Notes under the pieces: model-generated
What the model saw: only the letters and a program-made list of their open reading frames with translations
What the model was told of the DNA's origin: nothing
Database searches by the model: none
Assembly (NCBI RefSeq): GCF_002197985.1
Contig: NZ_NBYK01000002.1
Location: 151,041 to 215,040 of the forward strand
DNA: 64,000 bases
Reading direction: 5' to 3'
From: Halopseudomonas aestusnigri
Lineage (GTDB): Bacteria; Pseudomonadota; Gammaproteobacteria; Pseudomonadales; Pseudomonadaceae
Translations under genes and position numbers: made by a program
Part shown: in pieces, positions 1 through 64,000 of the stretch
Position numbering within the stretch: the stretch's first letter is position 1
Layout of the letters: every line of letters starts with the position of its first letter

Positions 1-1123
1 CCTGCGGCTCGATTTTCTGGCCGGTAGCGCGCTCGAGTACGTGCAGCAGACGACGCTCGCGCGGGGTTGCGAACAGAATCGCCGTGCCCTGACGACCGGC
101 GCGACCGGTACGACCGATACGGTGTACATAGCTTTCGCTGTCGTGCGGCAGGTCGTAGTTGAGCACGTGGGTGATGCGCTCGACGTCCAGTCCGCGGGCT
201 GCCACGTCGGTAGCCACGACGATGTCGAGCAGGCCGCGCTTGAGGCGATCAACCACTTGCTCGCGCAGCTGCTGGGTCAGGTCGCCGTTCAGTGCCGCCG
301 CAGCAAAGCCACGCGCTTCAAGGCGCTCGGCCAGCTCAAGACTGGCGGTCTTGGTGCGCACGAAGACAATCATGGCTTCAACCGGCTCGACTTCGAGCAG
401 GCGGGTCATGGCGTCCAGTTTGTGGTGGTTGGAGACTTCCCAGACTTTCTGGGTAATGGTCTCGAGACTGCTGCTGGCGCCGCTGTGCAGGCGGATTTCG
501 GCAGGCTCTTTCATGTGGTTGCGCGCGACATTGCGCACACCCGGCGGCATGGTTGCGGAGAACAGTGCCTTCTGGGTGGTGTCTGGAACCGCTTCAAAGA
601 CCGCTTCCAGATCGTCGGCGAAGCCCATCTTGAGCATTTCGTCGGCTTCGTCGAGTGCCAGATAGCGCAGCTCCTGCAACTTCAGGCTGCCGCGGCGCAG
701 GTGATCGGTCAGTCGGCCCGGCGTGGCGACAACAACATGCGCGCCGCGCTCAAGTGCCTTGAACTGGGGGGCGAAAGCCGAGCCGCCATACAGGGCGAGC
801 ACGGTAAAGCCGCGCATGTTCTGGGCGTAGCGCTGGAACGCCTCTGCAACTTGCAGAGCGAGCTCGCGGGTCGGGGTCAGAATCAGCGCCTGAGTGGCGC
901 GCAGGCTGACATCAATGCCAGCGAGTACGGGCAGCGCGAAGGCTGCAGTCTTGCCGGTACCGGTCTGTGCCAGACCGAGCAGATCCTTGCCGGCCAGAAG
1001 CGTCGGGATGGCTTCAGCCTGGATAGGGGAGGGAGTTTCGTAGCCAAGGCTGTTGAGAGCCTCGAGGAGATGAGCGGGCAGGCCGAGATCGGCAAATTGC
1101 CGGGCCGGAGCGGTTTCGGACAT
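1..1123 (-). CDS. deaD: DEAD-box ATP-dependent RNA helicase DeaD/CsdA, C-terminus cut by window edge
   Basis: The start is the ATG read from 1123 and about 374 codons are visible. Helicase motifs appear in order: the Q-motif region PSPIQ (about residues 31-35), AQTGTGKT (52-59), PTREL, TPGR, DEAD (158-161), SAT (189-191), and in the second RecA domain [11 protein letters not shown] and [11 protein letters not shown]. The [15 protein letters not shown] pattern and the RERRLL stretch after the second domain resemble CsdA/DeaD, which unwinds structured RNA in ribosome assembly and cold adaptation. The usual C-terminal RNA-binding domain lies beyond the left edge, so RhlE is less likely but the subfamily call rests on the visible core. 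Confidence 0.85.
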
Positions 1124-1266
1124 ACGGGAAGTGAACCTTAGGGAAGAGATAGCCGCGTAGTATACGCGCTTTATGGAAAAATTGCCCGTGCCATTTGTCT
1201 GACCTGTTCAGCGGCGGCACAAGATGTCAGGCTTGGAGGCCAACTGACAGGATCAAGGAGTACCGA

Positions 1267-2232
1267 ATGGGACGTCTCGTTGAAGGCCAGTGGGTCGATC
1301 AGTGGTATGACACCGACAGTAACGGCGGCGCCTTCAAGCGCGAGGATGCCGGGTTTCGCGAGTGGGTTGCTGCCGATACGCGCTTTGCGCCGGATTCAGG
1401 CCGCTACCATCTCTATGTTTCGCTGGCATGTCCGTGGGCGCATCGCACGCTGATCATGCGGCGGCTGAAGGGGCTCGAGGAACATATCGGTGTCACAGTC
1501 GTGCATCCGCACATGCTGGAGCAGGGCTGGGAGTTTGCCGAGCCCGAGCCGCTCTACGGTTATCGCTGCATGCACCAGCTGTATACCCATGCCCGGGTGA
1601 ACTACACCGGGCGCGTGACCGTTCCGGTGCTCTGGGATAGGCGTGAGGAGACAATCGTCAACAACGAGTCCGCCGAGATTATCCGTATCTTCAACAGCGC
1701 GTTTGATGCGCTGACCGGTAACCGTGACGACTATTATCCGGCAGCGCTTCAGGACGAGATCGAGCGGATCAACGAGCGGGTCTACAGTGAGATCAACAAC
1801 GGGGTCTACAAGGCCGGGTTTGCGACTGACCAGGAAGTCTATGAACAGGCCTGTCGTGAGCTGTTTTCCGCGCTTGACTGGCTGGAGGCGCTGCTTGGCG
1901 AGCGCCGTTATCTGGCCGGCAGCCGACTGACCCTGGCCGACTGGCGACTGTTCACCACGCTGGTGCGCTTTGATCCGGTCTATCACGGGCACTTCAAGTG
2001 CAATCTGCGACGGATTGAGGACTACCCGAATCTGCTGGGGTATCTGCGTGAGCTGTATCAGTATCCGGGGATTGCGGACACGGTGGATTTCAGTCATATC
2101 AAGCAGCATTACTACTACAGTCACCCGACCATCAATCCCAACCGGATTGTCGCGCTGGGCATGGGGCCGGATCTGCTTGCGCCCCACCAACGTGACGGGT
2201 TGACCGCCGATACATCGCAGCAGGGACGTTAA
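1267..2232 (+). CDS. Glutathionyl-hydroquinone reductase (YqjG/Ecm4-type glutathione S-transferase)
   Basis: A 321-residue protein starting at ATG 1267, with an AAGGAG ribosome site just upstream; the open frame extends further left but lacks such a site. The N-terminal thioredoxin-like part holds SLACPWAHR, whose Cys55 is the nucleophile of the Xi-class family that reduces glutathionyl-hydroquinones using glutathione. The C-terminal helical GST domain includes LADWRLFTTLVRFDPVY, typical of this family. Length matches the family (about 320-330). It ends one base before the antiporter gene, so the two are probably cotranscribed. Cytosolic; physiological substrate unknown. Confidence 0.88.
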   Translation: MGRLVEGQWVDQWYDTDSNGGAFKREDAGFREWVAADTRFAPDSGRYHLYVSLACPWAHRTLIMRRLKGLEEHIGVTVVHPHMLEQGWEFAEPEPLYGYRCMHQLYTHARVNYTGRVTVPVLWDRREETIVNNESAEIIRIFNSAFDALTGNRDDYYPAALQDEIERINERVYSEINNGVYKAGFATDQEVYEQACRELFSALDWLEALLGERRYLAGSRLTLADWRLFTTLVRFDPVYHGHFKCNLRRIEDYPNLLGYLRELYQYPGIADTVDFSHIKQHYYYSHPTINPNRIVALGMGPDLLAPHQRDGLTADTSQQGR

Positions 2233-2233
2233 C

Positions 2234-4120
2234 GTGAGCGAGATGCAACATCTGATTACCCCGGCACTGATTTTCTCCGGGGTGGCGCTGGTAAGCCTGG
2301 TTTGCCAGCTTGGTGCCTGGCGCCTGCGCCTGCCGGCGATTCTGTTTCTGCTGTTGGCGGGTATCCTGCTTGGGCCGGTCGCAGGGCTGTTGTCGCCCGA
2401 TGACTTCCTTGGTGAGCTGCTGTTTCCGCTGGTGTCGCTGTGTGTCGCCCTGATCCTGTTTGAAGGCAGCCTGACCCTGAAGTTCGAACAGCTCAAGGAA
2501 ACCGGTACCGTGGTGCGCAGGCTGGTTACTCTGGGTGCGCTGGTGACCTGGGGGGTGATCAGTGTTGCCTGCCACTGGCTGATTGGTCTGGATCCCGGTC
2601 TGTCTGCGTTGTTCGGTGCGCTTGTGGTGGTAACCGGGCCAACGGTGATTGTGCCGATGCTGCGTACCCTGCGTGCAACCCAGCGAATCTCGCGTGTGTT
2701 GCGTTGGGAAGGCATCCTGATTGATCCGATCGGTGCGCTGCTGGCGGTACTGGTCTACGAATGGATTGCTGCCCAGAGCGCGGGTGACAGCGGCTTGCTG
2801 GCCGGTTCGCTGATCTTCTTCAAGGTAGTGTGCTACGGTACGGTCGCCGGGGTGGCTGGTGGTGCGCTGATGGCGACCGCCATGCGTCGGCGCTGGATTC
2901 CCGAATACCTTGAGGTGCTGGCCTCGCTGACTCTGGTGCTGGTGACCTTCACGCTGGCCAACGAGCTGGCCCATGAATCCGGTTTGCTGGCTGTGACGGT
3001 GATGGGCATCTGGCTGGCCAATGCTCGCGGTGTGGATATTGAAGAGATCCTGGTGTTCAAGGAGCACCTGTCGGTGCTGCTGATTTCCGGGCTGTTTATC
3101 CTGCTGGCGGCGCGACTGGATCTGGATGCACTGCTTGCCCTGGGCCTGCCGGCGCTGGCCCTGCTGCTGGTGATCCAGTTCGTTGCAAGGCCGCTGGCGG
3201 TCTGGATAAGCAGTCTGGGCAGCGAGCTTAATTGGCGAGAGCGGGCGTTGATTGCCTGGATCGGCCCGCGCGGGATTGTCGCCGCGGCGGTCTCGGCACT
3301 GTTTGCCCTGCGTCTGGAGCAGGCCGGTTATGAGGACGCGGCGCTGGTCAGTGCGCTGACCTTTGCCGTGATTATCGGCACGGTAGTGTTTCAGAGCGCG
3401 ACCGCGCGCACCGTTGCGCGCCTGCTCGGGGTTACCGAGCCTGAGCGTCGCGGGGTACTCATGATCGGTGCCAATGCGGTAGCTCGGGCACTGGGTGAGG
3501 TATTGCAGAAGCTGGAAGTGCCGCTGCTGGTGGTCGACACCCATTGGGAGTCGATCAGCCAGGCACGGATGAAGGGACTGCGCACCCTGCGCGGTAATCC
3601 CCTGTCGGCACAGGTCGACAGCATCCTTGATCTGACCGGACTGGGTACCCTGCTGACCATGACGCCGGAGCGCGAACGCAACGCGCTGCTGAATCAGCAT
3701 TTTCGTCGCGACTTTGCAGCCCACCGTATCTACACCGTACGCAATGAGCGCAGCGGTGCCAGTGAGCGCCTGCAGATATCGTCAAGGCACGAGGGCGCGC
3801 CGCTCGGCCCCGAGGGGCTGACCTTCAGCAAGCTCTCCAGTCTGGTCAGTCAGGGCGCGCGCTTCAAGGCAACGACGCTCACCGAGGACTTCGGTTTCAG
3901 TCAGTGGCAGCAGGAGGCGGGTAAGGGGCGTATCGCTTTGCTGGCCCTGACGCCTGAGCGCAGGGTACGGGTGTTCTCGCCGGCTCAGCCGTTCGAGCCG
4001 GCAGCGGACTGGACGCTGATTTACCTGGAGACCGAGCCCGAGTCTGCGGCTCGTCGCAACGCAGAAAAGGGAGAAAAGACAGAAAAGGGTGATAGCGGGG
4101 AGGCGCAGGCAAGCGAGTAG
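2234..4120 (+). CDS. CPA1-family cation:proton antiporter with C-terminal TrkA-N/RCK domain
   Basis: A 628-residue inner-membrane protein. About the first 390 residues are a run of hydrophobic segments with the CPA1 landmarks VVVTGPTVIVPM (about 131-143) and EGILIDPIGA (about 159-168, with the conserved Asp). From about residue 400 a soluble Rossmann-like RCK/TrkA-N domain begins (GVLMIGANAVARALG), which in relatives binds nucleotide and gates transport. The tail is very charged (KGEKTEKGD). GTG at 2234 is used as start; ATG at 2243 is an alternative. Expected to exchange Na+ or K+ for H+; the ion cannot be read from sequence. Confidence 0.85.
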   Translation: MSEMQHLITPALIFSGVALVSLVCQLGAWRLRLPAILFLLLAGILLGPVAGLLSPDDFLGELLFPLVSLCVALILFEGSLTLKFEQLKETGTVVRRLVTLGALVTWGVISVACHWLIGLDPGLSALFGALVVVTGPTVIVPMLRTLRATQRISRVLRWEGILIDPIGALLAVLVYEWIAAQSAGDSGLLAGSLIFFKVVCYGTVAGVAGGALMATAMRRRWIPEYLEVLASLTLVLVTFTLANELAHESGLLAVTVMGIWLANARGVDIEEILVFKEHLSVLLISGLFILLAARLDLDALLALGLPALALLLVIQFVARPLAVWISSLGSELNWRERALIAWIGPRGIVAAAVSALFALRLEQAGYEDAALVSALTFAVIIGTVVFQSATARTVARLLGVTEPERRGVLMIGANAVARALGEVLQKLEVPLLVVDTHWESISQARMKGLRTLRGNPLSAQVDSILDLTGLGTLLTMTPERERNALLNQHFRRDFAAHRIYTVRNERSGASERLQISSRHEGAPLGPEGLTFSKLSSLVSQGARFKATTLTEDFGFSQWQQEAGKGRIALLALTPERRVRVFSPAQPFEPAADWTLIYLETEPESAARRNAEKGEKTEKGDSGEAQASE

Positions 4121-4207
4121 GCAGGCATCGACAGAAGCCCGCGCCTGCACCGAAAATAACCGGTAACACGCGTGCATAGTCGCCGCCAAACCCCGATACA
4201 GGACATC

Positions 4208-4690
4208 ATGGATACCAACGTAATTACGCCGGAAGGTCATGCTGCGCTTAAAGAGGAGCTGGATACTCTGTGGCGCAGGGAACGTCCGGAGGTCACCCGA
4301 CTGGTGCAGTGGGCTGCCAGTCTGGGAGACCGTTCCGAGAACGCCGATTATCAGTACAACAAGAAACGGCTGCGCGAAATCGACCGGCGGGTACGGTTTC
4401 TGCGCAATCGTCTCGACAAGCTTCGGGTGGTTGAATACAGCCCGGTGCAGGAGGGGCGTGCCTTCTTCGGTGCCTGGATTGAACTGGTTGATGAGGATGA
4501 CAACACCCTGCGTTTCAGAATTGTTGGCCCTGACGAAATCTATGGCCGCAAGGACTATGTGTCGGTCAACGCGCCGATCGTCAGGGCGTGTCTTGGCAAG
4601 GTGGTTGGCGATGAAGTGGTTGTGCGCACGCCGGAATCCGAAAAAAGCTGGGAGATCACGGATATTTGCTACCAGCCTGAGTGCCGCTAG
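4208..4690 (+). CDS. greB: Transcription elongation factor GreB
   Basis: A 160-residue protein (E. coli GreB is 158). The N-terminal half is the antiparallel coiled coil that enters the RNA polymerase secondary channel; its tip GDRSENADYQYNKKRLREID carries the acidic pair Asp41 and Glu44 that helps hold the catalytic Mg2+ for transcript cleavage. The C-terminal FKBP-like part includes VGPDEIYGRKDYVSVNAP, and RKDYVS separates GreB from GreA. ATG 4208 is chosen because an AGGA lies just upstream and it matches the family N-terminus. It rescues backtracked polymerase. Confidence 0.95.
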   Translation: MDTNVITPEGHAALKEELDTLWRRERPEVTRLVQWAASLGDRSENADYQYNKKRLREIDRRVRFLRNRLDKLRVVEYSPVQEGRAFFGAWIELVDEDDNTLRFRIVGPDEIYGRKDYVSVNAPIVRACLGKVVGDEVVVRTPESEKSWEITDICYQPECR

Positions 4691-4702
4691 CGTGCAGCCG
4701 GG

Positions 4703-5821
4703 TTACTGCAGGGTAGTGCGCAGCCGGCGTAACGCCGCATAGAAGAACACCAGCCCGATGGCAGCCAGGGCCAGCAGTTGCGGCCAGATAATGCCGATGC
4801 CGGCGCCTCTGAGCAGAACGCCCTGTGCCAGTTGAACAAAGTGCGTGGTCGGAGCCAGCGACATGATGGTCTGCACCACGACCGGCATGCTCTCGCGCGG
4901 CGTTACCGCTCCGGAGAGGATTTCCAGCGGGATCAGCACCAGAATGATCAGCAGCCCGAGCTGCGGCATGGAGCGCGCCACGGTACCAAGGAAAATCCCC
5001 ATCGATGTGGTTGCAAAAAGGTGCAGCGCGGTGCCGGCCAGAAACAGGCTGACTGCGCCCTGAATGGGTACGCCCAGCCAGTCCTGTACCACCAGACGCA
5101 GCGACAGTGCGCAGGCGATCAGTACCACCAGGCCCATGGCCCATACCTTTGCCAGCATGATTTCCAGCGGCGTCACCGGCATGACCAACAGATGTTCGAT
5201 GGTGCCGTGTTCGCGCTCACGAATCAGCGCCGCCCCCGTGAGGATGATCGACAGCATCGTAATCTGGTTGATGACTTCGCTTATCGAACCGAACCAGCTG
5301 GCCTCCAGGTTCGGGTTGTAGGCCATGCGTACCACCGCTTCCAGAGGCAGGGCTGCCGCGCCGCTATAGCCCTGCACGAAGGCGGTGGTTTCATTCTGGA
5401 TGATCTGCTGAATGTGGCCGGCGCCACTGAACGCCTGGCTGATCTGGGTGGCATCGACATTGAGCTGGATCGTCGGTTGCTGTCCGGCCAGCAGGTCACG
5501 CTGAAAGTCCGGAGGAATGTTCAGGGTGAAGGTGTAGAGTCCGCTGTCCATGCCCCGATCCATCTGGCGGTGGTTGATCAGGGTCGGGGGCATGAAGTAG
5601 GGCAGCTGGAAAGCGTCGATCAGCCGGCTGGAAACCTGCGAGCGATCCTCGTCTACCACCGCTATGGTTGCCCGGTTTGGCGTTTCCGGCATCGCCGTGG
5701 CGGAGGAGTAGATGGCCATGCTGAATGCGTAGATGATCAGTATGACCATCGCCGGGTCCCGGGCGAGGCTGCGCAGCTCCTTTACTCCCAGCTGCAGTAC
5801 GTTACTCAACGCTCGGTGCAT
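4703..5821 (-). CDS. ABC-2 type permease, YhhJ-like
   Basis: A 372-residue membrane protein with one N-terminal membrane segment, a long periplasmic region (about residues 45-170), then five or more hydrophobic segments with the ABC-2 stretch EREHGTIEHLLVMPVTPLEIMLAK. Last gene of the minus-strand operon HlyD adaptor / double ATPase-permease / this permease; it begins one base after the stop of the ATPase gene. The set corresponds to E. coli yhiI-rbbA-yhhJ, probably a drug or toxic-compound exporter. Substrate not known. Confidence 0.88.
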   Translation of the reverse strand: MHRALSNVLQLGVKELRSLARDPAMVILIIYAFSMAIYSSATAMPETPNRATIAVVDEDRSQVSSRLIDAFQLPYFMPPTLINHRQMDRGMDSGLYTFTLNIPPDFQRDLLAGQQPTIQLNVDATQISQAFSGAGHIQQIIQNETTAFVQGYSGAAALPLEAVVRMAYNPNLEASWFGSISEVINQITMLSIILTGAALIREREHGTIEHLLVMPVTPLEIMLAKVWAMGLVVLIACALSLRLVVQDWLGVPIQGAVSLFLAGTALHLFATTSMGIFLGTVARSMPQLGLLIILVLIPLEILSGAVTPRESMPVVVQTIMSLAPTTHFVQLAQGVLLRGAGIGIIWPQLLALAAIGLVFFYAALRRLRTTLQ

Positions 5822-5822
5822 G

Positions 5823-8552
5823 TCACTGTTCCTGCTTTTTCAGTCCCGCGACGCTGGCCAGCGTCAGTACCGGTATCGCCAGTAGCAGGGGGATGAAGTA
5901 GAAATAGAGGTCGCTGAACCCCAATGCCTTGGAAAACACGCCGCGGGAAATGATCAGGAAGTGGGTGGTGGGATACAGCTGCCCGATCATCGCGCCGAGC
6001 CCCTCCATTGCAGACACCGGATGCATCATGCCGGAGAACTGGACCGCCGGAATCAGCGTTGCGATGGCGGTACCGAAGATGGCAGCGATCTGGCTTTTCA
6101 GCAGCGAGGAGACCAGCAACCCGAGGCCGGTGGCACAAACGATATACAGCAGGCCGCCGAGCAGCAGGCTCGGCAGGCTGCCCTTGATCGGGACATCGAA
6201 AGCCAGCACCGCGAGCAGCAGCAATGCGATGAAATTGATGAAGCCGAGTACCACGTAGGGCAGCTGCTTGCCGAGCAGGAACTCGAGCCGGGTTACCGGG
6301 GTTACATAGAAATTGGTGATGGAGCCCAGCTCCTTTTCGCGCACCACTGCCAACGCGGTGAGCATGGCCGGAATCATCATCAGCAGAATCGGAATTACCG
6401 CCGGCACCATCGCGGGCAGGCTCTTCACATCGGGGTTGTAGCGATAGCGCGTTTCCACGTTCACCAGGCTGACCGCGATGGGTGTGGGTTGACGGCTTGC
6501 CAGTGAACGCAGGTAGTTCAAATGAATGCCCTGGGCATAGCCACGCAGGGTGTCGGCCCGCACCGGCATGGCACCATCGACCCAGTAGGCAACCTGCGGG
6601 AAATCGCCGCGCAGCAGGTCGCGACCGAAGCCGGGCGGGATTTCCAGTGCCAGGCTGATGTCGCCGGCTCGCATGCGCTGCTCCAGCTCGGCATGACTGT
6701 GCAGTGGCGGGCGCTCAATAAAATAGCCGGAACCTGCCAGCTCCAGAGCGTAGGCCTGGCTGTAGGTGGTCTGGTCCCGGTCCAGCACGGCAAAGGTCAG
6801 GTCGTCCACATCCATATTGATGCCGTACCCCATGATTACCATCAGCAGAACCGAGCCGGCCAGTGCGAGCAGTGCACGCAACGGATCGCGCTTGAGTTCC
6901 ATCGCCTCCCGACGGGTATAGCTGAGCATTCGGCGCAAACTGAAACGGGGAGGGCGCTTTTCAGTGTCAGGCTGAGCGACTCTGGATGACAGTGCCGCGG
7001 CGTCAGGCACCTGCTCTTGCTGGCCACTGGCCTCGCGCAACCAGTCGATGAACGCGTCCTCCAGCGTTGCCTTGCCCCGCTGCTGCCGCAGATCATCGGG
7101 TGCGCCGCTGACCAGTACCTTGCCGGCGTGCATTAACGACATCCGGTCGCAACGCTCGGCCTCGTTCATGAAGTGAGTCGAGATGAAGATGGTAACGCCG
7201 TCCTCCCGTGACAGCCTGACCAGCAAGCTCCAGAACAGATCCCGGGCGATCGGGTCCACCCCGGAGGTGGGCTCGTCGAGAATCAGCACCTCCGGTTTAT
7301 GAATCACCGCCACCGCGAGCGAAAGGCGTTGGCGCACCCCCAGTGGCAGGGACAGCGGCAAGCTGTCAGCAACTGCCTGGAGATTGAACTGCGTAAGCAG
7401 TTCATCAATCCGCTCGGCGCTTTGCTCGGCGGGGAGCTGAAACAGCTTGGTATGCAGCGCCAGGTTCTGGCGCACCGTCAGTTCGCTGTACAACGAGAAT
7501 GACTGGGACATGTAGCCAACCCGCATGCGGATGGCCATGTCGGTCGGGTCAACCGGCTTGCCCAGCAACCAGGCTTCGCCCTCGCTGAAGGGCAGCAGGC
7601 CGGTGAGCATTTTCATTGTGGTCGACTTGCCACAGCCGTTGGAACCGAGAAAACCGAAGATTTCCCCGCGCTCGATGCGGAAATTCACCTTGTCGACCGC
7701 GACGAAATCGCCGAAGCGACAGGTCAGGTCGTGTGCCTCGATGGCAATACCGGCATGCATCGTGCGCGGCGGTATCTGCAACTGCCTGTGCTGACGGCGT
7801 TTTTCCTCTGGCAGCAGCGCAACGAAGGCCTGTTCGAGGCTCCTGCTGTTGGTATCGGCGAGAATCTGCTGTGGCGTGCCGGTTGCCAGTACCTTGCCGG
7901 CATCCATTGCAACCAGCCAGTCAAAGCCCTGGGCCTCATCCATATAGGCACTGGCGATCAGCACACTCATCTGCGGCCTGCCGGCACGGATGCGTCGAAT
8001 AAGCTCCCAGAACTGGCTGCGCGACAGGGGGTCGACACCGGTAGTGGGCTCATCCAGCACCAGCAGGTCAGGGTCATGGATCAGCGCGCAGCACAGCCCC
8101 AGTTTTTGCTTCATGCCGCCGGAGAGCTTGCCGGCCGGGCGATCGGCAAAGCGGCTCATGCCGGTGCTGGCCAGTAACTGCTGGATGCGCTGCCTGCGCT
8201 CGGCTTCACCCTGATTGAACAGCCGGCCAAAGAATTCGAGGTTCTCGGCGACGCTAAGGGTCGGATACAGGTTCTTGCCCAGCCCCTGGGGCATGAAGGC
8301 GATACGCGGGCACACGTGGCTGCGGTGGCTGGCGCTGCGCATGTCCCCACACAGGACCTGCAGCTCGCCCTGTTGCAGGCGACGCGCGCCGGCGACCAGT
8401 GCCAGCAGGCTGGATTTGCCAACGCCATCCGGGCCAATCAGGCCGACCATACAGCCCGCCGGCAGGTCAAGGGTGACCTTGTCCAGGGCAGCGACGTGCT
8501 TGTAATGCAGGCTGATATCGCGCAGTTGGGCGACCGGCTGCGGCTGGCTCAT
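5823..8552 (-). CDS. rbbA: Fused ABC transporter: two ATPase domains plus ABC-2 permease (RbbA-like)
   Basis: A 909-residue fusion (E. coli RbbA is 911). Domain 1 has Walker [10 protein letters not shown] (about residues 40-48), signature [10 protein letters not shown] and Walker [13 protein letters not shown]. Domain 2 has Walker [11 protein letters not shown] (about residue 300), a degenerate signature [10 protein letters not shown] and [12 protein letters not shown] followed by STHF. From about residue 545 a permease with membrane segments ends the chain, including a [16 protein letters not shown] loop. RbbA was described as ribosome-associated, but family and context favour export with the HlyD adaptor 2 bases upstream. 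Cytoplasmic membrane. Confidence 0.88.
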
Positions 8553-8554
8553 GT

Positions 8555-9628
8555 TCAGTTGCCGATGTTAACGCTGAGTGCGTCGGGCCACTCGGCACTG
8601 GCATCCAGTTTCAGCCAGGCGACGCCGGGCAGGCCGGTCTTGACCTGTTCGATATGCTGCTCCAGCAGCGCCGGGTCGATACGTGCGCGAATGCGGAACA
8701 TCATTTTTTCCCGCTCCTGCTCCGTTTCCACCGATTTGGGGGTGAACTGGGCCACGCTGGAAACGTAGCTGACCGTGGCCGGAATCACATACTGTGGCGC
8801 AGCATCGATAATGATCCGCGCATCGGAGCCCATCGCGACGCGACCCGCCAGCCGTTCGGGCAGAAAGAAGGTCATGTAGACATCGGTCAGATCCACCAGA
8901 TTCAAAACCCGGCCACCTGCGCCAAGTACCTCACCGGGCTGAACGGTACGAAACTGCACCCTTGCCTTGCGATCGGCGGTCAGCTTGCTGTCGTTGATAT
9001 CTGCAGCGATGCGCTCTACCGCTGCGCGTGTAGCATCCAGCGCTGATTCGGCTTCGATCACCTGCGAGCGCGCCGCGGCAATGCCGGCCTCGGTTGCATG
9101 GATCTGGGCCCGCGCCGATGCAACGGCTGCCTCGGCGCTTTGCATGGCCGCCAGGGCATCGTCCAATTGCTGGCGCGAGGCGGCGTTGCGCTGGACCAGT
9201 ACACTGATGCGCTCATGGCGCTTGCGCGCTGCATTGTGTTCAGCCTGGCGCTGCAGCAACAACGCCTCTGCGGCAGAGCGCTCGCTTTCGCGCAGGCCAA
9301 CCTGTGCGCGGGCTGTCTGGATAGCGTTCTCGGCCTGCCGAGCCTGTGCCTCGGCCTGCAGCAGTTGCGCCTGCAGTACGCTGGTATCCATTTCGCCCAG
9401 CAGCTGTCCGGGTTCGACGAAATCACCTTCGTCGACCAGGATCCGGGCAATACGTCCACCGAGCTTGGTCGCGATGTTGATCTCGGTCGCCTCAATCCGC
9501 CCGTTACCGCTGGCAAAACCATCACCGTAGCCGTCAGGCTGCAGCTCCAGCCAGGTAACCAGAGCAATGCCGGCGAGCACGGCCGCGGCGATCAGGGCCC
9601 GAAGGAGATGGCGAGGAGGTTTTGGCAT
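8555..9628 (-). CDS. HlyD-family periplasmic adaptor (membrane fusion protein), YhiI-like
   Basis: A 357-residue protein starting at the ATG read from 9628, with AAGGA seven bases upstream; the longer open frame reaching 9736 lacks such a site. There is one N-terminal membrane anchor (about 8-28), then a lipoyl/biotinyl half-motif ([25 protein letters not shown]), a long Ala/Gln/Glu-rich coiled-coil hairpin (about 85-210) and the closing beta-barrel part ([21 protein letters not shown]). First gene of the export operon; it should link the RbbA/YhhJ-type ABC pump to an outer-membrane channel encoded elsewhere. Confidence 0.9.
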
Positions 9629-9762
9629 GACGGTTCCTTGTGCTGGGGCGGCTGGCTGCTGTTGCCAGGCCGCTGAAATCCATTCTAGACGCTTTGCTGC
9701 GAGGTGAGGTTGACGTCGATCAAGTGCGGCGGCCATGCGTCAAGAAACCCGAGCAGCTGCCG

Positions 9763-9779
9763 CACCGGATTATCCGGTG
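9763..9779. other. Short hairpin downstream of ybbP
   Basis: A 7-bp perfect inverted repeat, CACCGGA / TCCGGTG with a 3-base loop, lies 28 bases past the ybbP stop in the gap 9629-9806. No T-run follows on the minus strand, so intrinsic termination is uncertain. Nothing else is visible in this gap. Confidence 0.35.
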
Positions 9780-9806
9780 TTGATCGACGGCTGCATTCGG
9801 GTCTGC

Positions 9807-12332
9807 TCAGGCGCCGCGGTTGATCAAGCGCATGGGGCTTTGCTGGAGCACCGCCCTGGTCCCCCAGACGCCCGCGCAACCGATCAGCAAGGCCGCTGCC
9901 GAGGGTGTCAGCAGCCAAAACAGCAAATGCGGTGCCCAATCCAGATTCAGCGCAAATCGATACAGCGCCCAGGTGGCCAGCTCAGCGGCCACCACTGCCA
10001 TCAGGCCGGACATCAGCCCCAGCAGCAAAAACTCCATCCAGCTTGCGCGGCGCAGCAGCGCTCGCCCGGCCCCCAGTGTGCGCAGCAATGCGCCCTGATA
10101 CAGCCGTTCGTCAAGGGTAGCCTGCAGGGCGGCAAACAGCACTGTCATCCCGGCGAGCAGAACAAACAGCAGGACATATTCTACTGCCAGCGTGACTTGC
10201 CTGAGAATGTCGCGAATCTGGGCCAGCAAGGGGCCGACTTCCAGCAGCGTCATTGCCGGGAACTGACGGTTCAGCTCCCGCAGGGCAACGCGTTGCTCGG
10301 CCGGCAAATAGAAACTGGTCAGCAGGGTCGCGGGGAAGCCGTCAAGGTCCCCCGGGGCGAAGATCATGTAAAAGTTGGGCGTGAAGTTGTCCCATTCGAC
10401 GCTGCGGACGCTGCTGACCTCGGCGTCCAGAGTCCTGCCTTCAATGACGAATCCCAGCCTGTCACCAAGGGTGACACCCAGGCTGTCGGCCAGCTCGGCC
10501 TCGATGGACACACGGGCCATGGCGGATGGAGCAGGGGCTGCGACTGCTGGCCACCACTGGCCTTCGCGCAGTTGATTGTCTGCGGGCAGCTCGGCTGCCC
10601 AGGTCAGGCTGAGGTCACGGTTGATGGCCCGGGTTCCGCGATCGCGATTGCCATCTTCCTTGCTTACCTCGGTGCGCACAGGCTCGCCGTTGATGCTGAC
10701 CAGACGTCCTGGCGTGACCGGGTAGAGCGGGGCGCTGCGTGCACCGATATTCTCCAGTGCCTGGCTGAACGCCTGTTGTTCAGCTGGCAGCACGTTCAGC
10801 ACGAAGTGGTTGGGAGCGTCATCCGGTAATTGATTCTGCCAGGTGCTGAGCAGCTCGGTCCGCAGGATCAGGACAACCAGCATGCACATGAAAATCAGAC
10901 CGAATGACAGCATCTGCGTGGCGGCGGCCGTTGGGCGCTTGAGCAGTTCACCGCTGCCTAACCGCCAGGCCAGGCTGGCCTCGCGCAGCTTGCCGGCGAC
11001 CGCGCGCAGCAGCAGCCAGGCGAGCAGCCCGAGCAGCAATGCAGCGAGTGCTCCGCCGAACAGCATGGCCAGGGTGATGGTCAGATCGCCGGTGAACTGC
11101 CACATCAGCAGGCTGAGGACGGCGAGGGCGAGCCCATAGATCAGCCAGCTGCTGACAGGCATCGGTTCGAGGTCGCGGCGCAGCACCCGCAAAGGTGCGA
11201 CGTTGCCAAGTCGCAGCAGCGGCGGCAGGGCGAATCCGAGCAGTGCGCTGAAGCCGGTAGCCGCGCCAACCAGCAGCGGCAAGACGCCCGGCTCCGGCAA
11301 CCGTGGCGGCAGCAGATCGGCGAGCAGCTGCATCAGCCCCCACTGCACGAGCAGCCCCAGGGCAAGGCCGGCGACGGTGGCAATGATCCCGATATAGAGC
11401 AACTGAAGGGTGAACAGGGTGAGCACCTGCCGGCGTTGCAGTCCCATACAGCGCAGCAGGGCGCTGCTGTCGAAATGACGAAGCGCAAAACGCCCGGATG
11501 ACAGTGCCACGGCAACGCCAGCCAAAATAATGGCCGCAATGCTGGCAAGACCGAGGAACTGGTTGGCCCGCGTTAGCGCATTGCCAACCTGGCGGTTTCC
11601 ATCTTCCACGCCGCTGAGTCGCTGGTTTACCGCCAGCAGCGGCTCTATCCAGTTACGGTAACGCTCCAGTGCCTGGCGTTCGCCGCTCAACAGCAAACGA
11701 TAGGTTACCCGGCTGCCGGGCTGGACCACACCGGTTGCGTCAAGGTCATCGAGGTTCATCAGCACCCGCGGGGTGAGACTGTAGAAGTCGCTTGCGCGGT
11801 CAGGTTCATGGGTCAGTACAGCGCTAATTCGCAGCGTCGCATAGCCAACCTCCAGGCTGTCGCCGACCTGAACTCCCAGCTGGTTCAGCAAGCGTGGTTC
11901 CACCCAGATTTCACCGGCGGCCGGTACGCAGCGGGTTGCTGTTTCCTCGGCAAAAGCGGAACGGCTGATACGTAACTCGCCGCGCAAGGGATACGCCGCG
12001 TCAACCGCCTTGACACTGGATAGCTGCATTGCCGAGTCGCTGGCCATGACGCTGGAAAACTCGAGCTGATGACTGAGCATCAGGTCATTGACTGCCGCCT
12101 GCTCTGCGTAACTGTCTGGCAAGGGGCTACGCGAGGAGACAACCAGATCGGCGCCCAGAAACTCTGCGGCGCGATCGGTCATGCTGCGCTCAAGCCGTTG
12201 GGTAAACAGACTGATGGCGGTGCTGATGGTCACCGCGATAAGCAGGGCACCCAGCAGCACGGTCAGTTCGCCCGCCCGCCATTCCCTGCGCAACAGGCGC
12301 CAGGCCAGTCGGGCCAGCGGCGGTCGGTTCAT
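9807..12332 (-). CDS. ybbP: FtsX-like ABC transporter permease, YbbP family
   Basis: An 841-residue inner-membrane protein with an N-terminal membrane segment, a MacB-like periplasmic domain, and repeated FtsX-type four-helix cores (for example [19 protein letters not shown] and [19 protein letters not shown]). Its ATG overlaps the TGA of the ATPase gene (ATGA), so translation is coupled; the longer open frame upstream is therefore not used. The ybbA-ybbP pair divergent from tesA is the same arrangement as in E. coli. MacB/LolCDE relatives drive mechanotransmission or lipoprotein/lipid extraction; the YbbP substrate is unknown. Confidence 0.9.
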
Positions 12333-13009
12333 GCATCGTCTCCAAGCAGGCGGCCCGCCTGCATGCGTACTGCGTGCTGGCAACGGTCGGCCAGCTGCGC
12401 GTCATGCGTTACCAGCACCAGAGTGGTGCCGCGCTCGCGATTGAGTGCAAACAGCAGGTCGCTGATGCGCTCGCCGGTGGCTGCGTCCAGGTTGCCGGTT
12501 GGCTCGTCGGCAAACAGGATGCTGGGTTCGCTGGCAAAGGCGCGGGCGATGGCTACCCGTTGCTGTTCGCCCCCAGAGAGTTGCTGGGGGTAGTGCTGGC
12601 GCCGGGCTTCGAGTCCGACCCGCTGCAGCAGCTCGCTGGCGCGCTCCCGTGCGTCGGATCGCCCGGCCAGTTCCAGTGGCAGCATGACATTTTCCAGCGC
12701 GGTGAGGCTGTCCAGCAGCTGAAAGGATTGAAAGACGAAGCCTACCTCACGGCCGCGCAGTGTCGCACGCTGGTCTTCGTTGAGTGCCGTGAGGTCTTCG
12801 CCGGCGAGTATGACCTGACCACTGCTTGGCAGGTCCAGACCGGCCAGCAGGCTGAGCAGGGTTGACTTGCCCGATCCCGAAGCGCCGACAATGGCCAGGC
12901 TGCTGCTGCGTTCGATACTGAGTGAGACGTCGTCGAGGATCTGCAGCGGCGCTTCCGAGCTGGTCACGACTTTGCTAAGGTGGCGAGCGATTACAACGGC
13001 ATCGGACAT
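12329..13009 (-). CDS. ybbA: ABC transporter ATP-binding protein YbbA (LolD/MacB class)
   Basis: A 226-residue ATPase with Walker [13 protein letters not shown]-loop [12 protein letters not shown], signature [13 protein letters not shown], Walker [13 protein letters not shown] and H-loop THD, the pattern of the LolD/MacB/FtsE class. It partners with the overlapping ybbP permease. Its start is 14 bases from the divergent tesA start, so the two promoters must overlap each other's coding regions or be very compact. Confidence 0.92.
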
Positions 13010-13023
13010 GGTGTACGGACCTG

Positions 13024-13662
13024 ATGAATGGCTTGAGAAACTGGTTGGGAGCGGTACTGCTGTATCTGCTCTCCTTTCCTGCGGCAGCTCAGGGGATCCT
13101 GATTGTCGGTGATAGTATCAGCGCCGCTTTCGGTCTGGAAATTGGTGAGGGCTGGGTTGCCCTGCTGGAGCGGCGGCTGGAGACGGAAAATTACCCTTTG
13201 CCGGTCCACAATGCCTCTGTAAGCGGAGATACCACCGCCGGTGGTCTGGCCCGCTTGCCAGCGCTGTTGGGGCAGCATGCGCCGGACCTGGTCATCCTCG
13301 AGCTGGGTGGTAATGATGGCCTTCGCGGCCTGCCGCCGGATAATATGCAACAGAATCTTACTGCCATGGTTGAACAGTCGCGTGCGGCCGGCGCTGACGT
13401 CATACTGCTGGGTATGCGGATCCCACCCAATTATGGTGTTCGCTATACGCAAGCCTTTGAGCAGGTGTACCGGCAGATTGCCGATCGACAGCAGGTGCCG
13501 CTGGTGCCGTTCCTGCTCGAAGGCGTGGCTGATCGCGGTGAACTGATGCAGGCCGACGGCATTCATCCGAACGCGCAGGGGCAGCCGGGTATTCTCGATA
13601 ATGCCTGGCCGGTAATACGTGAATGGGTTCTGACGCAGCAGCCTGCTGCGATAAACGATTAA
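13024..13662 (+). CDS. tesA: Arylesterase / acyl-CoA thioesterase I / lysophospholipase, TesA-like
   Basis: A 212-residue SGNH hydrolase with a signal peptide (about 1-22, ending PAAAQG), so periplasmic. Block I is GDSISAAFG with nucleophile Ser31; the oxyanion Gly and Asn lie in NASVSGDTTAGG and LGGNDGLRG; DGIHPNAQG supplies Asp178 and His181. TesA-type enzymes cleave acyl-CoA, arylesters and lysophospholipids. It sits divergent to ybbA-ybbP, the conserved enterobacterial and pseudomonad arrangement. Confidence 0.93.
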   Translation: MNGLRNWLGAVLLYLLSFPAAAQGILIVGDSISAAFGLEIGEGWVALLERRLETENYPLPVHNASVSGDTTAGGLARLPALLGQHAPDLVILELGGNDGLRGLPPDNMQQNLTAMVEQSRAAGADVILLGMRIPPNYGVRYTQAFEQVYRQIADRQQVPLVPFLLEGVADRGELMQADGIHPNAQGQPGILDNAWPVIREWVLTQQPAAIND

Positions 13663-13676
13663 GGTGGAGCCCTGAA

Positions 13677-14009
13677 TTGAGTGTGTCCTGGATGGCCAGA
13701 CGCTGGTGTCTGGTGGAGCAGGATGAGCAGCGGGATCTGTTTGTGGAAGATCCCTGGCATGTTCACCTGGTTGATATCAATCTGCGGCTCGACGTACCGC
13801 GCGAGCGCACCCTGTGTGGAGACCTGTTGCCGTCGTCGCCGATCTACCGTGAGTTGACGCGTGCGGATCTGCGTAACCTGTGTCCGACCTGTGTTGATCT
13901 GGCCGAGCAGGCGAGGGTGGCAGGGCGTCGTCCTGTCGCTGCGCGCAATAATGGTGATAGCGGTCAAGTGCAGCAGTTTGACTTGAATATGATGCTAAGT
14001 GGGAGCTGA
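13677..14009 (+). CDS. Small conserved cysteine-containing protein of unknown function
   Basis: A 110-residue protein lying between tesA and the L,D-transpeptidase gene, in the position of P. aeruginosa PA2855. The best start is TTG 13677: GGTGGAG lies seven bases upstream and the frame follows tesA by 14 bases; ATG 13692 is the alternative. No signal peptide or membrane segment is seen. Cys47 (TLCGDL) and the pair Cys69/Cys72 (NLCPTC) could bind a metal, but that is inference. Function not recognised. Confidence 0.7.
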   Translation: MSVSWMARRWCLVEQDEQRDLFVEDPWHVHLVDINLRLDVPRERTLCGDLLPSSPIYRELTRADLRNLCPTCVDLAEQARVAGRRPVAARNNGDSGQVQQFDLNMMLSGS

Positions 14010-14013
14010 AGGA

Positions 14014-14955
14014 ATGTTGAGCGTGTGTTCTCGACTGGGCAGAATCACCGCGGCGCTGCTGTTTACCGGGCTGGGTCTTGGTGCGGCCCAGGCAAACGAC
14101 TACCCGTTGTTGTCGGCGGATCAGGATCTGATTGGCGAGGTCACCCGCTATCAGGCGCTCTATGAGGATACCTTTGCCGACCTTGGCAGTGCGCGGGGTT
14201 TCGGATATCTGGAGATGACCGCGGCGAACCCGGGTATCGACCCCTGGTTGCCCGGCGAGGGAGTCGAAATCATCCTCCCGGGCCAGCACATCCTTCCGGT
14301 CGGGCCGCGCGAAGGTGTGGTCATCAATCTCCCCGAATTTCGCATGTATTACTTCCACAAGGGCGGTGAACTGGTTTCCAGCTACCCGGTTGGTATCGGC
14401 CGCGAAGGCTGGTCCTCGCCGATTGGTGAAACGCGCATTCTGCGCAAGGAAGCCAACCCTTCCTGGTATCCACCCAAATCCATCCTGGAGGAGCACGCTG
14501 CCAATGGTGACCCGCTGCCGTCAGTGGTGCCGCCGGGGCCGAATAACCCGATGGGCCCGTTCAAGATGAATCTGGCGCTCAGTGGTTATGTGATCCATGG
14601 CACCAACAAGAAGTTCGGTATCGGAACGCGGGTCAGTCATGGCTGTTTCCGGATGCGTAACGAGGATATCACCGAGCTGTTTCCGCAGGTGCCGGTCGGC
14701 ACGCCGGTAACCATTGTCAACCAGCCTTATAAGCTGGGCGTCAAGGATGGCTTGCTGTACCTGGAGGTACATACCGCCCTGGATGAACATGGCATGCCTT
14801 CAACACTGGACAAGCAGGCGGCGATTCAGGCATTGCTGGAAGAGCAGCAGGAGAAGGTGCGGGGGTTTCGGCTGGACTGGACGGCGATTCGCGATCTGGT
14901 TTACGCCGAGAGCGGTATTCCGGGCGTAATTGGACAACCGATCCGGACCATGTGA
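14014..14955 (+). CDS. L,D-transpeptidase (ErfK/YbiS/YcfS/YnhG family)
   Basis: A 313-residue exported protein starting at ATG 14014 after GAAGGA. It has a signal peptide (about 1-27), a LysM-like stretch (about 72-95, NPGIDPWLPGEGVEIILPG), then the YkuD catalytic domain with His195 (GYVIHGT) and SHGCFRMRN carrying catalytic Cys211. ErfK-type enzymes attach the Braun-type lipoprotein to peptidoglycan or make 3-3 cross-links. The neighbouring gene encodes the murein lipoprotein OprI, so OprI is a plausible acceptor partner. Confidence 0.92.
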   Translation: MLSVCSRLGRITAALLFTGLGLGAAQANDYPLLSADQDLIGEVTRYQALYEDTFADLGSARGFGYLEMTAANPGIDPWLPGEGVEIILPGQHILPVGPREGVVINLPEFRMYYFHKGGELVSSYPVGIGREGWSSPIGETRILRKEANPSWYPPKSILEEHAANGDPLPSVVPPGPNNPMGPFKMNLALSGYVIHGTNKKFGIGTRVSHGCFRMRNEDITELFPQVPVGTPVTIVNQPYKLGVKDGLLYLEVHTALDEHGMPSTLDKQAAIQALLEEQQEKVRGFRLDWTAIRDLVYAESGIPGVIGQPIRTM

Positions 14956-14976
14956 TCCGGATCGGCAAAGCTGGCC

Positions 14977-15231
14977 TTATTTCTGGCTGGCTTTCTCGAG
15001 CATGCGCAGGGCGCGCTCGTTGGCTTCGTCAGCAGTCTGTTGTGCGCGCTGAGCGGCAGCCAGAGCTTCTTCGGCCTTGCGGTAAGCTTCGTCAGCACGG
15101 GCTTGGGCACTGGCAGTAGCGTTTTCGTTAGCGGCAACGCGAGCGCTCAGTTCCTTTTCCATGCTGTTGCTGCAGCCGGCGGCCAGCAGAGCGGCCAGAG
15201 CTACGGCGGATACTTTCAGTGCAGTTTTCAT
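14977..15231 (-). CDS. oprI: Major outer-membrane (murein) lipoprotein OprI
   Basis: An 84-residue protein: a lipoprotein signal peptide with lipobox LAAGC (lipidated Cys20), then an uninterrupted Ala-rich helix with heptads ([18 protein letters not shown]) ending in Lys (EKASQK), as in Pseudomonas OprI. It anchors outer membrane to peptidoglycan as a helical trimer. The start read from 15231 follows GGGGAAAG; the open frame extending to 15396 is upstream leader. It converges with the L,D-transpeptidase gene, 21 bases between their stops. Very high expression is expected. Confidence 0.97.
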
Positions 15232-15260
15232 AACTTTCCCCTTGTGTAAAAAGTCTTGCT

Positions 15261-15330
15261 TCAAGAACGCACAGCCCAAGACCGAACAAGCGGCTCGAAG
15301 TTCCGTCGGTCTTCGGCTGTACGTTCCTGA
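15261..15330 (-). promoter_or_regulatory. Long imperfect hairpin in the predicted oprI 5' leader
   Basis: Left arm 15261-15285 pairs with right arm 15306-15330: 22 of 25 positions are complementary, with single mismatches at 15264/15327, 15270/15321 and 15277/15314 and a 20-base loop. With the promoter proposed at 15342-15369, the fold would begin within a few bases of the oprI mRNA 5' end and finish about 30 bases before the start codon. A 5'-terminal stem-loop of this kind could protect an abundant mRNA, by analogy with the ompA leader. The pairing is seen; the role is inferred. Confidence 0.6.
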
Positions 15331-15341
15331 TAGCGCCAGTA

Positions 15342-15369
15342 ATAGTAGCAGTTGCATCGTGGGTTGGAA
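15342..15369 (-). promoter_or_regulatory. Candidate sigma-70 promoter of oprI
   Basis: On the minus strand a -35-like TTCCAA (15364-15369) and a -10-like TACTAT (15342-15347) are separated by 16 bases. Each matches consensus only partly (3/6 and 4/6). The call rests mainly on position above the leader hairpin. Confidence 0.35.
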
Positions 15370-15496
15370 GTGGGCAACCGATAATTCTGTTACCAATACA
15401 CAACAATAAAGCGCTCTGATTCCGGTGCTAAAGGCTTTGTAGTGAATCTGCGCTGGGGTAATGTAGCCAGCGCAGTCAACTACAAGGATAAAAACA

Positions 15497-16897
15497 ATGC
15501 TCGGAAATCTCGGTCTTCTCGCCGGCGTGACGTTACTTATTTATCTGGCCTTGCGAGGGATCAATATCTTTATTGCGTCTCTGGTCTGCGCATTGGTGGT
15601 CGCGCTGACCAACAATATGCTGATCTCGCAAACCTTTCTGGAGTTCTTCCCGTTTGGCCCGCTGGGTGCGTTTACCTTTGCCGGGAAGTTCTTTTTGCTG
15701 TTCCTCTGTGGTGCTATTTTCGGCAAGGTGATGGCGACCAGTCAGGCGGCCAAGAGTATTGCGTTATCGATCACTCGCGCGCTGGGTGTGCGTCATACGC
15801 TGCTGGTTGGCATGATCGTCTGCGCCTTGCTGACCTACGGCGGTGTTGTGGTGTTTGTGGTGGTGTTCACCATGTATCCGCTGGGTATCACGCTGATGCG
15901 TGAAGCCAACCTGCCCAAGCGGCTTTGGGCGGCTGCGACCTCGGTTGGCGCGGGCACCTTCACCATGACCGCGCTGCCGGGAACGCCGTCCATTCACAAC
16001 GTGATTTCTGCCAGTGCGCTGGGTACCGACCTGTTTGCCGGAGGCTGGATCGGCATCTTTGCTGCGCTGATTATGGCTGGTCTTGGCATGTGGTATGTGG
16101 AAAACCAGTGGAAACGCGCCCAGGCCCGCGGCGAAGGGTTTGTCGAAAATGCCCAGGACCGTCGCATGGAGCAGCTTATCGGTGATCCGAATGATGCTCC
16201 GGTATGGTGGATGGCGTTGATCCCCATGGTAGTGGTACTGGGTTCTATCATGCTGCCACGCGCTATTCTGGGTCTGGCTGACTGGTCCGAAAGCGACAGT
16301 ATCATCGCTCGCGTTCTATTGTTCAGTGCAGCGCAGCCGATCATTTGGCCCAGTATCTCGCTCATTCTTGGTTCGCTGACCTGCGTACTGCTGTTTCCGG
16401 GCTTGCGTCGCAAGGCCGCACAGGCATTTGGTCAGGGAGCTGATGATTCCATCATGCCGTTGCTCAATACCGCGGCCGTGATCGGCTTTGGCGGAGTTGT
16501 GACCCAGACTGCTGGCTTCGCCCAGTTCGCTAACTGGATCCTGAATGTCGATCTGCCGCCGCTGTTGTCGGTATTTGCTTCCGTCAGCGTGGTCTCGGCG
16601 ATTGTCGGCTCGTCGTCCGGTGGCCTGCAGATCTTTATGCAGTCGCTTGGGCCGCATTACATCGAGATGGGTGTTGACCCCGAGATCCTGCACCGTATCG
16701 CTGCCATCGCCGCTGGCGGGCTGGATTCGCTGCCGCACTGTGGCGCGGTGATTGCGACTTTCATGATCATGGGTATTACCCACAAGGAAGCCTATCGCGA
16801 CATCTTTGTGGTGACGGTGGCAGTGCCGGTCATTGCCTGTCTGGCATCCATTGCCCTGCTGATGTCGCTGGGAATGGGGATGGTTTCGGCGGGGTAG
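15497..16897 (+). CDS. GntP-family permease (carboxylate/gluconate-type transporter)
   Basis: A 466-residue polytopic membrane protein with about 12 hydrophobic segments. Landmarks of the GntP/CitMHS group include [33 protein letters not shown] and [15 protein letters not shown] with ALPHCGA-like [13 protein letters not shown] near the end. ATG 15497 follows AAGGAT. Such carriers import organic acids (gluconate, 3-hydroxybutyrate, citrate-like) with H+. No catabolic genes adjoin it, so the substrate is undetermined. Confidence 0.82.
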
Positions 16898-16991
16898 TTC
16901 ACTTTTTGAGACGGGCGGGGAAACATTCCGCCCGATCCCGGTCTATAGTGGATAACTCTTCGCTCGACGCTTTCTGCCTGGGAGACAGACA

Positions 16992-17267
16992 ATGAATATG
17001 AATGCGACCATCCAGCACGATCAGGACGGCAAGCAGTTCTATATTACATTGGACGGTATGCGGGCATATCTGGCCTATATGGACTTGGGCAAGAACACGC
17101 TGGATATCTATCGGACCTTCGTTCCGGACAGTCTTCGTGGCAAGGGGTTGGCTGCACGCCTGACTGCCCATGCGCTGACATACGCGCAGGAGCATGGTTA
17201 TACGGTGATCCCGTCCTGCTCATACGTTGAACGCTATATGGACCGCAATGCAGCAGCGGTCAGTTAG
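16992..17267 (+). CDS. Small GNAT-like acetyltransferase domain protein (YidJ/CG-type)
   Basis: A 91-residue protein corresponding to the minimal Gcn5-related fold: beta strands around YLAYMDLGKNTLDIYRTFV, the acetyl-CoA-binding RGKGLAARLTAHALTYAQ and VIPSCSYVERYM, the hallmark end of this small family. Members are one-domain proteins of 90-100 residues, so it is full length. Substrate unknown. A bidirectional terminator follows 18 bases later. Confidence 0.85.
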   Translation: MNMNATIQHDQDGKQFYITLDGMRAYLAYMDLGKNTLDIYRTFVPDSLRGKGLAARLTAHALTYAQEHGYTVIPSCSYVERYMDRNAAAVS

Positions 17268-17284
17268 GTGTTCAGTCATATCGC

Positions 17285-17319
17285 CATAAAAAAACCGGCC
17301 AATGGCCGGTTTTTTTATG
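17285..17319. terminator. Bidirectional intrinsic terminator
   Basis: A CCGGCC/GGCCGG stem with a 3-base loop, flanked by seven A on the left and seven T on the right, lies between the convergent GNAT and DAHP synthase genes. It can end transcription from both sides. Confidence 0.9.
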
Positions 17320-17329
17320 GCTGAGGACC

Positions 17330-18415
17330 TCAGTCCTGCTTCAGGCGCGCGCGGCGCGGCAGTACATCCTTCAGCTTGTCGCGCATGGAACGCACGCTTT
17401 GCACAGTGGTGGCCCAGTCAATGCAGGCATCGGTCACGGACACGCCGTATTGCAGTTGGGACAGGTCCTTCGGAATAGACTGGTTACCCCAGCCAATGTT
17501 GCTCTCAACCATCAGGCCGATGATGGAGTCATTGCCTTCCAGGATCTGGTTGGCCACGTTATCCATCACCAGCGGCTGCAAGCCCGGATCCTTGTTGGAG
17601 TTGGCGTGGCTGCAGTCGACCATGATGTTCTTGCTGATACCGGCCTTTTCCAGATCCTTCTCGCACAGCGCTACGCTGACCGAGTCGTAGTTCGGCTTAC
17701 CGTTACCGCCGCGCAAGACGACGTGACCATAGGGGTTGCCCTTGGTAGTCACGATCGAGACCTGGCCCTGCTGATTGATGCCGAGGAAGCGGTGCGGGCT
17801 GGACACCGATTGCAGCGCGTTGATCGCCACTGCCAGTCCGCCGTCGGTACCGTTCTTGAAACCTACGGCCGAGGACAGGCCGGAGGACATTTCCCGGTGG
17901 GTCTGTGATTCGGTGGTGCGGGCCCCGATGGCAGACCAGGAGATGAGATCCTGCAGGTATTGCGGCGAAATCGGATCAAGCGCTTCGGTTGCCGTTGGCA
18001 GCCCCATTTCGGTCAGGTCGCGCAGCAACTGGCGACCAATCTTCAGACCGTCCTGAATCTTGAAGGAGTCATCCAGGTAGGGGTCGTTGATCAATCCCTT
18101 CCAGCCCACGGTTGTGCGCGGCTTTTCGAAGTAGACGCGCATGACCAGATACAGGGTGTCGCCTACTTCCGCCGCCAGCTCCTTGAGGCGTGCGGCGTAG
18201 TCCTTGGCAGCGTTGACGTCGTGGATGGAGCAGGGGCCGATGACAATAAACAGGCGATGGTCCTTGCCGTCGAGGATGTCGCGAATGACCTGGCGGCTTT
18301 GCACCACGGTCGCCTGTGCGGCTTCGCTAAGCGGAATCTGGGCCTTGAGCTGTTCAGGCGTAATCAGAATCTCATTGGAGGTTATGTTCAGGTCATCAAT
18401 AGGTAAATCGGCCAT
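17330..18415 (-). CDS. 3-deoxy-7-phosphoheptulonate (DAHP) synthase, class I (AroF/AroG type)
   Basis: A 361-residue enzyme condensing phosphoenolpyruvate with erythrose 4-phosphate, the first step of the shikimate pathway. Class I landmarks: IVIGPCSIHD (metal Cys), MRVYFEKPRTTVGWKGLIND, GARTTESQTHREMSSGLS, GFKNGTDG, VDCSHANSNKD and GVSVTDACI. It corresponds by position to P. aeruginosa PA1750 near cysB. Which aromatic amino acid inhibits it cannot be read with confidence, so no AroF/G/H symbol is given. Confidence 0.93.
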   Translation of the reverse strand: MADLPIDDLNITSNEILITPEQLKAQIPLSEAAQATVVQSRQVIRDILDGKDHRLFIVIGPCSIHDVNAAKDYAARLKELAAEVGDTLYLVMRVYFEKPRTTVGWKGLINDPYLDDSFKIQDGLKIGRQLLRDLTEMGLPTATEALDPISPQYLQDLISWSAIGARTTESQTHREMSSGLSSAVGFKNGTDGGLAVAINALQSVSSPHRFLGINQQGQVSIVTTKGNPYGHVVLRGGNGKPNYDSVSVALCEKDLEKAGISKNIMVDCSHANSNKDPGLQPLVMDNVANQILEGNDSIIGLMVESNIGWGNQSIPKDLSQLQYGVSVTDACIDWATTVQSVRSMRDKLKDVLPRRARLKQD

Positions 18416-18735
18416 CAGTCATCCCGGAATGTGGTGCTCGCCACGGCAATGCGGCGCTTTTTGAGTGCTACACAGCTTAATCAAGCTTGCCGGCTTAGGC
18501 TACCCCGCCCAGGCTCTATTGCCCTGAAAAACAATATAAATTGGCCTTTCGTGCTGCACGCTGAGTGGCCGGCGGAAATCGGCGGGTCAAAGCCTGGCCG
18601 CTTGCCCGTGCTCAACCGCGATGTGAATGATGGGGCATTTGGCCGCAGGTTTGTCGTGTTATTGACTGTCTCGCCTGGCGCGAGCGGATTAACATGCCTG
18701 CATACCAATAAATACATCATCCAGATGAGGGTTGT
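18416..18735. other. Divergent intergenic region without a gene
   Basis: This 320-base gap separates the divergent DAHP synthase and ketopantoate reductase-like genes and must hold both promoters. It has an AT-rich spot near 18,525-18,545 and a small CTCGC/GCGAG hairpin near 18,670. No convincing promoter pair, RNA gene or conserved small frame was found. Confidence 0.5.
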
Positions 18736-19692
18736 ATGAGTCAGAGTGATCTGAAGATCGGGATTATTGGCACCGGTGCAATCGGCGGTTTCTATGGCGC
18801 CATGCTGGTCAATGGCGGAAACGACGTGCACTTTCTGCTGCGCAGCGAATACCAGGCGGTCAAGGAGAAGGGCATCACCATCAACAGCCTGGTCAATCCC
18901 GAATTGCATATTCACCCGGTACAGGCCTACCAGGATGCAGCGGATATGCCGAAGTGCGATTGGCTGCTGGTGGGTGCCAAGTCCACAGCAGACAACCTGG
19001 GTGACATCATTGCAGCCGCCGGCAAGCCGGATGCCAAGGTGGTTCTGCTGCAAAACGGCCTGAACAACGAAGATCATCTGCGACCGTTGCTGCCGGACAG
19101 CATGCACCTGATCGGCGGTCTGTGCTACGTCTGCCTGTTCCGTGAAGGCCCAGGTCTGGTCAAGCACCAGTCCAATGGCATGATCGACCTGGGTTACCAC
19201 TCCGGCCCCGCTGTATCCAAGGAAGAGCAGCAGGCACTGTTGAAGGAAGGCGCAGCGCTGCTCGAATCCGGCAATATTCCGACGCGGCTGTTGCCCGGTG
19301 TTGACGAGGCGCGCTGGCAGAAGCTGGTCTGGAATGCGCCGTTCAACGGTATCTCTGTGGTACTCAATGCCGGCACCCAGGAGCTGGTGGGCAACCCCGC
19401 CAGTCGCAAGTTGATCACCGAGATGATGGAAGAGGTCATTGCGGCGGCTCGGGCCCGTGGCATCGACATTCCCGACGGCGTGATCGGCTACATGTTCAAG
19501 GGCACCGAGATCATGCCCGATTACTATCCGAGCATGTACCACGACTGGCTGCACAAGCGCCCCATGGAGCTGGACGCGTTGTACGGTGAGTTACTGCGTC
19601 TTGGTAGGGAAGTCGGTTGCAGCCTGCCGAAAATAGAGGCAATGTTGGATCAGCTGAAATTCCTCCAGGCTCGCTATCTCAGTAACCAATAA
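18736..19692 (+). CDS. 2-dehydropantoate 2-reductase (ketopantoate reductase, ApbA/PanE family)
   Basis: A 318-residue NADPH-dependent oxidoreductase. The N-terminal Rossmann motif is IGIIGTGAIGGFYGAML, followed by GAKSTADN and LLQNGLNNED. The C-terminal helical domain holds the conserved Lys in RWQKLVWNAPFNGISVVLNAG. The family reduces ketopantoate to pantoate for coenzyme A synthesis, but several paralogues per genome act on other 2-oxo acids; this one lies in the cysB neighbourhood, not with panBC, so the true substrate is open. The next gene starts 10 bases downstream. Confidence 0.8.
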   Translation: MSQSDLKIGIIGTGAIGGFYGAMLVNGGNDVHFLLRSEYQAVKEKGITINSLVNPELHIHPVQAYQDAADMPKCDWLLVGAKSTADNLGDIIAAAGKPDAKVVLLQNGLNNEDHLRPLLPDSMHLIGGLCYVCLFREGPGLVKHQSNGMIDLGYHSGPAVSKEEQQALLKEGAALLESGNIPTRLLPGVDEARWQKLVWNAPFNGISVVLNAGTQELVGNPASRKLITEMMEEVIAAARARGIDIPDGVIGYMFKGTEIMPDYYPSMYHDWLHKRPMELDALYGELLRLGREVGCSLPKIEAMLDQLKFLQARYLSNQ

Positions 19693-19701
19693 GGACGCCC
19701 C

Positions 19702-20619
19702 ATGCCCACCCTGCTCGGAGACAAATTGGTCATCGCCATCTCCTCCAGAGCGCTGTTCGATCTGGACGAAAGTCACCAGGTTTTTGAGCAGGAAGGGCTG
19801 GAGGCCTATCGGCAGTATCAGATTGCCCGGGAAGACATTCCGCTGGAACCGGGGGAGGCCTTTCCGCTGGTGCAGAAGTTGTTGCGTATCAACAACTTGC
19901 TTGAGGGCGACAGCCGGGTCGAGGTCGTACTGATATCGCGTAACAGTGCCGATACCGGACTGCGGGTGTTCAATTCGATTCAGCATTACGGGCTTGGCAT
20001 CACCCGCGCGGCCTTCGCCGGCGGGCGCAGTCCCTTCACCTATATTCCCGCCTTCGGCTGCCAGCTGTTTCTGTCGACCCACGCCGAGGATGTGCGCGCG
20101 ACGCTGGAGGCGGGATTTGCTGCCGCCACCATCTTTCCCGCCAAGCGGGCCCGTGAGCAACGTGATGAGCTGCGCATAGCCTTTGATGGGGATGCAGTGC
20201 TGTTCTCCGATGAATCCGAGCAGGTGTTTCAGAAAGAGGGATTGGCTGCCTTTCAGGCCAGCGAGCAGGCGGCGGCGCGCGAGCCGCTTGGCGGTGGACC
20301 GTTCAAGCCGTTTCTTGCCGCGCTCAACCGGATCCAGACCGAGTTTGCCGGCGAACAGTGCCCGATCCGGACGGCATTGTTCACCGCGCGCAGTGCGCCG
20401 GCGCATGAGCGGGTGATTCGTACCCTGCGCGAATGGAACATTCGGCTGGACGAATCCTTGTTCCTCGGCGGCTTGGACAAGTCCAGCTTTCTTCAGGCGT
20501 TCGGCGCCGACCTGTTCTTTGATGACCAGGAGGGACATTGTCGACGCGCCGTTGATGTGGTCCCCACCGGGCATGTGCCGCACGGCATCAGCAATCTCAA
20601 ATCCCCGCATTCAGTGTGA
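19702..20619 (+). CDS. 5'-nucleotidase (NT5C1-like, PF06189 family)
   Basis: A 305-residue cytosolic protein with the family pattern LVIAISSRALFDLDESHQVF at the start, VVLISRNSADTGLRVFNSI in the middle, LRIAFDGDAVLFSDESEQVF as the second core and TARSAPAHERVIRTLREW, then GADLFFDDQEGH. Relatives dephosphorylate nucleoside 5'-monophosphates. Catalytic Asp in the ISSRALFDLD and AFDGDAVLF segments suggest a HAD-like mechanism. Cotranscribed with the upstream reductase gene. Confidence 0.8.
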   Translation: MPTLLGDKLVIAISSRALFDLDESHQVFEQEGLEAYRQYQIAREDIPLEPGEAFPLVQKLLRINNLLEGDSRVEVVLISRNSADTGLRVFNSIQHYGLGITRAAFAGGRSPFTYIPAFGCQLFLSTHAEDVRATLEAGFAAATIFPAKRAREQRDELRIAFDGDAVLFSDESEQVFQKEGLAAFQASEQAAAREPLGGGPFKPFLAALNRIQTEFAGEQCPIRTALFTARSAPAHERVIRTLREWNIRLDESLFLGGLDKSSFLQAFGADLFFDDQEGHCRRAVDVVPTGHVPHGISNLKSPHSV

Positions 20620-20693
20620 CCTGAGCCACTCAATCGGCCGTCGGTCGGCCAGTCCCTCGAGATGCCGTATGCGAGCAGGAGTTTATGGACTAA

Positions 20694-21761
<1,068 letters not shown>

Positions 21762-21788
21762 CGGGTAGCGGCTGCTGAGGGAGAGAAG

Positions 21789-21820
21789 AAGGCCGGCGTA
21801 TAGCGGTGCGCCGGCTTTTT
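21789..21820 (+). terminator. Intrinsic terminator of cysB
   Basis: A 7-bp perfect stem GCCGGCG/CGCCGGC with a 10-base loop is followed by TTTTT, 27 bases after the cysB stop. The convergent cysH gene ends just beyond it. Confidence 0.85.
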
Positions 21821-21825
21821 CAGTT

Positions 21826-22551
21826 TCAGGACTTGGCGATCAGGTTGCTGCCGTGCAGGCCGCATTCCTTTTTCGTTGCCTCTTCCCACCACCAGCGACC
21901 TTCACGCTCGTGCTGGTTCGGCAATACAGGGCGGGTGCAGGGCTCGCAGCCGATGCTGATAAAACCACGCTCGTGCAGCGGGTTGTAGGGAATCTCCAGC
22001 ATGCGGATGTAGTTCCAGACGTCCTCGCTGGTGTAATTGGCCAGCGGATTGAATTTGACCAATGGGTGCGTCGGGGTTGAGAACCCGCCGTCCAGCTGCA
22101 CCACCGGAACATCTGCCCGGGTCGGGCTTTGATCCTTGCGCTGCCCGGTGATCCAGGCATCGACGCTGGCCAGTTTGCGGCGCAGCGGCGCAATCTTGCG
22201 CACGCCACAGCATTCGCCATGACCGCTCTCGTAGAAGTCGAACAGGCCTTTTTCGCGCACATAGGCTTCAAGCTGCTGGTGGTCGGGCGACAACACCTCA
22301 AGCTCGATCCCGTAATGCTTGCGCACCTGCTCCAGAAACCGATAGGTCTCGGCGTGCAGGCGGCCGGTGTCGAGGGTAAATACCTTGACGTTCGGGTTGA
22401 GTTTCCAGGCCATGTCCAGCACGACGATGTCGTCGGCGCCGCTGAACGACAGCCAGAGGTTGTCGAAGTTGGCGAATGCCAGCTCCAGAATCTGTTGAGG
22501 GGATTTGCTGGCGTAGTCGATAGCCAGTTGATCGATGTCGAAGGTACTCAT
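21826..22551 (-). CDS. cysH: Assimilatory APS/PAPS reductase CysH with [4Fe-4S] cysteines
   Basis: A 241-residue enzyme reducing activated sulfate to sulfite. It has the phospho-binding [10 protein letters not shown] loop, and the cluster cysteines Cys114/Cys115 ([10 protein letters not shown]) and Cys202/Cys205 (GCEPCTRPV) that mark the iron-sulfur, APS-preferring class found in pseudomonads; the catalytic Cys230 is in KKECGLH. The start read from 22551 (MSTFDID) is preferred over the longer frame to 22617. It lies beside its activator CysB. Confidence 0.93.
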
Positions 22552-22768
22552 GGAAATCAGGCTCTCAATCCGGCGGTGGATCGGTGTGCCACCGTTCTGT
22601 GATCGGCAGTCTAGCAAAGGCCGCCTTAGTCCATCCTCTTTTATTTGGTTATACTTTTATGCGATTTTCGACTTAGAACGGCAGGCTCCAGCCGCCTTGT
22701 GATTGCGCCGAGACCCGCTTGCCGGTAGATTGTGCGCCAGTCTCAAATGTGAATCTCAGGAGTGTCGT

Positions 22769-23386
22769 GTGGAAATCGCTTGCCTTGACCTGGAAGGGGT
22801 GCTGGTCCCTGAAATCTGGATTGCCTTTGCCGAGAAAACCGGCATTGAGGAGCTCAAGGCAACCACCCGTGACATTCCCGACTATGACGTGCTGATGAAG
22901 CAGCGCCTGTCCATTCTCGACAAGCACGGCCTCAAACTGTCGGATATTCAGGAAGTCATTGCGACCCTCAAACCGCTTGATGGCGCCGTCGAGTTTGTCG
23001 ACTGGCTGCGCGAGCGTTTCCAGGTGGTTATTCTGTCGGACACCTTCTACGAGTTTTCTCAGCCGTTGATGCGCCAGCTCGGTTTCCCGACGCTACTGTG
23101 TCACCGCCTGATTACCGACGAAACCGACCGGGTCGTTGACTACCAGTTGCGTCAGAAGGATCCCAAGCGTCAGTCGGTGATTGCGCTCAAGAGCCTGTAC
23201 TACCGCATCATTGCCGCAGGCGATTCGTACAACGACACCACCATGCTCTCGGAAGCGCATGCCGGCATCCTGTTCCACGCGCCGGAAAACGTGATTCGCG
23301 AGTTTCCGCAGTTCCCGGCGGTGCATACCTACGAGGACCTGAAAAAGGCCTTCATCGCAGCGTCCAACCGCGACCTGTCGCTCTGA
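22769..23386 (+). CDS. thrH: Phosphoserine phosphatase / homoserine phosphotransferase ThrH
   Basis: A 205-residue HAD enzyme, the length of P. aeruginosa ThrH. It begins at GTG 22769 (AGGAG six bases upstream), giving the family start MEIACLDLEGVLVPEIW with Asp7 as nucleophile; motif II is ILSDTFYEF and motif IV is AAGDSYNDTTMLSEA. ThrH dephosphorylates phosphoserine and can move the phosphate to homoserine. Its last 58 bases overlap the end of the convergent kinase gene. Confidence 0.95.
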   Translation: MEIACLDLEGVLVPEIWIAFAEKTGIEELKATTRDIPDYDVLMKQRLSILDKHGLKLSDIQEVIATLKPLDGAVEFVDWLRERFQVVILSDTFYEFSQPLMRQLGFPTLLCHRLITDETDRVVDYQLRQKDPKRQSVIALKSLYYRIIAAGDSYNDTTMLSEAHAGILFHAPENVIREFPQFPAVHTYEDLKKAFIAASNRDLSL

Positions 23387-24321
23387 TCTGATGCAGCCGG
23401 CGGTCCCGCCGCCGGCTGCCATCGCCGCCGGACCGCCGGTGGCCAGCCGGTTTTGCTTCCCTTTCTGAATGCTTCCAACAGCGCAGCCACGCTGGTGATC
23501 CGCGCTGCCGGATCAAAGGCCAGTGCCGTGCGCAGTTCACGCCATACCGGTTTTGGTATGCCATGCGGTTTCTGTAAACCGGTTTCTTGCTGCATGCGCA
23601 TTGCCTGGCGCGCCGTCAGGCGGCTGAAGGGGTGATGCCCGCTGGCCAACTCATACAGGACACAGGCGACCGCATACAGATCAGCGGCCGCGGTCAACTC
23701 TTCGCCATCAAGCAGCTCCAGTGCAGCGTAACGCGGTGTCCAGGCGGCCAGACGTCGGCTGAGCCTGGGTAATCGCTGCAGGGGGCCCCGACAGCCTCGT
23801 CCCAGCCCGAAATCAAACAGACGCAGGCCGGCGGTGCTCAGGATGATATTGCCCGGCTTCAGATCACCGTGCAGCACGCCGGCGTCGTGTGCATGGGCAA
23901 GAGCAGACAGCAGGCCGACTGCGAGGGGTTGCAGCGCCGGCCAGGCCATCCCGTCGGGATGGTCGGCGATGATCTGATCCAGCGCAGGGCCCTCAAGCAA
24001 CTCAAGCGTCATGAATGCACGACCGCTCGCCGGGTCGATGTGGTAGCTGTAGGGGCGGATCACATTCGGATGGTGCAGGCGGCAGGTGAGGGCGTACTCC
24101 GCGTAAAGCAGAGCGTTGGCATCGGCATGGGCAGCAAATTGATCGTTCAGGGCCTTCAGTGCCACAGTGGGTTGAGGGTCGTTGAATTGCTCGCGCAGCA
24201 GGTCACGCACCTGATAGACCGCACCCATGCCTCCTACCCCAAGCAGGCGCTCAATACGGTATCGGTTACCCAGTAGTTCGGGTATGGCGGCTGGCGCAAC
24301 CGGAGGCGTCCTGGAGGGCAT
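23329..24321 (-). CDS. T6SS-associated Ser/Thr protein kinase, Stk1/PpkA type
   Basis: A 330-residue Hanks-type kinase: glycine loop GVGGMGAVY (28-36), Lys56 in VALKAL, catalytic loop HGDLKPGN (151-158) with Gly where RD kinases have Arg, DFG at 170-172, and an activation/APE-like segment TPRYAALELL. No membrane segment or vWA domain, so it is a soluble Stk1-like kinase rather than PpkA. It begins by TGATG overlap with the phosphatase gene and is last in the type VI operon. With the phosphatase and Fha it should form the Thr-phosphorylation switch that turns secretion on. Confidence 0.9.
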   Translation of the reverse strand: MPSRTPPVAPAAIPELLGNRYRIERLLGVGGMGAVYQVRDLLREQFNDPQPTVALKALNDQFAAHADANALLYAEYALTCRLHHPNVIRPYSYHIDPASGRAFMTLELLEGPALDQIIADHPDGMAWPALQPLAVGLLSALAHAHDAGVLHGDLKPGNIILSTAGLRLFDFGLGRGCRGPLQRLPRLSRRLAAWTPRYAALELLDGEELTAAADLYAVACVLYELASGHHPFSRLTARQAMRMQQETGLQKPHGIPKPVWRELRTALAFDPAARITSVAALLEAFRKGSKTGWPPAVRRRWQPAAGPPAASDQSDRSRLDAAMKAFFRSS

Positions 24322-25052
24322 CAGCTTGCTCCTGCACTGATTTTGACAACCACTGCGCTCAGGTTGTCGCGTGCCGGTCCCCGCAATGCCAGGCTCACCA
24401 GCTGCGCCGCACCGCTGCTGCTGTCTTGGTGTTCAAGGACCGAGGACAGTTGCGCGGGGCTCAGCTCGCGATGCAGGCCGTCACTGCACAGCAGCAAGGT
24501 ATCACCCGGTTGAGTCATGAACGCCACACTGTCCAGTTTAAGATGGTCATGCGCGCCGACCGCGCGGGTCAGTACATGGGCACCGGGGTGTGAGGCGGCC
24601 GCGGTGCCGGTTACAGCGCCGCGGTCTATCAGTTGCTGCAGCAGCGAGTGGTCGCGGGTCAGTTGGTGAAGTGTTTGCTGGCGCCAGAGATAACAGCGAC
24701 TGTCACCTGCCCACAGGCAGAGCGCCCGATTTGCAGTTGCCAGAAGGATAACCACGGTGCTGCCGACCGGACCGGCTGGCTGGCCCTGCACCTGGGTCAT
24801 GTCCTGAGTCAGCCTGCGGTTGACCTGCTGCAGGGCCTGACGCACCCGACGCTGGTTCTGGTCGATATTTCCAGTCAGCTCAAGTGCGCCCAGTGTGTCG
24901 ATTATCAGGCGGCTGGCGAGCGCGCCGTTGCGGTGACCGCCCATACCATCGGCGACCGCCCAGAGCCCGGAGTCCTGAAGGGCCAGAATGGCATCTTCAT
25001 TGTGTCGACGCTGATTGCCTGGATCGGTTTGAGAGCAGCTTGACCAGTTCAT
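24321..25052 (-). CDS. T6SS-associated PP2C-type Ser/Thr phosphatase (PppA/Stp1)
   Basis: A 243-residue metal-dependent phosphatase with all PP2C landmarks: RRHNEDAIL, VADGMGGHRNG, WAGDSRCYLW, LLLCSDGLH and ARDNLSAVVV. In type VI systems it removes phosphate from Fha and opposes the kinase. It starts within the tssM stop (ATGA) and its stop overlaps the kinase start by one base, so the order tssM-phosphatase-kinase matches P. aeruginosa HSI-II (icmF2-stp1-stk1). Confidence 0.93.
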   Translation of the reverse strand: MNWSSCSQTDPGNQRRHNEDAILALQDSGLWAVADGMGGHRNGALASRLIIDTLGALELTGNIDQNQRRVRQALQQVNRRLTQDMTQVQGQPAGPVGSTVVILLATANRALCLWAGDSRCYLWRQQTLHQLTRDHSLLQQLIDRGAVTGTAAASHPGAHVLTRAVGAHDHLKLDSVAFMTQPGDTLLLCSDGLHRELSPAQLSSVLEHQDSSSGAAQLVSLALRGPARDNLSAVVVKISAGAS

Positions 25053-28000
25053 TGCAGTCGGGCCGGGAGGTTGAAGTCTGCCAGCAGGCCAGGCTCGAAC
25101 GGGTTTGGAGCGCGTTGACTGTGCAGCAGATAGCGGGCACGCATGCCGCCGATATTGGCCCGTAGTTGAAGCGCGTCGCGTTGGTCCTCATGCTCGAGTG
25201 TCAGTTGCTCAAGCAGGCGAAACAGCGACCAGGTACCCTGCTGTCCATGCAGGGTCATTCGCCGGCCTCCCAGATCCTCCAGGGTCAAGCTGATGCGGCT
25301 GTCGTCCAGGCTTGCCGGCCAAGTGAACGCCTTGGGAATGATGGGGCCGTGGCGATATTCCAGCTGATGGTTCCCGTAATAAAAGCTGGCGCGGCTGAGG
25401 CTGGCATCAAGTGAGTAGGGTTCCAGGCGAAACCCGATGCCCGGCTCAAGCGGATTGCTGGCAAAAAAGCTGTCGTGAATGGTCCTGGCCCGGTTCAGTT
25501 GTGTCAGCAGCCTTGCGGACATGGGCAATGCCCGCCCGTCCAGCAGTCGCAGCCGGTAGCCCGCGTCCGTGCTGATCAAAAAGGGCTCCAGATACTGTTC
25601 GGTAAAGCCCTGAATAGTGCCCTCCTGCTGGAAGAAACGCTGGAAGTCGCCTAGCTCCACTTCCCGCTGACTGGCTGGATTGAAGGGGTAGTAGTCCGCG
25701 ATTGCGTCCCGGTATGGGCGATACACCTGGCTGCGATACTGGCCGTTCAGATACTCGGCCGCTGCGCTCAGCACGGTTCGCCAACTCTGGTCGGCAAGCT
25801 GCTTCACCCATAGCTGCAGCGGCGGCGGCAGTTGTGCTGCACTGTCGCGGGTCGCGCTGATAGCATCGCTTTGGCGCTGCATGCGTGCGCTGGCCATCTT
25901 GTAGGTAAGCAGTCCGCGGGCGCTGCTGTCGCTGAGCTGGGCGAGCTGGTGTTGCAATTGACCGATGCTTTGCAATGCGCCAGCCAATTCCGGAGCGGGC
26001 ATGGCATCGTCATCAAGCAGGCGGTGAAGGTGGCTGAAGTGCTGTTGCATGGCCAGCTTGCCTGCGCTGGGTGTTGGGTCGTTAGCGGTTGTCAGTCGAG
26101 TGTGCAGCCTGATCTCCTGCAGCAGCGTCAGCAGGAGTGAGTGCCCGGACGAGAGCGCCGCCAGCTGGTCCGCGCTAGCGCCGGAGTGTGGTTGCAGGCG
26201 GAGGCTGGCCAGGGCGCGATTCCAATGCGAGGTGTAATCCTGAAAGTAGATGCTCTCCACGTCTACCATCAGCGCCTGCTCGGTTTGCCTGTTAACCGGT
26301 TCGGCGAGGCCCAGTACCCAGTCGTCGGCCAGCAAGTCATGAATCAGCGCCGGACCTCTGGTTTTGATCAGGCTTTCATAGCCGGTATTGATGTAGAACC
26401 CGGGAATGTCGACCGGTTCGGATGTCAGTAACCGGTGGTGGCGTCCAAGGCGGGCATCGAGGCGGTAGTCGGGGAGGGATCTGGAGCGTTCCCGGAGCAA
26501 TCGGTAGCAAAGTCGGGCCAGGGGCTCTTGCCGCATGATCTCCCTAGCGCTGGCTACCAGGGACTCATCAAGCGTCTGGGGCGTTGGAGCGGAGGCAAGC
26601 AGGCGGCTTAAATGGGCCTCCAGGCTCTCTCTGACCGCGGGTTGTCTGGGGTAGCGGCGCGTCCACTCCGTGTGCATCCATTCCTCAAGGTAGGCGCTGT
26701 CCAGGCGCTCCGGCAGACCCAGCATCAGGTAAGCGCGCAGGTGCCCGATCAACTGCTGGCGGTCTTCAAGGTCGGTGCTCAGGCGGTATTCCAGTTGACG
26801 CATTACCAGTGGCAGCAGGAAGGTACGCAGTGCATCTGAATAGGCCTTTTCGACTACCGGCAGAGTCGCCTCGGACTGCTCAAGACTCAGGCGCTGGAGG
26901 CCGGCAGGCATCGACGCCGGCTGGGGTATCAGCGTTGCCGCGTAGCGGGTATCGAGCTGCTGAAGCAAGGGTTCGATTCTGCTGTGTGCCTGGACCGCGG
27001 CAGCATCCTGGACGACGTGTCGGCCAAGCTCGGCAAGTTGCTGCAGCTGCTCGGCCTCGTGCCCGTAGCGCCAAGCCCAGCCAGTTGCAGACAGTGTCAC
27101 ACAGGCTGCGGCGAGACCGACCGTGACCCGTTGCCTGGTGCGTTGTCGCGTGCGCTGCTCGTCTGCGACCGTGACGCCATCAGGCCGCCCGGCAAGCGGA
27201 TTTTCCAGTAATCGCCTGCTGAAGGCGCCTTGAACCGAAGGGCGCGGCAGCGAGCCAGGGATCAGAACGTCGTGTTCGCTGGCGGCGATCGTCAGATAGA
27301 TTCCATGCACTCGACTGCCATGCTGGTAGCTGTTGCTGTCAAATGCCTGGTTGAGGAACTGACGAAGCGACCCTTCCAGTTTCGCCAGTTGATAGGGAAG
27401 ATCGTAAAGACGGCCGCGGCGCAGGCTGTCCGACTCCTGTTGGGTTCGACAGAGGATTTGACGATTCAGCTGAGCCAGCAGCGGGCCAAGGGCGCCGGTA
27501 CTGGCCTGTGCCGGGTCCGCTGCACCCGGCAGCGTCGCGCCCAGTGGCTGCAGACGCTGCTCCGGTGTCAGTTGCTGGCATAACTCAATGATGCCGGGCA
27601 GCAGATCGGCCTTGCTCAGCAGCAGGTAAACCGGCAGGTCCAGTCCCAGTGCCTTGCGCAACGTGCTCAGTGCAAGCCTGTACCGGCGTGCCAGTTGGTC
27701 GAGCTCAAGGGTGTTCTGCGTGGTCAGCAGGTCCATTGGCAGCATCAGCGCGATGGCATTGAGCGCCGGCGCCCGACGCTGACGCAATAGCCCCAGCAGT
27801 GCTGTCCAGGCCGGTGAACGTGGCTCCTGATCTGCGGACGGCAGGCAGCTGCCACCCGCTTGAAGCCAACTGCAGTGGCTGAGGCTGTGCCACTCTGCCG
27901 GGCTGATACCCTGGGGCCCATGGGGGGCAGTGACAGTTGTGCAGTATCCGCTTAACTCTGCGCTTGCAAACAGGCGCTTCTTGCCCGAGTTCTCCGGGCC

Positions 28001-28372
28001 GAGCAGCAGATACCAGGGTTGCCGACGTTGCTGGCGTTGGCTTACCCCGTGCTCTGCCAGCAGGTGGCGACTTAATCCATAGCGTTGTTCCAGGGCGACG
28101 CGGGCCTGCAGGGTTGCTGCGTTACTGGCGGCTTGATCGCCGTTTGCTCGCCTTTGCTTGAGCTGATCGAGCAACTGCCAGACCAGCCAGGGCGAGAGCA
28201 GTATCGTACCAGCCAGCAGGCGGCTGCCGGGGCCGGCCAGTATGGTCTTGCCGTTGAAGGCGATGTTCGGGCCGAGCACCCAGATCAAGGCAGCGAGGAT
28301 CAGCAGTATCAGCAGAGACCAGCCGGCAGGTTTGCGCAGATAGGAGGCTACCCGCTGATAAAGGGCCTTCAT
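25049..28372 (-). CDS. tssM: Type VI secretion membrane complex protein TssM (IcmF)
   Basis: A 1107-residue inner-membrane protein, within the TssM range. Two membrane segments lie near the N-terminus (about 19-34 and 52-68) and a third near residue 440 (VTVGLAAACVTLSATGWAW). The cytoplasmic NTPase-like domain between them has a Walker A position GPENSGKK (125-132) in which Lys replaces the usual Ser/Thr. The long C-terminal part is periplasmic and should contact TssJ. The start read from 28372 overlaps the tssL stop (ATGA); an extra 57 codons upstream are rejected. Confidence 0.93.
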   Translation of the reverse strand: MKALYQRVASYLRKPAGWSLLILLILAALIWVLGPNIAFNGKTILAGPGSRLLAGTILLSPWLVWQLLDQLKQRRANGDQAASNAATLQARVALEQRYGLSRHLLAEHGVSQRQQRRQPWYLLLGPENSGKKRLFASAELSGYCTTVTAPHGPQGISPAEWHSLSHCSWLQAGGSCLPSADQEPRSPAWTALLGLLRQRRAPALNAIALMLPMDLLTTQNTLELDQLARRYRLALSTLRKALGLDLPVYLLLSKADLLPGIIELCQQLTPEQRLQPLGATLPGAADPAQASTGALGPLLAQLNRQILCRTQQESDSLRRGRLYDLPYQLAKLEGSLRQFLNQAFDSNSYQHGSRVHGIYLTIAASEHDVLIPGSLPRPSVQGAFSRRLLENPLAGRPDGVTVADEQRTRQRTRQRVTVGLAAACVTLSATGWAWRYGHEAEQLQQLAELGRHVVQDAAAVQAHSRIEPLLQQLDTRYAATLIPQPASMPAGLQRLSLEQSEATLPVVEKAYSDALRTFLLPLVMRQLEYRLSTDLEDRQQLIGHLRAYLMLGLPERLDSAYLEEWMHTEWTRRYPRQPAVRESLEAHLSRLLASAPTPQTLDESLVASAREIMRQEPLARLCYRLLRERSRSLPDYRLDARLGRHHRLLTSEPVDIPGFYINTGYESLIKTRGPALIHDLLADDWVLGLAEPVNRQTEQALMVDVESIYFQDYTSHWNRALASLRLQPHSGASADQLAALSSGHSLLLTLLQEIRLHTRLTTANDPTPSAGKLAMQQHFSHLHRLLDDDAMPAPELAGALQSIGQLQHQLAQLSDSSARGLLTYKMASARMQRQSDAISATRDSAAQLPPPLQLWVKQLADQSWRTVLSAAAEYLNGQYRSQVYRPYRDAIADYYPFNPASQREVELGDFQRFFQQEGTIQGFTEQYLEPFLISTDAGYRLRLLDGRALPMSARLLTQLNRARTIHDSFFASNPLEPGIGFRLEPYSLDASLSRASFYYGNHQLEYRHGPIIPKAFTWPASLDDSRISLTLEDLGGRRMTLHGQQGTWSLFRLLEQLTLEHEDQRDALQLRANIGGMRARYLLHSQRAPNPFEPGLLADFNLPARLQ

Positions 28373-29223
28373 CGTTTGACTCCCGGTTGTGCGGTGATGC
28401 CCGCGCTGCTGGTCAGGTAAGGCTCCAGCGCGGCGTTGCGGTGTTGCTCCAGATAATGGTTGAACCCCAGGAACAGGATTGCCAGACAGCTGGCGGTGGC
28501 AACCGCCGTCACCCAGCCAGGCACCGGCCTCACCGGGGGGCACGGTTCAGGGTGGACGATCTGTGAGCCCAGGTGCATATCCGGCGGGCTGCGGTAATGC
28601 TGTAGCGCGGCGTGCAAGCGGCTGCGAATGTGTTCCAGTTCTTGCTGGCCGCGCAGTTGCAGCCGGTAGCGACCTTCAAAACCGAGGCAGAGGCAGGCCA
28701 GCATCAATTCGAGCATGTCGATATGCCGGGCCATGTCCTGTGACAGGCGGGTGAGCAACAGAAAGAACTTCTCTCCCCCAAAGGTTTCCTGGTGGAAGGC
28801 GCTGAGAAGGCTGCGGCTGGACCAGTTGCTGTTGTTGCCCCAGCGGGTAGTGAGAATGGCTTCGTCCAGGGCGGTGCAGAGCACGTAGCGGGCAGCCTGC
28901 CTGCTGGCTGGCGCAACCTCGAGGTGTCTGCACTGCTGGTCAAACTGCCGTATGCCGGCTTCCAGGGTGACGCGCAGGACGTCGATTGGCTCGCGCTCGC
29001 CGCTGCCGGTGCGCAGGGCGACCAGTTCGGACAGCAGTGGCGCTGCGGCGGCGAGCAGCGGGTTGGGCTGCACGTCAGTGGTGCGGCACAGATCATCGTC
29101 TGTTCGCGGTGCGATGCACGCCGCGGATGCCGCGTGGTCGGTCAGCGAGTATCGAGTGTGCCCGGCCATGCTGCCGGACAGGATGACAGTGCGATCGTCG
29201 TCAGGGTAGTCGCCGTTGTACAT
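28369..29223 (-). CDS. tssL: Type VI secretion protein TssL (DotU/IcmH)
   Basis: A 284-residue cytoplasmic hook-like domain with a single C-terminal membrane helix (about WVTAVATASCLAILFLGF). Family landmarks are YVLCTALDEAILTTRWG, WSSRSLLSAFHQETFGGEKFF and LELMLACLCLGFEGRYRL. TssL pairs with TssM in the inner membrane and docks the TssK baseplate protein. ATG read from 29223 is used; a GTG read from 29247 would overlap tssK and is possible. No peptidoglycan-binding OmpA domain follows, so cell-wall anchoring would need another protein. Confidence 0.93.
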   Translation of the reverse strand: MYNGDYPDDDRTVILSGSMAGHTRYSLTDHAASAACIAPRTDDDLCRTTDVQPNPLLAAAAPLLSELVALRTGSGEREPIDVLRVTLEAGIRQFDQQCRHLEVAPASRQAARYVLCTALDEAILTTRWGNNSNWSSRSLLSAFHQETFGGEKFFLLLTRLSQDMARHIDMLELMLACLCLGFEGRYRLQLRGQQELEHIRSRLHAALQHYRSPPDMHLGSQIVHPEPCPPVRPVPGWVTAVATASCLAILFLGFNHYLEQHRNAALEPYLTSSAGITAQPGVKR

Positions 29224-29228
29224 GCAAG

Positions 29229-30560
29229 TCAGTCTCTGATAGCCCACAGGGCCAGTTTCAATTCGGGCAGATCGCCGGCGGCGTGGAAGGCAATGCCGCC
29301 GGAGCGTGATAGCTGTGCGCGTTCATCGCTGCCGGGTGTCAGCGCGAAATAGCAGTGGTCCCGGCGGAAGGGAAGCTGTCTGGGCGCGACGGGCAGTGGC
29401 TGCAGGCGGATGCCGGGCAGGTGCAGGTTGACCAGCTGACGAATATGTTCGACAGCGCCGACCTTGAGGTGGTTGGGCAAACGGTTGCGCAGTTCCTCGC
29501 TGCTGCAGGCTGCCGTTGCGGCGAGTACAAAGCGTGCCCCGTCAATGAGGTCGGGGTCGTTGATGGGCGCGACTTGCACACCATACTGACGCTGCTGCAG
29601 CGGTAACTCGACACTGTGCTGTTCCAGAACGCTGGATAGACGTTGCCGCAGGACCCGCATCAGGGCGTCGAAACTCCGGCTTTGATCAATATGCTGATAT
29701 TGCAACGCCGGCGATGGCCGCCGACTGTCGGAGCAGAATGTCGCCAGCTCTGCCTGCAACGACAGCAGAATGCTGTACAGCTCGGCGGCGGGTGTCTGGG
29801 TCCTGTGCTGGTGGTGCCGGAGGATTGCCTCATGGCGGTTGATCAACTGCAGGGTCAGCAGATCCCCGATCTCTGCCCCGGCGGCCTGGCCACGGGCGAG
29901 CATTCGTTCTGCCAATACGTCTGCGCGCTGCTGCAGCAGGCTGATTACCTCCTGCAGGCAGCGTCCGAGAAAGGGGCTGGGCTGACAGTGAATAAAGGTT
30001 GCCGGAAAACGCTCGTCCAGCCTGACGCCTCCGTCTGCAGTGCTGTCGCGGACCGTACAGACCCTCATGCGGACCAACCCGGGCGACTGTGCGTCAGCGT
30101 CCAGTTGTAGTTGAAGATTCGGTCTGGCGCAGAGCAGCGGGCTCTCTGTTTCGGCGTGTCCGTTACTCTCGTTCAACGGCTGCGTGATGGTCGCGAACCG
30201 GGCCATGGCGTTGTCGCGTTCAGGGGGGACAGCCCCGGTGGGTTCAGCGGCCTGCAGTGGCAGGGTCAGATAAATGTCGGTGTCGGTCTGGTTAGCGGGG
30301 ATATCCAGCGCAAGTGGTGTCGGGTCGCTGTCCAGTTGAAACAGCGTGCCATCCGGCAGCAGTCCGCTGGCCTGGCAGATGACCAGTTTCCCCATTGGCA
30401 GAAAGGCTTCGTCGATCTTGAGGCTGTGAAAGCCCCACGCGTCTGCGAGCAGGCCTTTGATGCGTAGCGCCAATTGCTGTTCGTGGTACCTGTCCTGCCC
30501 CTGGAAGTGCTGGGGGCGCAGCAGCATGCCCTCCTGCCAGACGATCTTCAGTGCCTGCAT
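29229..30560 (-). CDS. tssK: Type VI secretion baseplate protein TssK
   Basis: A 443-residue protein beginning with the TssK signature VWQEGMLLRPQHFQGQDRYHE and containing LTLQLINRHEAILRHH and the C-terminal YFALTPGSD region. TssK links the baseplate to the TssL/TssM membrane complex. Start choice: the ATG read from 30560 has GGAG nine bases upstream, whereas the ATG five codons earlier has none. One base separates it from tssJ. Confidence 0.93.
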   Translation of the reverse strand: MQALKIVWQEGMLLRPQHFQGQDRYHEQQLALRIKGLLADAWGFHSLKIDEAFLPMGKLVICQASGLLPDGTLFQLDSDPTPLALDIPANQTDTDIYLTLPLQAAEPTGAVPPERDNAMARFATITQPLNESNGHAETESPLLCARPNLQLQLDADAQSPGLVRMRVCTVRDSTADGGVRLDERFPATFIHCQPSPFLGRCLQEVISLLQQRADVLAERMLARGQAAGAEIGDLLTLQLINRHEAILRHHQHRTQTPAAELYSILLSLQAELATFCSDSRRPSPALQYQHIDQSRSFDALMRVLRQRLSSVLEQHSVELPLQQRQYGVQVAPINDPDLIDGARFVLAATAACSSEELRNRLPNHLKVGAVEHIRQLVNLHLPGIRLQPLPVAPRQLPFRRDHCYFALTPGSDERAQLSRSGGIAFHAAGDLPELKLALWAIRD

Positions 30561-30561
30561 G

Positions 30562-31038
30562 TCAGGGTGCTCCATTGCTGACTGGCGGGTGCAGCCCGTT
30601 GCTGTCGAGCTGCACTCGAACGGCGTTGCGCTTGCGCGGGGCCAGGTCCAGGGTCAGACGCCAGCGGGCACCGGCCAGGTCGCGATAGCTGGCCACCAGC
30701 CCGAGATGACGGGTGTCCGGTTGCAGGGCCAGTTTCAGTGTGCGCTGCTCGCCCGGGCGCAGCTCCATCTCTTCCATAGCCAGCAGGTCCGGTGCCAGCA
30801 GCGCTGCCGGACGTTGCTGCAGATCGAAGTAGTCGGCTTGCTCGAAAGCGGTGGCGTGGCTGAGTTCAACCAGTTGCAGTACCAGCGGAGAGGGCCTGCC
30901 GTTCAAGTCCGGATTGAGTTGGTCCGATGCATTCAGGGTCAGATCGAGTTTGGTCAGATCAGAGTAGGGTGACAGCTGGCTGCAGGCACCGAGCAGCGCG
31001 CAGGCTGTGAGACTGACAAGAAAACGGGCAAAGGGCAT
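30562..31038 (-). CDS. tssJ: Type VI secretion outer-membrane lipoprotein TssJ
   Basis: A 158-residue lipoprotein with signal peptide and lipobox LLGAC (Cys19). The mature part has the transthyretin-like TssJ pattern: LDLTLNASDQLNPD, LVLQLVELSHATAFEQADYFDL and the late VASYRDLAGARWRLT strand. TssJ anchors the periplasmic part of TssM to the outer membrane. It follows fha by four bases and precedes tssK by one. Confidence 0.92.
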   Translation of the reverse strand: MPFARFLVSLTACALLGACSQLSPYSDLTKLDLTLNASDQLNPDLNGRPSPLVLQLVELSHATAFEQADYFDLQQRPAALLAPDLLAMEEMELRPGEQRTLKLALQPDTRHLGLVASYRDLAGARWRLTLDLAPRKRNAVRVQLDSNGLHPPVSNGAP

Positions 31039-31042
31039 GGGG

Positions 31043-32128
31043 TTATCCGAGATGTTGGTGAAACGCGCCCAGAAGGCGTGCCTGATCCTGATAGGTGCGA
31101 TTGAACGCATCGCTTAATAGCTGCTGCAGCTGCTCCGGCCGCCGGGCATAAACTTCACACAGTGCGCGCCAGCGGGCGCCGTCACTGCGCAGTGGGCCCA
31201 TCGATCCGACCAGGTGGTGAGGTGCGAGCAGTTGCGTCAGACGCTCGGTGCAGTGGCGGTTGGCCTGTTGCATTGCCAATATCTGGGCGCGCAGTCGGTG
31301 ACAGCCGCTGCGCAGCAAGCCGGTGGCGTCTGGCTCATGCTGTAACAGGTGCTCAAGCAGTGCCTGGGGCGTATCGTGCTGGAGGCCGGGATGGGGGTGG
31401 TCCCTGAGACCCAGGGTCTCGTCCAGCTGCTGCGCTGCGCGCAGGCTGAGTTGCAGCTCGCCCAGCAGAACTCTTAGCAGGGATGCAGCTTGCAGCGCCT
31501 GCTCGGCGAGGTTGTCGCGGTTGTTGAGGTCCAGCCCGAGGCGCTGGCAGATCTGTTCGGCCAGCGTGTCGTCTTCAGGCGGCCTGTAGTCTGACAATAT
31601 TGCCCGCCGCGGCAAGCGGACATGCTCCGACTCTATGCGGTGGTGATCGTCCTCGGTTGCCAGGTGGGCGGGCGCGACGATATTGGGCTTTGGCTCGTTG
31701 GCGGGTAACAGCGCGTCGAGCAGGTCGTCGGTGTGGTAGTCGGCGTCGCTGCCGCCCAGTTCGAGAAAGGCGTCATCCGGAATAAGGCCCTGCGGAGTCA
31801 CGGGGACGGCTTGGAGTCTGGCTCTGACCTCAAGTTCACCCATGCGATAGATGTGGCCGTGCTCGATGTCTACCGGCGTACCGTGCGGCAGCTTTTGGCT
31901 GTCGTGCTTGCGGGTAATGCCGTTGCTGCTCAGATCGACCAACTGGTAGCGTTGCTGGTCGAAGCGGATCTCGGCATGCTGGCCGGACAGTATGCGAGAC
32001 GGGTCGTCCAGCACCCAGTCACAGTGGCTGGCCCGGCCGATGATGCCGCCGGCTGCTCTGAAGGTTCGGCAGCGCGCGGGCTCATCCTCGCGGCGTGGCG
32101 GATGAATCACATCCAGCGTCAATTCCAT
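31043..32128 (-). CDS. Type VI secretion FHA-domain protein (Fha/TagH)
   Basis: A 361-residue protein with an N-terminal FHA domain (about 20-95): GGIIGRASHCDWVL, SGQHAEIRF and LSSNGI, the phosphothreonine-reading loops. A linker rich in His/Asp/Pro is followed by the TagH/ImpI C-terminal helical domain (about 190-361, ending in ARLLGAFHQHLG). Fha is the substrate of the kinase/phosphatase pair and promotes assembly when phosphorylated. GGAG lies eight bases before its ATG, which is inside the end of the upstream lipoprotein gene (10-base overlap). Confidence 0.92.
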   Translation of the reverse strand: MELTLDVIHPPRREDEPARCRTFRAAGGIIGRASHCDWVLDDPSRILSGQHAEIRFDQQRYQLVDLSSNGITRKHDSQKLPHGTPVDIEHGHIYRMGELEVRARLQAVPVTPQGLIPDDAFLELGGSDADYHTDDLLDALLPANEPKPNIVAPAHLATEDDHHRIESEHVRLPRRAILSDYRPPEDDTLAEQICQRLGLDLNNRDNLAEQALQAASLLRVLLGELQLSLRAAQQLDETLGLRDHPHPGLQHDTPQALLEHLLQHEPDATGLLRSGCHRLRAQILAMQQANRHCTERLTQLLAPHHLVGSMGPLRSDGARWRALCEVYARRPEQLQQLLSDAFNRTYQDQARLLGAFHQHLG

Positions 32129-32274
32129 GCGCCACGCTCCATGGGTCGCGGCTCTATTGGCGTGTCGAGTGGGCGGTATCGCTCATCGTCAAAGCGCAGA
32201 TTTCCGGTGCAGCCGCCGAGCAGGCAGAGCAGCAGCAGGGTAGCAAGACGGTACTGTGGTGGTGTTCTGGGCAT
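32119..32274 (-). CDS. Short predicted lipoprotein heading the type VI operon
   Basis: A 51-residue frame starting at the ATG read from 32274: basic N-terminus (MPRTPPQYR), hydrophobic core and lipobox LLGGC, leaving a mature chain of about 29 residues (FDDERYRPLDTP then IEPRPMERG). It overlaps the fha start by 10 bases, which suggests translational coupling. It occupies the place of the small orfX that precedes fha2 in P. aeruginosa HSI-II, but homology is not established. A further in-frame extension to 32328 lacks support. Function not recognised. Confidence 0.65.
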   Translation of the reverse strand: MPRTPPQYRLATLLLLCLLGGCTGNLRFDDERYRPLDTPIEPRPMERGAWN

Positions 32275-32349
32275 GGCAAATCCGTTGCGGGTCCGGCGCG
32301 AATCGTCCTGAATTGCGCTTGGGGTCACTTCAGCAATCTCTGTTCCTGA

Positions 32350-32355
32350 ATTATA
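32350..32355 (-). promoter_or_regulatory. Candidate -10 element for the type VI operon
   Basis: A perfect TATAAT on the minus strand sits in the only AT-rich part of the 212-base gap between the type VI operon and the next minus-strand gene. The matching -35 is poor (AAGCTT at 17 bases). No sigma-54 -24/-12 pair was found in this gap. Confidence 0.3.
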
Positions 32356-32486
32356 TAAATCAGTTAAATCAAAAGCTTGGGTTCTGTTTGTGACTCACGA
32401 TGGATGCCGTTGTGACGGGGTTGTCACCATGGTGCGCAAAGGCCTGCGCAGTAGCGGTAAAAACTGGCGCAGGACCGCCGGCAGGC

Positions 32487-32945
32487 TCAAGGTATCTGGC
32501 GGGCCAGGGCATAGGTTCCGGTGGCATGCGCCACCAGATTGTGTTCGTCGCCTGCGCTGTACAGATCAACTGCGCAGACCGCCTGGCGTTCGCCGCGCTT
32601 CATCCAGGTTGCTCTGGCGTAGAGGTCAAGTGGCGCGGGGGGTGCCAGAAAGTGGATGTTCAGGTTGCTGGTGACAGCCATCTCCTGGCGACCCGGCCCG
32701 GCAAGAATCAGCGCATACATGGCGGCGTCTGCCAGTGCCATCATGGTTGGTCCGGATAGTGTGCCGCCGGGGCGGATCAGCCGGGTGTTGAACGGGACGC
32801 AGGCGACCGCAATGTTGCTATCGCTGCTGATGACCTGCAAGTCGAGGTCGTCGGCCTGTGGCACGCCTTCCCGGATCAGGGTTTGAATATCGCTGGATGA
32901 CAGCATCAGGATTGGAGCCTCACCTGGGGGAGGCTCTATGGTCAT
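32487..32945 (-). CDS. PaaI-type hotdog thioesterase
   Basis: A 152-residue single hotdog-fold protein with the helix-and-turn GGTLSGPTMMALADAAMYALI and the strand NLNIHFLAPP, as in PaaI/YbgC-like acyl-CoA thioesterases. The ATG read from 32945 overlaps the stop of the upstream peptidase gene (ATGA), which supports it over the later ATG read from 32906. Third gene of the PA2779-PA2778-thioesterase operon. Substrate unknown. Confidence 0.82.
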   Translation of the reverse strand: MTIEPPPGEAPILMLSSSDIQTLIREGVPQADDLDLQVISSDSNIAVACVPFNTRLIRPGGTLSGPTMMALADAAMYALILAGPGRQEMAVTSNLNIHFLAPPAPLDLYARATWMKRGERQAVCAVDLYSAGDEHNLVAHATGTYALARQIP

Positions 32946-33877
32946 CGACAGACCGGGATCGTACAAGCGGCGTCAGCGCCAACATGTATGCCGTTTTGCG
33001 AATGGTTTGCGGCGCAGGCACGAACCTGTGCTGCGGCCTCTGTGCAGCCCAGTTCTTCCATGCCGGTTGCCAGATTGTTCCAGCCTGCCTGGTAGTCGGG
33101 GAAACGCCGCACCAGTTCGCTGAAGTGCTCCAGCGCTTCGCTGTGGCGTCCGCTGCTCCAGGCGATATTGCCGAGGCCGAGTAGTGGCGCCGGCTGTTCG
33201 CTCCAGCGCTCGCTGGCCTGCCGATAGGCCGCCTCGGCACTGGTGGTCTGACCAACCTGTTCGAGATCCGCTGCAGCTTTCAGGTAGGGCAAAGGCTCGG
33301 CTGTCGCCGGTATTCGGTCTGCCGGAACTGCGACGACGGCCCAACTGTTCGCGCGTTGCCAGGTGCGCAGGAATAGCGCAAAGGATTCGCGCTGGCGCGC
33401 GTTCAGGCCGGAGTGAAGGATTAGATCCCGGGTGTTGAGATCATAGCCAACCACCACTGCGTAGTGCCATTGCGGGTACCAGTCGAAGGCCAGGTTCTGC
33501 ATGACCAGCACCGCATTGCCGGCATCGATTTCGCGCAGGATTGCGCCCAGTTCAGGCGCGAGCGGATAGACCAGCAGACCCTGTTCTCGGGCGGCTGCAA
33601 TCATTTCTACTTGCAGGCTGCCCTGGCGCTCGGGCAAGTAGACACGATCGGTGAGCTGCTCCGGTGCGATGTCGATGTTGCGCTGACCAAGCAGCATCGA
33701 CAGCGCTGCAGGGCCGCACTGATACTCATCCTGGGCATGAAACGGCAGATTGGTCAGCAGCCGATTGGCCGGGAGGTTGTCCGGGAGGTTTTGCTGTGGG
33801 GTGGGGGTTAGCCCGGCACAGGCTGACAGCAGTGCTGTCAGCCCAAGTGCCAGGGCCAGCCGAATAGCCCTGATCAT
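32942..33877 (-). CDS. PA2778-family lipoprotein cysteine peptidase (C39-like) with TPR repeats
   Basis: A 311-residue lipoprotein: lipobox LLSAC (Cys20), then a C39/papain-like domain with catalytic Cys54 in EYQCGPAALSMLL, His138 in PQWHYAVVVGYD and a following Asp in DLILHSG. From about residue 205 TPR-like helices follow (LLGLGNIAWSSGRHSEALEHF). C39 domains normally cut double-glycine leaders inside ABC exporters; here the domain is free and lipid-anchored, so it would act in the periplasm. It follows the PA2779-like gene by four bases. Confidence 0.85.
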   Translation of the reverse strand: MIRAIRLALALGLTALLSACAGLTPTPQQNLPDNLPANRLLTNLPFHAQDEYQCGPAALSMLLGQRNIDIAPEQLTDRVYLPERQGSLQVEMIAAAREQGLLVYPLAPELGAILREIDAGNAVLVMQNLAFDWYPQWHYAVVVGYDLNTRDLILHSGLNARQRESFALFLRTWQRANSWAVVAVPADRIPATAEPLPYLKAAADLEQVGQTTSAEAAYRQASERWSEQPAPLLGLGNIAWSSGRHSEALEHFSELVRRFPDYQAGWNNLATGMEELGCTEAAAQVRACAANHSQNGIHVGADAACTIPVCR

Positions 33878-33881
33878 GATG

Positions 33882-34283
33882 TCAGTTTACGCAGTTGACG
33901 AAGCTGTAGACGTTGGTTGCGCAGAGCATGTCGGTGATGATGAAGATGACCAGAAACAGCACGATGATGCCAACAACGCCGGCACCTGCGGGTGCTTCAT
34001 CCAGCTGGCTGTTGAACTGGGCAAGCTCGGCGGTGGTCAGGCTGTCGATGCGCTTTTCAACCTGGTCGGGTGTTACACCCATACTGGCCAGCTTGTCCTG
34101 AACGGCCTGATCATCGAGCATGCTTTTGAGTTCGGCACGGTCCACAGTCAGTTGCTGCTGGGCAATGGCCTCACCAGTGCCGACCATGGCGGCCTGGGCC
34201 TGAATGCTGGCCAGGGACGTCAGCATGAACAGGGCGGTGAGCATGATGGACAGATAACGCTTTGTTGTTCGCATGAAAGTCAT
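33882..34283 (-). CDS. PA2779-family small membrane protein
   Basis: A 133-residue protein with an N-terminal signal or anchor (RYLSIMLTALFMLTSLASIQ), a helical middle rich in Gln/Asp/Leu, and a C-terminal hydrophobic segment (VGIIVLFLVIFIITDML) ending in a tail with two Cys. This is the pattern of the PA2779 family, always beside the PA2778 peptidase in pseudomonads as far as I recall. GAGG eight bases upstream supports the ATG read from 34283. Function unknown; it could be a substrate or partner of the peptidase. Confidence 0.8.
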   Translation of the reverse strand: MTFMRTTKRYLSIMLTALFMLTSLASIQAQAAMVGTGEAIAQQQLTVDRAELKSMLDDQAVQDKLASMGVTPDQVEKRIDSLTTAELAQFNSQLDEAPAGAGVVGIIVLFLVIFIITDMLCATNVYSFVNCVN

Positions 34284-34440
34284 CGGACATACCTCGATTT
34301 GTTGTGGCTTCCCTGCTTGGAAGCTGTTAACCACGATAGGTGGCTTCTGCTGGTGCGTAAGACGCGCTCCCTATAACCGACCCATGCAATGCCTGCGGGT
34401 TCCACTATGCCATTGCTGCTGTGACCTGGTTCACGACTCC

Positions 34441-35724
34441 TCAGATGCCCAGCTTGTCGCGCATCTGGTAGTACCAGGCGCCAATCGCGGTGAACGGAAT
34501 GCGGAACAGTCTGCCGCCCGGGAAGGGGTAATGCGGCAGTGCGGCAAAGGCGTCGAAACGCTCTGCCTGGCCGCGCAGGACCTCTGCGAGCACCCGGCCG
34601 GCAACGTGGGTAAAGGTAACCCCGTGGCCACTGCAGCCTTGCGAGTAGTAAATGTTGTTGCCAATGCGACCCATCTGCGGCAGGCGTGACAGGGTCAGCA
34701 GGAAATTGCCGGTCCATGCATAGTCGATCTTCACGTCCTTGAGCTGCGGGAAAGTCTTGATCAGGTTGGGACGAATCAGCGCCTCGATGTTGCTCGGGTC
34801 ACGGGCACCGTAGACAACCCCGCCGCCAAAGATGAGGCGCTTGTCGCCGGAGAGACGGTAGTAGTCGAGCAGATAGGCACAATCCTCTACACAATAGTCC
34901 TGCGGCAGCAGCGATGCGGCCAGCTCGTCCGACAGCGGCTCTGTGGTAACCACCTGGGTACCGCAAGGCATGGACTTGGCCGCCAGTTGCGGCAGCAGGT
35001 CGCCCAGATAAGCGTTGCCGGCGACGATTACATAACGGGCTTTTACCTGACCCTGCGCGGTGTGCACGACGGGATGCTCGCCCTGGTCGATACGGGTCAC
35101 CGGCGACAGCTCGTGAATGATGCCGCCCAGTGATTCGAAGGCGGCTGCCTCGCCGAGCACCAGGTTCAACGGGTGAATGTGGCCGCCGCTCATATCGAGC
35201 ATGCCGCCGACATAGATATCGGTATTGACCACCTCGCGGATGCGCTTGCTGTCCAGCATCTCGAGTTGGGTGTGGCCGTAGCGCTCCCAAAGCTGCTTTT
35301 GAGCCTCAAGGTGCTTCATGTGCTTGCTGTTGAACGCGGCAAAGACGCCGCCGTCTTTGAGGTCACACTGGATGTTGTACTGGGCTACGCGCTCGCGAAT
35401 GATGCGTCCGCCTTCAAAGGCCATATCGCCTAGCAATCGTGCTTGCTGAGCGCCCAGGGTGCGCTCGATAACGTCAATGTCGCGGCTGTAGCTGTTGACG
35501 ATCTGGCCACCGTTACGACCGGATGCGCCAAAGCCGACCTTGACTGCTTCCAGTACGGTGACTTTGAAGCCCTGCTCCGCCAGGTGCAGGGCGGCAGAGA
35601 TACCGGTGAAGCCGGCACCGACGATGCAGACGTCGGTTTCATGGCTGCCTTGCAGGGCGGGGCGCTCGGGCGCGGGGTTGGCTGAGGCTGCGTAGTAGGA
35701 AGTGGTGTGTCGGGTCTCGGCCAT
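34441..35724 (-). CDS. puuB: FAD-dependent oxidase, gamma-glutamylputrescine oxidase (PuuB/PauB) family
   Basis: A 427-residue DAO-fold flavoprotein. The dinucleotide motif is VCIVGAGFTGISAALHLAE; ASGRNGGQIVNSYSRD and the C-terminal GCSGHGVTFTHVAGRVLAE are typical of PuuB-like enzymes, which oxidise gamma-glutamyl-polyamines or related amines giving H2O2. It lies beside the PA2779/PA2778 operon as PA2776 (pauB3) does in P. aeruginosa. Other polyamine genes are absent here, so substrate is inferred from family. Confidence 0.82.
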   Translation of the reverse strand: MAETRHTTSYYAASANPAPERPALQGSHETDVCIVGAGFTGISAALHLAEQGFKVTVLEAVKVGFGASGRNGGQIVNSYSRDIDVIERTLGAQQARLLGDMAFEGGRIIRERVAQYNIQCDLKDGGVFAAFNSKHMKHLEAQKQLWERYGHTQLEMLDSKRIREVVNTDIYVGGMLDMSGGHIHPLNLVLGEAAAFESLGGIIHELSPVTRIDQGEHPVVHTAQGQVKARYVIVAGNAYLGDLLPQLAAKSMPCGTQVVTTEPLSDELAASLLPQDYCVEDCAYLLDYYRLSGDKRLIFGGGVVYGARDPSNIEALIRPNLIKTFPQLKDVKIDYAWTGNFLLTLSRLPQMGRIGNNIYYSQGCSGHGVTFTHVAGRVLAEVLRGQAERFDAFAALPHYPFPGGRLFRIPFTAIGAWYYQMRDKLGI

Positions 35725-35826
35725 GGGGGCACCTGTGCAAATGTTTGTTGAAAATATTTGACAATATGCGCCGATCCTAACGCCTGGGATGCTCTATTGC
35801 TATAGGGTGATCAAAAAAAACGACAG

Positions 35827-37398
35827 TCAGGGGTGTGCGGGTTCAGCCTCTGCCGCGCCACCTTGTGGTGGCGCTTTTGGCAATGGTTTGCACAGTAATA
35901 CGAAGATCATCGAGCAGCCGAGCATCAGGGCAATCAGATGGAAGGCATCGTTGTAGGCCATGATGGCGGCCTGCTGATGCACCTGGTTGCTCAGCAGTTG
36001 CAGTGCGCTCTGCTCATTGCCAAGCTGGCCGGTGAGTAGGTGCATGCGTTCTTCGAATGCCGGATTGCCCGGGGTTATATGCTCACGCAGGAAGTCGAAA
36101 TAGTATTTGGCGCGGCTGTCGAGAATGGTCGCCAGCGCGGCGATGCCGATAGCGCCGCCAAGGTTGCGCAGAATATTGTACAGACTGGAGGCAGAGCCGG
36201 CCTGCGAAGGCGCAATCATGGCGGTAGCGATGATCGACATGGGCACCAGGACCATGGGTTGTCCGAAGGCGCGGAAGATCTGGATGGCGATAAACTGATC
36301 GCCGGCAAAATCCAGGCTCAGGCTGCCGCTGTAGAAGCTGGCAAAGGCGAACAGAAAGAACCCGGTCGCGCAGATCAGCCGCGCATCGATAAAGCGCATG
36401 AGGATCGGTACCAGCGGAATGATCAGCAGCTGGGGGATGCCCATCCACATGATGACCTGACCAATCTGCAGCGCGTTGTATTGCTGAATCTGGGCCAGGT
36501 AGACCGGCAATACGAATACCGTGCCGTACAGGCCGACCCCCAGGCCAATATTGGCCAGGCTGCCGAACAGAAAGTTGCGATCCTTTAGCAGGCGCAGATT
36601 GACTAGAGGGTTTTCTCTGGTGAGCTGAATGATGACGAAGCTGATCAGACTGACAAAGCTGATGATCGCCAGTGCCAGCATCAGATTGGACTCCAGCCAG
36701 TCCTTGCGATGGCCTTCTTCCAGAAACACCTGCAGGCAACCCAGGCCGACCGCCATGGTAACAATGCCCATGTAATCGCCCTGGCGCAGCAGATCCCAGC
36801 GTGGTTGCGACTTGTCCAGTCCGTACATCAGCCCGGCGGCCATCAGAATGCCGGGAACGATGTTGATGTAGAAAATGTATTCCCAGCCAAAATGTTCGGT
36901 CAGCCAGCCACCGATGGTGGGGCCGATCGATGGAGCAAAGGTGGCGGTAATGGCAAACAGTGCCATGCCCTTGGGGCGCGAGGAGGGCGGCAGCTTGATC
37001 AGAATCAGGGTAAAGGCAAACGGGATCAGTGCGCCGCCGGCAAGGCCTTGCAGCGCACGAAACACGATCATGCTTTCCAGGCTCCAGGCCACCGAACACA
37101 GCAGCGACGCGATGACGAAGATGGCCGAGATGGTTACCGCAAAGCGGCGTGGCGAGAAGATGGTAGTCAACCAGGCCGCGAGGGGGATGATGATGATCTC
37201 TGCCACCAGATAGGAGGTAGAAATCCAGGAGCCTTCCTCGATGGTGGCCGACAGCGCGCCCTGAATATCCTTCAGCGACGAGTTGATGATCTGAATGTCC
37301 AGAATCGCCATGAAGGCGCCGAGAATGGCGCTGAGCAGGGCGATCCAGTCGCGCCTGCCCGGTGGTGGTATGTCGTGGGCGGAGCCGGCGTTAGTCAC
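35827..37398 (-). CDS. emrB: DHA2-family MFS efflux permease, EmrB/QacA type
   Basis: A 523-residue transporter with 14 predicted membrane segments. Motifs include LGAFMAILDIQIINSSL (motif with the conserved Asp), IIPLAAWLTTIFSPRRF, the proton-coupling RALQGLAGGALIP and GPTIGGWLTE (motif C). It starts at GTG read from 37398, eight bases inside the end of emrA, with AAGGT upstream. Together with EmrA it should expel hydrophobic drugs using proton flow. Confidence 0.9.
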   Translation of the reverse strand: MTNAGSAHDIPPPGRRDWIALLSAILGAFMAILDIQIINSSLKDIQGALSATIEEGSWISTSYLVAEIIIIPLAAWLTTIFSPRRFAVTISAIFVIASLLCSVAWSLESMIVFRALQGLAGGALIPFAFTLILIKLPPSSRPKGMALFAITATFAPSIGPTIGGWLTEHFGWEYIFYINIVPGILMAAGLMYGLDKSQPRWDLLRQGDYMGIVTMAVGLGCLQVFLEEGHRKDWLESNLMLALAIISFVSLISFVIIQLTRENPLVNLRLLKDRNFLFGSLANIGLGVGLYGTVFVLPVYLAQIQQYNALQIGQVIMWMGIPQLLIIPLVPILMRFIDARLICATGFFLFAFASFYSGSLSLDFAGDQFIAIQIFRAFGQPMVLVPMSIIATAMIAPSQAGSASSLYNILRNLGGAIGIAALATILDSRAKYYFDFLREHITPGNPAFEERMHLLTGQLGNEQSALQLLSNQVHQQAAIMAYNDAFHLIALMLGCSMIFVLLCKPLPKAPPQGGAAEAEPAHP

Positions 37399-38422
37399 GC
37401 AGATCGACCTTCACGTGCACCGACATGCCGGGTCGGATCAGGCCAGCCAGCGGATTGTCTTCATCGACCACCAGCTTGACCGGGATGCGCTGAACCACCT
37501 TGGTGAAGTTGCCGGTAGCGTTGTCCGGCGGGAGCAGACTGAATTGGGCGCCCGAGGCGGGGAACAGGCTCTGTAATGTGCCGGTAACTGGCTGATCGGG
37601 AAAGGTGTCGAATACCAGTTCGGCCCTCAGCCCTTCGTGCATACGGCTGATCTGGGTTTCCTTGAAATTGGCCTTGATCCACAGTTCGGTATCCGGGACC
37701 ACTGCAAGCAAATTGCTGCCGGGAGAGACGTTCTGGCCGATGCGTACATTACGCTGACCGATTCGGCCGGCGACCGGGGCGCGAATTTCGGTACGTTCAA
37801 GGTCCAGGCGGGCCTGCCCGACTGCCGCCTCGGCTGCCTGAATCTGGGCGTCCAGGCGGGCGATGTCGGCGGCAAGGGTATCCTTGGCCAGTGTTTGTGT
37901 CTGCAGCTCCGCCCGTGCCTTGCTGACCTGCGCTCGAGCTACTTCCAGCTGCGCCCGGTAGTTGCTGAGCTGTTCTTCGGAGGCATAGCCCGACTGCCGC
38001 AGTGGCGTGATGCGTTTGATATCGAGTTCAACGCGCCGCTGCTCGGCTTGAGAGGCTTCGACGTTGGCCTCGGCTGCCGCTATCAGGCTGTCCTGCTGTC
38101 GTAGCCGTGATTGCGCCTGTTGCTTCTCGGCGCTGCGGGTCGCCAGGTTGGCGGTCGCTTGCGCCAGGGCAATTTCGAAGTCGCGGGGATCAAGCCGGAC
38201 CAGCAGGTCACCCGGTACCACGGTCTGGTTGTCATCCACCAGTACCTCTGTGACCTGTGCAGAGAGGCGACTGGATACCAGGGTGATATCGCCCTGAACG
38301 TAGGCGTTGTCGGTTTCTTCGTAGAAACGGCCTACCAGCCACCAGTGTCCGACGGCGACCAGACCGGCGACTGCGCAGAGGAGAAGGAAAACGAACAGGC
38401 GTGCTCTAACTCGGGCTGACAT
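37391..38422 (-). CDS. emrA: HlyD/EmrA-family membrane fusion protein
   Basis: A 343-residue adaptor with one N-terminal membrane anchor (ARLFVFLLLCAVAGLVAVG), the EmrA-type YVQGDITLVSSRLSAQVTEVLVDDNQTV segment with its half-motif, a coiled-coil hairpin (about 90-210) and the beta part VAGRIGQRNVRIGQNVSPG. It forms the efflux pair with the overlapping emrB. A LysR gene is divergent, 102 bases away, and is the likely regulator. Confidence 0.9.
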   Translation of the reverse strand: MSARVRARLFVFLLLCAVAGLVAVGHWWLVGRFYEETDNAYVQGDITLVSSRLSAQVTEVLVDDNQTVVPGDLLVRLDPRDFEIALAQATANLATRSAEKQQAQSRLRQQDSLIAAAEANVEASQAEQRRVELDIKRITPLRQSGYASEEQLSNYRAQLEVARAQVSKARAELQTQTLAKDTLAADIARLDAQIQAAEAAVGQARLDLERTEIRAPVAGRIGQRNVRIGQNVSPGSNLLAVVPDTELWIKANFKETQISRMHEGLRAELVFDTFPDQPVTGTLQSLFPASGAQFSLLPPDNATGNFTKVVQRIPVKLVVDEDNPLAGLIRPGMSVHVKVDLRD

Positions 38423-38524
38423 ACAATTTCTCGATTATTTTTCTGCCTGCACTCTAACACTGTTCCGCAGGGTGCCGGAGGCGCTAGAATCTGGAAACTT
38501 TGTTGCAGCGAGGGAACAGTAAGC

Positions 38525-39427
38525 ATGGGTTTGGATGATGCGTTGATCTTCACGCGGGTTGTGGAGTGCCACAGTTTTACCAGTGCGGCGGCGACCTTGG
38601 GTATGCAGAAATCAACGGTCAGCCGCCGTATTGCCCAGCTTGAAGAGCGCCTGGGCGTGCGCCTGCTCAACCGTACGACGCGCAAGTTGCGGCTCACCGA
38701 AGTGGGGCAGGCCTACTACGAACGTTGTCGCCAGATCATGCAGGAGTTCTCCGAAGCCGAGCAGGCCATCATGCAACTGCAGCGCGAGCCCACGGGCCTG
38801 TTGCGCGTCAGCTCGCCCATCGAGTTCGGGCAGCTGTTTCTCGGAGGTGTCGTCGGTGAGTTCATGCGCTGCTATCCGGCCATTCAGGTAGAGGTCGAGC
38901 TGACCACGCGTGCTGTCGACCCGGTCGAGGAGGGCGTTGATGTGGTGATCCACCTCGGGCGTCCACAGGACTCCAGCCTGGTCGCCCGGCGACTGATGAC
39001 CAGCCCCCGGCAGTTGTACGCCAGCCCGGACTACATCAAGCGTTGCGGCATGCCGGCCGAGGCGTCTGAACTGACTCAGCACCGCTGCATTCACGCGTTG
39101 GCCGATGGTGCCCGCAAATGGCGGTTTGATCAGCCGGCGATCAGCGTACCTATCTCGCCGGTGCTGGTAGTCAACAACATTACCTTTGCGCGCGAGGCGG
39201 CGCTGGCCGGGGTCGGTATCATCAACGTGCCCGCATTTATTGCCGAGCCCTGTGTCGAGGAGGGGAGCCTGGTGCGCGTTCTGGAACAGACCGAGCTGCC
39301 CTCCGGGGAATTGTACGCGCTCTATCCATCGCGTCGCTTCCAGGCCATGAAGGTGAAGGCGTTTATCGACTTTGTGGTTGAGCGACTGCAATTGCGATCG
39401 TCTAGTTATATAGAGGTTGAGGGCTGA
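38525..39427 (+). CDS. LysR-family transcriptional regulator
   Basis: A 300-residue regulator. The N-terminal HTH is ALIFTRVVECHSFTSAAATL followed by KSTVSRRIAQLEERLGVRLL; the effector domain begins with GLLRVSSPIEFGQ and carries a predicted two-lobed fold. Resembles the AaeR/PtrR-like LysR group. It is divergent from emrAB, a common layout for regulators of efflux pumps, and could sense a drug-like ligand. Not a recognised named regulator. Confidence 0.88.
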   Translation: MGLDDALIFTRVVECHSFTSAAATLGMQKSTVSRRIAQLEERLGVRLLNRTTRKLRLTEVGQAYYERCRQIMQEFSEAEQAIMQLQREPTGLLRVSSPIEFGQLFLGGVVGEFMRCYPAIQVEVELTTRAVDPVEEGVDVVIHLGRPQDSSLVARRLMTSPRQLYASPDYIKRCGMPAEASELTQHRCIHALADGARKWRFDQPAISVPISPVLVVNNITFAREAALAGVGIINVPAFIAEPCVEEGSLVRVLEQTELPSGELYALYPSRRFQAMKVKAFIDFVVERLQLRSSSYIEVEG

Positions 39428-39496
39428 GCCCTGATAAAATTCGCCCCATTGTGTAGTTCGTCCCGGATTGTCCGGGTCACCTGATCGAGAGAGTTC

Positions 39497-40972
39497 ATGA
39501 CTGTTCGTACCCGCATCGCACCTTCCCCTACCGGTGATCCTCACGTTGGCACCGCTTACATTGCACTGTTCAACCAGTGTTTTGCCCGCCAGCACGGTGG
39601 TCAGTTCATCCTGCGTATCGAGGATACCGACCAGGTCCGATCCAGCGCCGCCTCCGAGAAGCAGATTCTCGATTCGCTGCGCTGGCTGGGACTTGAGTGG
39701 GATGAGGGGCCTGATGTTGGCGGCCCGCACGGTCCCTATCGTCAGAGCGAGCGCAGCGCGATCTATCACGAGCACAGTGAAGCGCTGATCGAGAAGGGCC
39801 ATGCCTTCCGCTGCTTCTGCTCCAGCGAGCGTCTTGATGCGCTACGGGCCGAGCAGATGGCGAACAAGCAGACGCCCGGCTATGACGGCCACTGCCTCAG
39901 CCTGAGCACCGAAGAAGTCAGTGCGCGCGTTGCTGCCGGTGAGTCGCACGTTGTGCGCATGAAGGTCCCGGCCGAGGGCATCTGCAAGGTGCAGGATATG
40001 TTGCGCGGCGAGATCGATATCCCGTGGGAACAGGTCGACATGCAGGTGCTGATGAAGGCCGATGGGCTGCCGACCTACCACCTGGCCAACGTGGTAGACG
40101 ATCACCTGATGGGTATTACCCACGTCCTGCGCGGCGAGGAGTGGATCAACTCGGCGCCAAAGCACATCCTGTTGTACCAGTATTTTGGCTGGGAGATGCC
40201 ACAGTTGTGCCACATGCCGCTGCTGCGCAACCCGGACAAGAGCAAGTTGTCCAAACGCAAGAACCCGACCAGTATTACCTTCTACGAGCGCATGGGTTAC
40301 CTGCCCGAGGCGCTGCTGAACTACCTCGGCCGCATGGGCTGGTCGATGCCGGATGAGCGGGAGAAATTCACCCTCGCTGAAATGGTCGAGCACTTCGACA
40401 TTCAGCGTGTCTCGCTGGGTGGGCCTATTTTCGATATCGACAAGCTGTCGTGGCTGAACGGGCAGTGGATTCGTGAGTTGTCGGAAGACCAGTTTGCCGC
40501 AGCAGTGCAGCAGTGGGCGCTGAATCCAGCGTACCTCAAGCCGATGATCTCGCTGGCGCAGACCCGGGTGGAAACCTTCAGTGATCTGCCGAATCTGCTG
40601 GGCTTCTTTATGGCCGGCAAGGTTGATCCCGCACCTGAGCTTTTTGTACACAAAAAACTGGACGCCGACGGCGTGCGCAAGGCGCTGCAGTTGTTGCTCT
40701 GGAAGCTTGAAGCGCTGCGCGACTGGGACAAGGACAACATCACCGGTGTCATTCAGGCTGTCGCAGCCTATATGGAACTGAAGCTGCGCGATCTGATGCC
40801 GCTGCTGTTCCCGGCGATTACCGGTCAGGCCAGCTCGGTCTCAGTACTGGACGCCATGGCTCATCTGGGCCCGGACCTTACCCGCTACCGCCTGCGTCAG
40901 ACCGTCGAACTGCTGGGCGGCACCTCGAAGAAAGAGAACAAGGCGTGGCAGAAGGAACTGGAGGCTATCTAG
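39497..40972 (+). CDS. gltX: Glutamyl-tRNA synthetase
   Basis: A 491-residue class I aminoacyl-tRNA synthetase. The HIGH-like motif is in [16 protein letters not shown] (His16) and the KMSKS-like motif is KLSKR (250-254). The anticodon-binding helical domain fills the rest. It charges tRNA-Glu with glutamate; a tRNA-Glu gene lies 387 bases downstream in the tRNA array, as in other pseudomonads. Confidence 0.97.
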
Positions 40973-40977
40973 CCTCC

Positions 40978-41126
40978 AGCTGCAAGCTGCAAGCTGCAAG
41001 CGGTGAGTCGTAAGCTAGAAGCTAGAAGTTGAAAGCAAAAGCCGCGCAGGGTTCGAGCCTCGCGCCGCGCTTCGCCGCCACCCTAATCAGCTTGTGGCTT
41101 ACAGCTTAAGGCTTGCGGCTTTTTTT
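40978..41126. repeat. Degenerate heptad repeats forming inverted arms and the gltX terminator
   Basis: Right after gltX, three tandem AGCTGCA units (40978-40998) and two AAGCTAG units (41012-41025) face a complementary arm at 41088-41120 built from related AGCTTGTGGCT-like units. The second arm ends in GCGGC followed by T7, and AAAAGCCGC at 41037-41045 can pair with GCGGCTTTT. The whole can fold into a long hairpin ending transcription of gltX. Such AGCT-heptads are a known feature of Pseudomonas intergenic DNA. Confidence 0.65.
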
Positions 41127-41157
41127 AAGATAAGTTGCTGTTTTGCGTAAATTTCTG

Positions 41158-41186
41158 TTGACACCCTTGGGGTTCGCTCTTAATAT
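41158..41186 (+). promoter_or_regulatory. Sigma-70 promoter of the tRNA operon
   Basis: A perfect TTGACA (41158-41163), a 17-base spacer and TAATAT (41181-41186) lie 19 bases before the first tRNA. The GC-rich stretch after the -10 (CGCCCCG) resembles the discriminator of stringently controlled stable RNA promoters. Confidence 0.8.
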
Positions 41187-41204
41187 TCGCCCCGTCCTTG
41201 AGAC

Positions 41205-41280
41205 GGGGCTATAGCTCAGCTGGGAGAGCGCCTGCATGGCATGCAGGAGGTCAGCGGTTCGATCCCGCTTAGCTCCACCA
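41205..41280 (+). tRNA. tRNA-Ala (anticodon GGC)
   Basis: A 76-base cloverleaf: acceptor GGGGCTA/TAGCTCC, D arm GCTC...GAGC, anticodon stem CCTGC/GCAGG with loop ATGGCAT (anticodon GGC), T arm AGCGG-TTCGATC-CCGCT, and encoded CCA. Confidence 0.97.
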
Positions 41281-41358
41281 AGTTTTTTGGTCAACGTTCG
41301 CGTTGACCTGTTTTATACACTGCTGAACAGATTCCAGCCTGTTCAGAGAAGGGATTGC

Positions 41359-41434
41359 GTCCCCTTCGTCTAGTGGCCTAGGACACCGCCCTTTCACGGC
41401 GGTAACAGGGGTTCGAGTCCCCTAGGGGACGCCA
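41359..41434 (+). tRNA. tRNA-Glu (anticodon TTC)
   Basis: A 76-base cloverleaf: acceptor GTCCCCT/AGGGGAC, anticodon stem CCGCC/GGCGG with loop CTTTCAC (anticodon TTC), T loop TTCGAGT, encoded CCA. Placed downstream of the synthetase gene that charges it. Confidence 0.97.
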
Positions 41435-41475
41435 TTTTTACCGGCACACGCGAGTGTGTCAGGGTCGCAAGACCT

Positions 41476-41551
41476 GGGGCTATAGCTCAGCTGGGAGAGC
41501 GCCTGCATGGCATGCAGGAGGTCAGCGGTTCGATCCCGCTTAGCTCCACCA
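41476..41551 (+). tRNA. tRNA-Ala (anticodon GGC), second copy
   Basis: Identical over all 76 bases to the copy at 41205-41280, including encoded CCA. The two copies form a direct repeat flanking tRNA-Glu. Confidence 0.97.
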
Positions 41552-41555
41552 TTTA

Positions 41556-41585
41556 GAAGGGCCGGCGAATTCGCCGGCCTTTTTC
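41556..41585. terminator. Terminator of the tRNA operon
   Basis: A 20-base perfect palindrome (41560-41579, GGCCGGCGAA and its complement) followed by TTTTT closes the tRNA operon. The convergent ldcA gene ends eight bases later. Confidence 0.85.
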
Positions 41586-41592
41586 TTATCTG

Positions 41593-43842
41593 TTATTCCT
41601 CAATCAGGCAATCTACCCGCCAGCAGCGTTCGCCTTCTATCAGGTCCTGACGCAGGCCGTGAATGTCGTTGCCAAAGCCGGGGAAGCGGGTTTCCAGGTC
41701 GATTGCAGCGGCCAGGTAGGCGGCGATGGTGTTATCCGTTGGAAAGCGTTCTCCCGGCATGATGACGGGGATTCCGGGCGGGTAAGGCACCAGCATTACG
41801 GCGCTGAGCCGGCCACTGAGGGCGCTTACCGGGACGGCTTCAACCTTGCCTCTGACCATTTGCTGATAGGCATCTGCCGGGCGCAGTGTCATCTCGGGCA
41901 GTTCGGTGTACATCGCGCGCTGCAGGTGCACCAGAGCATGCTGTTTGTAGCATTGGTGCAACTGCTGACACAGGTCGCGCAGGCCAAGCCCTGCGTATTG
42001 TGGCTGCCGGGCGATCTCGGGCAGTGTGCTTTCCAGCGGTGCGTTTTGATCGTACAGGCGCTTGAATTCGCGCAGTTCCGACAGCAGCGTGCTCCATTTG
42101 CCCTTGGTTATCCCCAGCGAAAACAGAATGAGAAAGGAATATAGACCAGTCTTCTCTACGACCAGGCCGCGACTGGCAAGGAAGCGGGTGACTATCGCTG
42201 CCGGGATGCCGCTTTTGCCAAGCCGTCCCTTCTCCTCGACACCCGGAGTGAGCAGGGTGACCTTGATTGGGTCGAGCAGCGCATAGTCCTCGGCCATGGC
42301 GCCAAAGCCATGCCAGTCGTCATTGTTACCGAGTGTCCAGTTTTTTGCTTGCAGCTGTTCTGCGTCCAGTGCCTCCTCTGGTTCCCAGACATCGAACCAC
42401 CATTCGTCATCGGCCAGCTGTTCGGCGGTCTGCTGCATGGCGCGGCGGAAGGAGAGTGCCTCGTCCAGCGTTTCCTGAACCAGCGACTCGCCGGCCGGGC
42501 CGGCCATCATGCCGGTGGCAACGTCGATCGACGCAATCATGCCGTAATGGGGCGAGGTCGAGGTGTGCATCATGTAGGCCTCATTGAAGCGCTCGTGGTC
42601 GAGCTGCTGGTCCGCGCTGTCACGTGCCAGGATGATGGACGCCTGGGATAGTGCGGCCAGTACCTTGTGCGGCGACTGGGTGGCGAACACAAGGGGGTGG
42701 CCGGTTCGGCTCGGCTGGCTATGGCTCATGCCGTGCCGGCCCTGATAGAAGGGGTGGAAGGCTGCGTAGCCGTACCACGCCTCATCGAAGTGCAGCACGT
42801 CAACGCGCTCGCGCAGTTGCTCGGCGACCATGTCGGTGTTGTAGCACAGGCCGTCGTAGGTCGAGTTGGTCAGGACTGCAAGGCGAATGCGGGCGCTGTC
42901 TGTGCGGTTCTGCAGCAGGGGATGGTCGCTGATCAGGCGAGACAGGTGCTCGCTGCTGAAGCTCTGGCGGGCTATCGGGCCGATGATGCCGTAGTCGTTG
43001 CGCGAGCCGGTCAGATAGATGGGTATGGCGCCGGTCATGATGATCGCGTGCAGAATCGACTTGTGGCAGTTGCGGTCAACCAGTACCAGGTCGTCGCGGG
43101 TAACGTACGCGTGCCAGATGATCTTGTTCGATGTGGAGGTGCCGTTGACCACATAGAAGGCGTGATCTGCGCCGAAGACGCGGGCGGTGTTGTGCTCGGC
43201 GTCGGCAACCGGGCCGGTATGGTCAAGCAGTGAGCCGAGCCCCGGTACCGAGACCGAGAGATCCGAACGCAGGGTGTTTTCGCCGAAGAAGTCATGGAAG
43301 GCGCGGCCGACCGGGCTCTTGCGAAAGGCGACGCCACCGCCGTGTCCGGGTGAGTGCCAGGAGTAGCTGGCACGGCTGCTGTACTCGAGCAGGGCCCTGA
43401 AAAAGGGTGGAAGCAGCTGAGCCAGATAGCTGCGGGCGGTTCGTGCAATTTGCCCGGCAATAAAGGGCAGAGTGTCTTCAAACAGATAAATGATTCCGCG
43501 TATCTGGTGCAGTTCGCGCAGGGCGCTGAGTTGCTCGGGGTCGATGGTCTGGCGGGTGGTAATTGCCATGATCGGCAGCTCGGGCGAGCGGCTGTGCGCC
43601 GCATCAAACAGCGCCTCAACGTCGTTTATTTCGCTGAGTGCCTCGGGCGTGAAGAGGATGCAGGCGAGCCCGCGATGTGCCTCGGCAATCAGTCGGCCTT
43701 CTTCCAGCTGCTCTGCACCCAGTACCTCAAAGCCTTCATTGCCCAGAGCCTCGAGCAGCGCGGCCAGTTGGCGGCCGGCAACGTTGTTCTGTCCGATGGC
43801 GGGATGGATGACAAGGATCGGGAAGTTGAGCTGTTTGAACAT
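41593..43842 (-). CDS. ldcA: Lysine decarboxylase LdcA (PLP-dependent Orn/Lys/Arg decarboxylase family)
   Basis: A 749-residue fold-type I decarboxylase: an N-terminal response-regulator-like wing domain (1-130), the PLP domain with SWHSPGHGGGVAFRKSPVG, DRNCHKSILHAIIMTGA, HFDEAWYGYAAFHPFY and the Schiff-base Lys393 in FATQSPHK, and the C-terminal domain with VMLVPYPPGIPVIMPGER. It closely resembles P. aeruginosa PA1818, which makes cadaverine from lysine. The start read from 43842 matches the family; the extra 45 codons upstream do not. Confidence 0.88.
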   Translation of the reverse strand: MFKQLNFPILVIHPAIGQNNVAGRQLAALLEALGNEGFEVLGAEQLEEGRLIAEAHRGLACILFTPEALSEINDVEALFDAAHSRSPELPIMAITTRQTIDPEQLSALRELHQIRGIIYLFEDTLPFIAGQIARTARSYLAQLLPPFFRALLEYSSRASYSWHSPGHGGGVAFRKSPVGRAFHDFFGENTLRSDLSVSVPGLGSLLDHTGPVADAEHNTARVFGADHAFYVVNGTSTSNKIIWHAYVTRDDLVLVDRNCHKSILHAIIMTGAIPIYLTGSRNDYGIIGPIARQSFSSEHLSRLISDHPLLQNRTDSARIRLAVLTNSTYDGLCYNTDMVAEQLRERVDVLHFDEAWYGYAAFHPFYQGRHGMSHSQPSRTGHPLVFATQSPHKVLAALSQASIILARDSADQQLDHERFNEAYMMHTSTSPHYGMIASIDVATGMMAGPAGESLVQETLDEALSFRRAMQQTAEQLADDEWWFDVWEPEEALDAEQLQAKNWTLGNNDDWHGFGAMAEDYALLDPIKVTLLTPGVEEKGRLGKSGIPAAIVTRFLASRGLVVEKTGLYSFLILFSLGITKGKWSTLLSELREFKRLYDQNAPLESTLPEIARQPQYAGLGLRDLCQQLHQCYKQHALVHLQRAMYTELPEMTLRPADAYQQMVRGKVEAVPVSALSGRLSAVMLVPYPPGIPVIMPGERFPTDNTIAAYLAAAIDLETRFPGFGNDIHGLRQDLIEGERCWRVDCLIEE

Positions 43843-43975
43843 GGTGCGTCCCTGGTGGTGACAGTGCCTCCAGACTAATCCAGGTTGGCGTGCTTTGCAT
43901 GCTGGTGTGCGGCTTGGCTGGTGTCTTTGTAGTACCATCGCCCATCCAGCCAACAACCACGCCGCAAGGAGATGC

Positions 43976-44428
43976 ATGTCAGTGAATTGGGATCTGCCAA
44001 CCCCTTTTATTCAGCCTATCAGGGTCGTGTCCGAGGATATCGACGAGCTTGGGCACGCCAATAATGCAGTGTATGTGCGCTGGCTTGAGCGCTGTGCCTG
44101 GGAGCATTCCAAGTCGTTGGGGCTGGGGCTGGCGGAGTATCGTGAGCTGGATCGGGCGATGGCGGTACTGCGCCACGAGATCGATTACCTGGCGTCGGCA
44201 TACGAGGGTGACGAGCTGGAGATGGCGACCTGGATCTTTACCTGGGATCGCAAGCTGCGAATGACGCGGCATTTTCAGTTGGTGCGCAAAAGTGATGGTG
44301 TCACCTTGCTCCGTGCGCGTACCACATTTGTCTGTATCGAGTTGTCCTCCGGCCGCCCAAAGCGTATGCCCGAGGCCTTTATCGAGGGCTATCGCAAAGG
44401 TATGACGCAGGCCCCGGAAGGGTTCTGA
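43976..44428 (+). CDS. Acyl-CoA thioesterase, 4HBT/FadM-like hotdog fold
   Basis: A 150-residue hotdog protein with the catalytic-loop pattern EDIDELGHANNAVYVRWLERCAW (Asp in DELGHANN) and a helix start typical of YbgC/FadM thioesterases. AAGGAG lies four bases upstream of ATG 43976. Divergent from ldcA. It hydrolyses acyl-CoA thioesters; chain length unknown. Confidence 0.87.
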   Translation: MSVNWDLPTPFIQPIRVVSEDIDELGHANNAVYVRWLERCAWEHSKSLGLGLAEYRELDRAMAVLRHEIDYLASAYEGDELEMATWIFTWDRKLRMTRHFQLVRKSDGVTLLRARTTFVCIELSSGRPKRMPEAFIEGYRKGMTQAPEGF

Positions 44429-44432
44429 GAAG

Positions 44433-44453
44433 GCCCGGCGCAGGGCGCCGGGC
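44433..44453. other. Hairpin between convergent thioesterase and ppnP genes
   Basis: A perfect 9-bp stem GCCCGGCGC/GCGCCGGGC with a 3-base loop lies between the two stops. No T-run follows on either side, so it may pause or protect 3' ends rather than terminate by itself. Confidence 0.5.
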
Positions 44454-44459
44454 AGGCGC

Positions 44460-44741
44460 TTAGCGGTACTCGCACAGGTAGGCGGTATCGCGCTCGACCT
44501 TCAGGTTGAAGCGGCTGTTGGCCGGCACAGTGAACTGGTCGCCAGCGTTGTAGGTGGTCCATTCGTCGCTACCGGGCAGCTTGACGGTCAGCGCGCCGTT
44601 GATGACGTGCATGATTTCCAGTTGGCTGGTGCCGAACTCGTACTCGCCCGGAGCCATTACGCCGACAGTGGCTGCGCCTTCGGGTTGCTTAAAGGCGATA
44701 GAGGCAACCTGACCATCGAAATACTGATTTACCTGGAACAC
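44460..44741 (-). CDS. ppnP: Pyrimidine/purine nucleoside phosphorylase PpnP (YaiE, DUF1255)
   Basis: A 93-residue cupin. It reads [30 protein letters not shown] and [14 protein letters not shown], the PpnP signature, and the length equals the family. The start is GTG read from 44741 with GGAG eight bases upstream; the longer frame to 44774 is not needed. PpnP splits nucleosides with phosphate. Confidence 0.93.
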
Positions 44742-44868
44742 GCGCAATACTCCTGCAGATGAAAGGGCGCTCATTATGCCGAGGGCTGATCTGGCGGGCA
44801 ATTGGGGTGATGCAGGTTCGACTGTAGGTCTGGGCGGTCGTTGGCGCCCGACAACAAAGAGGTGTGCT

Positions 44869-45741
44869 ATGGCAAATGTTGCATTTATCGGTCTGGGTGT
44901 CATGGGCTACCCCATGGCGGGGCACCTGCAGCGCGCGGGGCATCAGGTTACGGTTTACAACCGTACTGCCGAGAAGGCGGTGCGCTGGGTGCAGGAGTAT
45001 GGTGGCCGTTCTGCCGATACGCCCGCCTCTGCGGCGCGAGGGCAGGACTTTGTGCTGCTGTGCGTTGGCAACGATGATGATCTGCGGGCTGTCGTGTGTG
45101 GTGAGCTGGGCGTGTTTGCCGGCTCGCACAAGGGGCAGGTGGTAGTGGATCACACCACGGCATCGGCCGGCGTGGCGCGCGAGCTGGCGCAGGCCGCTGC
45201 GCAACTCGGTGTAGGCTTTCTGGATGCGCCTGTTTCCGGTGGTCAGGCGGGGGCGGAGAAGGGGCAGCTGACGATCATGGCTGGCGGTGATGAGTCGGTA
45301 TTCGATCTGGCGAGACCGGTTCTTCATTGTTATTCGAAGATGCTTCGGCATATGGGTGAAGCGGGTAGTGGTCAGTTGACCAAGATGGTTAACCAGATAT
45401 GCATCGGTGGCTTGCTCCAGGGGTTGGCCGAAGCAATGCATTTCGCTCAGCGTGCCGGGCTGGATGGCGATGCCGTGGTGTCAGTGATCAGCAAGGGCGC
45501 AGCGCAGTCCTGGCAGATGGAGAATCGCTACCGAACCATGCTCGATGGCGAATTTGATTTCGGCTTTGCGGTTGACTGGATGCGCAAGGACTTCGCCATC
45601 GTGCTGGATGAGGCGCGGCGCAACGGTGCGCAGCTACCGGTTACGGCGCTGGTTGACCAGTTCTATGCCGATGTTCAGGCGATGGGCGGCGGGCGCTGGG
45701 ATACATCCAGTCTGATCGCCCGTCTGCAGAAGGGTGATTGA
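44869..45741 (+). CDS. 3-hydroxyisobutyrate dehydrogenase-family NAD(P)-dependent oxidoreductase
   Basis: A 290-residue beta-hydroxyacid dehydrogenase: Rossmann motif [17 protein letters not shown], substrate signature [16 protein letters not shown] and the catalytic Lys segment [14 protein letters not shown]. Relatives reduce tartronate semialdehyde or oxidise 3-hydroxyisobutyrate and gamma-hydroxybutyrate; exact substrate not visible. Its stop overlaps the start of the next gene by one base (TGATG). Confidence 0.87.
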
Positions 45742-45998
45742 TGGACTGTCGCGCAGAGTGCGGCGCCTGTTGTACGGCGCCGTCCATCACCTCGCCGATT
45801 CCCGGTATGCCTGGCGGCAAGCCCGCTGGCGTGCCCTGTGTGCAACTGCTGCCCGATATGCGCTGTGCGATCTTCAGCTCGCCTGAGCGCCCTGCGGTCT
45901 GTGCGGGATTTTTGCCGGAAGAAAGTGTTTGCGGCAGCACGCGGGCTGATGCTCTGCGGATTATTGGTTGGCTGGAGTCCGAGACAGGCGCAGCCTAA
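45741..45998 (+). CDS. YkgJ-family cysteine cluster protein
   Basis: An 85-residue protein with eight Cys: C3, C7, C10, C11 (ECGACC), C33, C42, C54 and C64, the CxxxCxxCC pattern of the YkgJ/UPF0153 zinc- or iron-chelating family. Full length for the family. Coupled to the dehydrogenase gene upstream by a one-base overlap and convergent with eamA, overlapping its stop by four bases. Metal and role unknown. Confidence 0.85.
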
Positions 45999-46882
45999 CC
46001 TTGCTGCAGCCGCCTGCCGCGACGACGTAGAGCGCCACCGAATACGTTCACTGCGAGTCCCAGCATGATCAGTAGCGCGCCCAGAATCTGCATCTCATTG
46101 AGCTTTTCGCCGAGAATCAGGCTTGATGAGCTGAGACCTACCACCGGAACGAGCATCGAGAAGGGCGCAACCCGGCCCGCCGGGTAACGCGACAGTAGTC
46201 GGCTCCAGAGGCCGTAGCCAATCAGTGTGGCGCCGAATGCCAGATAAAACAGGGCAAAAATGGCGGTCCCGCTGACCCCTGACAGCGCCTGGTGAATTTG
46301 TTGCGGACCTTCGAGCCAGAATGACATTGCCATGAACGGTACTGGCGGGATAAGGCTGCCCCATACCACCAGGCTGGTCAGGTTAACCTGTCCAACCTGC
46401 TTGGTAATGATGTTGCCGCAGGCCCACATCAGGGCTGCACACAGCGTCAGGATCAGGCCCAGCGTTGTCATGCTCGAGCCGCTTTCGAGGCCGATCAGCA
46501 GCAGCCCGGTCGCGGCGACCAGAAGGCCGGCCAGGTTGTGGGTGCGGGCCTTTTCGCCTAGTAGCGCTGCTGCCAGCATCAGGGTGAAAAATGCTTGCGA
46601 CTGCAGCACCAGAGAGGCCATGCCTGCCGGCATGCCGCTGGTCATGGCGCTGAACAGGAATGCGAACTGCCCGAAGGAAATGGTCATCCCGTAGGCTATT
46701 AGCCAGCGCAGGGGGATGCGTGGCCGGGGTATGAAAAATACGGCCGGAATGGCGGCAAGCGTGAAGCGCATGGCGCCAAGGAGCATCGGCGGCAGGCTGT
46801 CGAGCCCTAGCTTGATAACAACGAAGTTAAGGCCCCACAACAGGATCACGGCGAGCGCGCGGAGCAGGTCACTCAGGGGCAT
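45995..46882 (-). CDS. eamA: EamA/DMT-family transporter (RhaT group)
   Basis: A 295-residue membrane protein with ten predicted segments in two EamA repeats ([19 protein letters not shown] and [16 protein letters not shown] regions). E. coli EamA (299 residues) exports cysteine pathway metabolites such as O-acetylserine; this is a close match in length and N-terminal pattern. The start read from 46882 has AGGA seven bases upstream. Confidence 0.82.
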
Positions 46883-46987
46883 TGGCAGGATCCTCATGTG
46901 TTTGGGTAGCGGTCTATCCAATCACGAAAGCCCGCCGGGCAAGCCATACAGTCAGGTGTCATGTGAGCTGAACAGTTTGATGCGTGC

Positions 46988-47019
46988 AAAAAAAATCCCC
47001 GCACATGGCGGGGATTTTT
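46988..47019 (-). terminator. Intrinsic terminator of gltA
   Basis: On the minus strand an ATCCCCGC/GCGGGGAT-type stem with a 4-base loop is followed by eight T, 15 bases past the gltA stop. The plus strand also shows five T, so it may work both ways. Confidence 0.9.
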
Positions 47020-47033
47020 CACTCTCGGCGCAA

Positions 47034-48308
47034 TTACTTGGAAGGGTAGTCGCGCTGGGTTGAGCCGGTGTACAGCTGGCGTGGCCGGCCAATCTTGTAG
47101 GGGCCGCTGATCATCTCGTTCCAGTGTGCAATCCAGCCCGGAGTACGGCCGGTGGCAAAGATAACGGTGAACATTTCGGTCGGAATGCCGATCGCTTTCA
47201 GGATGATGCCTGAGTAGAAATCGACGTTCGGGTACAGGTTGCGCTCTTTGAAGTACGGGTCGTTGCGCGCAATCTCTTCCAGCTTCATGGCCAGTTCCAG
47301 CTGCGGATCGTTGATGCCCAGCTCGGCCAGAACTTCGTCGCAGGTCTGCTTCATGACCTTGGCGCGCGGGTCGAAGTTCTTGTAAACGCGGTGGCCGAAG
47401 CCCATCAGCTTGAAAGGGTCGTCCTTGTCTTTGGCCTTGGCGACGAATTTTTCGATGTTCGATACATCACCGATCTCGTCCAGCATGCGCAGTACCGCTT
47501 CGTTTGCACCGCCGTGCGCAGGCCCCCACAGGGCTGCGATACCGGCTGCAATGCAGGCGAACGGGTTGGCTCCGGACGAGCCGGCCAGGCGTACGGTTGA
47601 GGTGGAGGCGTTCTGCTCGTGGTCGGCGTGCAGGACGAAGATACGATCCATGGCCTTGGCCAGCACCGGGCTGATCTTCTTCTCTTCACATGGGGTATTG
47701 AACATCATGTGCAGGAAGTTTTCGGAGTAGCTCAGGTCATTGCGCGGGTACATCATGGGCTGCCCCATGGAGTACTTGTAGACCATCGCGGCCAGGGTCG
47801 GCATCTTGGCGATCAGACGAATTGCGGAAATTTCGCGGTGATGCGGGTCGTTGATATCCAGCGAGTCGTGGTAGAAGGCGGAGAGGGCGCCGACAACACC
47901 GCACATGATGGCCATCGGGTGCGCATCGCGGCGGAAGCCGTTGAAGAAGTTCTTCAGCTGCTCGTGAACCATGGTGTGGTTCTTGATGGTGTTGTCGAAT
48001 TTGGCCTTCTCTTCTGCGCTGGGCAGTTCGCCCTTGAGCAGCAGGAAGCAGGTCTCCAGGAAGTCGGATTTCTCGGCCAACTGATCGATCGGGTAGCCGC
48101 GGTGCAGGAGCACGCCCTTGTCGCCGTCGATGTAGGTGATCTTGGATTCACAGGACGAGGTGGCCATAAAGCCGGGGTCGAAGGTGAATACGCCTTGGGC
48201 GGTCAGGCCGCGTACGTCCACAACGTCGGGGCCCATGGTCCCGGAATAGACTGGCAGCTCGATGGGGGCCGCGCCCTCGATGATCAACTGCGCCTTTTTG
48301 TCAGCCAT
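47034..48308 (-). CDS. gltA: Citrate synthase (type II)
   Basis: A 424-residue hexameric citrate synthase. The catalytic residues are in [43 protein letters not shown] (two His) and [16 protein letters not shown] (Asp). Joins acetyl-CoA and oxaloacetate, the entry step of the TCA cycle. It is divergent from sdhC, with its own strong promoter, as in other pseudomonads. Confidence 0.97.
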
Positions 48309-48365
48309 TGATGGCCTCCTGTTTTGCTGTATCGAAAAGGTGACCCCCCACGCAGGGCCCGCATC

Positions 48366-48393
48366 ACTATAAGGTGATAAATTGGTTTGTCAA
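48366..48393 (-). promoter_or_regulatory. Sigma-70 promoter of gltA
   Basis: On the minus strand a perfect TTGACA (48388-48393), a 16-base spacer and TATAGT (48366-48371, 5/6) lie about 60 bases before the gltA ATG. Confidence 0.85.
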
Positions 48394-48421
48394 TTGTGCG
48401 GATAGTGAAAGGAAATGAGGT

Positions 48422-48440
48422 CAATTAAAAGGTTTAATTG
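48422..48440. promoter_or_regulatory. Dyad between the gltA and sdh promoters, operator-like
   Basis: CAATTAAA and TTTAATTG form a perfect 8-bp inverted repeat with a 3-base spacer. It lies about 29 bases upstream of the gltA -35 and 69 upstream of the sdh -35, and CAATTG recurs at the gltA -35. It could be a shared regulator site; no known consensus is assigned. The gap 48309-48661 contains no gene. Confidence 0.5.
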
Positions 48441-48508
48441 CAAGCTTTTATTGTCGCTTGGCTAGACTTGGCACCGCGGAAACAGAGCGTTTCCCGCCAG
48501 GTGTTCCG

Positions 48509-48537
48509 TTGTAATCAACGGTCTAAGTCACTATACT
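48509..48537 (+). promoter_or_regulatory. Sigma-70 promoter of sdhCDAB-suc
   Basis: TTGTAA (48509-48514), a 17-base spacer and TATACT (48532-48537, 5/6) precede sdhC, leaving a leader of about 118 bases. Confidence 0.75.
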
Positions 48538-48661
48538 CCTTGACCGGCAAAGTGACCCGCAGGGCTTCGCCAGAGGCTGCTGGGGCGGGTCATTAAAGGT
48601 GTCACAGTGCATCTTCCTATAATCCAGCCCTGTCCACAGGGCCCTGAGTGTGAATATAGCC

Positions 48662-49036
48662 GTGAATAGCAAACGACCCGTCAACCTCGACCTCAGGACT
48701 ATCAAGCTTCCTGTAACCGCATACACGTCAATTCTGCATCGCATTTCTGGCGTGATCCTGTTTGTCGCCATCGCTGGGCTTCTCTGGATGCTCGATACCT
48801 CTCTCGCCTCCGAGAGCGGCTTTGAGCAAATCAAGAGCTGCCTGCAGAACCCACTGGCCAAACTGGTCATCTGGGGCATTCTGTCCGCGCTTCTCTACCA
48901 CCTCATTGCCGGTGTGCGTCATCTGGTGATGGATGCGGGGATTGGTGAAGGGCTGGAAAGCGGCAAGCTTGGTTCGCAGGTAGTAATCGTGGTTTCTGCC
49001 ATCGTGATTGTTCTTCTGGGGGTGTGGATATGGTAA
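48662..49036 (+). CDS. sdhC: Succinate dehydrogenase cytochrome b556 subunit SdhC
   Basis: A 124-residue membrane subunit with three hydrophobic segments. The family start MNSKRPVNLDL followed by RISGVILF is reached from GTG 48662; another GTG is at 48650. The heme ligand His lies in YHLIAGVRHLVMD. Forms the quinone site of complex II with SdhD, whose start overlaps by seven bases. Confidence 0.95.
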   Translation: MNSKRPVNLDLRTIKLPVTAYTSILHRISGVILFVAIAGLLWMLDTSLASESGFEQIKSCLQNPLAKLVIWGILSALLYHLIAGVRHLVMDAGIGEGLESGKLGSQVVIVVSAIVIVLLGVWIW

Positions 49037-49398
49037 CGAATGTCACCAACCTGTCTCGCAGCGGTCTCTATGACTGGATGGCGCAGCGCGTCTCCGCTGT
49101 AGTGCTGGCTGCTTATGTGCTGTTTTTGCTTGGCTACCTGATTTGCAATCCGGGGCTGACCTTTGCTGATTGGCATGGTCTGTTTTCCCAGAGCTGGATG
49201 CGCATCTTCAGCCTGCTGACACTGGTTTCGCTTAGTGTGCATGCGTGGGTTGGGATGTGGACCATCTCGACCGACTACCTGACTCCCATGGCCCTTGGCA
49301 AATCTGCCACCGTTGTCCGCTTCCTGTTCCAGGCGGTCTGCGGTCTGGTCATGTTCGTGATTTTCGTCTGGGGCGTGCAGATTCTCTGGGGTAACTAA
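49030..49398 (+). CDS. sdhD: Succinate dehydrogenase membrane anchor subunit SdhD
   Basis: A 122-residue membrane protein with three segments, matching Pseudomonas SdhD over YDWMAQRVSAVVLAAYVLFLLG and HAWVGMWTISTDYLTP. ATG 49030 lies within the end of sdhC, and sdhA starts at the very next base after its stop. Confidence 0.96.
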   Translation: MVTNVTNLSRSGLYDWMAQRVSAVVLAAYVLFLLGYLICNPGLTFADWHGLFSQSWMRIFSLLTLVSLSVHAWVGMWTISTDYLTPMALGKSATVVRFLFQAVCGLVMFVIFVWGVQILWGN

Positions 49399-51171
49399 AT
49401 GTCTAACATTCGCACACTGACTTTTGATGCCATCATCGTAGGTGGTGGTGGTGCCGGCATGCGCGCTGCACTGCAGCTGGCTCAAGGTGGTCACAAGACC
49501 GCTGTTGTAACCAAGGTATTCCCGACTCGCTCGCACACCGTTTCGGCCCAGGGTGGTATCACCTGTGCCATTGCCTCTGCTGATCCGAATGACGATTGGC
49601 GCTGGCACATGTACGACACCGTCAAGGGCTCCGACTATATCGGTGACCAGGACGCAATCGAGTACATGTGCTCCGTTGGCCCGGAAGCGGTCTTCGAGCT
49701 TGAGCACATGGGTCTGCCGTTTTCCCGTACCGAAACCGGCCGCATCTATCAGCGTCCGTTCGGTGGTCAGTCCAAGGGACCTGACAACCCGACTCAGGCT
49801 GCCCGGACCTGTGCTGCGGCCGACCGTACCGGTCACGCGCTGCTGCACACCCTGTATCAGAACAACGTCAAGCACAACACCTCGTTCCTGAATGAGTGGT
49901 ACGCCGTGGACCTGGTGAAGAACCAGGACGGTGCAGTCGTTGGTGTGATCGCCATCTGCATCGAAACCGGCGAAACCGTATACATCCGCGCCAAGGCCAC
50001 CGTGCTGGCTACCGGTGGTGCAGGTCGCATCTATGCCTCTACCACCAATGCCCTGATCAACACTGGTGACGGCGTTGGCATGGCTTTGCGTGCTGGCGTG
50101 CCGGTGCAGGACATCGAAATGTGGCAGTTCCACCCGACCGGTATCGCCGGTGCCGGTACCCTGGTTACCGAGGGTTGCCGTGGCGAAGGTGGCTACCTGA
50201 TTAACAAGCACGGCGAGCGTTTCATGGAGCGTTATGCGCCGAACGCTAAAGACCTGGCTGGTCGCGACGTTGTTGCCCGTTCCATGGTCAAGGAAATTCT
50301 GGCCGGTAATGGCTGTGGTCCGGATGGCGATCACGTCATGCTCAAGCTGGATCACCTGGGCGAAGAAGTTCTGCACAGCCGTCTGCCCGGTATCTGCGAA
50401 CTGTCCAAGACCTTCGCTCACGTTGATCCTGTTACTGCGCCGATTCCGGTTGTCCCGACCTGTCACTACATGATGGGTGGTATCGCTACCAATATTCACG
50501 GTCAGGCGATTACCCAGGATGCCAACGGCAACGACAAGATTGTTGACGGTTTGTTCGCAGTAGGTGAAGTGGCCTGCGTATCGGTCCACGGTGCCAACCG
50601 CCTGGGCGGTAACTCGCTGCTGGACCTGGTGGTCTTCGGTCGTGCTGCCGGTCTGCACCTGGAGTCTGCGCTGAAGGAAGGTATCGAGCACCGTGGTGCG
50701 TCCGAGTCCGACATCGACGCGTCGCTGGCGCGCCTGTCCGGTCTGAACGAGCGTACTTCCGGCGAAGACGTTGCTCCGCTGCGTAAGGAACTGCAGAACT
50801 GCATGCAGAACTACTTCGGTGTATTCCGTACTGGCGAATACATGCAGAAGGGTATTGCCCAGCTGGCCGATCTGCGTGAGCGCATCGCCAACGTCAAGAT
50901 CGAAGACAAGAGCCAGGCATTCAACACTGCACGTATTGAAGCGCTGGAACTGCAGAACCTGCTGGAAGTGGCCGAAGCCACTGCGATCGCAGCTGAAGCC
51001 CGCAAGGAAAGCCGCGGTGCCCATGCGCGTGAAGACTTCGAGGAGCGCGATGACGTGAACTGGCTGTGCCACAGCCTGTACATGCCTGAAACCAAGCAGC
51101 TGAACAAGCGTGCGGTTAACTTCGCGCCCAAGACTGTTCCGGCATTTGAGCCTAAAGTGCGTACTTACTAA
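49399..51171 (+). CDS. sdhA: Succinate dehydrogenase flavoprotein subunit SdhA
   Basis: A 590-residue subunit. FAD motif [14 protein letters not shown] (about 12-25), covalent FAD His46 in [11 protein letters not shown], the substrate site [21 protein letters not shown] with Arg in ARRD-like GRDVVARSM, and [19 protein letters not shown]. Oxidises succinate to fumarate in complex II. Full length. Confidence 0.98.
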
Positions 51172-51182
51172 GGGTGATCGAT

Positions 51183-51887
51183 ATGTTGCAAGTTAGTGTT
51201 TATCGTTACAACCCCGAGAGCGACAACGCTCCTCACATGCAGGATTTTCAGGTTGATACCGGCGGCAAGGACATCATGGTTCTTGACGTGCTGGCCCTGA
51301 TCAAGGAACAGGATGTAGGTTTTTCCTACCGCCGTTCCTGTCGTGAAGGTGTGTGCGGCTCTGATGGCATGAATATCAACGGCAAAAACGGCCTGGCGTG
51401 TATCACTCCGCTGTCTTCCGTGGTCAAGAACAACAAGCTTGTGCTGCGTCCTTTGCCAGGTTTGCCGGTAATTCGTGACTTGGTTGTAGATATGAGCATC
51501 TTCTACAAGCAGTACGAAAAAGTGCAGCCGTATCTGCAAAACGACACGCCGGCGCCCGCTATCGAGCGCCTGCAGTCACCCGAAGAGCGGGAAAAACTGG
51601 ATGGCCTGTACGAGTGTATTCTCTGTGCTTGCTGTTCGACTTCCTGTCCTTCCTTCTGGTGGAACCCGGACAAGTTTATCGGCCCGGCTGGTCTGCTGCA
51701 GGCTTACCGCTTCCTGGCGGATAGTCGCGATGAAAAGACCGACGAGCGTCTGGCTTCCCTGGATGATCCGTTCAGTGTATTCCGCTGCCGCGGCATTATG
51801 AACTGCGTGAATGTGTGCCCGAAGGGTCTCAACCCGACACGTGCCATTGGTCACATCCGCAACATGCTGCTGCAAAGCGGTACCTGA
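51183..51887 (+). CDS. sdhB: Succinate dehydrogenase iron-sulfur subunit SdhB
   Basis: A 234-residue subunit starting at ATG 51183. The [2Fe-2S] ligands are in SCREGVCGSDG (Cys53, Cys58) and Cys73; the [4Fe-4S]/[3Fe-4S] cysteines are in CILCACCSTSC (from Cys145) and CRGIMNCVNVCPKG. Carries electrons from SdhA to the quinone site. Confidence 0.98.
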   Translation: MLQVSVYRYNPESDNAPHMQDFQVDTGGKDIMVLDVLALIKEQDVGFSYRRSCREGVCGSDGMNINGKNGLACITPLSSVVKNNKLVLRPLPGLPVIRDLVVDMSIFYKQYEKVQPYLQNDTPAPAIERLQSPEEREKLDGLYECILCACCSTSCPSFWWNPDKFIGPAGLLQAYRFLADSRDEKTDERLASLDDPFSVFRCRGIMNCVNVCPKGLNPTRAIGHIRNMLLQSGT

Positions 51888-51916
51888 TCGGCTTAAATTG
51901 CATTAAGTTGGCCTGT

Positions 51917-51952
51917 ACCGGCTCCTGCCATAGGGAGCCGGTCAGTTTTTTA
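51917..51952 (+). terminator. Intrinsic terminator-like hairpin between sdhB and sucA
   Basis: A 9-bp stem ACCGGCTCC/GGAGCCGGT with an 8-base loop, followed by CAG and T6, begins 30 bases after the sdhB stop. The rest of the gap 51888-52200 has no gene and a small TCGGGT/ACCCGA hairpin near 52,010-52,023. It likely reduces rather than stops read-through into sucA, or sucA has its own promoter. Confidence 0.7.
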
Positions 51953-52200
51953 ACGAACCGCAGCCCAAAAAGCAGCGGTTTGTATGTACCTAAACCAGCA
52001 GGGGCACTCGGGTAACACCCGAACTATCTGTCGGGGCCGGCAATTTTCCGTTAAACGGGATAGGTGGCGGCAGGATTGGAGGCAGCGACACTGCCACTAG
52101 TCAACGCCAGCAGTTTCGCGCGGATGGCTGAGTCATTGAATGACTCGCCAATTAATGGTCTTAGCGCCAGGTGGTGTCCCCTTATAGAGGGTGACCAAGC

Positions 52201-55038
52201 ATGCCAGACAGCGTAATGCAGCAGCTGTGGAGCACCTCTCACCTTGACGGTGGGAATGCGTCCTATGTTGAAGAGCTTTATGAGCTCTACCTGCAAGATC
52301 CGAACAGTGTTTCCGAAGAGTGGCGAAGCTATTTCCAAAAGCTGCCCCAGGTAAACGGTCACGCCGGTTCGGACGTTCCCCACTCCGCAATTCGCGACCA
52401 CTTCCTTCAGCTCGCCAAGAGCAATCGTCGTCCGCAGGCTGTCAGCGGCGGCGCAGTCAGTAGCGAGCACGAGAAAAAGCAGATCGATGTTCTGCGTCTG
52501 ATCCAGGCTTTCCGGATGCGTGGCCATCAGGCTTCCACTCTTGATCCCCTGGGCCTTTGGAAGCGCGAAGAAATCGCCGACCTGACTCTGGCCGATTACG
52601 GCCTGACCAATGCTGATCTGGACACGGTGTTCCGCACCGGTGAGCTGCAGATCGGCAAGGATGAGGCGACCCTGCGTGAAATTCTGGATGCGCTGAAATC
52701 GACCTATTGCTCGACCTTCGGGGCCGAGTACATGCACATCGTGGATTCCACCCAGCGCCGCTGGTTCCAGCAGCGTATCGAAAGCGTGCGCGGCAAGCCC
52801 CAGCTGGGCGCTGATACCAAGCGTCACCTGCTCGAGCGTCTGACTGCTGCTGAAGGTCTGGAGAAGTATCTGGGTACCAAGTATCCGGGTACCAAGCGTT
52901 TTGGTGTGGAAGGGGGTGAGAGCCTCATTCCCATGCTGGATGAAATCATTCAGCGTGCAGGCTCCTACGGCACCCAGGAAGTTGTGCTCGGCATGGCACA
53001 CCGCGGCCGATTGAACGTGCTGGTCAACACCCTCGGCAAGAACCCCCGCGACCTGTTCGACGAGTTCGAAGGCAAGAAGAAGGTCGACATGGGTTCCGGT
53101 GACGTCAAATACCACCAGGGCTTCTCGTCCAACGTCATGACCTCCGGTGGCGAAGTCCATTTGGCGCTGGCGTTCAACCCGTCTCACCTGGAGATTGTTT
53201 CTCCGGTGGTCGAGGGGTCCGTACGCGCCCGTCAGGACCGTCGCCTTGACGTGACCGGCGACAAGGTACTGCCGATCAGCATTCACGGTGATGCAGCCTT
53301 TGCCGGTCAGGGTGTGGTCATGGAGACATTCCAGATGTCCCAGACCCGAGCCTACAAGACTGGTGGCACCATCCACATCGTCATCAACAACCAGGTTGGC
53401 TTCACCACCAGCCGCCAGGACGATGCGCGTTCCACCGAGTACTGCACCGACGTTGCCAAGATGATTCAGGCGCCGATCTTCCACGTCAATGGCGATGATC
53501 CGGAAGCGGTTCTGTTTGTAACCCAGCTGGCCGTTGACTACCGCATGCAGTTCAAGCGTGACGTCGTCATCGATATGGTCTGCTACCGCCGTCGCGGCCA
53601 CAACGAAGCCGACGAGCCCTCCGGCACCCAGCCGCTGATGTATGAAGTCATTACCAAGCACCCGACAACCCGCGAAATCTACGCGGAGCGCCTGGTTGCC
53701 GAAGGCGTGCTGAGCAAGGAAGACGTTCAGGATTACTTCGAGGAGTACCGCAACGCGCTGGATAACGGTGATCACGTGGTTAAGAGCCTGGTCAAGGAGC
53801 CGGACAGCAGTTCGTTCGTTGACTGGGCGCCGTACCTGAATCACAAGTGGACTGCGCGTCACGACACCAGTTTTGACCTGAAGACCCTGCAGGAGCTGGC
53901 CAACCGCTTGACCGATCTGCCGGACGGCCTGGTGCTGCAGCGTCAGGTTGGCAAGATCATCGAAGACCGTCGCAAGATGGCTGCCGGTGCTCTGGCGCTG
54001 AACTGGGGCTTCGCCGAAACCATGGCTTACGCCACGCTGCTGCACGAAGGGCATCCTGTGCGCATCACCGGCCAGGACGTGGGTCGCGGCACCTTCTCGC
54101 ACCGTCACGCTGTGCTGCACAGTCAAAACGATGGTCGTGCCTATGTTCCGCTGCGCAAGCTGAGCGACAACCAGCCGCGTTTCGATATCTACGACTCCTT
54201 CCTGTCGGAGGAAGCCGTACTGGCGTTTGAATACGGTTACGCAACAACCACGCCCAATGCGCTGGTTATCTGGGAAGCCCAGTTCGGTGACTTCTTCAAC
54301 GGTGCCCAGGTGGTCGTTGACCAGTTCATCACCAGCGGCGAGCACAAGTGGGGACGTCTGTGTGGTCTGACCATGCTGCTGCCGCACGGCTACGAAGGGC
54401 AGGGTCCGGAGCACTCGTCCGCCCGTCTCGAGCGCTTCCTGCAACTGTGTGCCGAGCACAATATTCAGGTGTGCGTGCCGTCTACTCCGGCTCAGGTCTA
54501 CCACATGCTGCGCCGCCAGGTGATTCGTCCGCTGCGCAAGCCGCTGATTGCCCTGACTCCCAAGTCGCTGCTGCGCCACAAGCTGGCTACCTCGACTCTG
54601 GAAGAACTGGCCGAAGGCTCCTTCCAGACTGTGATTCCGGAGATCGATGCCATCGATCCGAAGAAGGTTGATCGCGTCGTGATGTGTAGTGGCAAGGTCT
54701 ACTATGACCTGCTGGAAAAGCGTCGCAACGAGGAGCTGGACAACGTTGCGGTTATCCGTATCGAACAGCTGTATCCGTTCCCCGAGGACGATCTGGCCGA
54801 TGTGCTGGCACCCTACAAGAACCTGAAGAAGGTTGTCTGGTGTCAGGAAGAGCCGATGAACCAGGGCGCCTGGTACTGCAGCCAGCATCACATGCGTCGT
54901 GTACTGTCTCAGCACAAGACCAAGAATCTGTATCTGGACTACGCTGGACGTGAGGCTTCTGCCGCGCCGGCCTGCGGCCATCCTTCCATGCACGCTGAAC
55001 AGCAGGAAAAGCTCCTGCAAGACGCCTTTACCGTCTGA
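52201..55038 (+). CDS. sucA: 2-oxoglutarate dehydrogenase E1 component SucA
   Basis: A 945-residue thiamin diphosphate enzyme, full length for SucA. Landmarks: SYVEELYELYLQDPNSV at the start, VLGMAHRGRLNVLVN, SIHGDAAFAGQGVV (ThDP GDG-like), ITGQDVGRGTFSHRHAV and LPHGYEGQGPEHSSARLERFLQL. Decarboxylates 2-oxoglutarate and succinylates the E2 lipoyl arm. GAGGGTGA lies before its ATG. Confidence 0.98.
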   Translation: MPDSVMQQLWSTSHLDGGNASYVEELYELYLQDPNSVSEEWRSYFQKLPQVNGHAGSDVPHSAIRDHFLQLAKSNRRPQAVSGGAVSSEHEKKQIDVLRLIQAFRMRGHQASTLDPLGLWKREEIADLTLADYGLTNADLDTVFRTGELQIGKDEATLREILDALKSTYCSTFGAEYMHIVDSTQRRWFQQRIESVRGKPQLGADTKRHLLERLTAAEGLEKYLGTKYPGTKRFGVEGGESLIPMLDEIIQRAGSYGTQEVVLGMAHRGRLNVLVNTLGKNPRDLFDEFEGKKKVDMGSGDVKYHQGFSSNVMTSGGEVHLALAFNPSHLEIVSPVVEGSVRARQDRRLDVTGDKVLPISIHGDAAFAGQGVVMETFQMSQTRAYKTGGTIHIVINNQVGFTTSRQDDARSTEYCTDVAKMIQAPIFHVNGDDPEAVLFVTQLAVDYRMQFKRDVVIDMVCYRRRGHNEADEPSGTQPLMYEVITKHPTTREIYAERLVAEGVLSKEDVQDYFEEYRNALDNGDHVVKSLVKEPDSSSFVDWAPYLNHKWTARHDTSFDLKTLQELANRLTDLPDGLVLQRQVGKIIEDRRKMAAGALALNWGFAETMAYATLLHEGHPVRITGQDVGRGTFSHRHAVLHSQNDGRAYVPLRKLSDNQPRFDIYDSFLSEEAVLAFEYGYATTTPNALVIWEAQFGDFFNGAQVVVDQFITSGEHKWGRLCGLTMLLPHGYEGQGPEHSSARLERFLQLCAEHNIQVCVPSTPAQVYHMLRRQVIRPLRKPLIALTPKSLLRHKLATSTLEELAEGSFQTVIPEIDAIDPKKVDRVVMCSGKVYYDLLEKRRNEELDNVAVIRIEQLYPFPEDDLADVLAPYKNLKKVVWCQEEPMNQGAWYCSQHHMRRVLSQHKTKNLYLDYAGREASAAPACGHPSMHAEQQEKLLQDAFTV

Positions 55039-55074
55039 GCTACGTCAGACAACAGAGATTAATAAGGATCGACA

Positions 55075-56295
55075 ATGGCTATTGAAATCAAAGCCCCAAC
55101 TTTTCCGGAATCGGTGGCTGACGGCACTGTTGCCACGTGGCACAAGCAACCGGGTGATGCGGTAAAACGCGATGAGCTGCTGGTAGATATCGAGACCGAC
55201 AAGGTCGTTATGGAAGTGCTGGCGGAAGCTGACGGCGTCATGGGCGACATTGCCAAGGCCGAAGGCGACACCGTACTGAGCGGCGAAGTCCTGGGCGTGC
55301 TGAAAGACGGTGAGGCTGCTGCAGCGCCGGCTGCCAAGCCGGCTGAGGCCAAGGCCGAGTCTGCACCGGCTGCTGCCGAAGCCACGGGCGAAGAGCCCAT
55401 GCTGTCGCCGGCCGCTCGCAAGCTGGCCGAGGAAAACGGTCTGGTCGCGTCCGAGATTTCCGGTACCGGCAAGGGCGGTCGCGTCACCAAGGAAGACGTG
55501 CTGAACGCTGTTGAAGCCAAGAAGAACGCACCGGCTGCCAAGCCCGCCGCGCCGGTGGCACCGGCTGCCGCTGTTGCCCTGCCTGAAGGTGATCGCACCG
55601 AGAAGCGCGTGCCGATGACCCGCCTGCGTGCGCGTATCGCCGAGCGTCTGGTTGACGCCCAGTCCAACATGGCCATGCTGACTACCTTCAACGAGGTCAA
55701 CATGAAGCCGGTCATGGACCTGCGCAGCAAGTACAAGGACCTGTTCGAGAAGAAGCACAACGGCGTGCGTCTGGGCTTCATGTCCTTCTTCGTCAAGGCG
55801 GCTACCGAAGCACTCAAGCGCTTCCCGGCGGTCAACGCCTCCATTGACGGCAACGACATTGTCTACCACGGCTATCAGGATATTGGCGTTGCCGTATCCA
55901 GTGACCGCGGTCTTGTTGTGCCGATTCTGCGCAACACCGAGCACATGGGCCTGGCAGACATCGAAGGCACCATCGCCGATTACGGCCGCAAGGCTCGCGA
56001 CGGCAAGCTGACCATGGAAGAGATGACCGGCGGCACCTTCACTATCTCCAACGGTGGTGTATTCGGTTCGCTGGTATCCACGCCGATCGTCAACCCGCCG
56101 CAGGCAGCTATTCTGGGCATGCACAAGATCCAGGAGCGACCGATGGCGGTCAACGGTCAGGTTGTCATCCTGCCGATGATGTATTTGGCACTGTCCTACG
56201 ACCACCGCCTGATCGACGGCAAGGAAGCGGTGAGCTTCCTGGTTGCCATCAAGGACCTGCTGGAAGACCCGGCTCGTCTGCTGCTGGACGTTTGA
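55075..56295 (+). CDS. sucB: Dihydrolipoyl succinyltransferase E2 SucB
   Basis: A 406-residue E2: lipoyl domain with Lys43 in [10 protein letters not shown], a peripheral subunit-binding segment [27 protein letters not shown] after an Ala/Pro-rich linker, and the catalytic domain ending in [15 protein letters not shown] (His and Asp of HxxxDG). Transfers succinyl to CoA; makes the core of the complex. Confidence 0.98.
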
Positions 56296-56328
56296 TCGGT
56301 ACTACGGGTTTTTAGTAGCAGATTACTC

Positions 56329-56357
56329 GCCCGGCACCCAGTGCCGGGCTCCGTTTT
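56329..56357 (+). terminator. GC hairpin with short T-run between sucB and lpd
   Basis: A perfect 9-bp stem GCCCGGCAC/GTGCCGGGC with a 3-base loop is followed by TCCGTTTT, 33 bases after sucB. The T-run is short and offset, so partial attenuation is more likely than full termination. Confidence 0.5.
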
Positions 56358-56359
56358 GA

Positions 56360-57823
<1,464 letters not shown>

Positions 57824-57829
57824 TATAGC

Positions 57830-57873
57830 GCGCTGACCCGGCGGTCGCAGTGCGACAGTCGGGTCAACAGCGC
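57830..57873 (+). other. Nested stem structure between lpd and sucC
   Basis: GCGCTG (57830-57835) pairs with CAGCGC (57868-57873), ACCCG (57836-57840) with CGGGT (57860-57864), and TCGC with GCGA around 57845-57855. No T-run follows. The structure starts seven bases after the lpd stop in a 293-base gap (57824-58116) that holds no gene. Confidence 0.5.
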
Positions 57874-58116
57874 AGCTTAAAGGACAACTTTGGCCGAGCA
57901 ATCGGCCAGGCCACGATAGGGTGGTCAGCCGTGTTGCCGGATGCCGGTTTGCCCGTCACGAGCCCGTCGAAAAGGGCGAGTGCAGGCAGCAGGGCATGTA
58001 AAGGATGAGACATGTGCGGGTCAGCAGGTCTCCGGCAGAACGGCATTGGTGGTTACGGTCCCCTAGGACAGTGGCTATAAAACGTAATTCCTACACGATC
58101 AAAACGGTAGAAAAGC

Positions 58117-59283
58117 ATGAATCTTCACGAATATCAGGGGAAGCAGCTGTTCGCTGAATACGGCCTTCCAGTATCCAAGGGTTTTGCTGTCGACACTCCG
58201 GAAGAAGCGGCTGAAGCCTGTGACAAGATTGGCGGCGACATGTGGGTCGTCAAGGCTCAGGTTCACGCTGGTGGCCGTGGTAAAGCCGGCGGTGTAAAGC
58301 TGGTCAAGAGCAAGGAAGATGCAAAAGCCTTCGCCGAGAAGTGGCTGGGTCAGCGTCTGGTTACTTACCAGACTGACGCCAATGGTCAGCCGGTCAGCAA
58401 GATTCTGGTTGAGTCCTGCACCGACATCGCCAAGGAACTGTACCTGGGCGCAGTAGTTGATCGTTCCACTCGCCGTATCGTCTTCATGGCCTCCACCGAA
58501 GGTGGTGTCGAGATCGAGAAGGTTGCGGAAGAAACCCCCGAGAAGATCCTCAAGGCAACCATCGACCCGCTGGTTGGCCCGCAGCCCTATCAGGGCCGTG
58601 AGCTGGCATTCAAGCTGGGCCTCGAAGGCGACCAGATCAAGCAGTTCACCAACATTTTCGTAGGCCTGGGCAAGCTGTTCGCCGACTACGACCTGGCGCT
58701 GCTGGAAATCAATCCGCTGGTGATCAAGGAAGACGGCAACCTGCATTGCCTGGACGCCAAGATCAACATCGACGGCAACGCCATGTACCGTCAGCCCAAG
58801 CTGCGCGCCATGCACGATCCGTCCCAGGACGATCCGCGTGAAGCCCACGCTGCCAAGTTCGAACTGAACTACGTTGCTCTGGAGGGCAACATCGGCTGCA
58901 TGGTTAACGGCGCCGGTCTGGCCATGGGTACCATGGACATCGTCAACCTGCACGGCGGCAAGCCGGCCAACTTCCTGGACGTGGGCGGCGGCGCGACCAA
59001 AGAGCGCGTTACCGAAGCGTTCAAGATCATCCTGTCCGACTCCAACGTACAAGCGGTTCTGGTTAACATCTTCGGCGGTATCGTACGCTGCGACATGATT
59101 GCTGAAGGCATCATCGGCGCCGTTAAAGAAGTAGGCGTTAAGGTACCGGTTGTTGTTCGTCTGGAAGGCAACAACGCCGATCTCGGCGCCAAGGTATTGG
59201 CCGAGAGTGGCCTGAACATCATCGCTGCAACCAGTCTGACCGACGCTGCCCAGCAAGTCGTCAAGGCCGCGGAGGGTAAATAA
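58117..59283 (+). CDS. sucC: Succinyl-CoA synthetase beta subunit SucC
   Basis: A 388-residue ATP-grasp subunit: [16 protein letters not shown] start, [19 protein letters not shown] nucleotide-binding, LEINPLVI metal site and the C-terminal [16 protein letters not shown]. Binds nucleotide and succinate. Its TAA overlaps the sucD ATG by one base, so the two are coupled. Confidence 0.98.
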
Positions 59284-60164
59284 TGAGCATCCTGATCAAC
59301 AAAGACACCAAGGTCATCTGCCAGGGCTTCACCGGCTCGCAGGGTACTTTCCACTCCGAGCAGGCGATTGCCTACGGCACCAAGATGGTTGGTGGCGTTA
59401 CTCCGGGCAAAGGTGGCACTACTCACCTGGGCCTGCCGGTGTTCAACACCGTTGCTGAAGCGGTTGAAGCAACTGGCGCCGAAGCCAGCGTGATCTACGT
59501 TCCGGCTCCGTTCTGCAAGGACTCCATCCTTGAAGCGGCCAACAGCGGCATCAAGCTGATTGTCTGCATCACCGAAGGCATCCCGACTCTCGACATGCTG
59601 GACGCCAAGGTCAAGTGTGACGAGCTGGGCGTGCGCCTGATCGGCCCGAACTGCCCGGGTGTCATCACCCCCGGCGAGTGCAAGATCGGTATCATGCCGG
59701 GTCACATCCACCTGCCGGGCAAAGTCGGTATCGTTTCCCGTTCCGGTACCCTGACCTATGAAGCGGTCAAGCAGACTACTGACGCCGGCTTCGGTCAGTC
59801 CACTTGCGTCGGTATCGGTGGCGACCCGATCCCGGGCTCCAACTTCATCGACATCCTGAAGATGTTCCAGGAAGATCCGAAGACCGAAGCGATCGTCATG
59901 ATCGGTGAGATCGGCGGTAGCGCTGAAGAAGAAGCGGCTGCGTTCATCAAGGCCAACGTCACCAAGCCGGTTGTATCCTACATCGCTGGTGTTACTGCTC
60001 CGGCAGGCAAGCGTATGGGTCACGCTGGTGCGATCATCTCCGGCGGCAAGGGTACTGCAGACGAGAAGTTTGCTGCTCTGGAAGACGCTGGCGTGAAAAC
60101 TGTTCGCTCGCTGGCCGACATCGGCGCAGCGCTGGCTGAACTGACTGGCTGGACCATGAAGTGA
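59283..60164 (+). CDS. sucD: Succinyl-CoA synthetase alpha subunit SucD
   Basis: A 293-residue subunit with the CoA-binding start [40 protein letters not shown], and the phosphohistidine in [12 protein letters not shown]. Forms succinyl phosphate and passes CoA in the substrate-level phosphorylation step of the TCA cycle. Full length; followed by the operon terminator. Confidence 0.98.
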
Positions 60165-60188
60165 TTTTCATTGGTCAACGGTAGTGAC

Positions 60189-60217
60189 AGAACCCCGCTT
60201 CGGCGGGGTTTTGTTTT
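60189..60217 (+). terminator. Intrinsic terminator of the sdh-suc operon
   Basis: AACCCCGC and GCGGGGTT form a stem with a TTCG tetraloop, followed by TTGTTTT, 26 bases after sucD. Confidence 0.9.
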
Positions 60218-60279
60218 ATCTGCCATGCTTTCCCACATCGCTGTGTGCCGGGGCACATGGGTCGCAGGATATAAGTCAC

Positions 60280-62088
60280 ATGAAGGTATTTGACCGCATC
60301 AGCGTTCTGCATCTTATGGCAGGGGCGCTGCAGGCCATGCTCGCATACGGGTTATACCAATCGGCCGAGTTGCATGTCTGGCCGGCAACCCATGCTGCCG
60401 CCTATATCCCGCTGTTCATGGTAATGGTCTTTTTGCCGCTGAGTTTTTACTGTGCCAGCGAGGCGATGGCGGTGCGGCGCTGGCTGCTGAGTATTGGCGT
60501 AGCGCTGGCTGCCGCACTGGTTGGTCTGCATCAGGGCCTTACTACCGGCAGCCTGCGTCGACATGCCGAGACTGCTGCCGGTTGGTCGCCGTCGCAGGTA
60601 GGGGACTACCTTGGGCCTGCCTTGATCTTTTTTGTGGCGGCGTTCCTGCTGGTTCCCGCACTGGCACTCATATCGCGTGATCGCTGGCGAGTAGATTACG
60701 CTCGTTGGGTTGACGCCTTGCTCCGTAACGCGCTGATTCTTGGGCAGGCTGCGCTGGTTCTTGCGCTGTTCTGGGGCGTCCTGGCGTCTGCTGCCGGATT
60801 GTTCAAGCTGGTGGCGTTGACCTTTCTCGCGGATCTGATTGAGCAAGCCTGGTTCTCCATACCTCTGAGTACGCTGGTGTTCGCCCACGCAGTGTCGGTA
60901 GTCGTTCGCATAAATCGGGTAGCCGACTTTATTTATCTGCGTGCGAGGCAGCTTTGCGGTTGGTTGTATCCCTTGGCAGCGCTGCTGGGGATCGGGTTTG
61001 TCGGCAGCTGGGGCGTACAGGGCATCGAGCGACTGCTCTCCACCGGTCGTGCTGCCAGTCTGTTGCTGTGGTTTGTGGTGCTCAGCCTGCTACTGCTCAA
61101 CCTGGCGTCGCGAGGCGGCGCCGAGCCGGTGGCTGGAGGGCGCGCGATGCGCACGTTAACGGCGCTGGGCAAGCTGGTGTTGCTGCCGATGGTGGCAGTG
61201 GCCGGTTATTCTCTCAGTTTGCGTATCAGTCAGTACGGTCTTACGCCGGAACGTGTCTGGGCAATGGTGGTCACCCTGATCGTCGGACTGCTTGTGGTCG
61301 GTTACGTACTGGATGCACTTGGCGCGCTGCGCGACCGTTATCCAGGCTGGCTGATGCCTGCAACTAATGTTGTTGCTGCGGTAGTCACTGTGCTCGCGAT
61401 TCTGTTGCTGCTCGGAGGCCCGCTTGATCCAAGACGTTTGAGCGTAAACAGTCAGATGGCGCGACTGGATGTGTCGGGCGGAGACGACCAGGCGTTGGTC
61501 AACTTTCTGGCCTGGCAAGGTGGCAGCTACGGTGTGGCGGCGCTGACCTCGCTTGCCCGCGAGGCGAGTGAGAGCGATAGCGGGGCGGCGCGCCGCTCGG
61601 CCATGGCTTTGCAGATGCTTGGGCGCATGCGCGAAAATCGCAGCCGGTTGCACGAGCAGGTTGCTTCGCTACCGGTGTTCCCCCGTACGAGCACTGTACC
61701 TTCTGCGCTGCTGGAAAGGTTGGGTGATGAACCGCTGCTGGCCGGCTGCAGCGCTCAGGTAGCTGATAACAACGCGTGTCTGATTTGGGCCTTGCAACTG
61801 GAGGTCACCGGCCAGTCCGCTTTTGTTGTGCTGGGACGCGAGTTCACAGAGCAGCCACCCTTTGGCCGAATCTGGTTTGAAGACGAGCAGGGCGACTGGA
61901 AGATCGGCGGTACGCTCGGCCCGGCTCAGACGCTGGATGGTTGCGAGGCCAGCGATTACCGCCCGGCAGGTTTGTTCGATGCAGTAGTGCAGAACAGGGT
62001 AGAATTCGCCGCCAAAAACATACGGGACCTGGTTTTTGACCGGTTTCGGATTCCCACGACTATCTGGTCTGCCGACGGTTGTCGGTAG
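60280..62088 (+). CDS. DUF4153-type polytopic membrane protein
   Basis: A 602-residue protein with about 12 hydrophobic segments (roughly residues 10-415) and a soluble C-terminal domain (about 430-602). Start ATG 60280 (MKVFDRIS) follows AGGAT; the longer frame begins inside the sucD terminator and is rejected. The DUF4153 family has no assigned activity. No operon link to sucD, since a terminator separates them. Confidence 0.72.
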   Translation: MKVFDRISVLHLMAGALQAMLAYGLYQSAELHVWPATHAAAYIPLFMVMVFLPLSFYCASEAMAVRRWLLSIGVALAAALVGLHQGLTTGSLRRHAETAAGWSPSQVGDYLGPALIFFVAAFLLVPALALISRDRWRVDYARWVDALLRNALILGQAALVLALFWGVLASAAGLFKLVALTFLADLIEQAWFSIPLSTLVFAHAVSVVVRINRVADFIYLRARQLCGWLYPLAALLGIGFVGSWGVQGIERLLSTGRAASLLLWFVVLSLLLLNLASRGGAEPVAGGRAMRTLTALGKLVLLPMVAVAGYSLSLRISQYGLTPERVWAMVVTLIVGLLVVGYVLDALGALRDRYPGWLMPATNVVAAVVTVLAILLLLGGPLDPRRLSVNSQMARLDVSGGDDQALVNFLAWQGGSYGVAALTSLAREASESDSGAARRSAMALQMLGRMRENRSRLHEQVASLPVFPRTSTVPSALLERLGDEPLLAGCSAQVADNNACLIWALQLEVTGQSAFVVLGREFTEQPPFGRIWFEDEQGDWKIGGTLGPAQTLDGCEASDYRPAGLFDAVVQNRVEFAAKNIRDLVFDRFRIPTTIWSADGCR

Positions 62089-62162
62089 CGTCCTGGGCTT
62101 AAATTCAGGTTCGAGGGTACAGGGATCAGTCACTCGTACAACGAACAGTCAAACTCAAATCT

Positions 62163-63488
62163 ATGACCAAACAACTTACACCCATTGATGTACTCGCCCT
62201 CGGCTTCATGACCTTTGCACTGTTTCTCGGTGCGGGCAACGTAATCTTTCCGCCCGGTGCGGGCCTCGCTGCCGGCGAAAATATCTGGCCAACGGCCTTT
62301 GGTTTTCTGATTACCGCTGTTGGCCTGCCGCTGTTGACACTGATTGCACTGGCTCGGGTTGGAGGTGGTCTGGCTCAGCTCACCGGCCCCCTTGGGCGCG
62401 TGGCCGGTGTGCTGCTGAGCGTTCTCGTGTATCTCGCGATCGGGCCGTTGTTTGCTACGCCGCGGACTGCTGTCGTCTCCTATCAGATCGGTGTGGTGCC
62501 TTTTGTCCAGGATGGTTGGCGAGCCTTGCTCGGCTATTCGATCGTGTACTTCTCGGTCGTCATCTTTCTGGCTCTGAAGCCGGGTCAACTGGTTGATCGC
62601 ATCGGTAAGTACATCACTCCGGTACTGCTGCTGGGGTTGCTGATGCTGGGGGTTGCCGCGCTCCTTTTTCCCGCTGGTCAAATGCACGCACCTTCCGAGC
62701 AGTATCGCTCTGCGCCACTGATTCAGGGTTTTTTGCAGGGCTATCTGACCATGGACACGCTTGGTGCTCTGGTGTTCGGTATCGTAATCACCACGGCGAT
62801 TCGTGACCGCCAGGTCAGCGAGACGCGTCTGATTACCCGCTATACCGTGCTGGCTGCCGTTATTGCCGCTGCCGGCTTGTCGATGGTGTATCTGGCTTTG
62901 TTTTATCTGGGCGCGACCAGTGGCGCACTGGTCGGTGAGGGCGTCAATGGCGGGCAGATCCTGGCGTCCTACGTTCAGCACCGTTTTGGTGTTGCAGGCA
63001 GTGCGCTGTTGGCCCTGGTAATTATTCTGGCGTGCCTGACAACGGCCGTTGGCTTGCTGACAGCCTGCGGCGAGTATTTCAGTCGCTTGCTGCCGCTCAG
63101 TTATCGGGCCGTAGTCTGGGTGTTTGGTCTGTTCAGCATGGCGGTTGCCAATCAGGGTCTGGACAGCCTGATCAGTGTGTCGATCCCTGTGCTGGTTGGT
63201 CTGTACCCGCTGGCGATCGCGCTGGTTTGCATGAGTCTGCTGTGTGCAGGGATGGCGCGTCCGCAGAATCTGATGCGCCCGGTCATGCTGGTCACCTTGG
63301 TGTTCGGTGTGATTGACGGTTTGAAGGCGGCCGGTCTGATCAGCACTGCGGGCGCCTGGATCGATGCATTGCCGCTGTCGGATCAGAGTCTTGGCTGGTT
63401 GCTGCCGGTCGCTGTAACCCTGTTGGCCGCTATACTCGTCGAGTATCTGCGCCACGGCAGTCTGCATCAGCAACAGGCGGGGCGGTGA
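62163..63488 (+). CDS. braB: Branched-chain amino acid carrier, LIV-II family (BrnQ/BraB)
   Basis: A 441-residue cation-coupled symporter with 12 predicted membrane segments. Landmarks: FALFLGAGNVIFPPGAGL near the start, LGALVFGIVITTAIRDR and TTAVGLLTACGEYFSRLLP. Imports leucine, isoleucine and valine with Na+ or H+. Position downstream of sucCD corresponds to PA1590 (braB) in P. aeruginosa. Confidence 0.92.
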   Translation: MTKQLTPIDVLALGFMTFALFLGAGNVIFPPGAGLAAGENIWPTAFGFLITAVGLPLLTLIALARVGGGLAQLTGPLGRVAGVLLSVLVYLAIGPLFATPRTAVVSYQIGVVPFVQDGWRALLGYSIVYFSVVIFLALKPGQLVDRIGKYITPVLLLGLLMLGVAALLFPAGQMHAPSEQYRSAPLIQGFLQGYLTMDTLGALVFGIVITTAIRDRQVSETRLITRYTVLAAVIAAAGLSMVYLALFYLGATSGALVGEGVNGGQILASYVQHRFGVAGSALLALVIILACLTTAVGLLTACGEYFSRLLPLSYRAVVWVFGLFSMAVANQGLDSLISVSIPVLVGLYPLAIALVCMSLLCAGMARPQNLMRPVMLVTLVFGVIDGLKAAGLISTAGAWIDALPLSDQSLGWLLPVAVTLLAAILVEYLRHGSLHQQQAGR

Positions 63489-63533
63489 TGCTGCTCTATT
63501 GCAGGTATTAGCGGTGGAATCTGAGGAGAGGTA

Positions 63534-64000
63534 ATGCTGTCGATTCCGGATGCGGGAAGTCTTTGGATCAATCTGCTGGCGATCAGCTGGTTTTTGCTCT
63601 GCTGGGTTGGCTACACCTACTATGCGTTGCGCAAGGGCCGCGACACCGCGTGTTTGGCTACTGTGCTGCACCTGTATCGTCGAGACTGGATGAACCGTCT
63701 GCTGATGCGTGAGCAACGCATGGCTGATGCCAGCGTGATTGGTAATCTGGAGCGAAACACGTCATTTTTCGCGTCCAGTACCCTGCTGATACTTGCGGGT
63801 CTGATTACTGTTATTGGGGCGTCAGACAAGGCTGTTGTGCTGCTGCACGAACTGCCCTTTGTTGCCCAGGTTGGGCGCGAGATATTCGAGCTCAAGCTTC
63901 TGGTACTGACGGCGATCTTTGTCTATGCGTTTTTTACCTTCTCCTGGGGCATGCGCCAGTACAACTTTGCCTCGGTACTGCTGGGCTCAGCGCCGCTGCT
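63534..64000 (+). CDS. DUF599-family membrane protein, C-terminus cut by window edge
   Basis: At least 155 codons from ATG 63534, with GAGGAGAG seven bases upstream. A first membrane segment (LWINLLAISWFLLCWVGYTYY), the conserved block RRDWMNRLLMREQRMADASVIGN-like, TSFFASSTLLILAG as second segment, and a third (KLLVLTAIFVYAFFTFSW) match DUF599. Function unknown; the frame continues past the window. Confidence 0.8.
   Translation, partial: MLSIPDAGSLWINLLAISWFLLCWVGYTYYALRKGRDTACLATVLHLYRRDWMNRLLMREQRMADASVIGNLERNTSFFASSTLLILAGLITVIGASDKAVVLLHELPFVAQVGREIFELKLLVLTAIFVYAFFTFSWGMRQYNFASVLLGSAPL

Follow-up and report, generated by a model that had tools for sequence, protein, structure and literature searches.

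An H2-type type VI secretion cluster cut in two in a Halopseudomonas clade, with a likely hcp-derived promoter before its membrane half

Introduction

Type VI secretion systems (T6SSs) divided between two loci have been described in Geobacter, Xanthomonas, Yersinia pestis and Hahella (Boyer et al. 2009, PMC2660368), and in the part of that survey devoted to split systems the two loci mostly cluster together on the tree, which was taken to mean a split after acquisition. For a cluster that is whole, the closest comparison is HSI-II of Pseudomonas aeruginosa (H2-T6SS). In strain PA7 (our locus L123), tssC-E-F-G-clpV-sig54-lip-fha-J-K-L-M-PP2C-kinase are contiguous, sig54 being the sigma-54 activator gene. 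The H2 cluster and the hcp/vgrG loci of strain PA14 are controlled by RpoN/Sfa2 and RsmA (PMC8855297), and the RpoN sites given in the pertinent part of that paper lie at the tssA2, hcp2 and vgrG loci, with none inside the cluster before lip. Also comparable are hcp-vgrG satellite modules with sigma-54 promoters, which are unlinked loci under one activator.

Here we describe a locus in a 64,000-nucleotide stretch of Halopseudomonas aestusnigri DNA (the window) in which the membrane half of an H2-type T6SS is encoded. Each half has its genes in the HSI-II order, and the difference is that one Halopseudomonas clade has the cluster cut between sig54 and lip. T6SS genes are complementary across two loci as in the systems of Boyer et al.; in contrast, the rearrangement and the promoters go unnamed in the corresponding part of that survey (PMC2660368), whereas here both junctions and the origin of a promoter can be read. 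Split T6SS loci are thus already known, and it is the captured promoter that seems to be new.

Genome content

All eight genes lie on the minus strand. Seven were named by Pfam: fha (31043-32128; PF00498, E 3.3e-12), tssJ (30562-31038; PF12790, E 7.7e-39), tssK (29229-30575; PF05936, E 4.1e-129), tssL or DotU (28369-29223; PF09850, E 5.6e-60), tssM (25049-28372; IcmF domains, E 9.6e-59 and 1.2e-41), a PP2C phosphatase (24321-25052; PF13672, E 5.8e-14) and, as the last gene, a Ser/Thr kinase of Stk/PpkA type (23329-24321; PF00069, E 2.1e-32). The first gene, lip (32119-32274), encodes a small lipoprotein of 51 aa whose lipobox was read directly in frame, and it has counterparts by tblastn in four other genomes (G001, G007, G010 and G023). 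The sequence-only reading had named the same eight genes and likened their order to the second half of HSI-II, and the PA7 locus bears this out. It had also called the frames intact, and we likewise found no internal stop in any of the eight. Its claim that neighbours are separated or overlap by at most five bases holds for most pairs with the starts chosen here, which are ATG 28372 for tssM (longest ORF to GTG 28543), ATG 29223 for tssL (longest ORF to 29247) and ATG 31038 for tssJ (longest ORF to 31110). It fails for lip/fha, which overlap by 10 bases, and for tssK/tssJ, which overlap by 14 with the longest tssK start; longest ORFs taken mechanically overlap by up to 175.

Neither flank carries the rest of the system. 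Pfam assigned no T6SS gene to the neighbours tested (20787-23386 and 32487-37398), so the tube, sheath and ClpV genes are indeed not adjacent. Downstream lies a HAD phosphatase (22703-23386, plus strand), previously labelled thrH, which represents the original right flank of the cluster and adjoins the kinase in the linked genomes G017, G009 and G018 too. The upstream neighbour (32487-32966, minus strand) had been read as a PaaI-like thioesterase, and Pfam agrees in finding a 4HBT domain (PF03061, E 9.8e-11). It is accompanied by C39/TPR, DUF6627, DAO and MFS genes (32942-37398, minus strand; Pfam), which occur in the same order beside EamA2-CTI in G017, G018 and G009.

A genome search of the kind that the sequence-only reading had proposed located every missing component away from this locus. 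The genome is a 30-contig draft in which the window's half lies on contig C2, while contig C4 carries tssA, B, C, E, F, G, clpV and sig54; hcp and vgrG are located away from either half. All 13 core components, TssA to TssM with Hcp and VgrG included, are therefore encoded in one genome, with one copy each of TssC, IcmF, Hcp and VgrG. Within each half the H2-type gene order and the accessory set (sigma-54 activator, lip, Fha, PP2C and kinase) match HSI-II. The single contiguous cluster of HSI-II is what this genome lacks, which makes the system a variant, though contiguity is not needed for function. It is probable, from gene content and sequence, that the machine remains complete, is still used and fires.

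Distribution and junctions

The split recurs in five of 36 genus-mates, making six among the 30 T6SS-bearing members of the genus, and flanks were read on both halves. One of the five, G007, is a single-contig chromosome of 3.94 Mb with its halves at 186 kb and 3569 kb. The halves lie on different contigs in the drafts G003, G004, G009, G016, G018 and G035, which were kept as undecided in the linkage count; G004, G009, G016, G018 and G027 nevertheless served as linked rows in the leader and tree tables, their contig ends or flanks fitting a whole cluster. G016 was left out of the trees, where a contig end cuts its sheath genes, and the divergent system of G019 was left out of the tree, rate and leader tables. 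Scanning contigs with TssM alone confirmed no relatives, whereas TssK alignment succeeded.

The sister clade has the cluster whole and both reciprocal junctions visible, so a single two-break rearrangement accounts for the split. Its linked member G017 shows both ancestral adjacencies, sig54-fha and PaaI-EamA2, and in both G017 and G018 the PaaI-like gene sits between the C39/TPR gene and EamA2. We found no match to the PaaI-like gene in the loci of the other five split genomes. In the window, reciprocal adjacency and the edge of a promoter match (below) place the junction approximately at 32479-32487, between the end of the PaaI-like gene and the promoter. We suggest that in the ancestor of the split clade an inversion with breakpoints at sig54/lip and PaaI/EamA2 cut the cluster; the sheath, baseplate and ClpV half would have kept its LysE flank and acquired EamA2-CTI on the other side, while the membrane half would have kept its thrH flank and acquired the PaaI side. 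G007 and G017 do not align collinearly along the arc that separates the junctions, about half of the aligned bases being inverted, and the case for a single inversion therefore rests on the four junctions.

Promoter of the membrane half

Upstream of lip is a sigma-54-type promoter, GG-N10-GC (32332-32348, minus strand), conserved in position in all six split genomes, although by score alone about 5% of shuffled upstreams do as well. About 101 bp before it, at a spacing constant in 6/6, lies the palindrome TGCGCA-N6-TGCGCA (32433-32450), exact in all six and presumably the site of the T6SS sigma-54 activator; a stretch between the two (32367-32379, minus strand) was judged by eye, against the consensus, to be IHF-like. 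The window's genome has six palindrome sites against none in the control. The palindrome's location differs between the two groups: upstream of lip or fha it is absent from 12/12 linked genomes at up to one mismatch, whereas at tssA it is present in 12/12 linked (nine exact, three with one mismatch) and in 0/6 split genomes at up to one mismatch. The recognition helix of the activator is identical in 17/17 genomes apart from a single K for R in G027. Neither split nor sister genomes showed a convincing sigma-54 box upstream of tssA or the preceding gene, and the split clade lacks the palindrome at tssA as well, which weighs against joint control of the two halves by the activator.

The stretch that contains these elements (32331-32478, minus strand) is homologous to hcp promoters in the linked relatives (nhmmer, E 2.6e-12 in 2.32 Mb). 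An earlier nucleotide comparison of the lip promoters with fewer loci had turned up, apart from matches among the lip promoters, nothing but the palindrome at one hcp upstream, and the homology emerged once 19 linked hcp upstreams were gathered. A profile of these 19 matches all six split lip upstreams (E 3.8e-16 to 8e-12), and among 80 named loci it finds 4/4 split lip upstreams and 0/76 others. The orphaned half thus likely has its own promoter, one that by homology would have been inherited, activator site included, from an hcp-vgrG module. Unlike the satellites, whose promoter architecture the lip promoter shares, half of the structural machine stands behind such a promoter here, beyond tube, spike and effectors. 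The sheath operon ends with the activator gene, whose product would bind the palindrome and most likely switch on both hcp and the membrane half in trans.

Our main reading is that this is one H2-type T6SS whose cluster was cut by a rearrangement and whose membrane half is activated in trans from a captured hcp promoter; we would put its probability at roughly three in four. The sequence-only reading had offered a second half elsewhere, regulated in trans, as one of two options, and the complement on C4, trees of the two halves that agree on the split clade (below) and the putative promoter with its palindrome speak for that option. A small share of probability goes to duplication with complementary loss, by which whole copies once stood at the C39/TPR and the LysE/thrH sites and then lost opposite halves. 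The cluster does occupy either site in linked relatives, with G005, G006, G013, G015, G021 and G029 having it at C39/TPR; in all six of the latter the tssA upstream, with its palindrome, adjoins the C39/TPR gene, a position taken by the lip promoter in split genomes. However, PaaI lies directly beside EamA2 in G017 and G018 with no T6SS between, the outer flanks of the split clade are exactly reciprocal, and the lip upstream is far closer to hcp promoters than to tssA upstreams, with which its similarity is confined to the surroundings of the palindrome.

Phylogeny, rates and selection

Trees of the sheath and membrane halves, the comparison that had been proposed, agree on the split clade: in both, its six genomes form a single group with identical inner branching. 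The stem of this clade is very long (1.0 changes per column vs 0.14 for the sister), as would be expected had a divergent T6SS entered from beyond the genus and displaced the original. We regard such a replacement as very improbable, since a tree rooted with seven non-Halopseudomonas rows puts the split clade sister to G009/G017/G018 with support 100, a placement that stands although long branches tend toward the outgroup, and the LysE-side and thrH-side flanks are those of the sister clade.

All 15 T6SS genes tested have higher rates in the split lineage than in its sister, by 1.5 to 4.2-fold, vs 1.1 to 1.5 for four neighbouring genes; the proposed rewiring would thus have been accompanied by a joint speed-up of proteins in both halves. 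Across 15 T6SS genes dN/dS is 0.013-0.215 (two close pairs), indicating purifying selection. The other option raised from the sequence alone, a membrane complex kept for another purpose with the sheath half not its partner, is a shade less probable still. The halves are unlinked and both evolve fast in the split clade, but they always co-occur (the 30 genomes with TssM are the same 30 with TssC), their trees agree on the split clade, and low dN/dS and raised rates are common to both; with 13 core components encoded and 15 genes under purifying selection, another purpose is unneeded. Misassembly or decay of an ordinary cluster has a negligible chance: the window's genome is a 30-contig draft, but five other genomes, one of them single-contig, show this junction too, and open frames under purifying selection speak against decay.

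Implications and leader hairpins

The split clade amounts to an operon-splitting experiment performed by nature, in which both junctions, a sister clade with the whole cluster and six descendants are available and one can ask how a many-part machine outlives the loss of co-transcription. The answer suggested here is that a satellite module supplied a promoter that was matched to this activator beforehand, a possible mechanism for split T6SS loci in other bacteria. The split also allows the order in which membrane and sheath genes are expressed to be separated genetically. Going further, and at somewhat less than even odds, the operon may have been cut by recombination with its own hcp-vgrG satellites, copies of the module recombining to make the cut, and the capture of a promoter may then have rewired it; none of the genomes read has an hcp-vgrG module at each of the two breakpoints. 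A self-activating operon might then have become a feed-forward cascade, with the sheath operon and its activator gene first and the membrane half and hcp following in trans.

Both leaders contain hairpins with a GGA loop, which may give the two halves a common layer of RsmA-type control if, as presumed, RsmA binds them. Classic RsmA/CsrA sites have a 6-base loop, whereas the candidate loops here have 5 bases. The window's candidate (32296-32318, minus strand) is the weakest of the set, with four consecutive pairs under the strict rule. Hairpins of at least five pairs arise in 165/12000 shuffles and 40/3194 times in the window as background, and in 0/24 hcp leaders. In the split clade they clearly exceed this background, being present in the tssA leaders of 6/6 split and 1/12 linked genomes, and in the lip leaders of 5/6 split and 0/12 linked genomes.

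The two halves of the system in H. aestusnigri and its genus

All eight minus-strand type VI secretion system (T6SS) genes claimed in the sequence-only reading were identified at 23329-32274 (kinase, PP2C phosphatase, TssM, TssL, TssK, TssJ, Fha, and a 51-aa lipoprotein, lip), and T6SS genes were absent among the neighbours tested on either side of this membrane half (20787-23386 and 32487-37398). The suggestion that the other half lies elsewhere in the genome (G000; 3.83 Mb in 30 contigs) also proved right, with tssA, B, C, E, F, G, clpV, and a sigma-54 activator gene (sig54) found on contig C4 at ~247-258 kb, all in the same direction. A genome-wide search for TssC, IcmF, Hcp, and VgrG returned a single copy of each. 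The membrane half lies on contig C2, the sheath half on C4, hcp on C2 at ~227 kb from the membrane half, and vgrG on C5, and thus the T6SS is spread over four separate places.

TssM was found in 30 of 37 Halopseudomonas genomes and TssC in exactly those 30. The two share one contig, at most ~25 kb apart, in 17 genomes, and in G027 the contig bearing TssC ends inside a broken TssM gene. They fall on different contigs in six drafts, G003, G004, G009, G016, G018, and G035; in the four of these drafts that were read (G004, G009, G016, and G018) contig ends fall between the halves, and in draft G003 TssM is on a 4.8-kb contig. The halves are truly apart in six genomes (G000, G001, G007, G010, G011, and G023), each half having non-T6SS flanks on both sides, i.e., five genus-mates share the split. 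In the single contig of G007 (3,935,609 bases), the positions of tssM and tssC are 186 kb and 3569 kb, respectively. A further genus member, G019 (loci L058 and L059), carries a clearly different T6SS, with 41% (TssC) and 24% (TssM) identity to that of the window.

Split T6SS loci have already been published (Boyer 2009, PMC2660368), and another paper places Xanthomonas T6SS cluster i4 in two loci (PMC9048695). Searches of open-licence papers for T6SS clusters that are divided or inverted, and for RpoN in connection with T6SS, turned up no account of this split or of promoter capture; for Halopseudomonas together with type VI secretion two papers came up, and each mentions both terms once.

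The separated halves still appear to be one machine

Trees of six membrane proteins and of six sheath proteins from 17 genomes agree in grouping the six split genomes together with identical inner branching. Among the linked genomes, i.e., those with a whole cluster, the sheath tree resolves the branches only in part. When rooted with seven other Pseudomonadaceae, G009, G017, and G018 form the sister of the split clade (support 100). dN/dS across 15 genes ranges from 0.013 to 0.215 in two close pairs, and from 0.055 to 0.304 in the more distant pair G000-G010. In 15/15 T6SS genes the split lineage is longer than its sister by a factor of 1.5 to 4.2, versus 1.1 to 1.5 in the four neighbouring genes open to this test. 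Dividing T6SS distance by neighbour distance gives 1.4 to 7.8 for four pairs of split genomes and 0.8 to 2.2 for four pairs of linked ones, so the two ranges overlap. As a separate observation, G018 tssA (L047, ~7597-9123) has an in-frame stop after residue 173, possibly an assembly error, the record being a MAG.

Origin of the split

The linked genome G017, a single contig, has the order EamA-LysE-unnamed gene-tssA..sig54-fha..kinase-thrH at 401-430 kb and MFS-DAO-DUF6627-C39/TPR-PaaI-EamA2-CTI at ~1057-1066 kb; the order from MFS to CTI is also present in G018 and, without PaaI, in G009. At the window junction C39/TPR-PaaI is followed by lip-fha..kinase-thrH, and at the C4 junction LysE..tssA..sig54 is followed by EamA2-CTI. 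Two adjacencies have thus been swapped for two others with matching orientations, which points to one two-break event, and on one circular chromosome such an event is an inversion. We infer from gene order that this is how the split arose.

The interior of the arc between the junctions has undergone further rearrangement: half of the G007 arc can be aligned to that of G017, with like orientation over 133,448 bases and opposite orientation over 142,318. Inversions around the terminus are usually symmetric. By arithmetic on positions, the two halves in G007 have their midpoint at 3.84 Mb and so lie nearly symmetrically around the position opposite dnaA (3.83 Mb); the two breakpoints in G017 are ~88 kb off such symmetry.

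In other members of the genus, a vgrG lies between sig54 and fha (G015 and G029), immediately after sig54 (G009), or between tssC and tssM (G020, G022, and G033), and three hcp-vgrG pairs, all with the same Hcp score, are present in G017. These positions and pairs suggest that the break may have arisen via hcp-vgrG modules; modules at both breakpoints were seen in no genome read.

In Stutzerimonas kunmingensis (NZ_CP090366.1; L141:1-19500), as in loci L119, L121, and L145, lip-fha-tssJKLM-PP2C-kinase is followed by vgrG, and the region upstream of the membrane half gave no hit to a sheath, ClpV, or sigma-54 gene; the upstream genes in L141 are metabolic (aldehyde dehydrogenase, HDOD, and enoyl-CoA hydratase). 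In these four loci the cluster may have been split independently at the point where it was cut in Halopseudomonas. In Pseudomonas fluorescens PS662 (L142), ClpV directly precedes lip in a linked arrangement, and the sigma-54 activator gene, to which nothing matched, is apparently missing.

The promoter upstream of lip

The gap between sig54 and fha is <400 in 49 of 65 linked named loci, and no copy of the presumed activator site, the palindrome TGCGCA-N6-TGCGCA, was found in the 500 bases preceding fha in any of 12 linked genomes, even when one mismatch was allowed. The exact palindrome lies upstream of lip in 6/6 split genomes and is followed after 100-102 bp by a sigma-54-type GG-N10-GC box; between the two, the window has an IHF-like site, judged by eye against the IHF consensus. 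In mononucleotide shuffles the rate was 3e-5 for the exact palindrome and 5% for an equally scoring box, and none of 30,000 shuffles had both. G000 has six palindromes (control 0), one at lip and one at hcp; the other five split genomes have three to five each, one always at lip. The remaining four exact sites in G000 (C1:91286, C1:197152, C2:405678, and C8:16429) are away from known T6SS genes and could be further regulon members or chance.

A profile built on 19 hcp upstreams of linked relatives was searched against 2.32 Mb of loci. Its best match was one of its own members, and the six lip upstreams came next, at E 3.8e-16 to 8e-12. The hcp promoters of the split clade itself ranked below these (E 1.1e-8 to 0.013), and linked tssA upstreams matched around the palindrome only. 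Among 80 named loci, at E up to 1e-4, the lip upstream matched only in the four split Halopseudomonas, whose four species are already among the six; the remaining matches were hcp upstreams or, in L108, near a contig end. These profile results make a captured hcp promoter the best reading of the lip promoter.

The arrangement in Pseudomonas kuykendallii (L140:3182-9510) resembles what would be expected of an intermediate stage in this proposed capture: an hcp promoter, hcp, vgrG with a Tle1-like domain, and a DUF2931 gene directly precede lip-fha-tssJKLM; the sheath half was not found in the 3.4 kb before hcp. The minus strand of the same locus (L140:794-2080) encodes an autotransporter-like protein that strongly matches the ubiquitin family (E 2.1e-29), which is odd for a bacterium and may reflect contamination or transfer.

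Control of the two halves

Taken at the level of sequence, the evidence points to a cascade rather than to one activator switching on both halves. The activator's recognition helix is identical in all 17 genomes compared, save one K for R in G027 (G016, with no activator gene in its stretch, was outside this set). The palindrome upstream of tssA is present in 12/12 linked genomes (nine exact, three with one mismatch) versus 0/6 split genomes. In the split clade, the tssA and lip leaders contain hairpins whose loop includes AGGAN: hairpins of at least five pairs occur in the tssA leader of 6/6 split versus 1/12 linked genomes and in the lip leader of 5/6 versus 0/12, against a background of 165/12,000 shuffles and 40/3,194 window stretches. 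These hairpins are candidate RsmA sites, and the H2-T6SS of P. aeruginosa is under RsmA control (PMC8855297).
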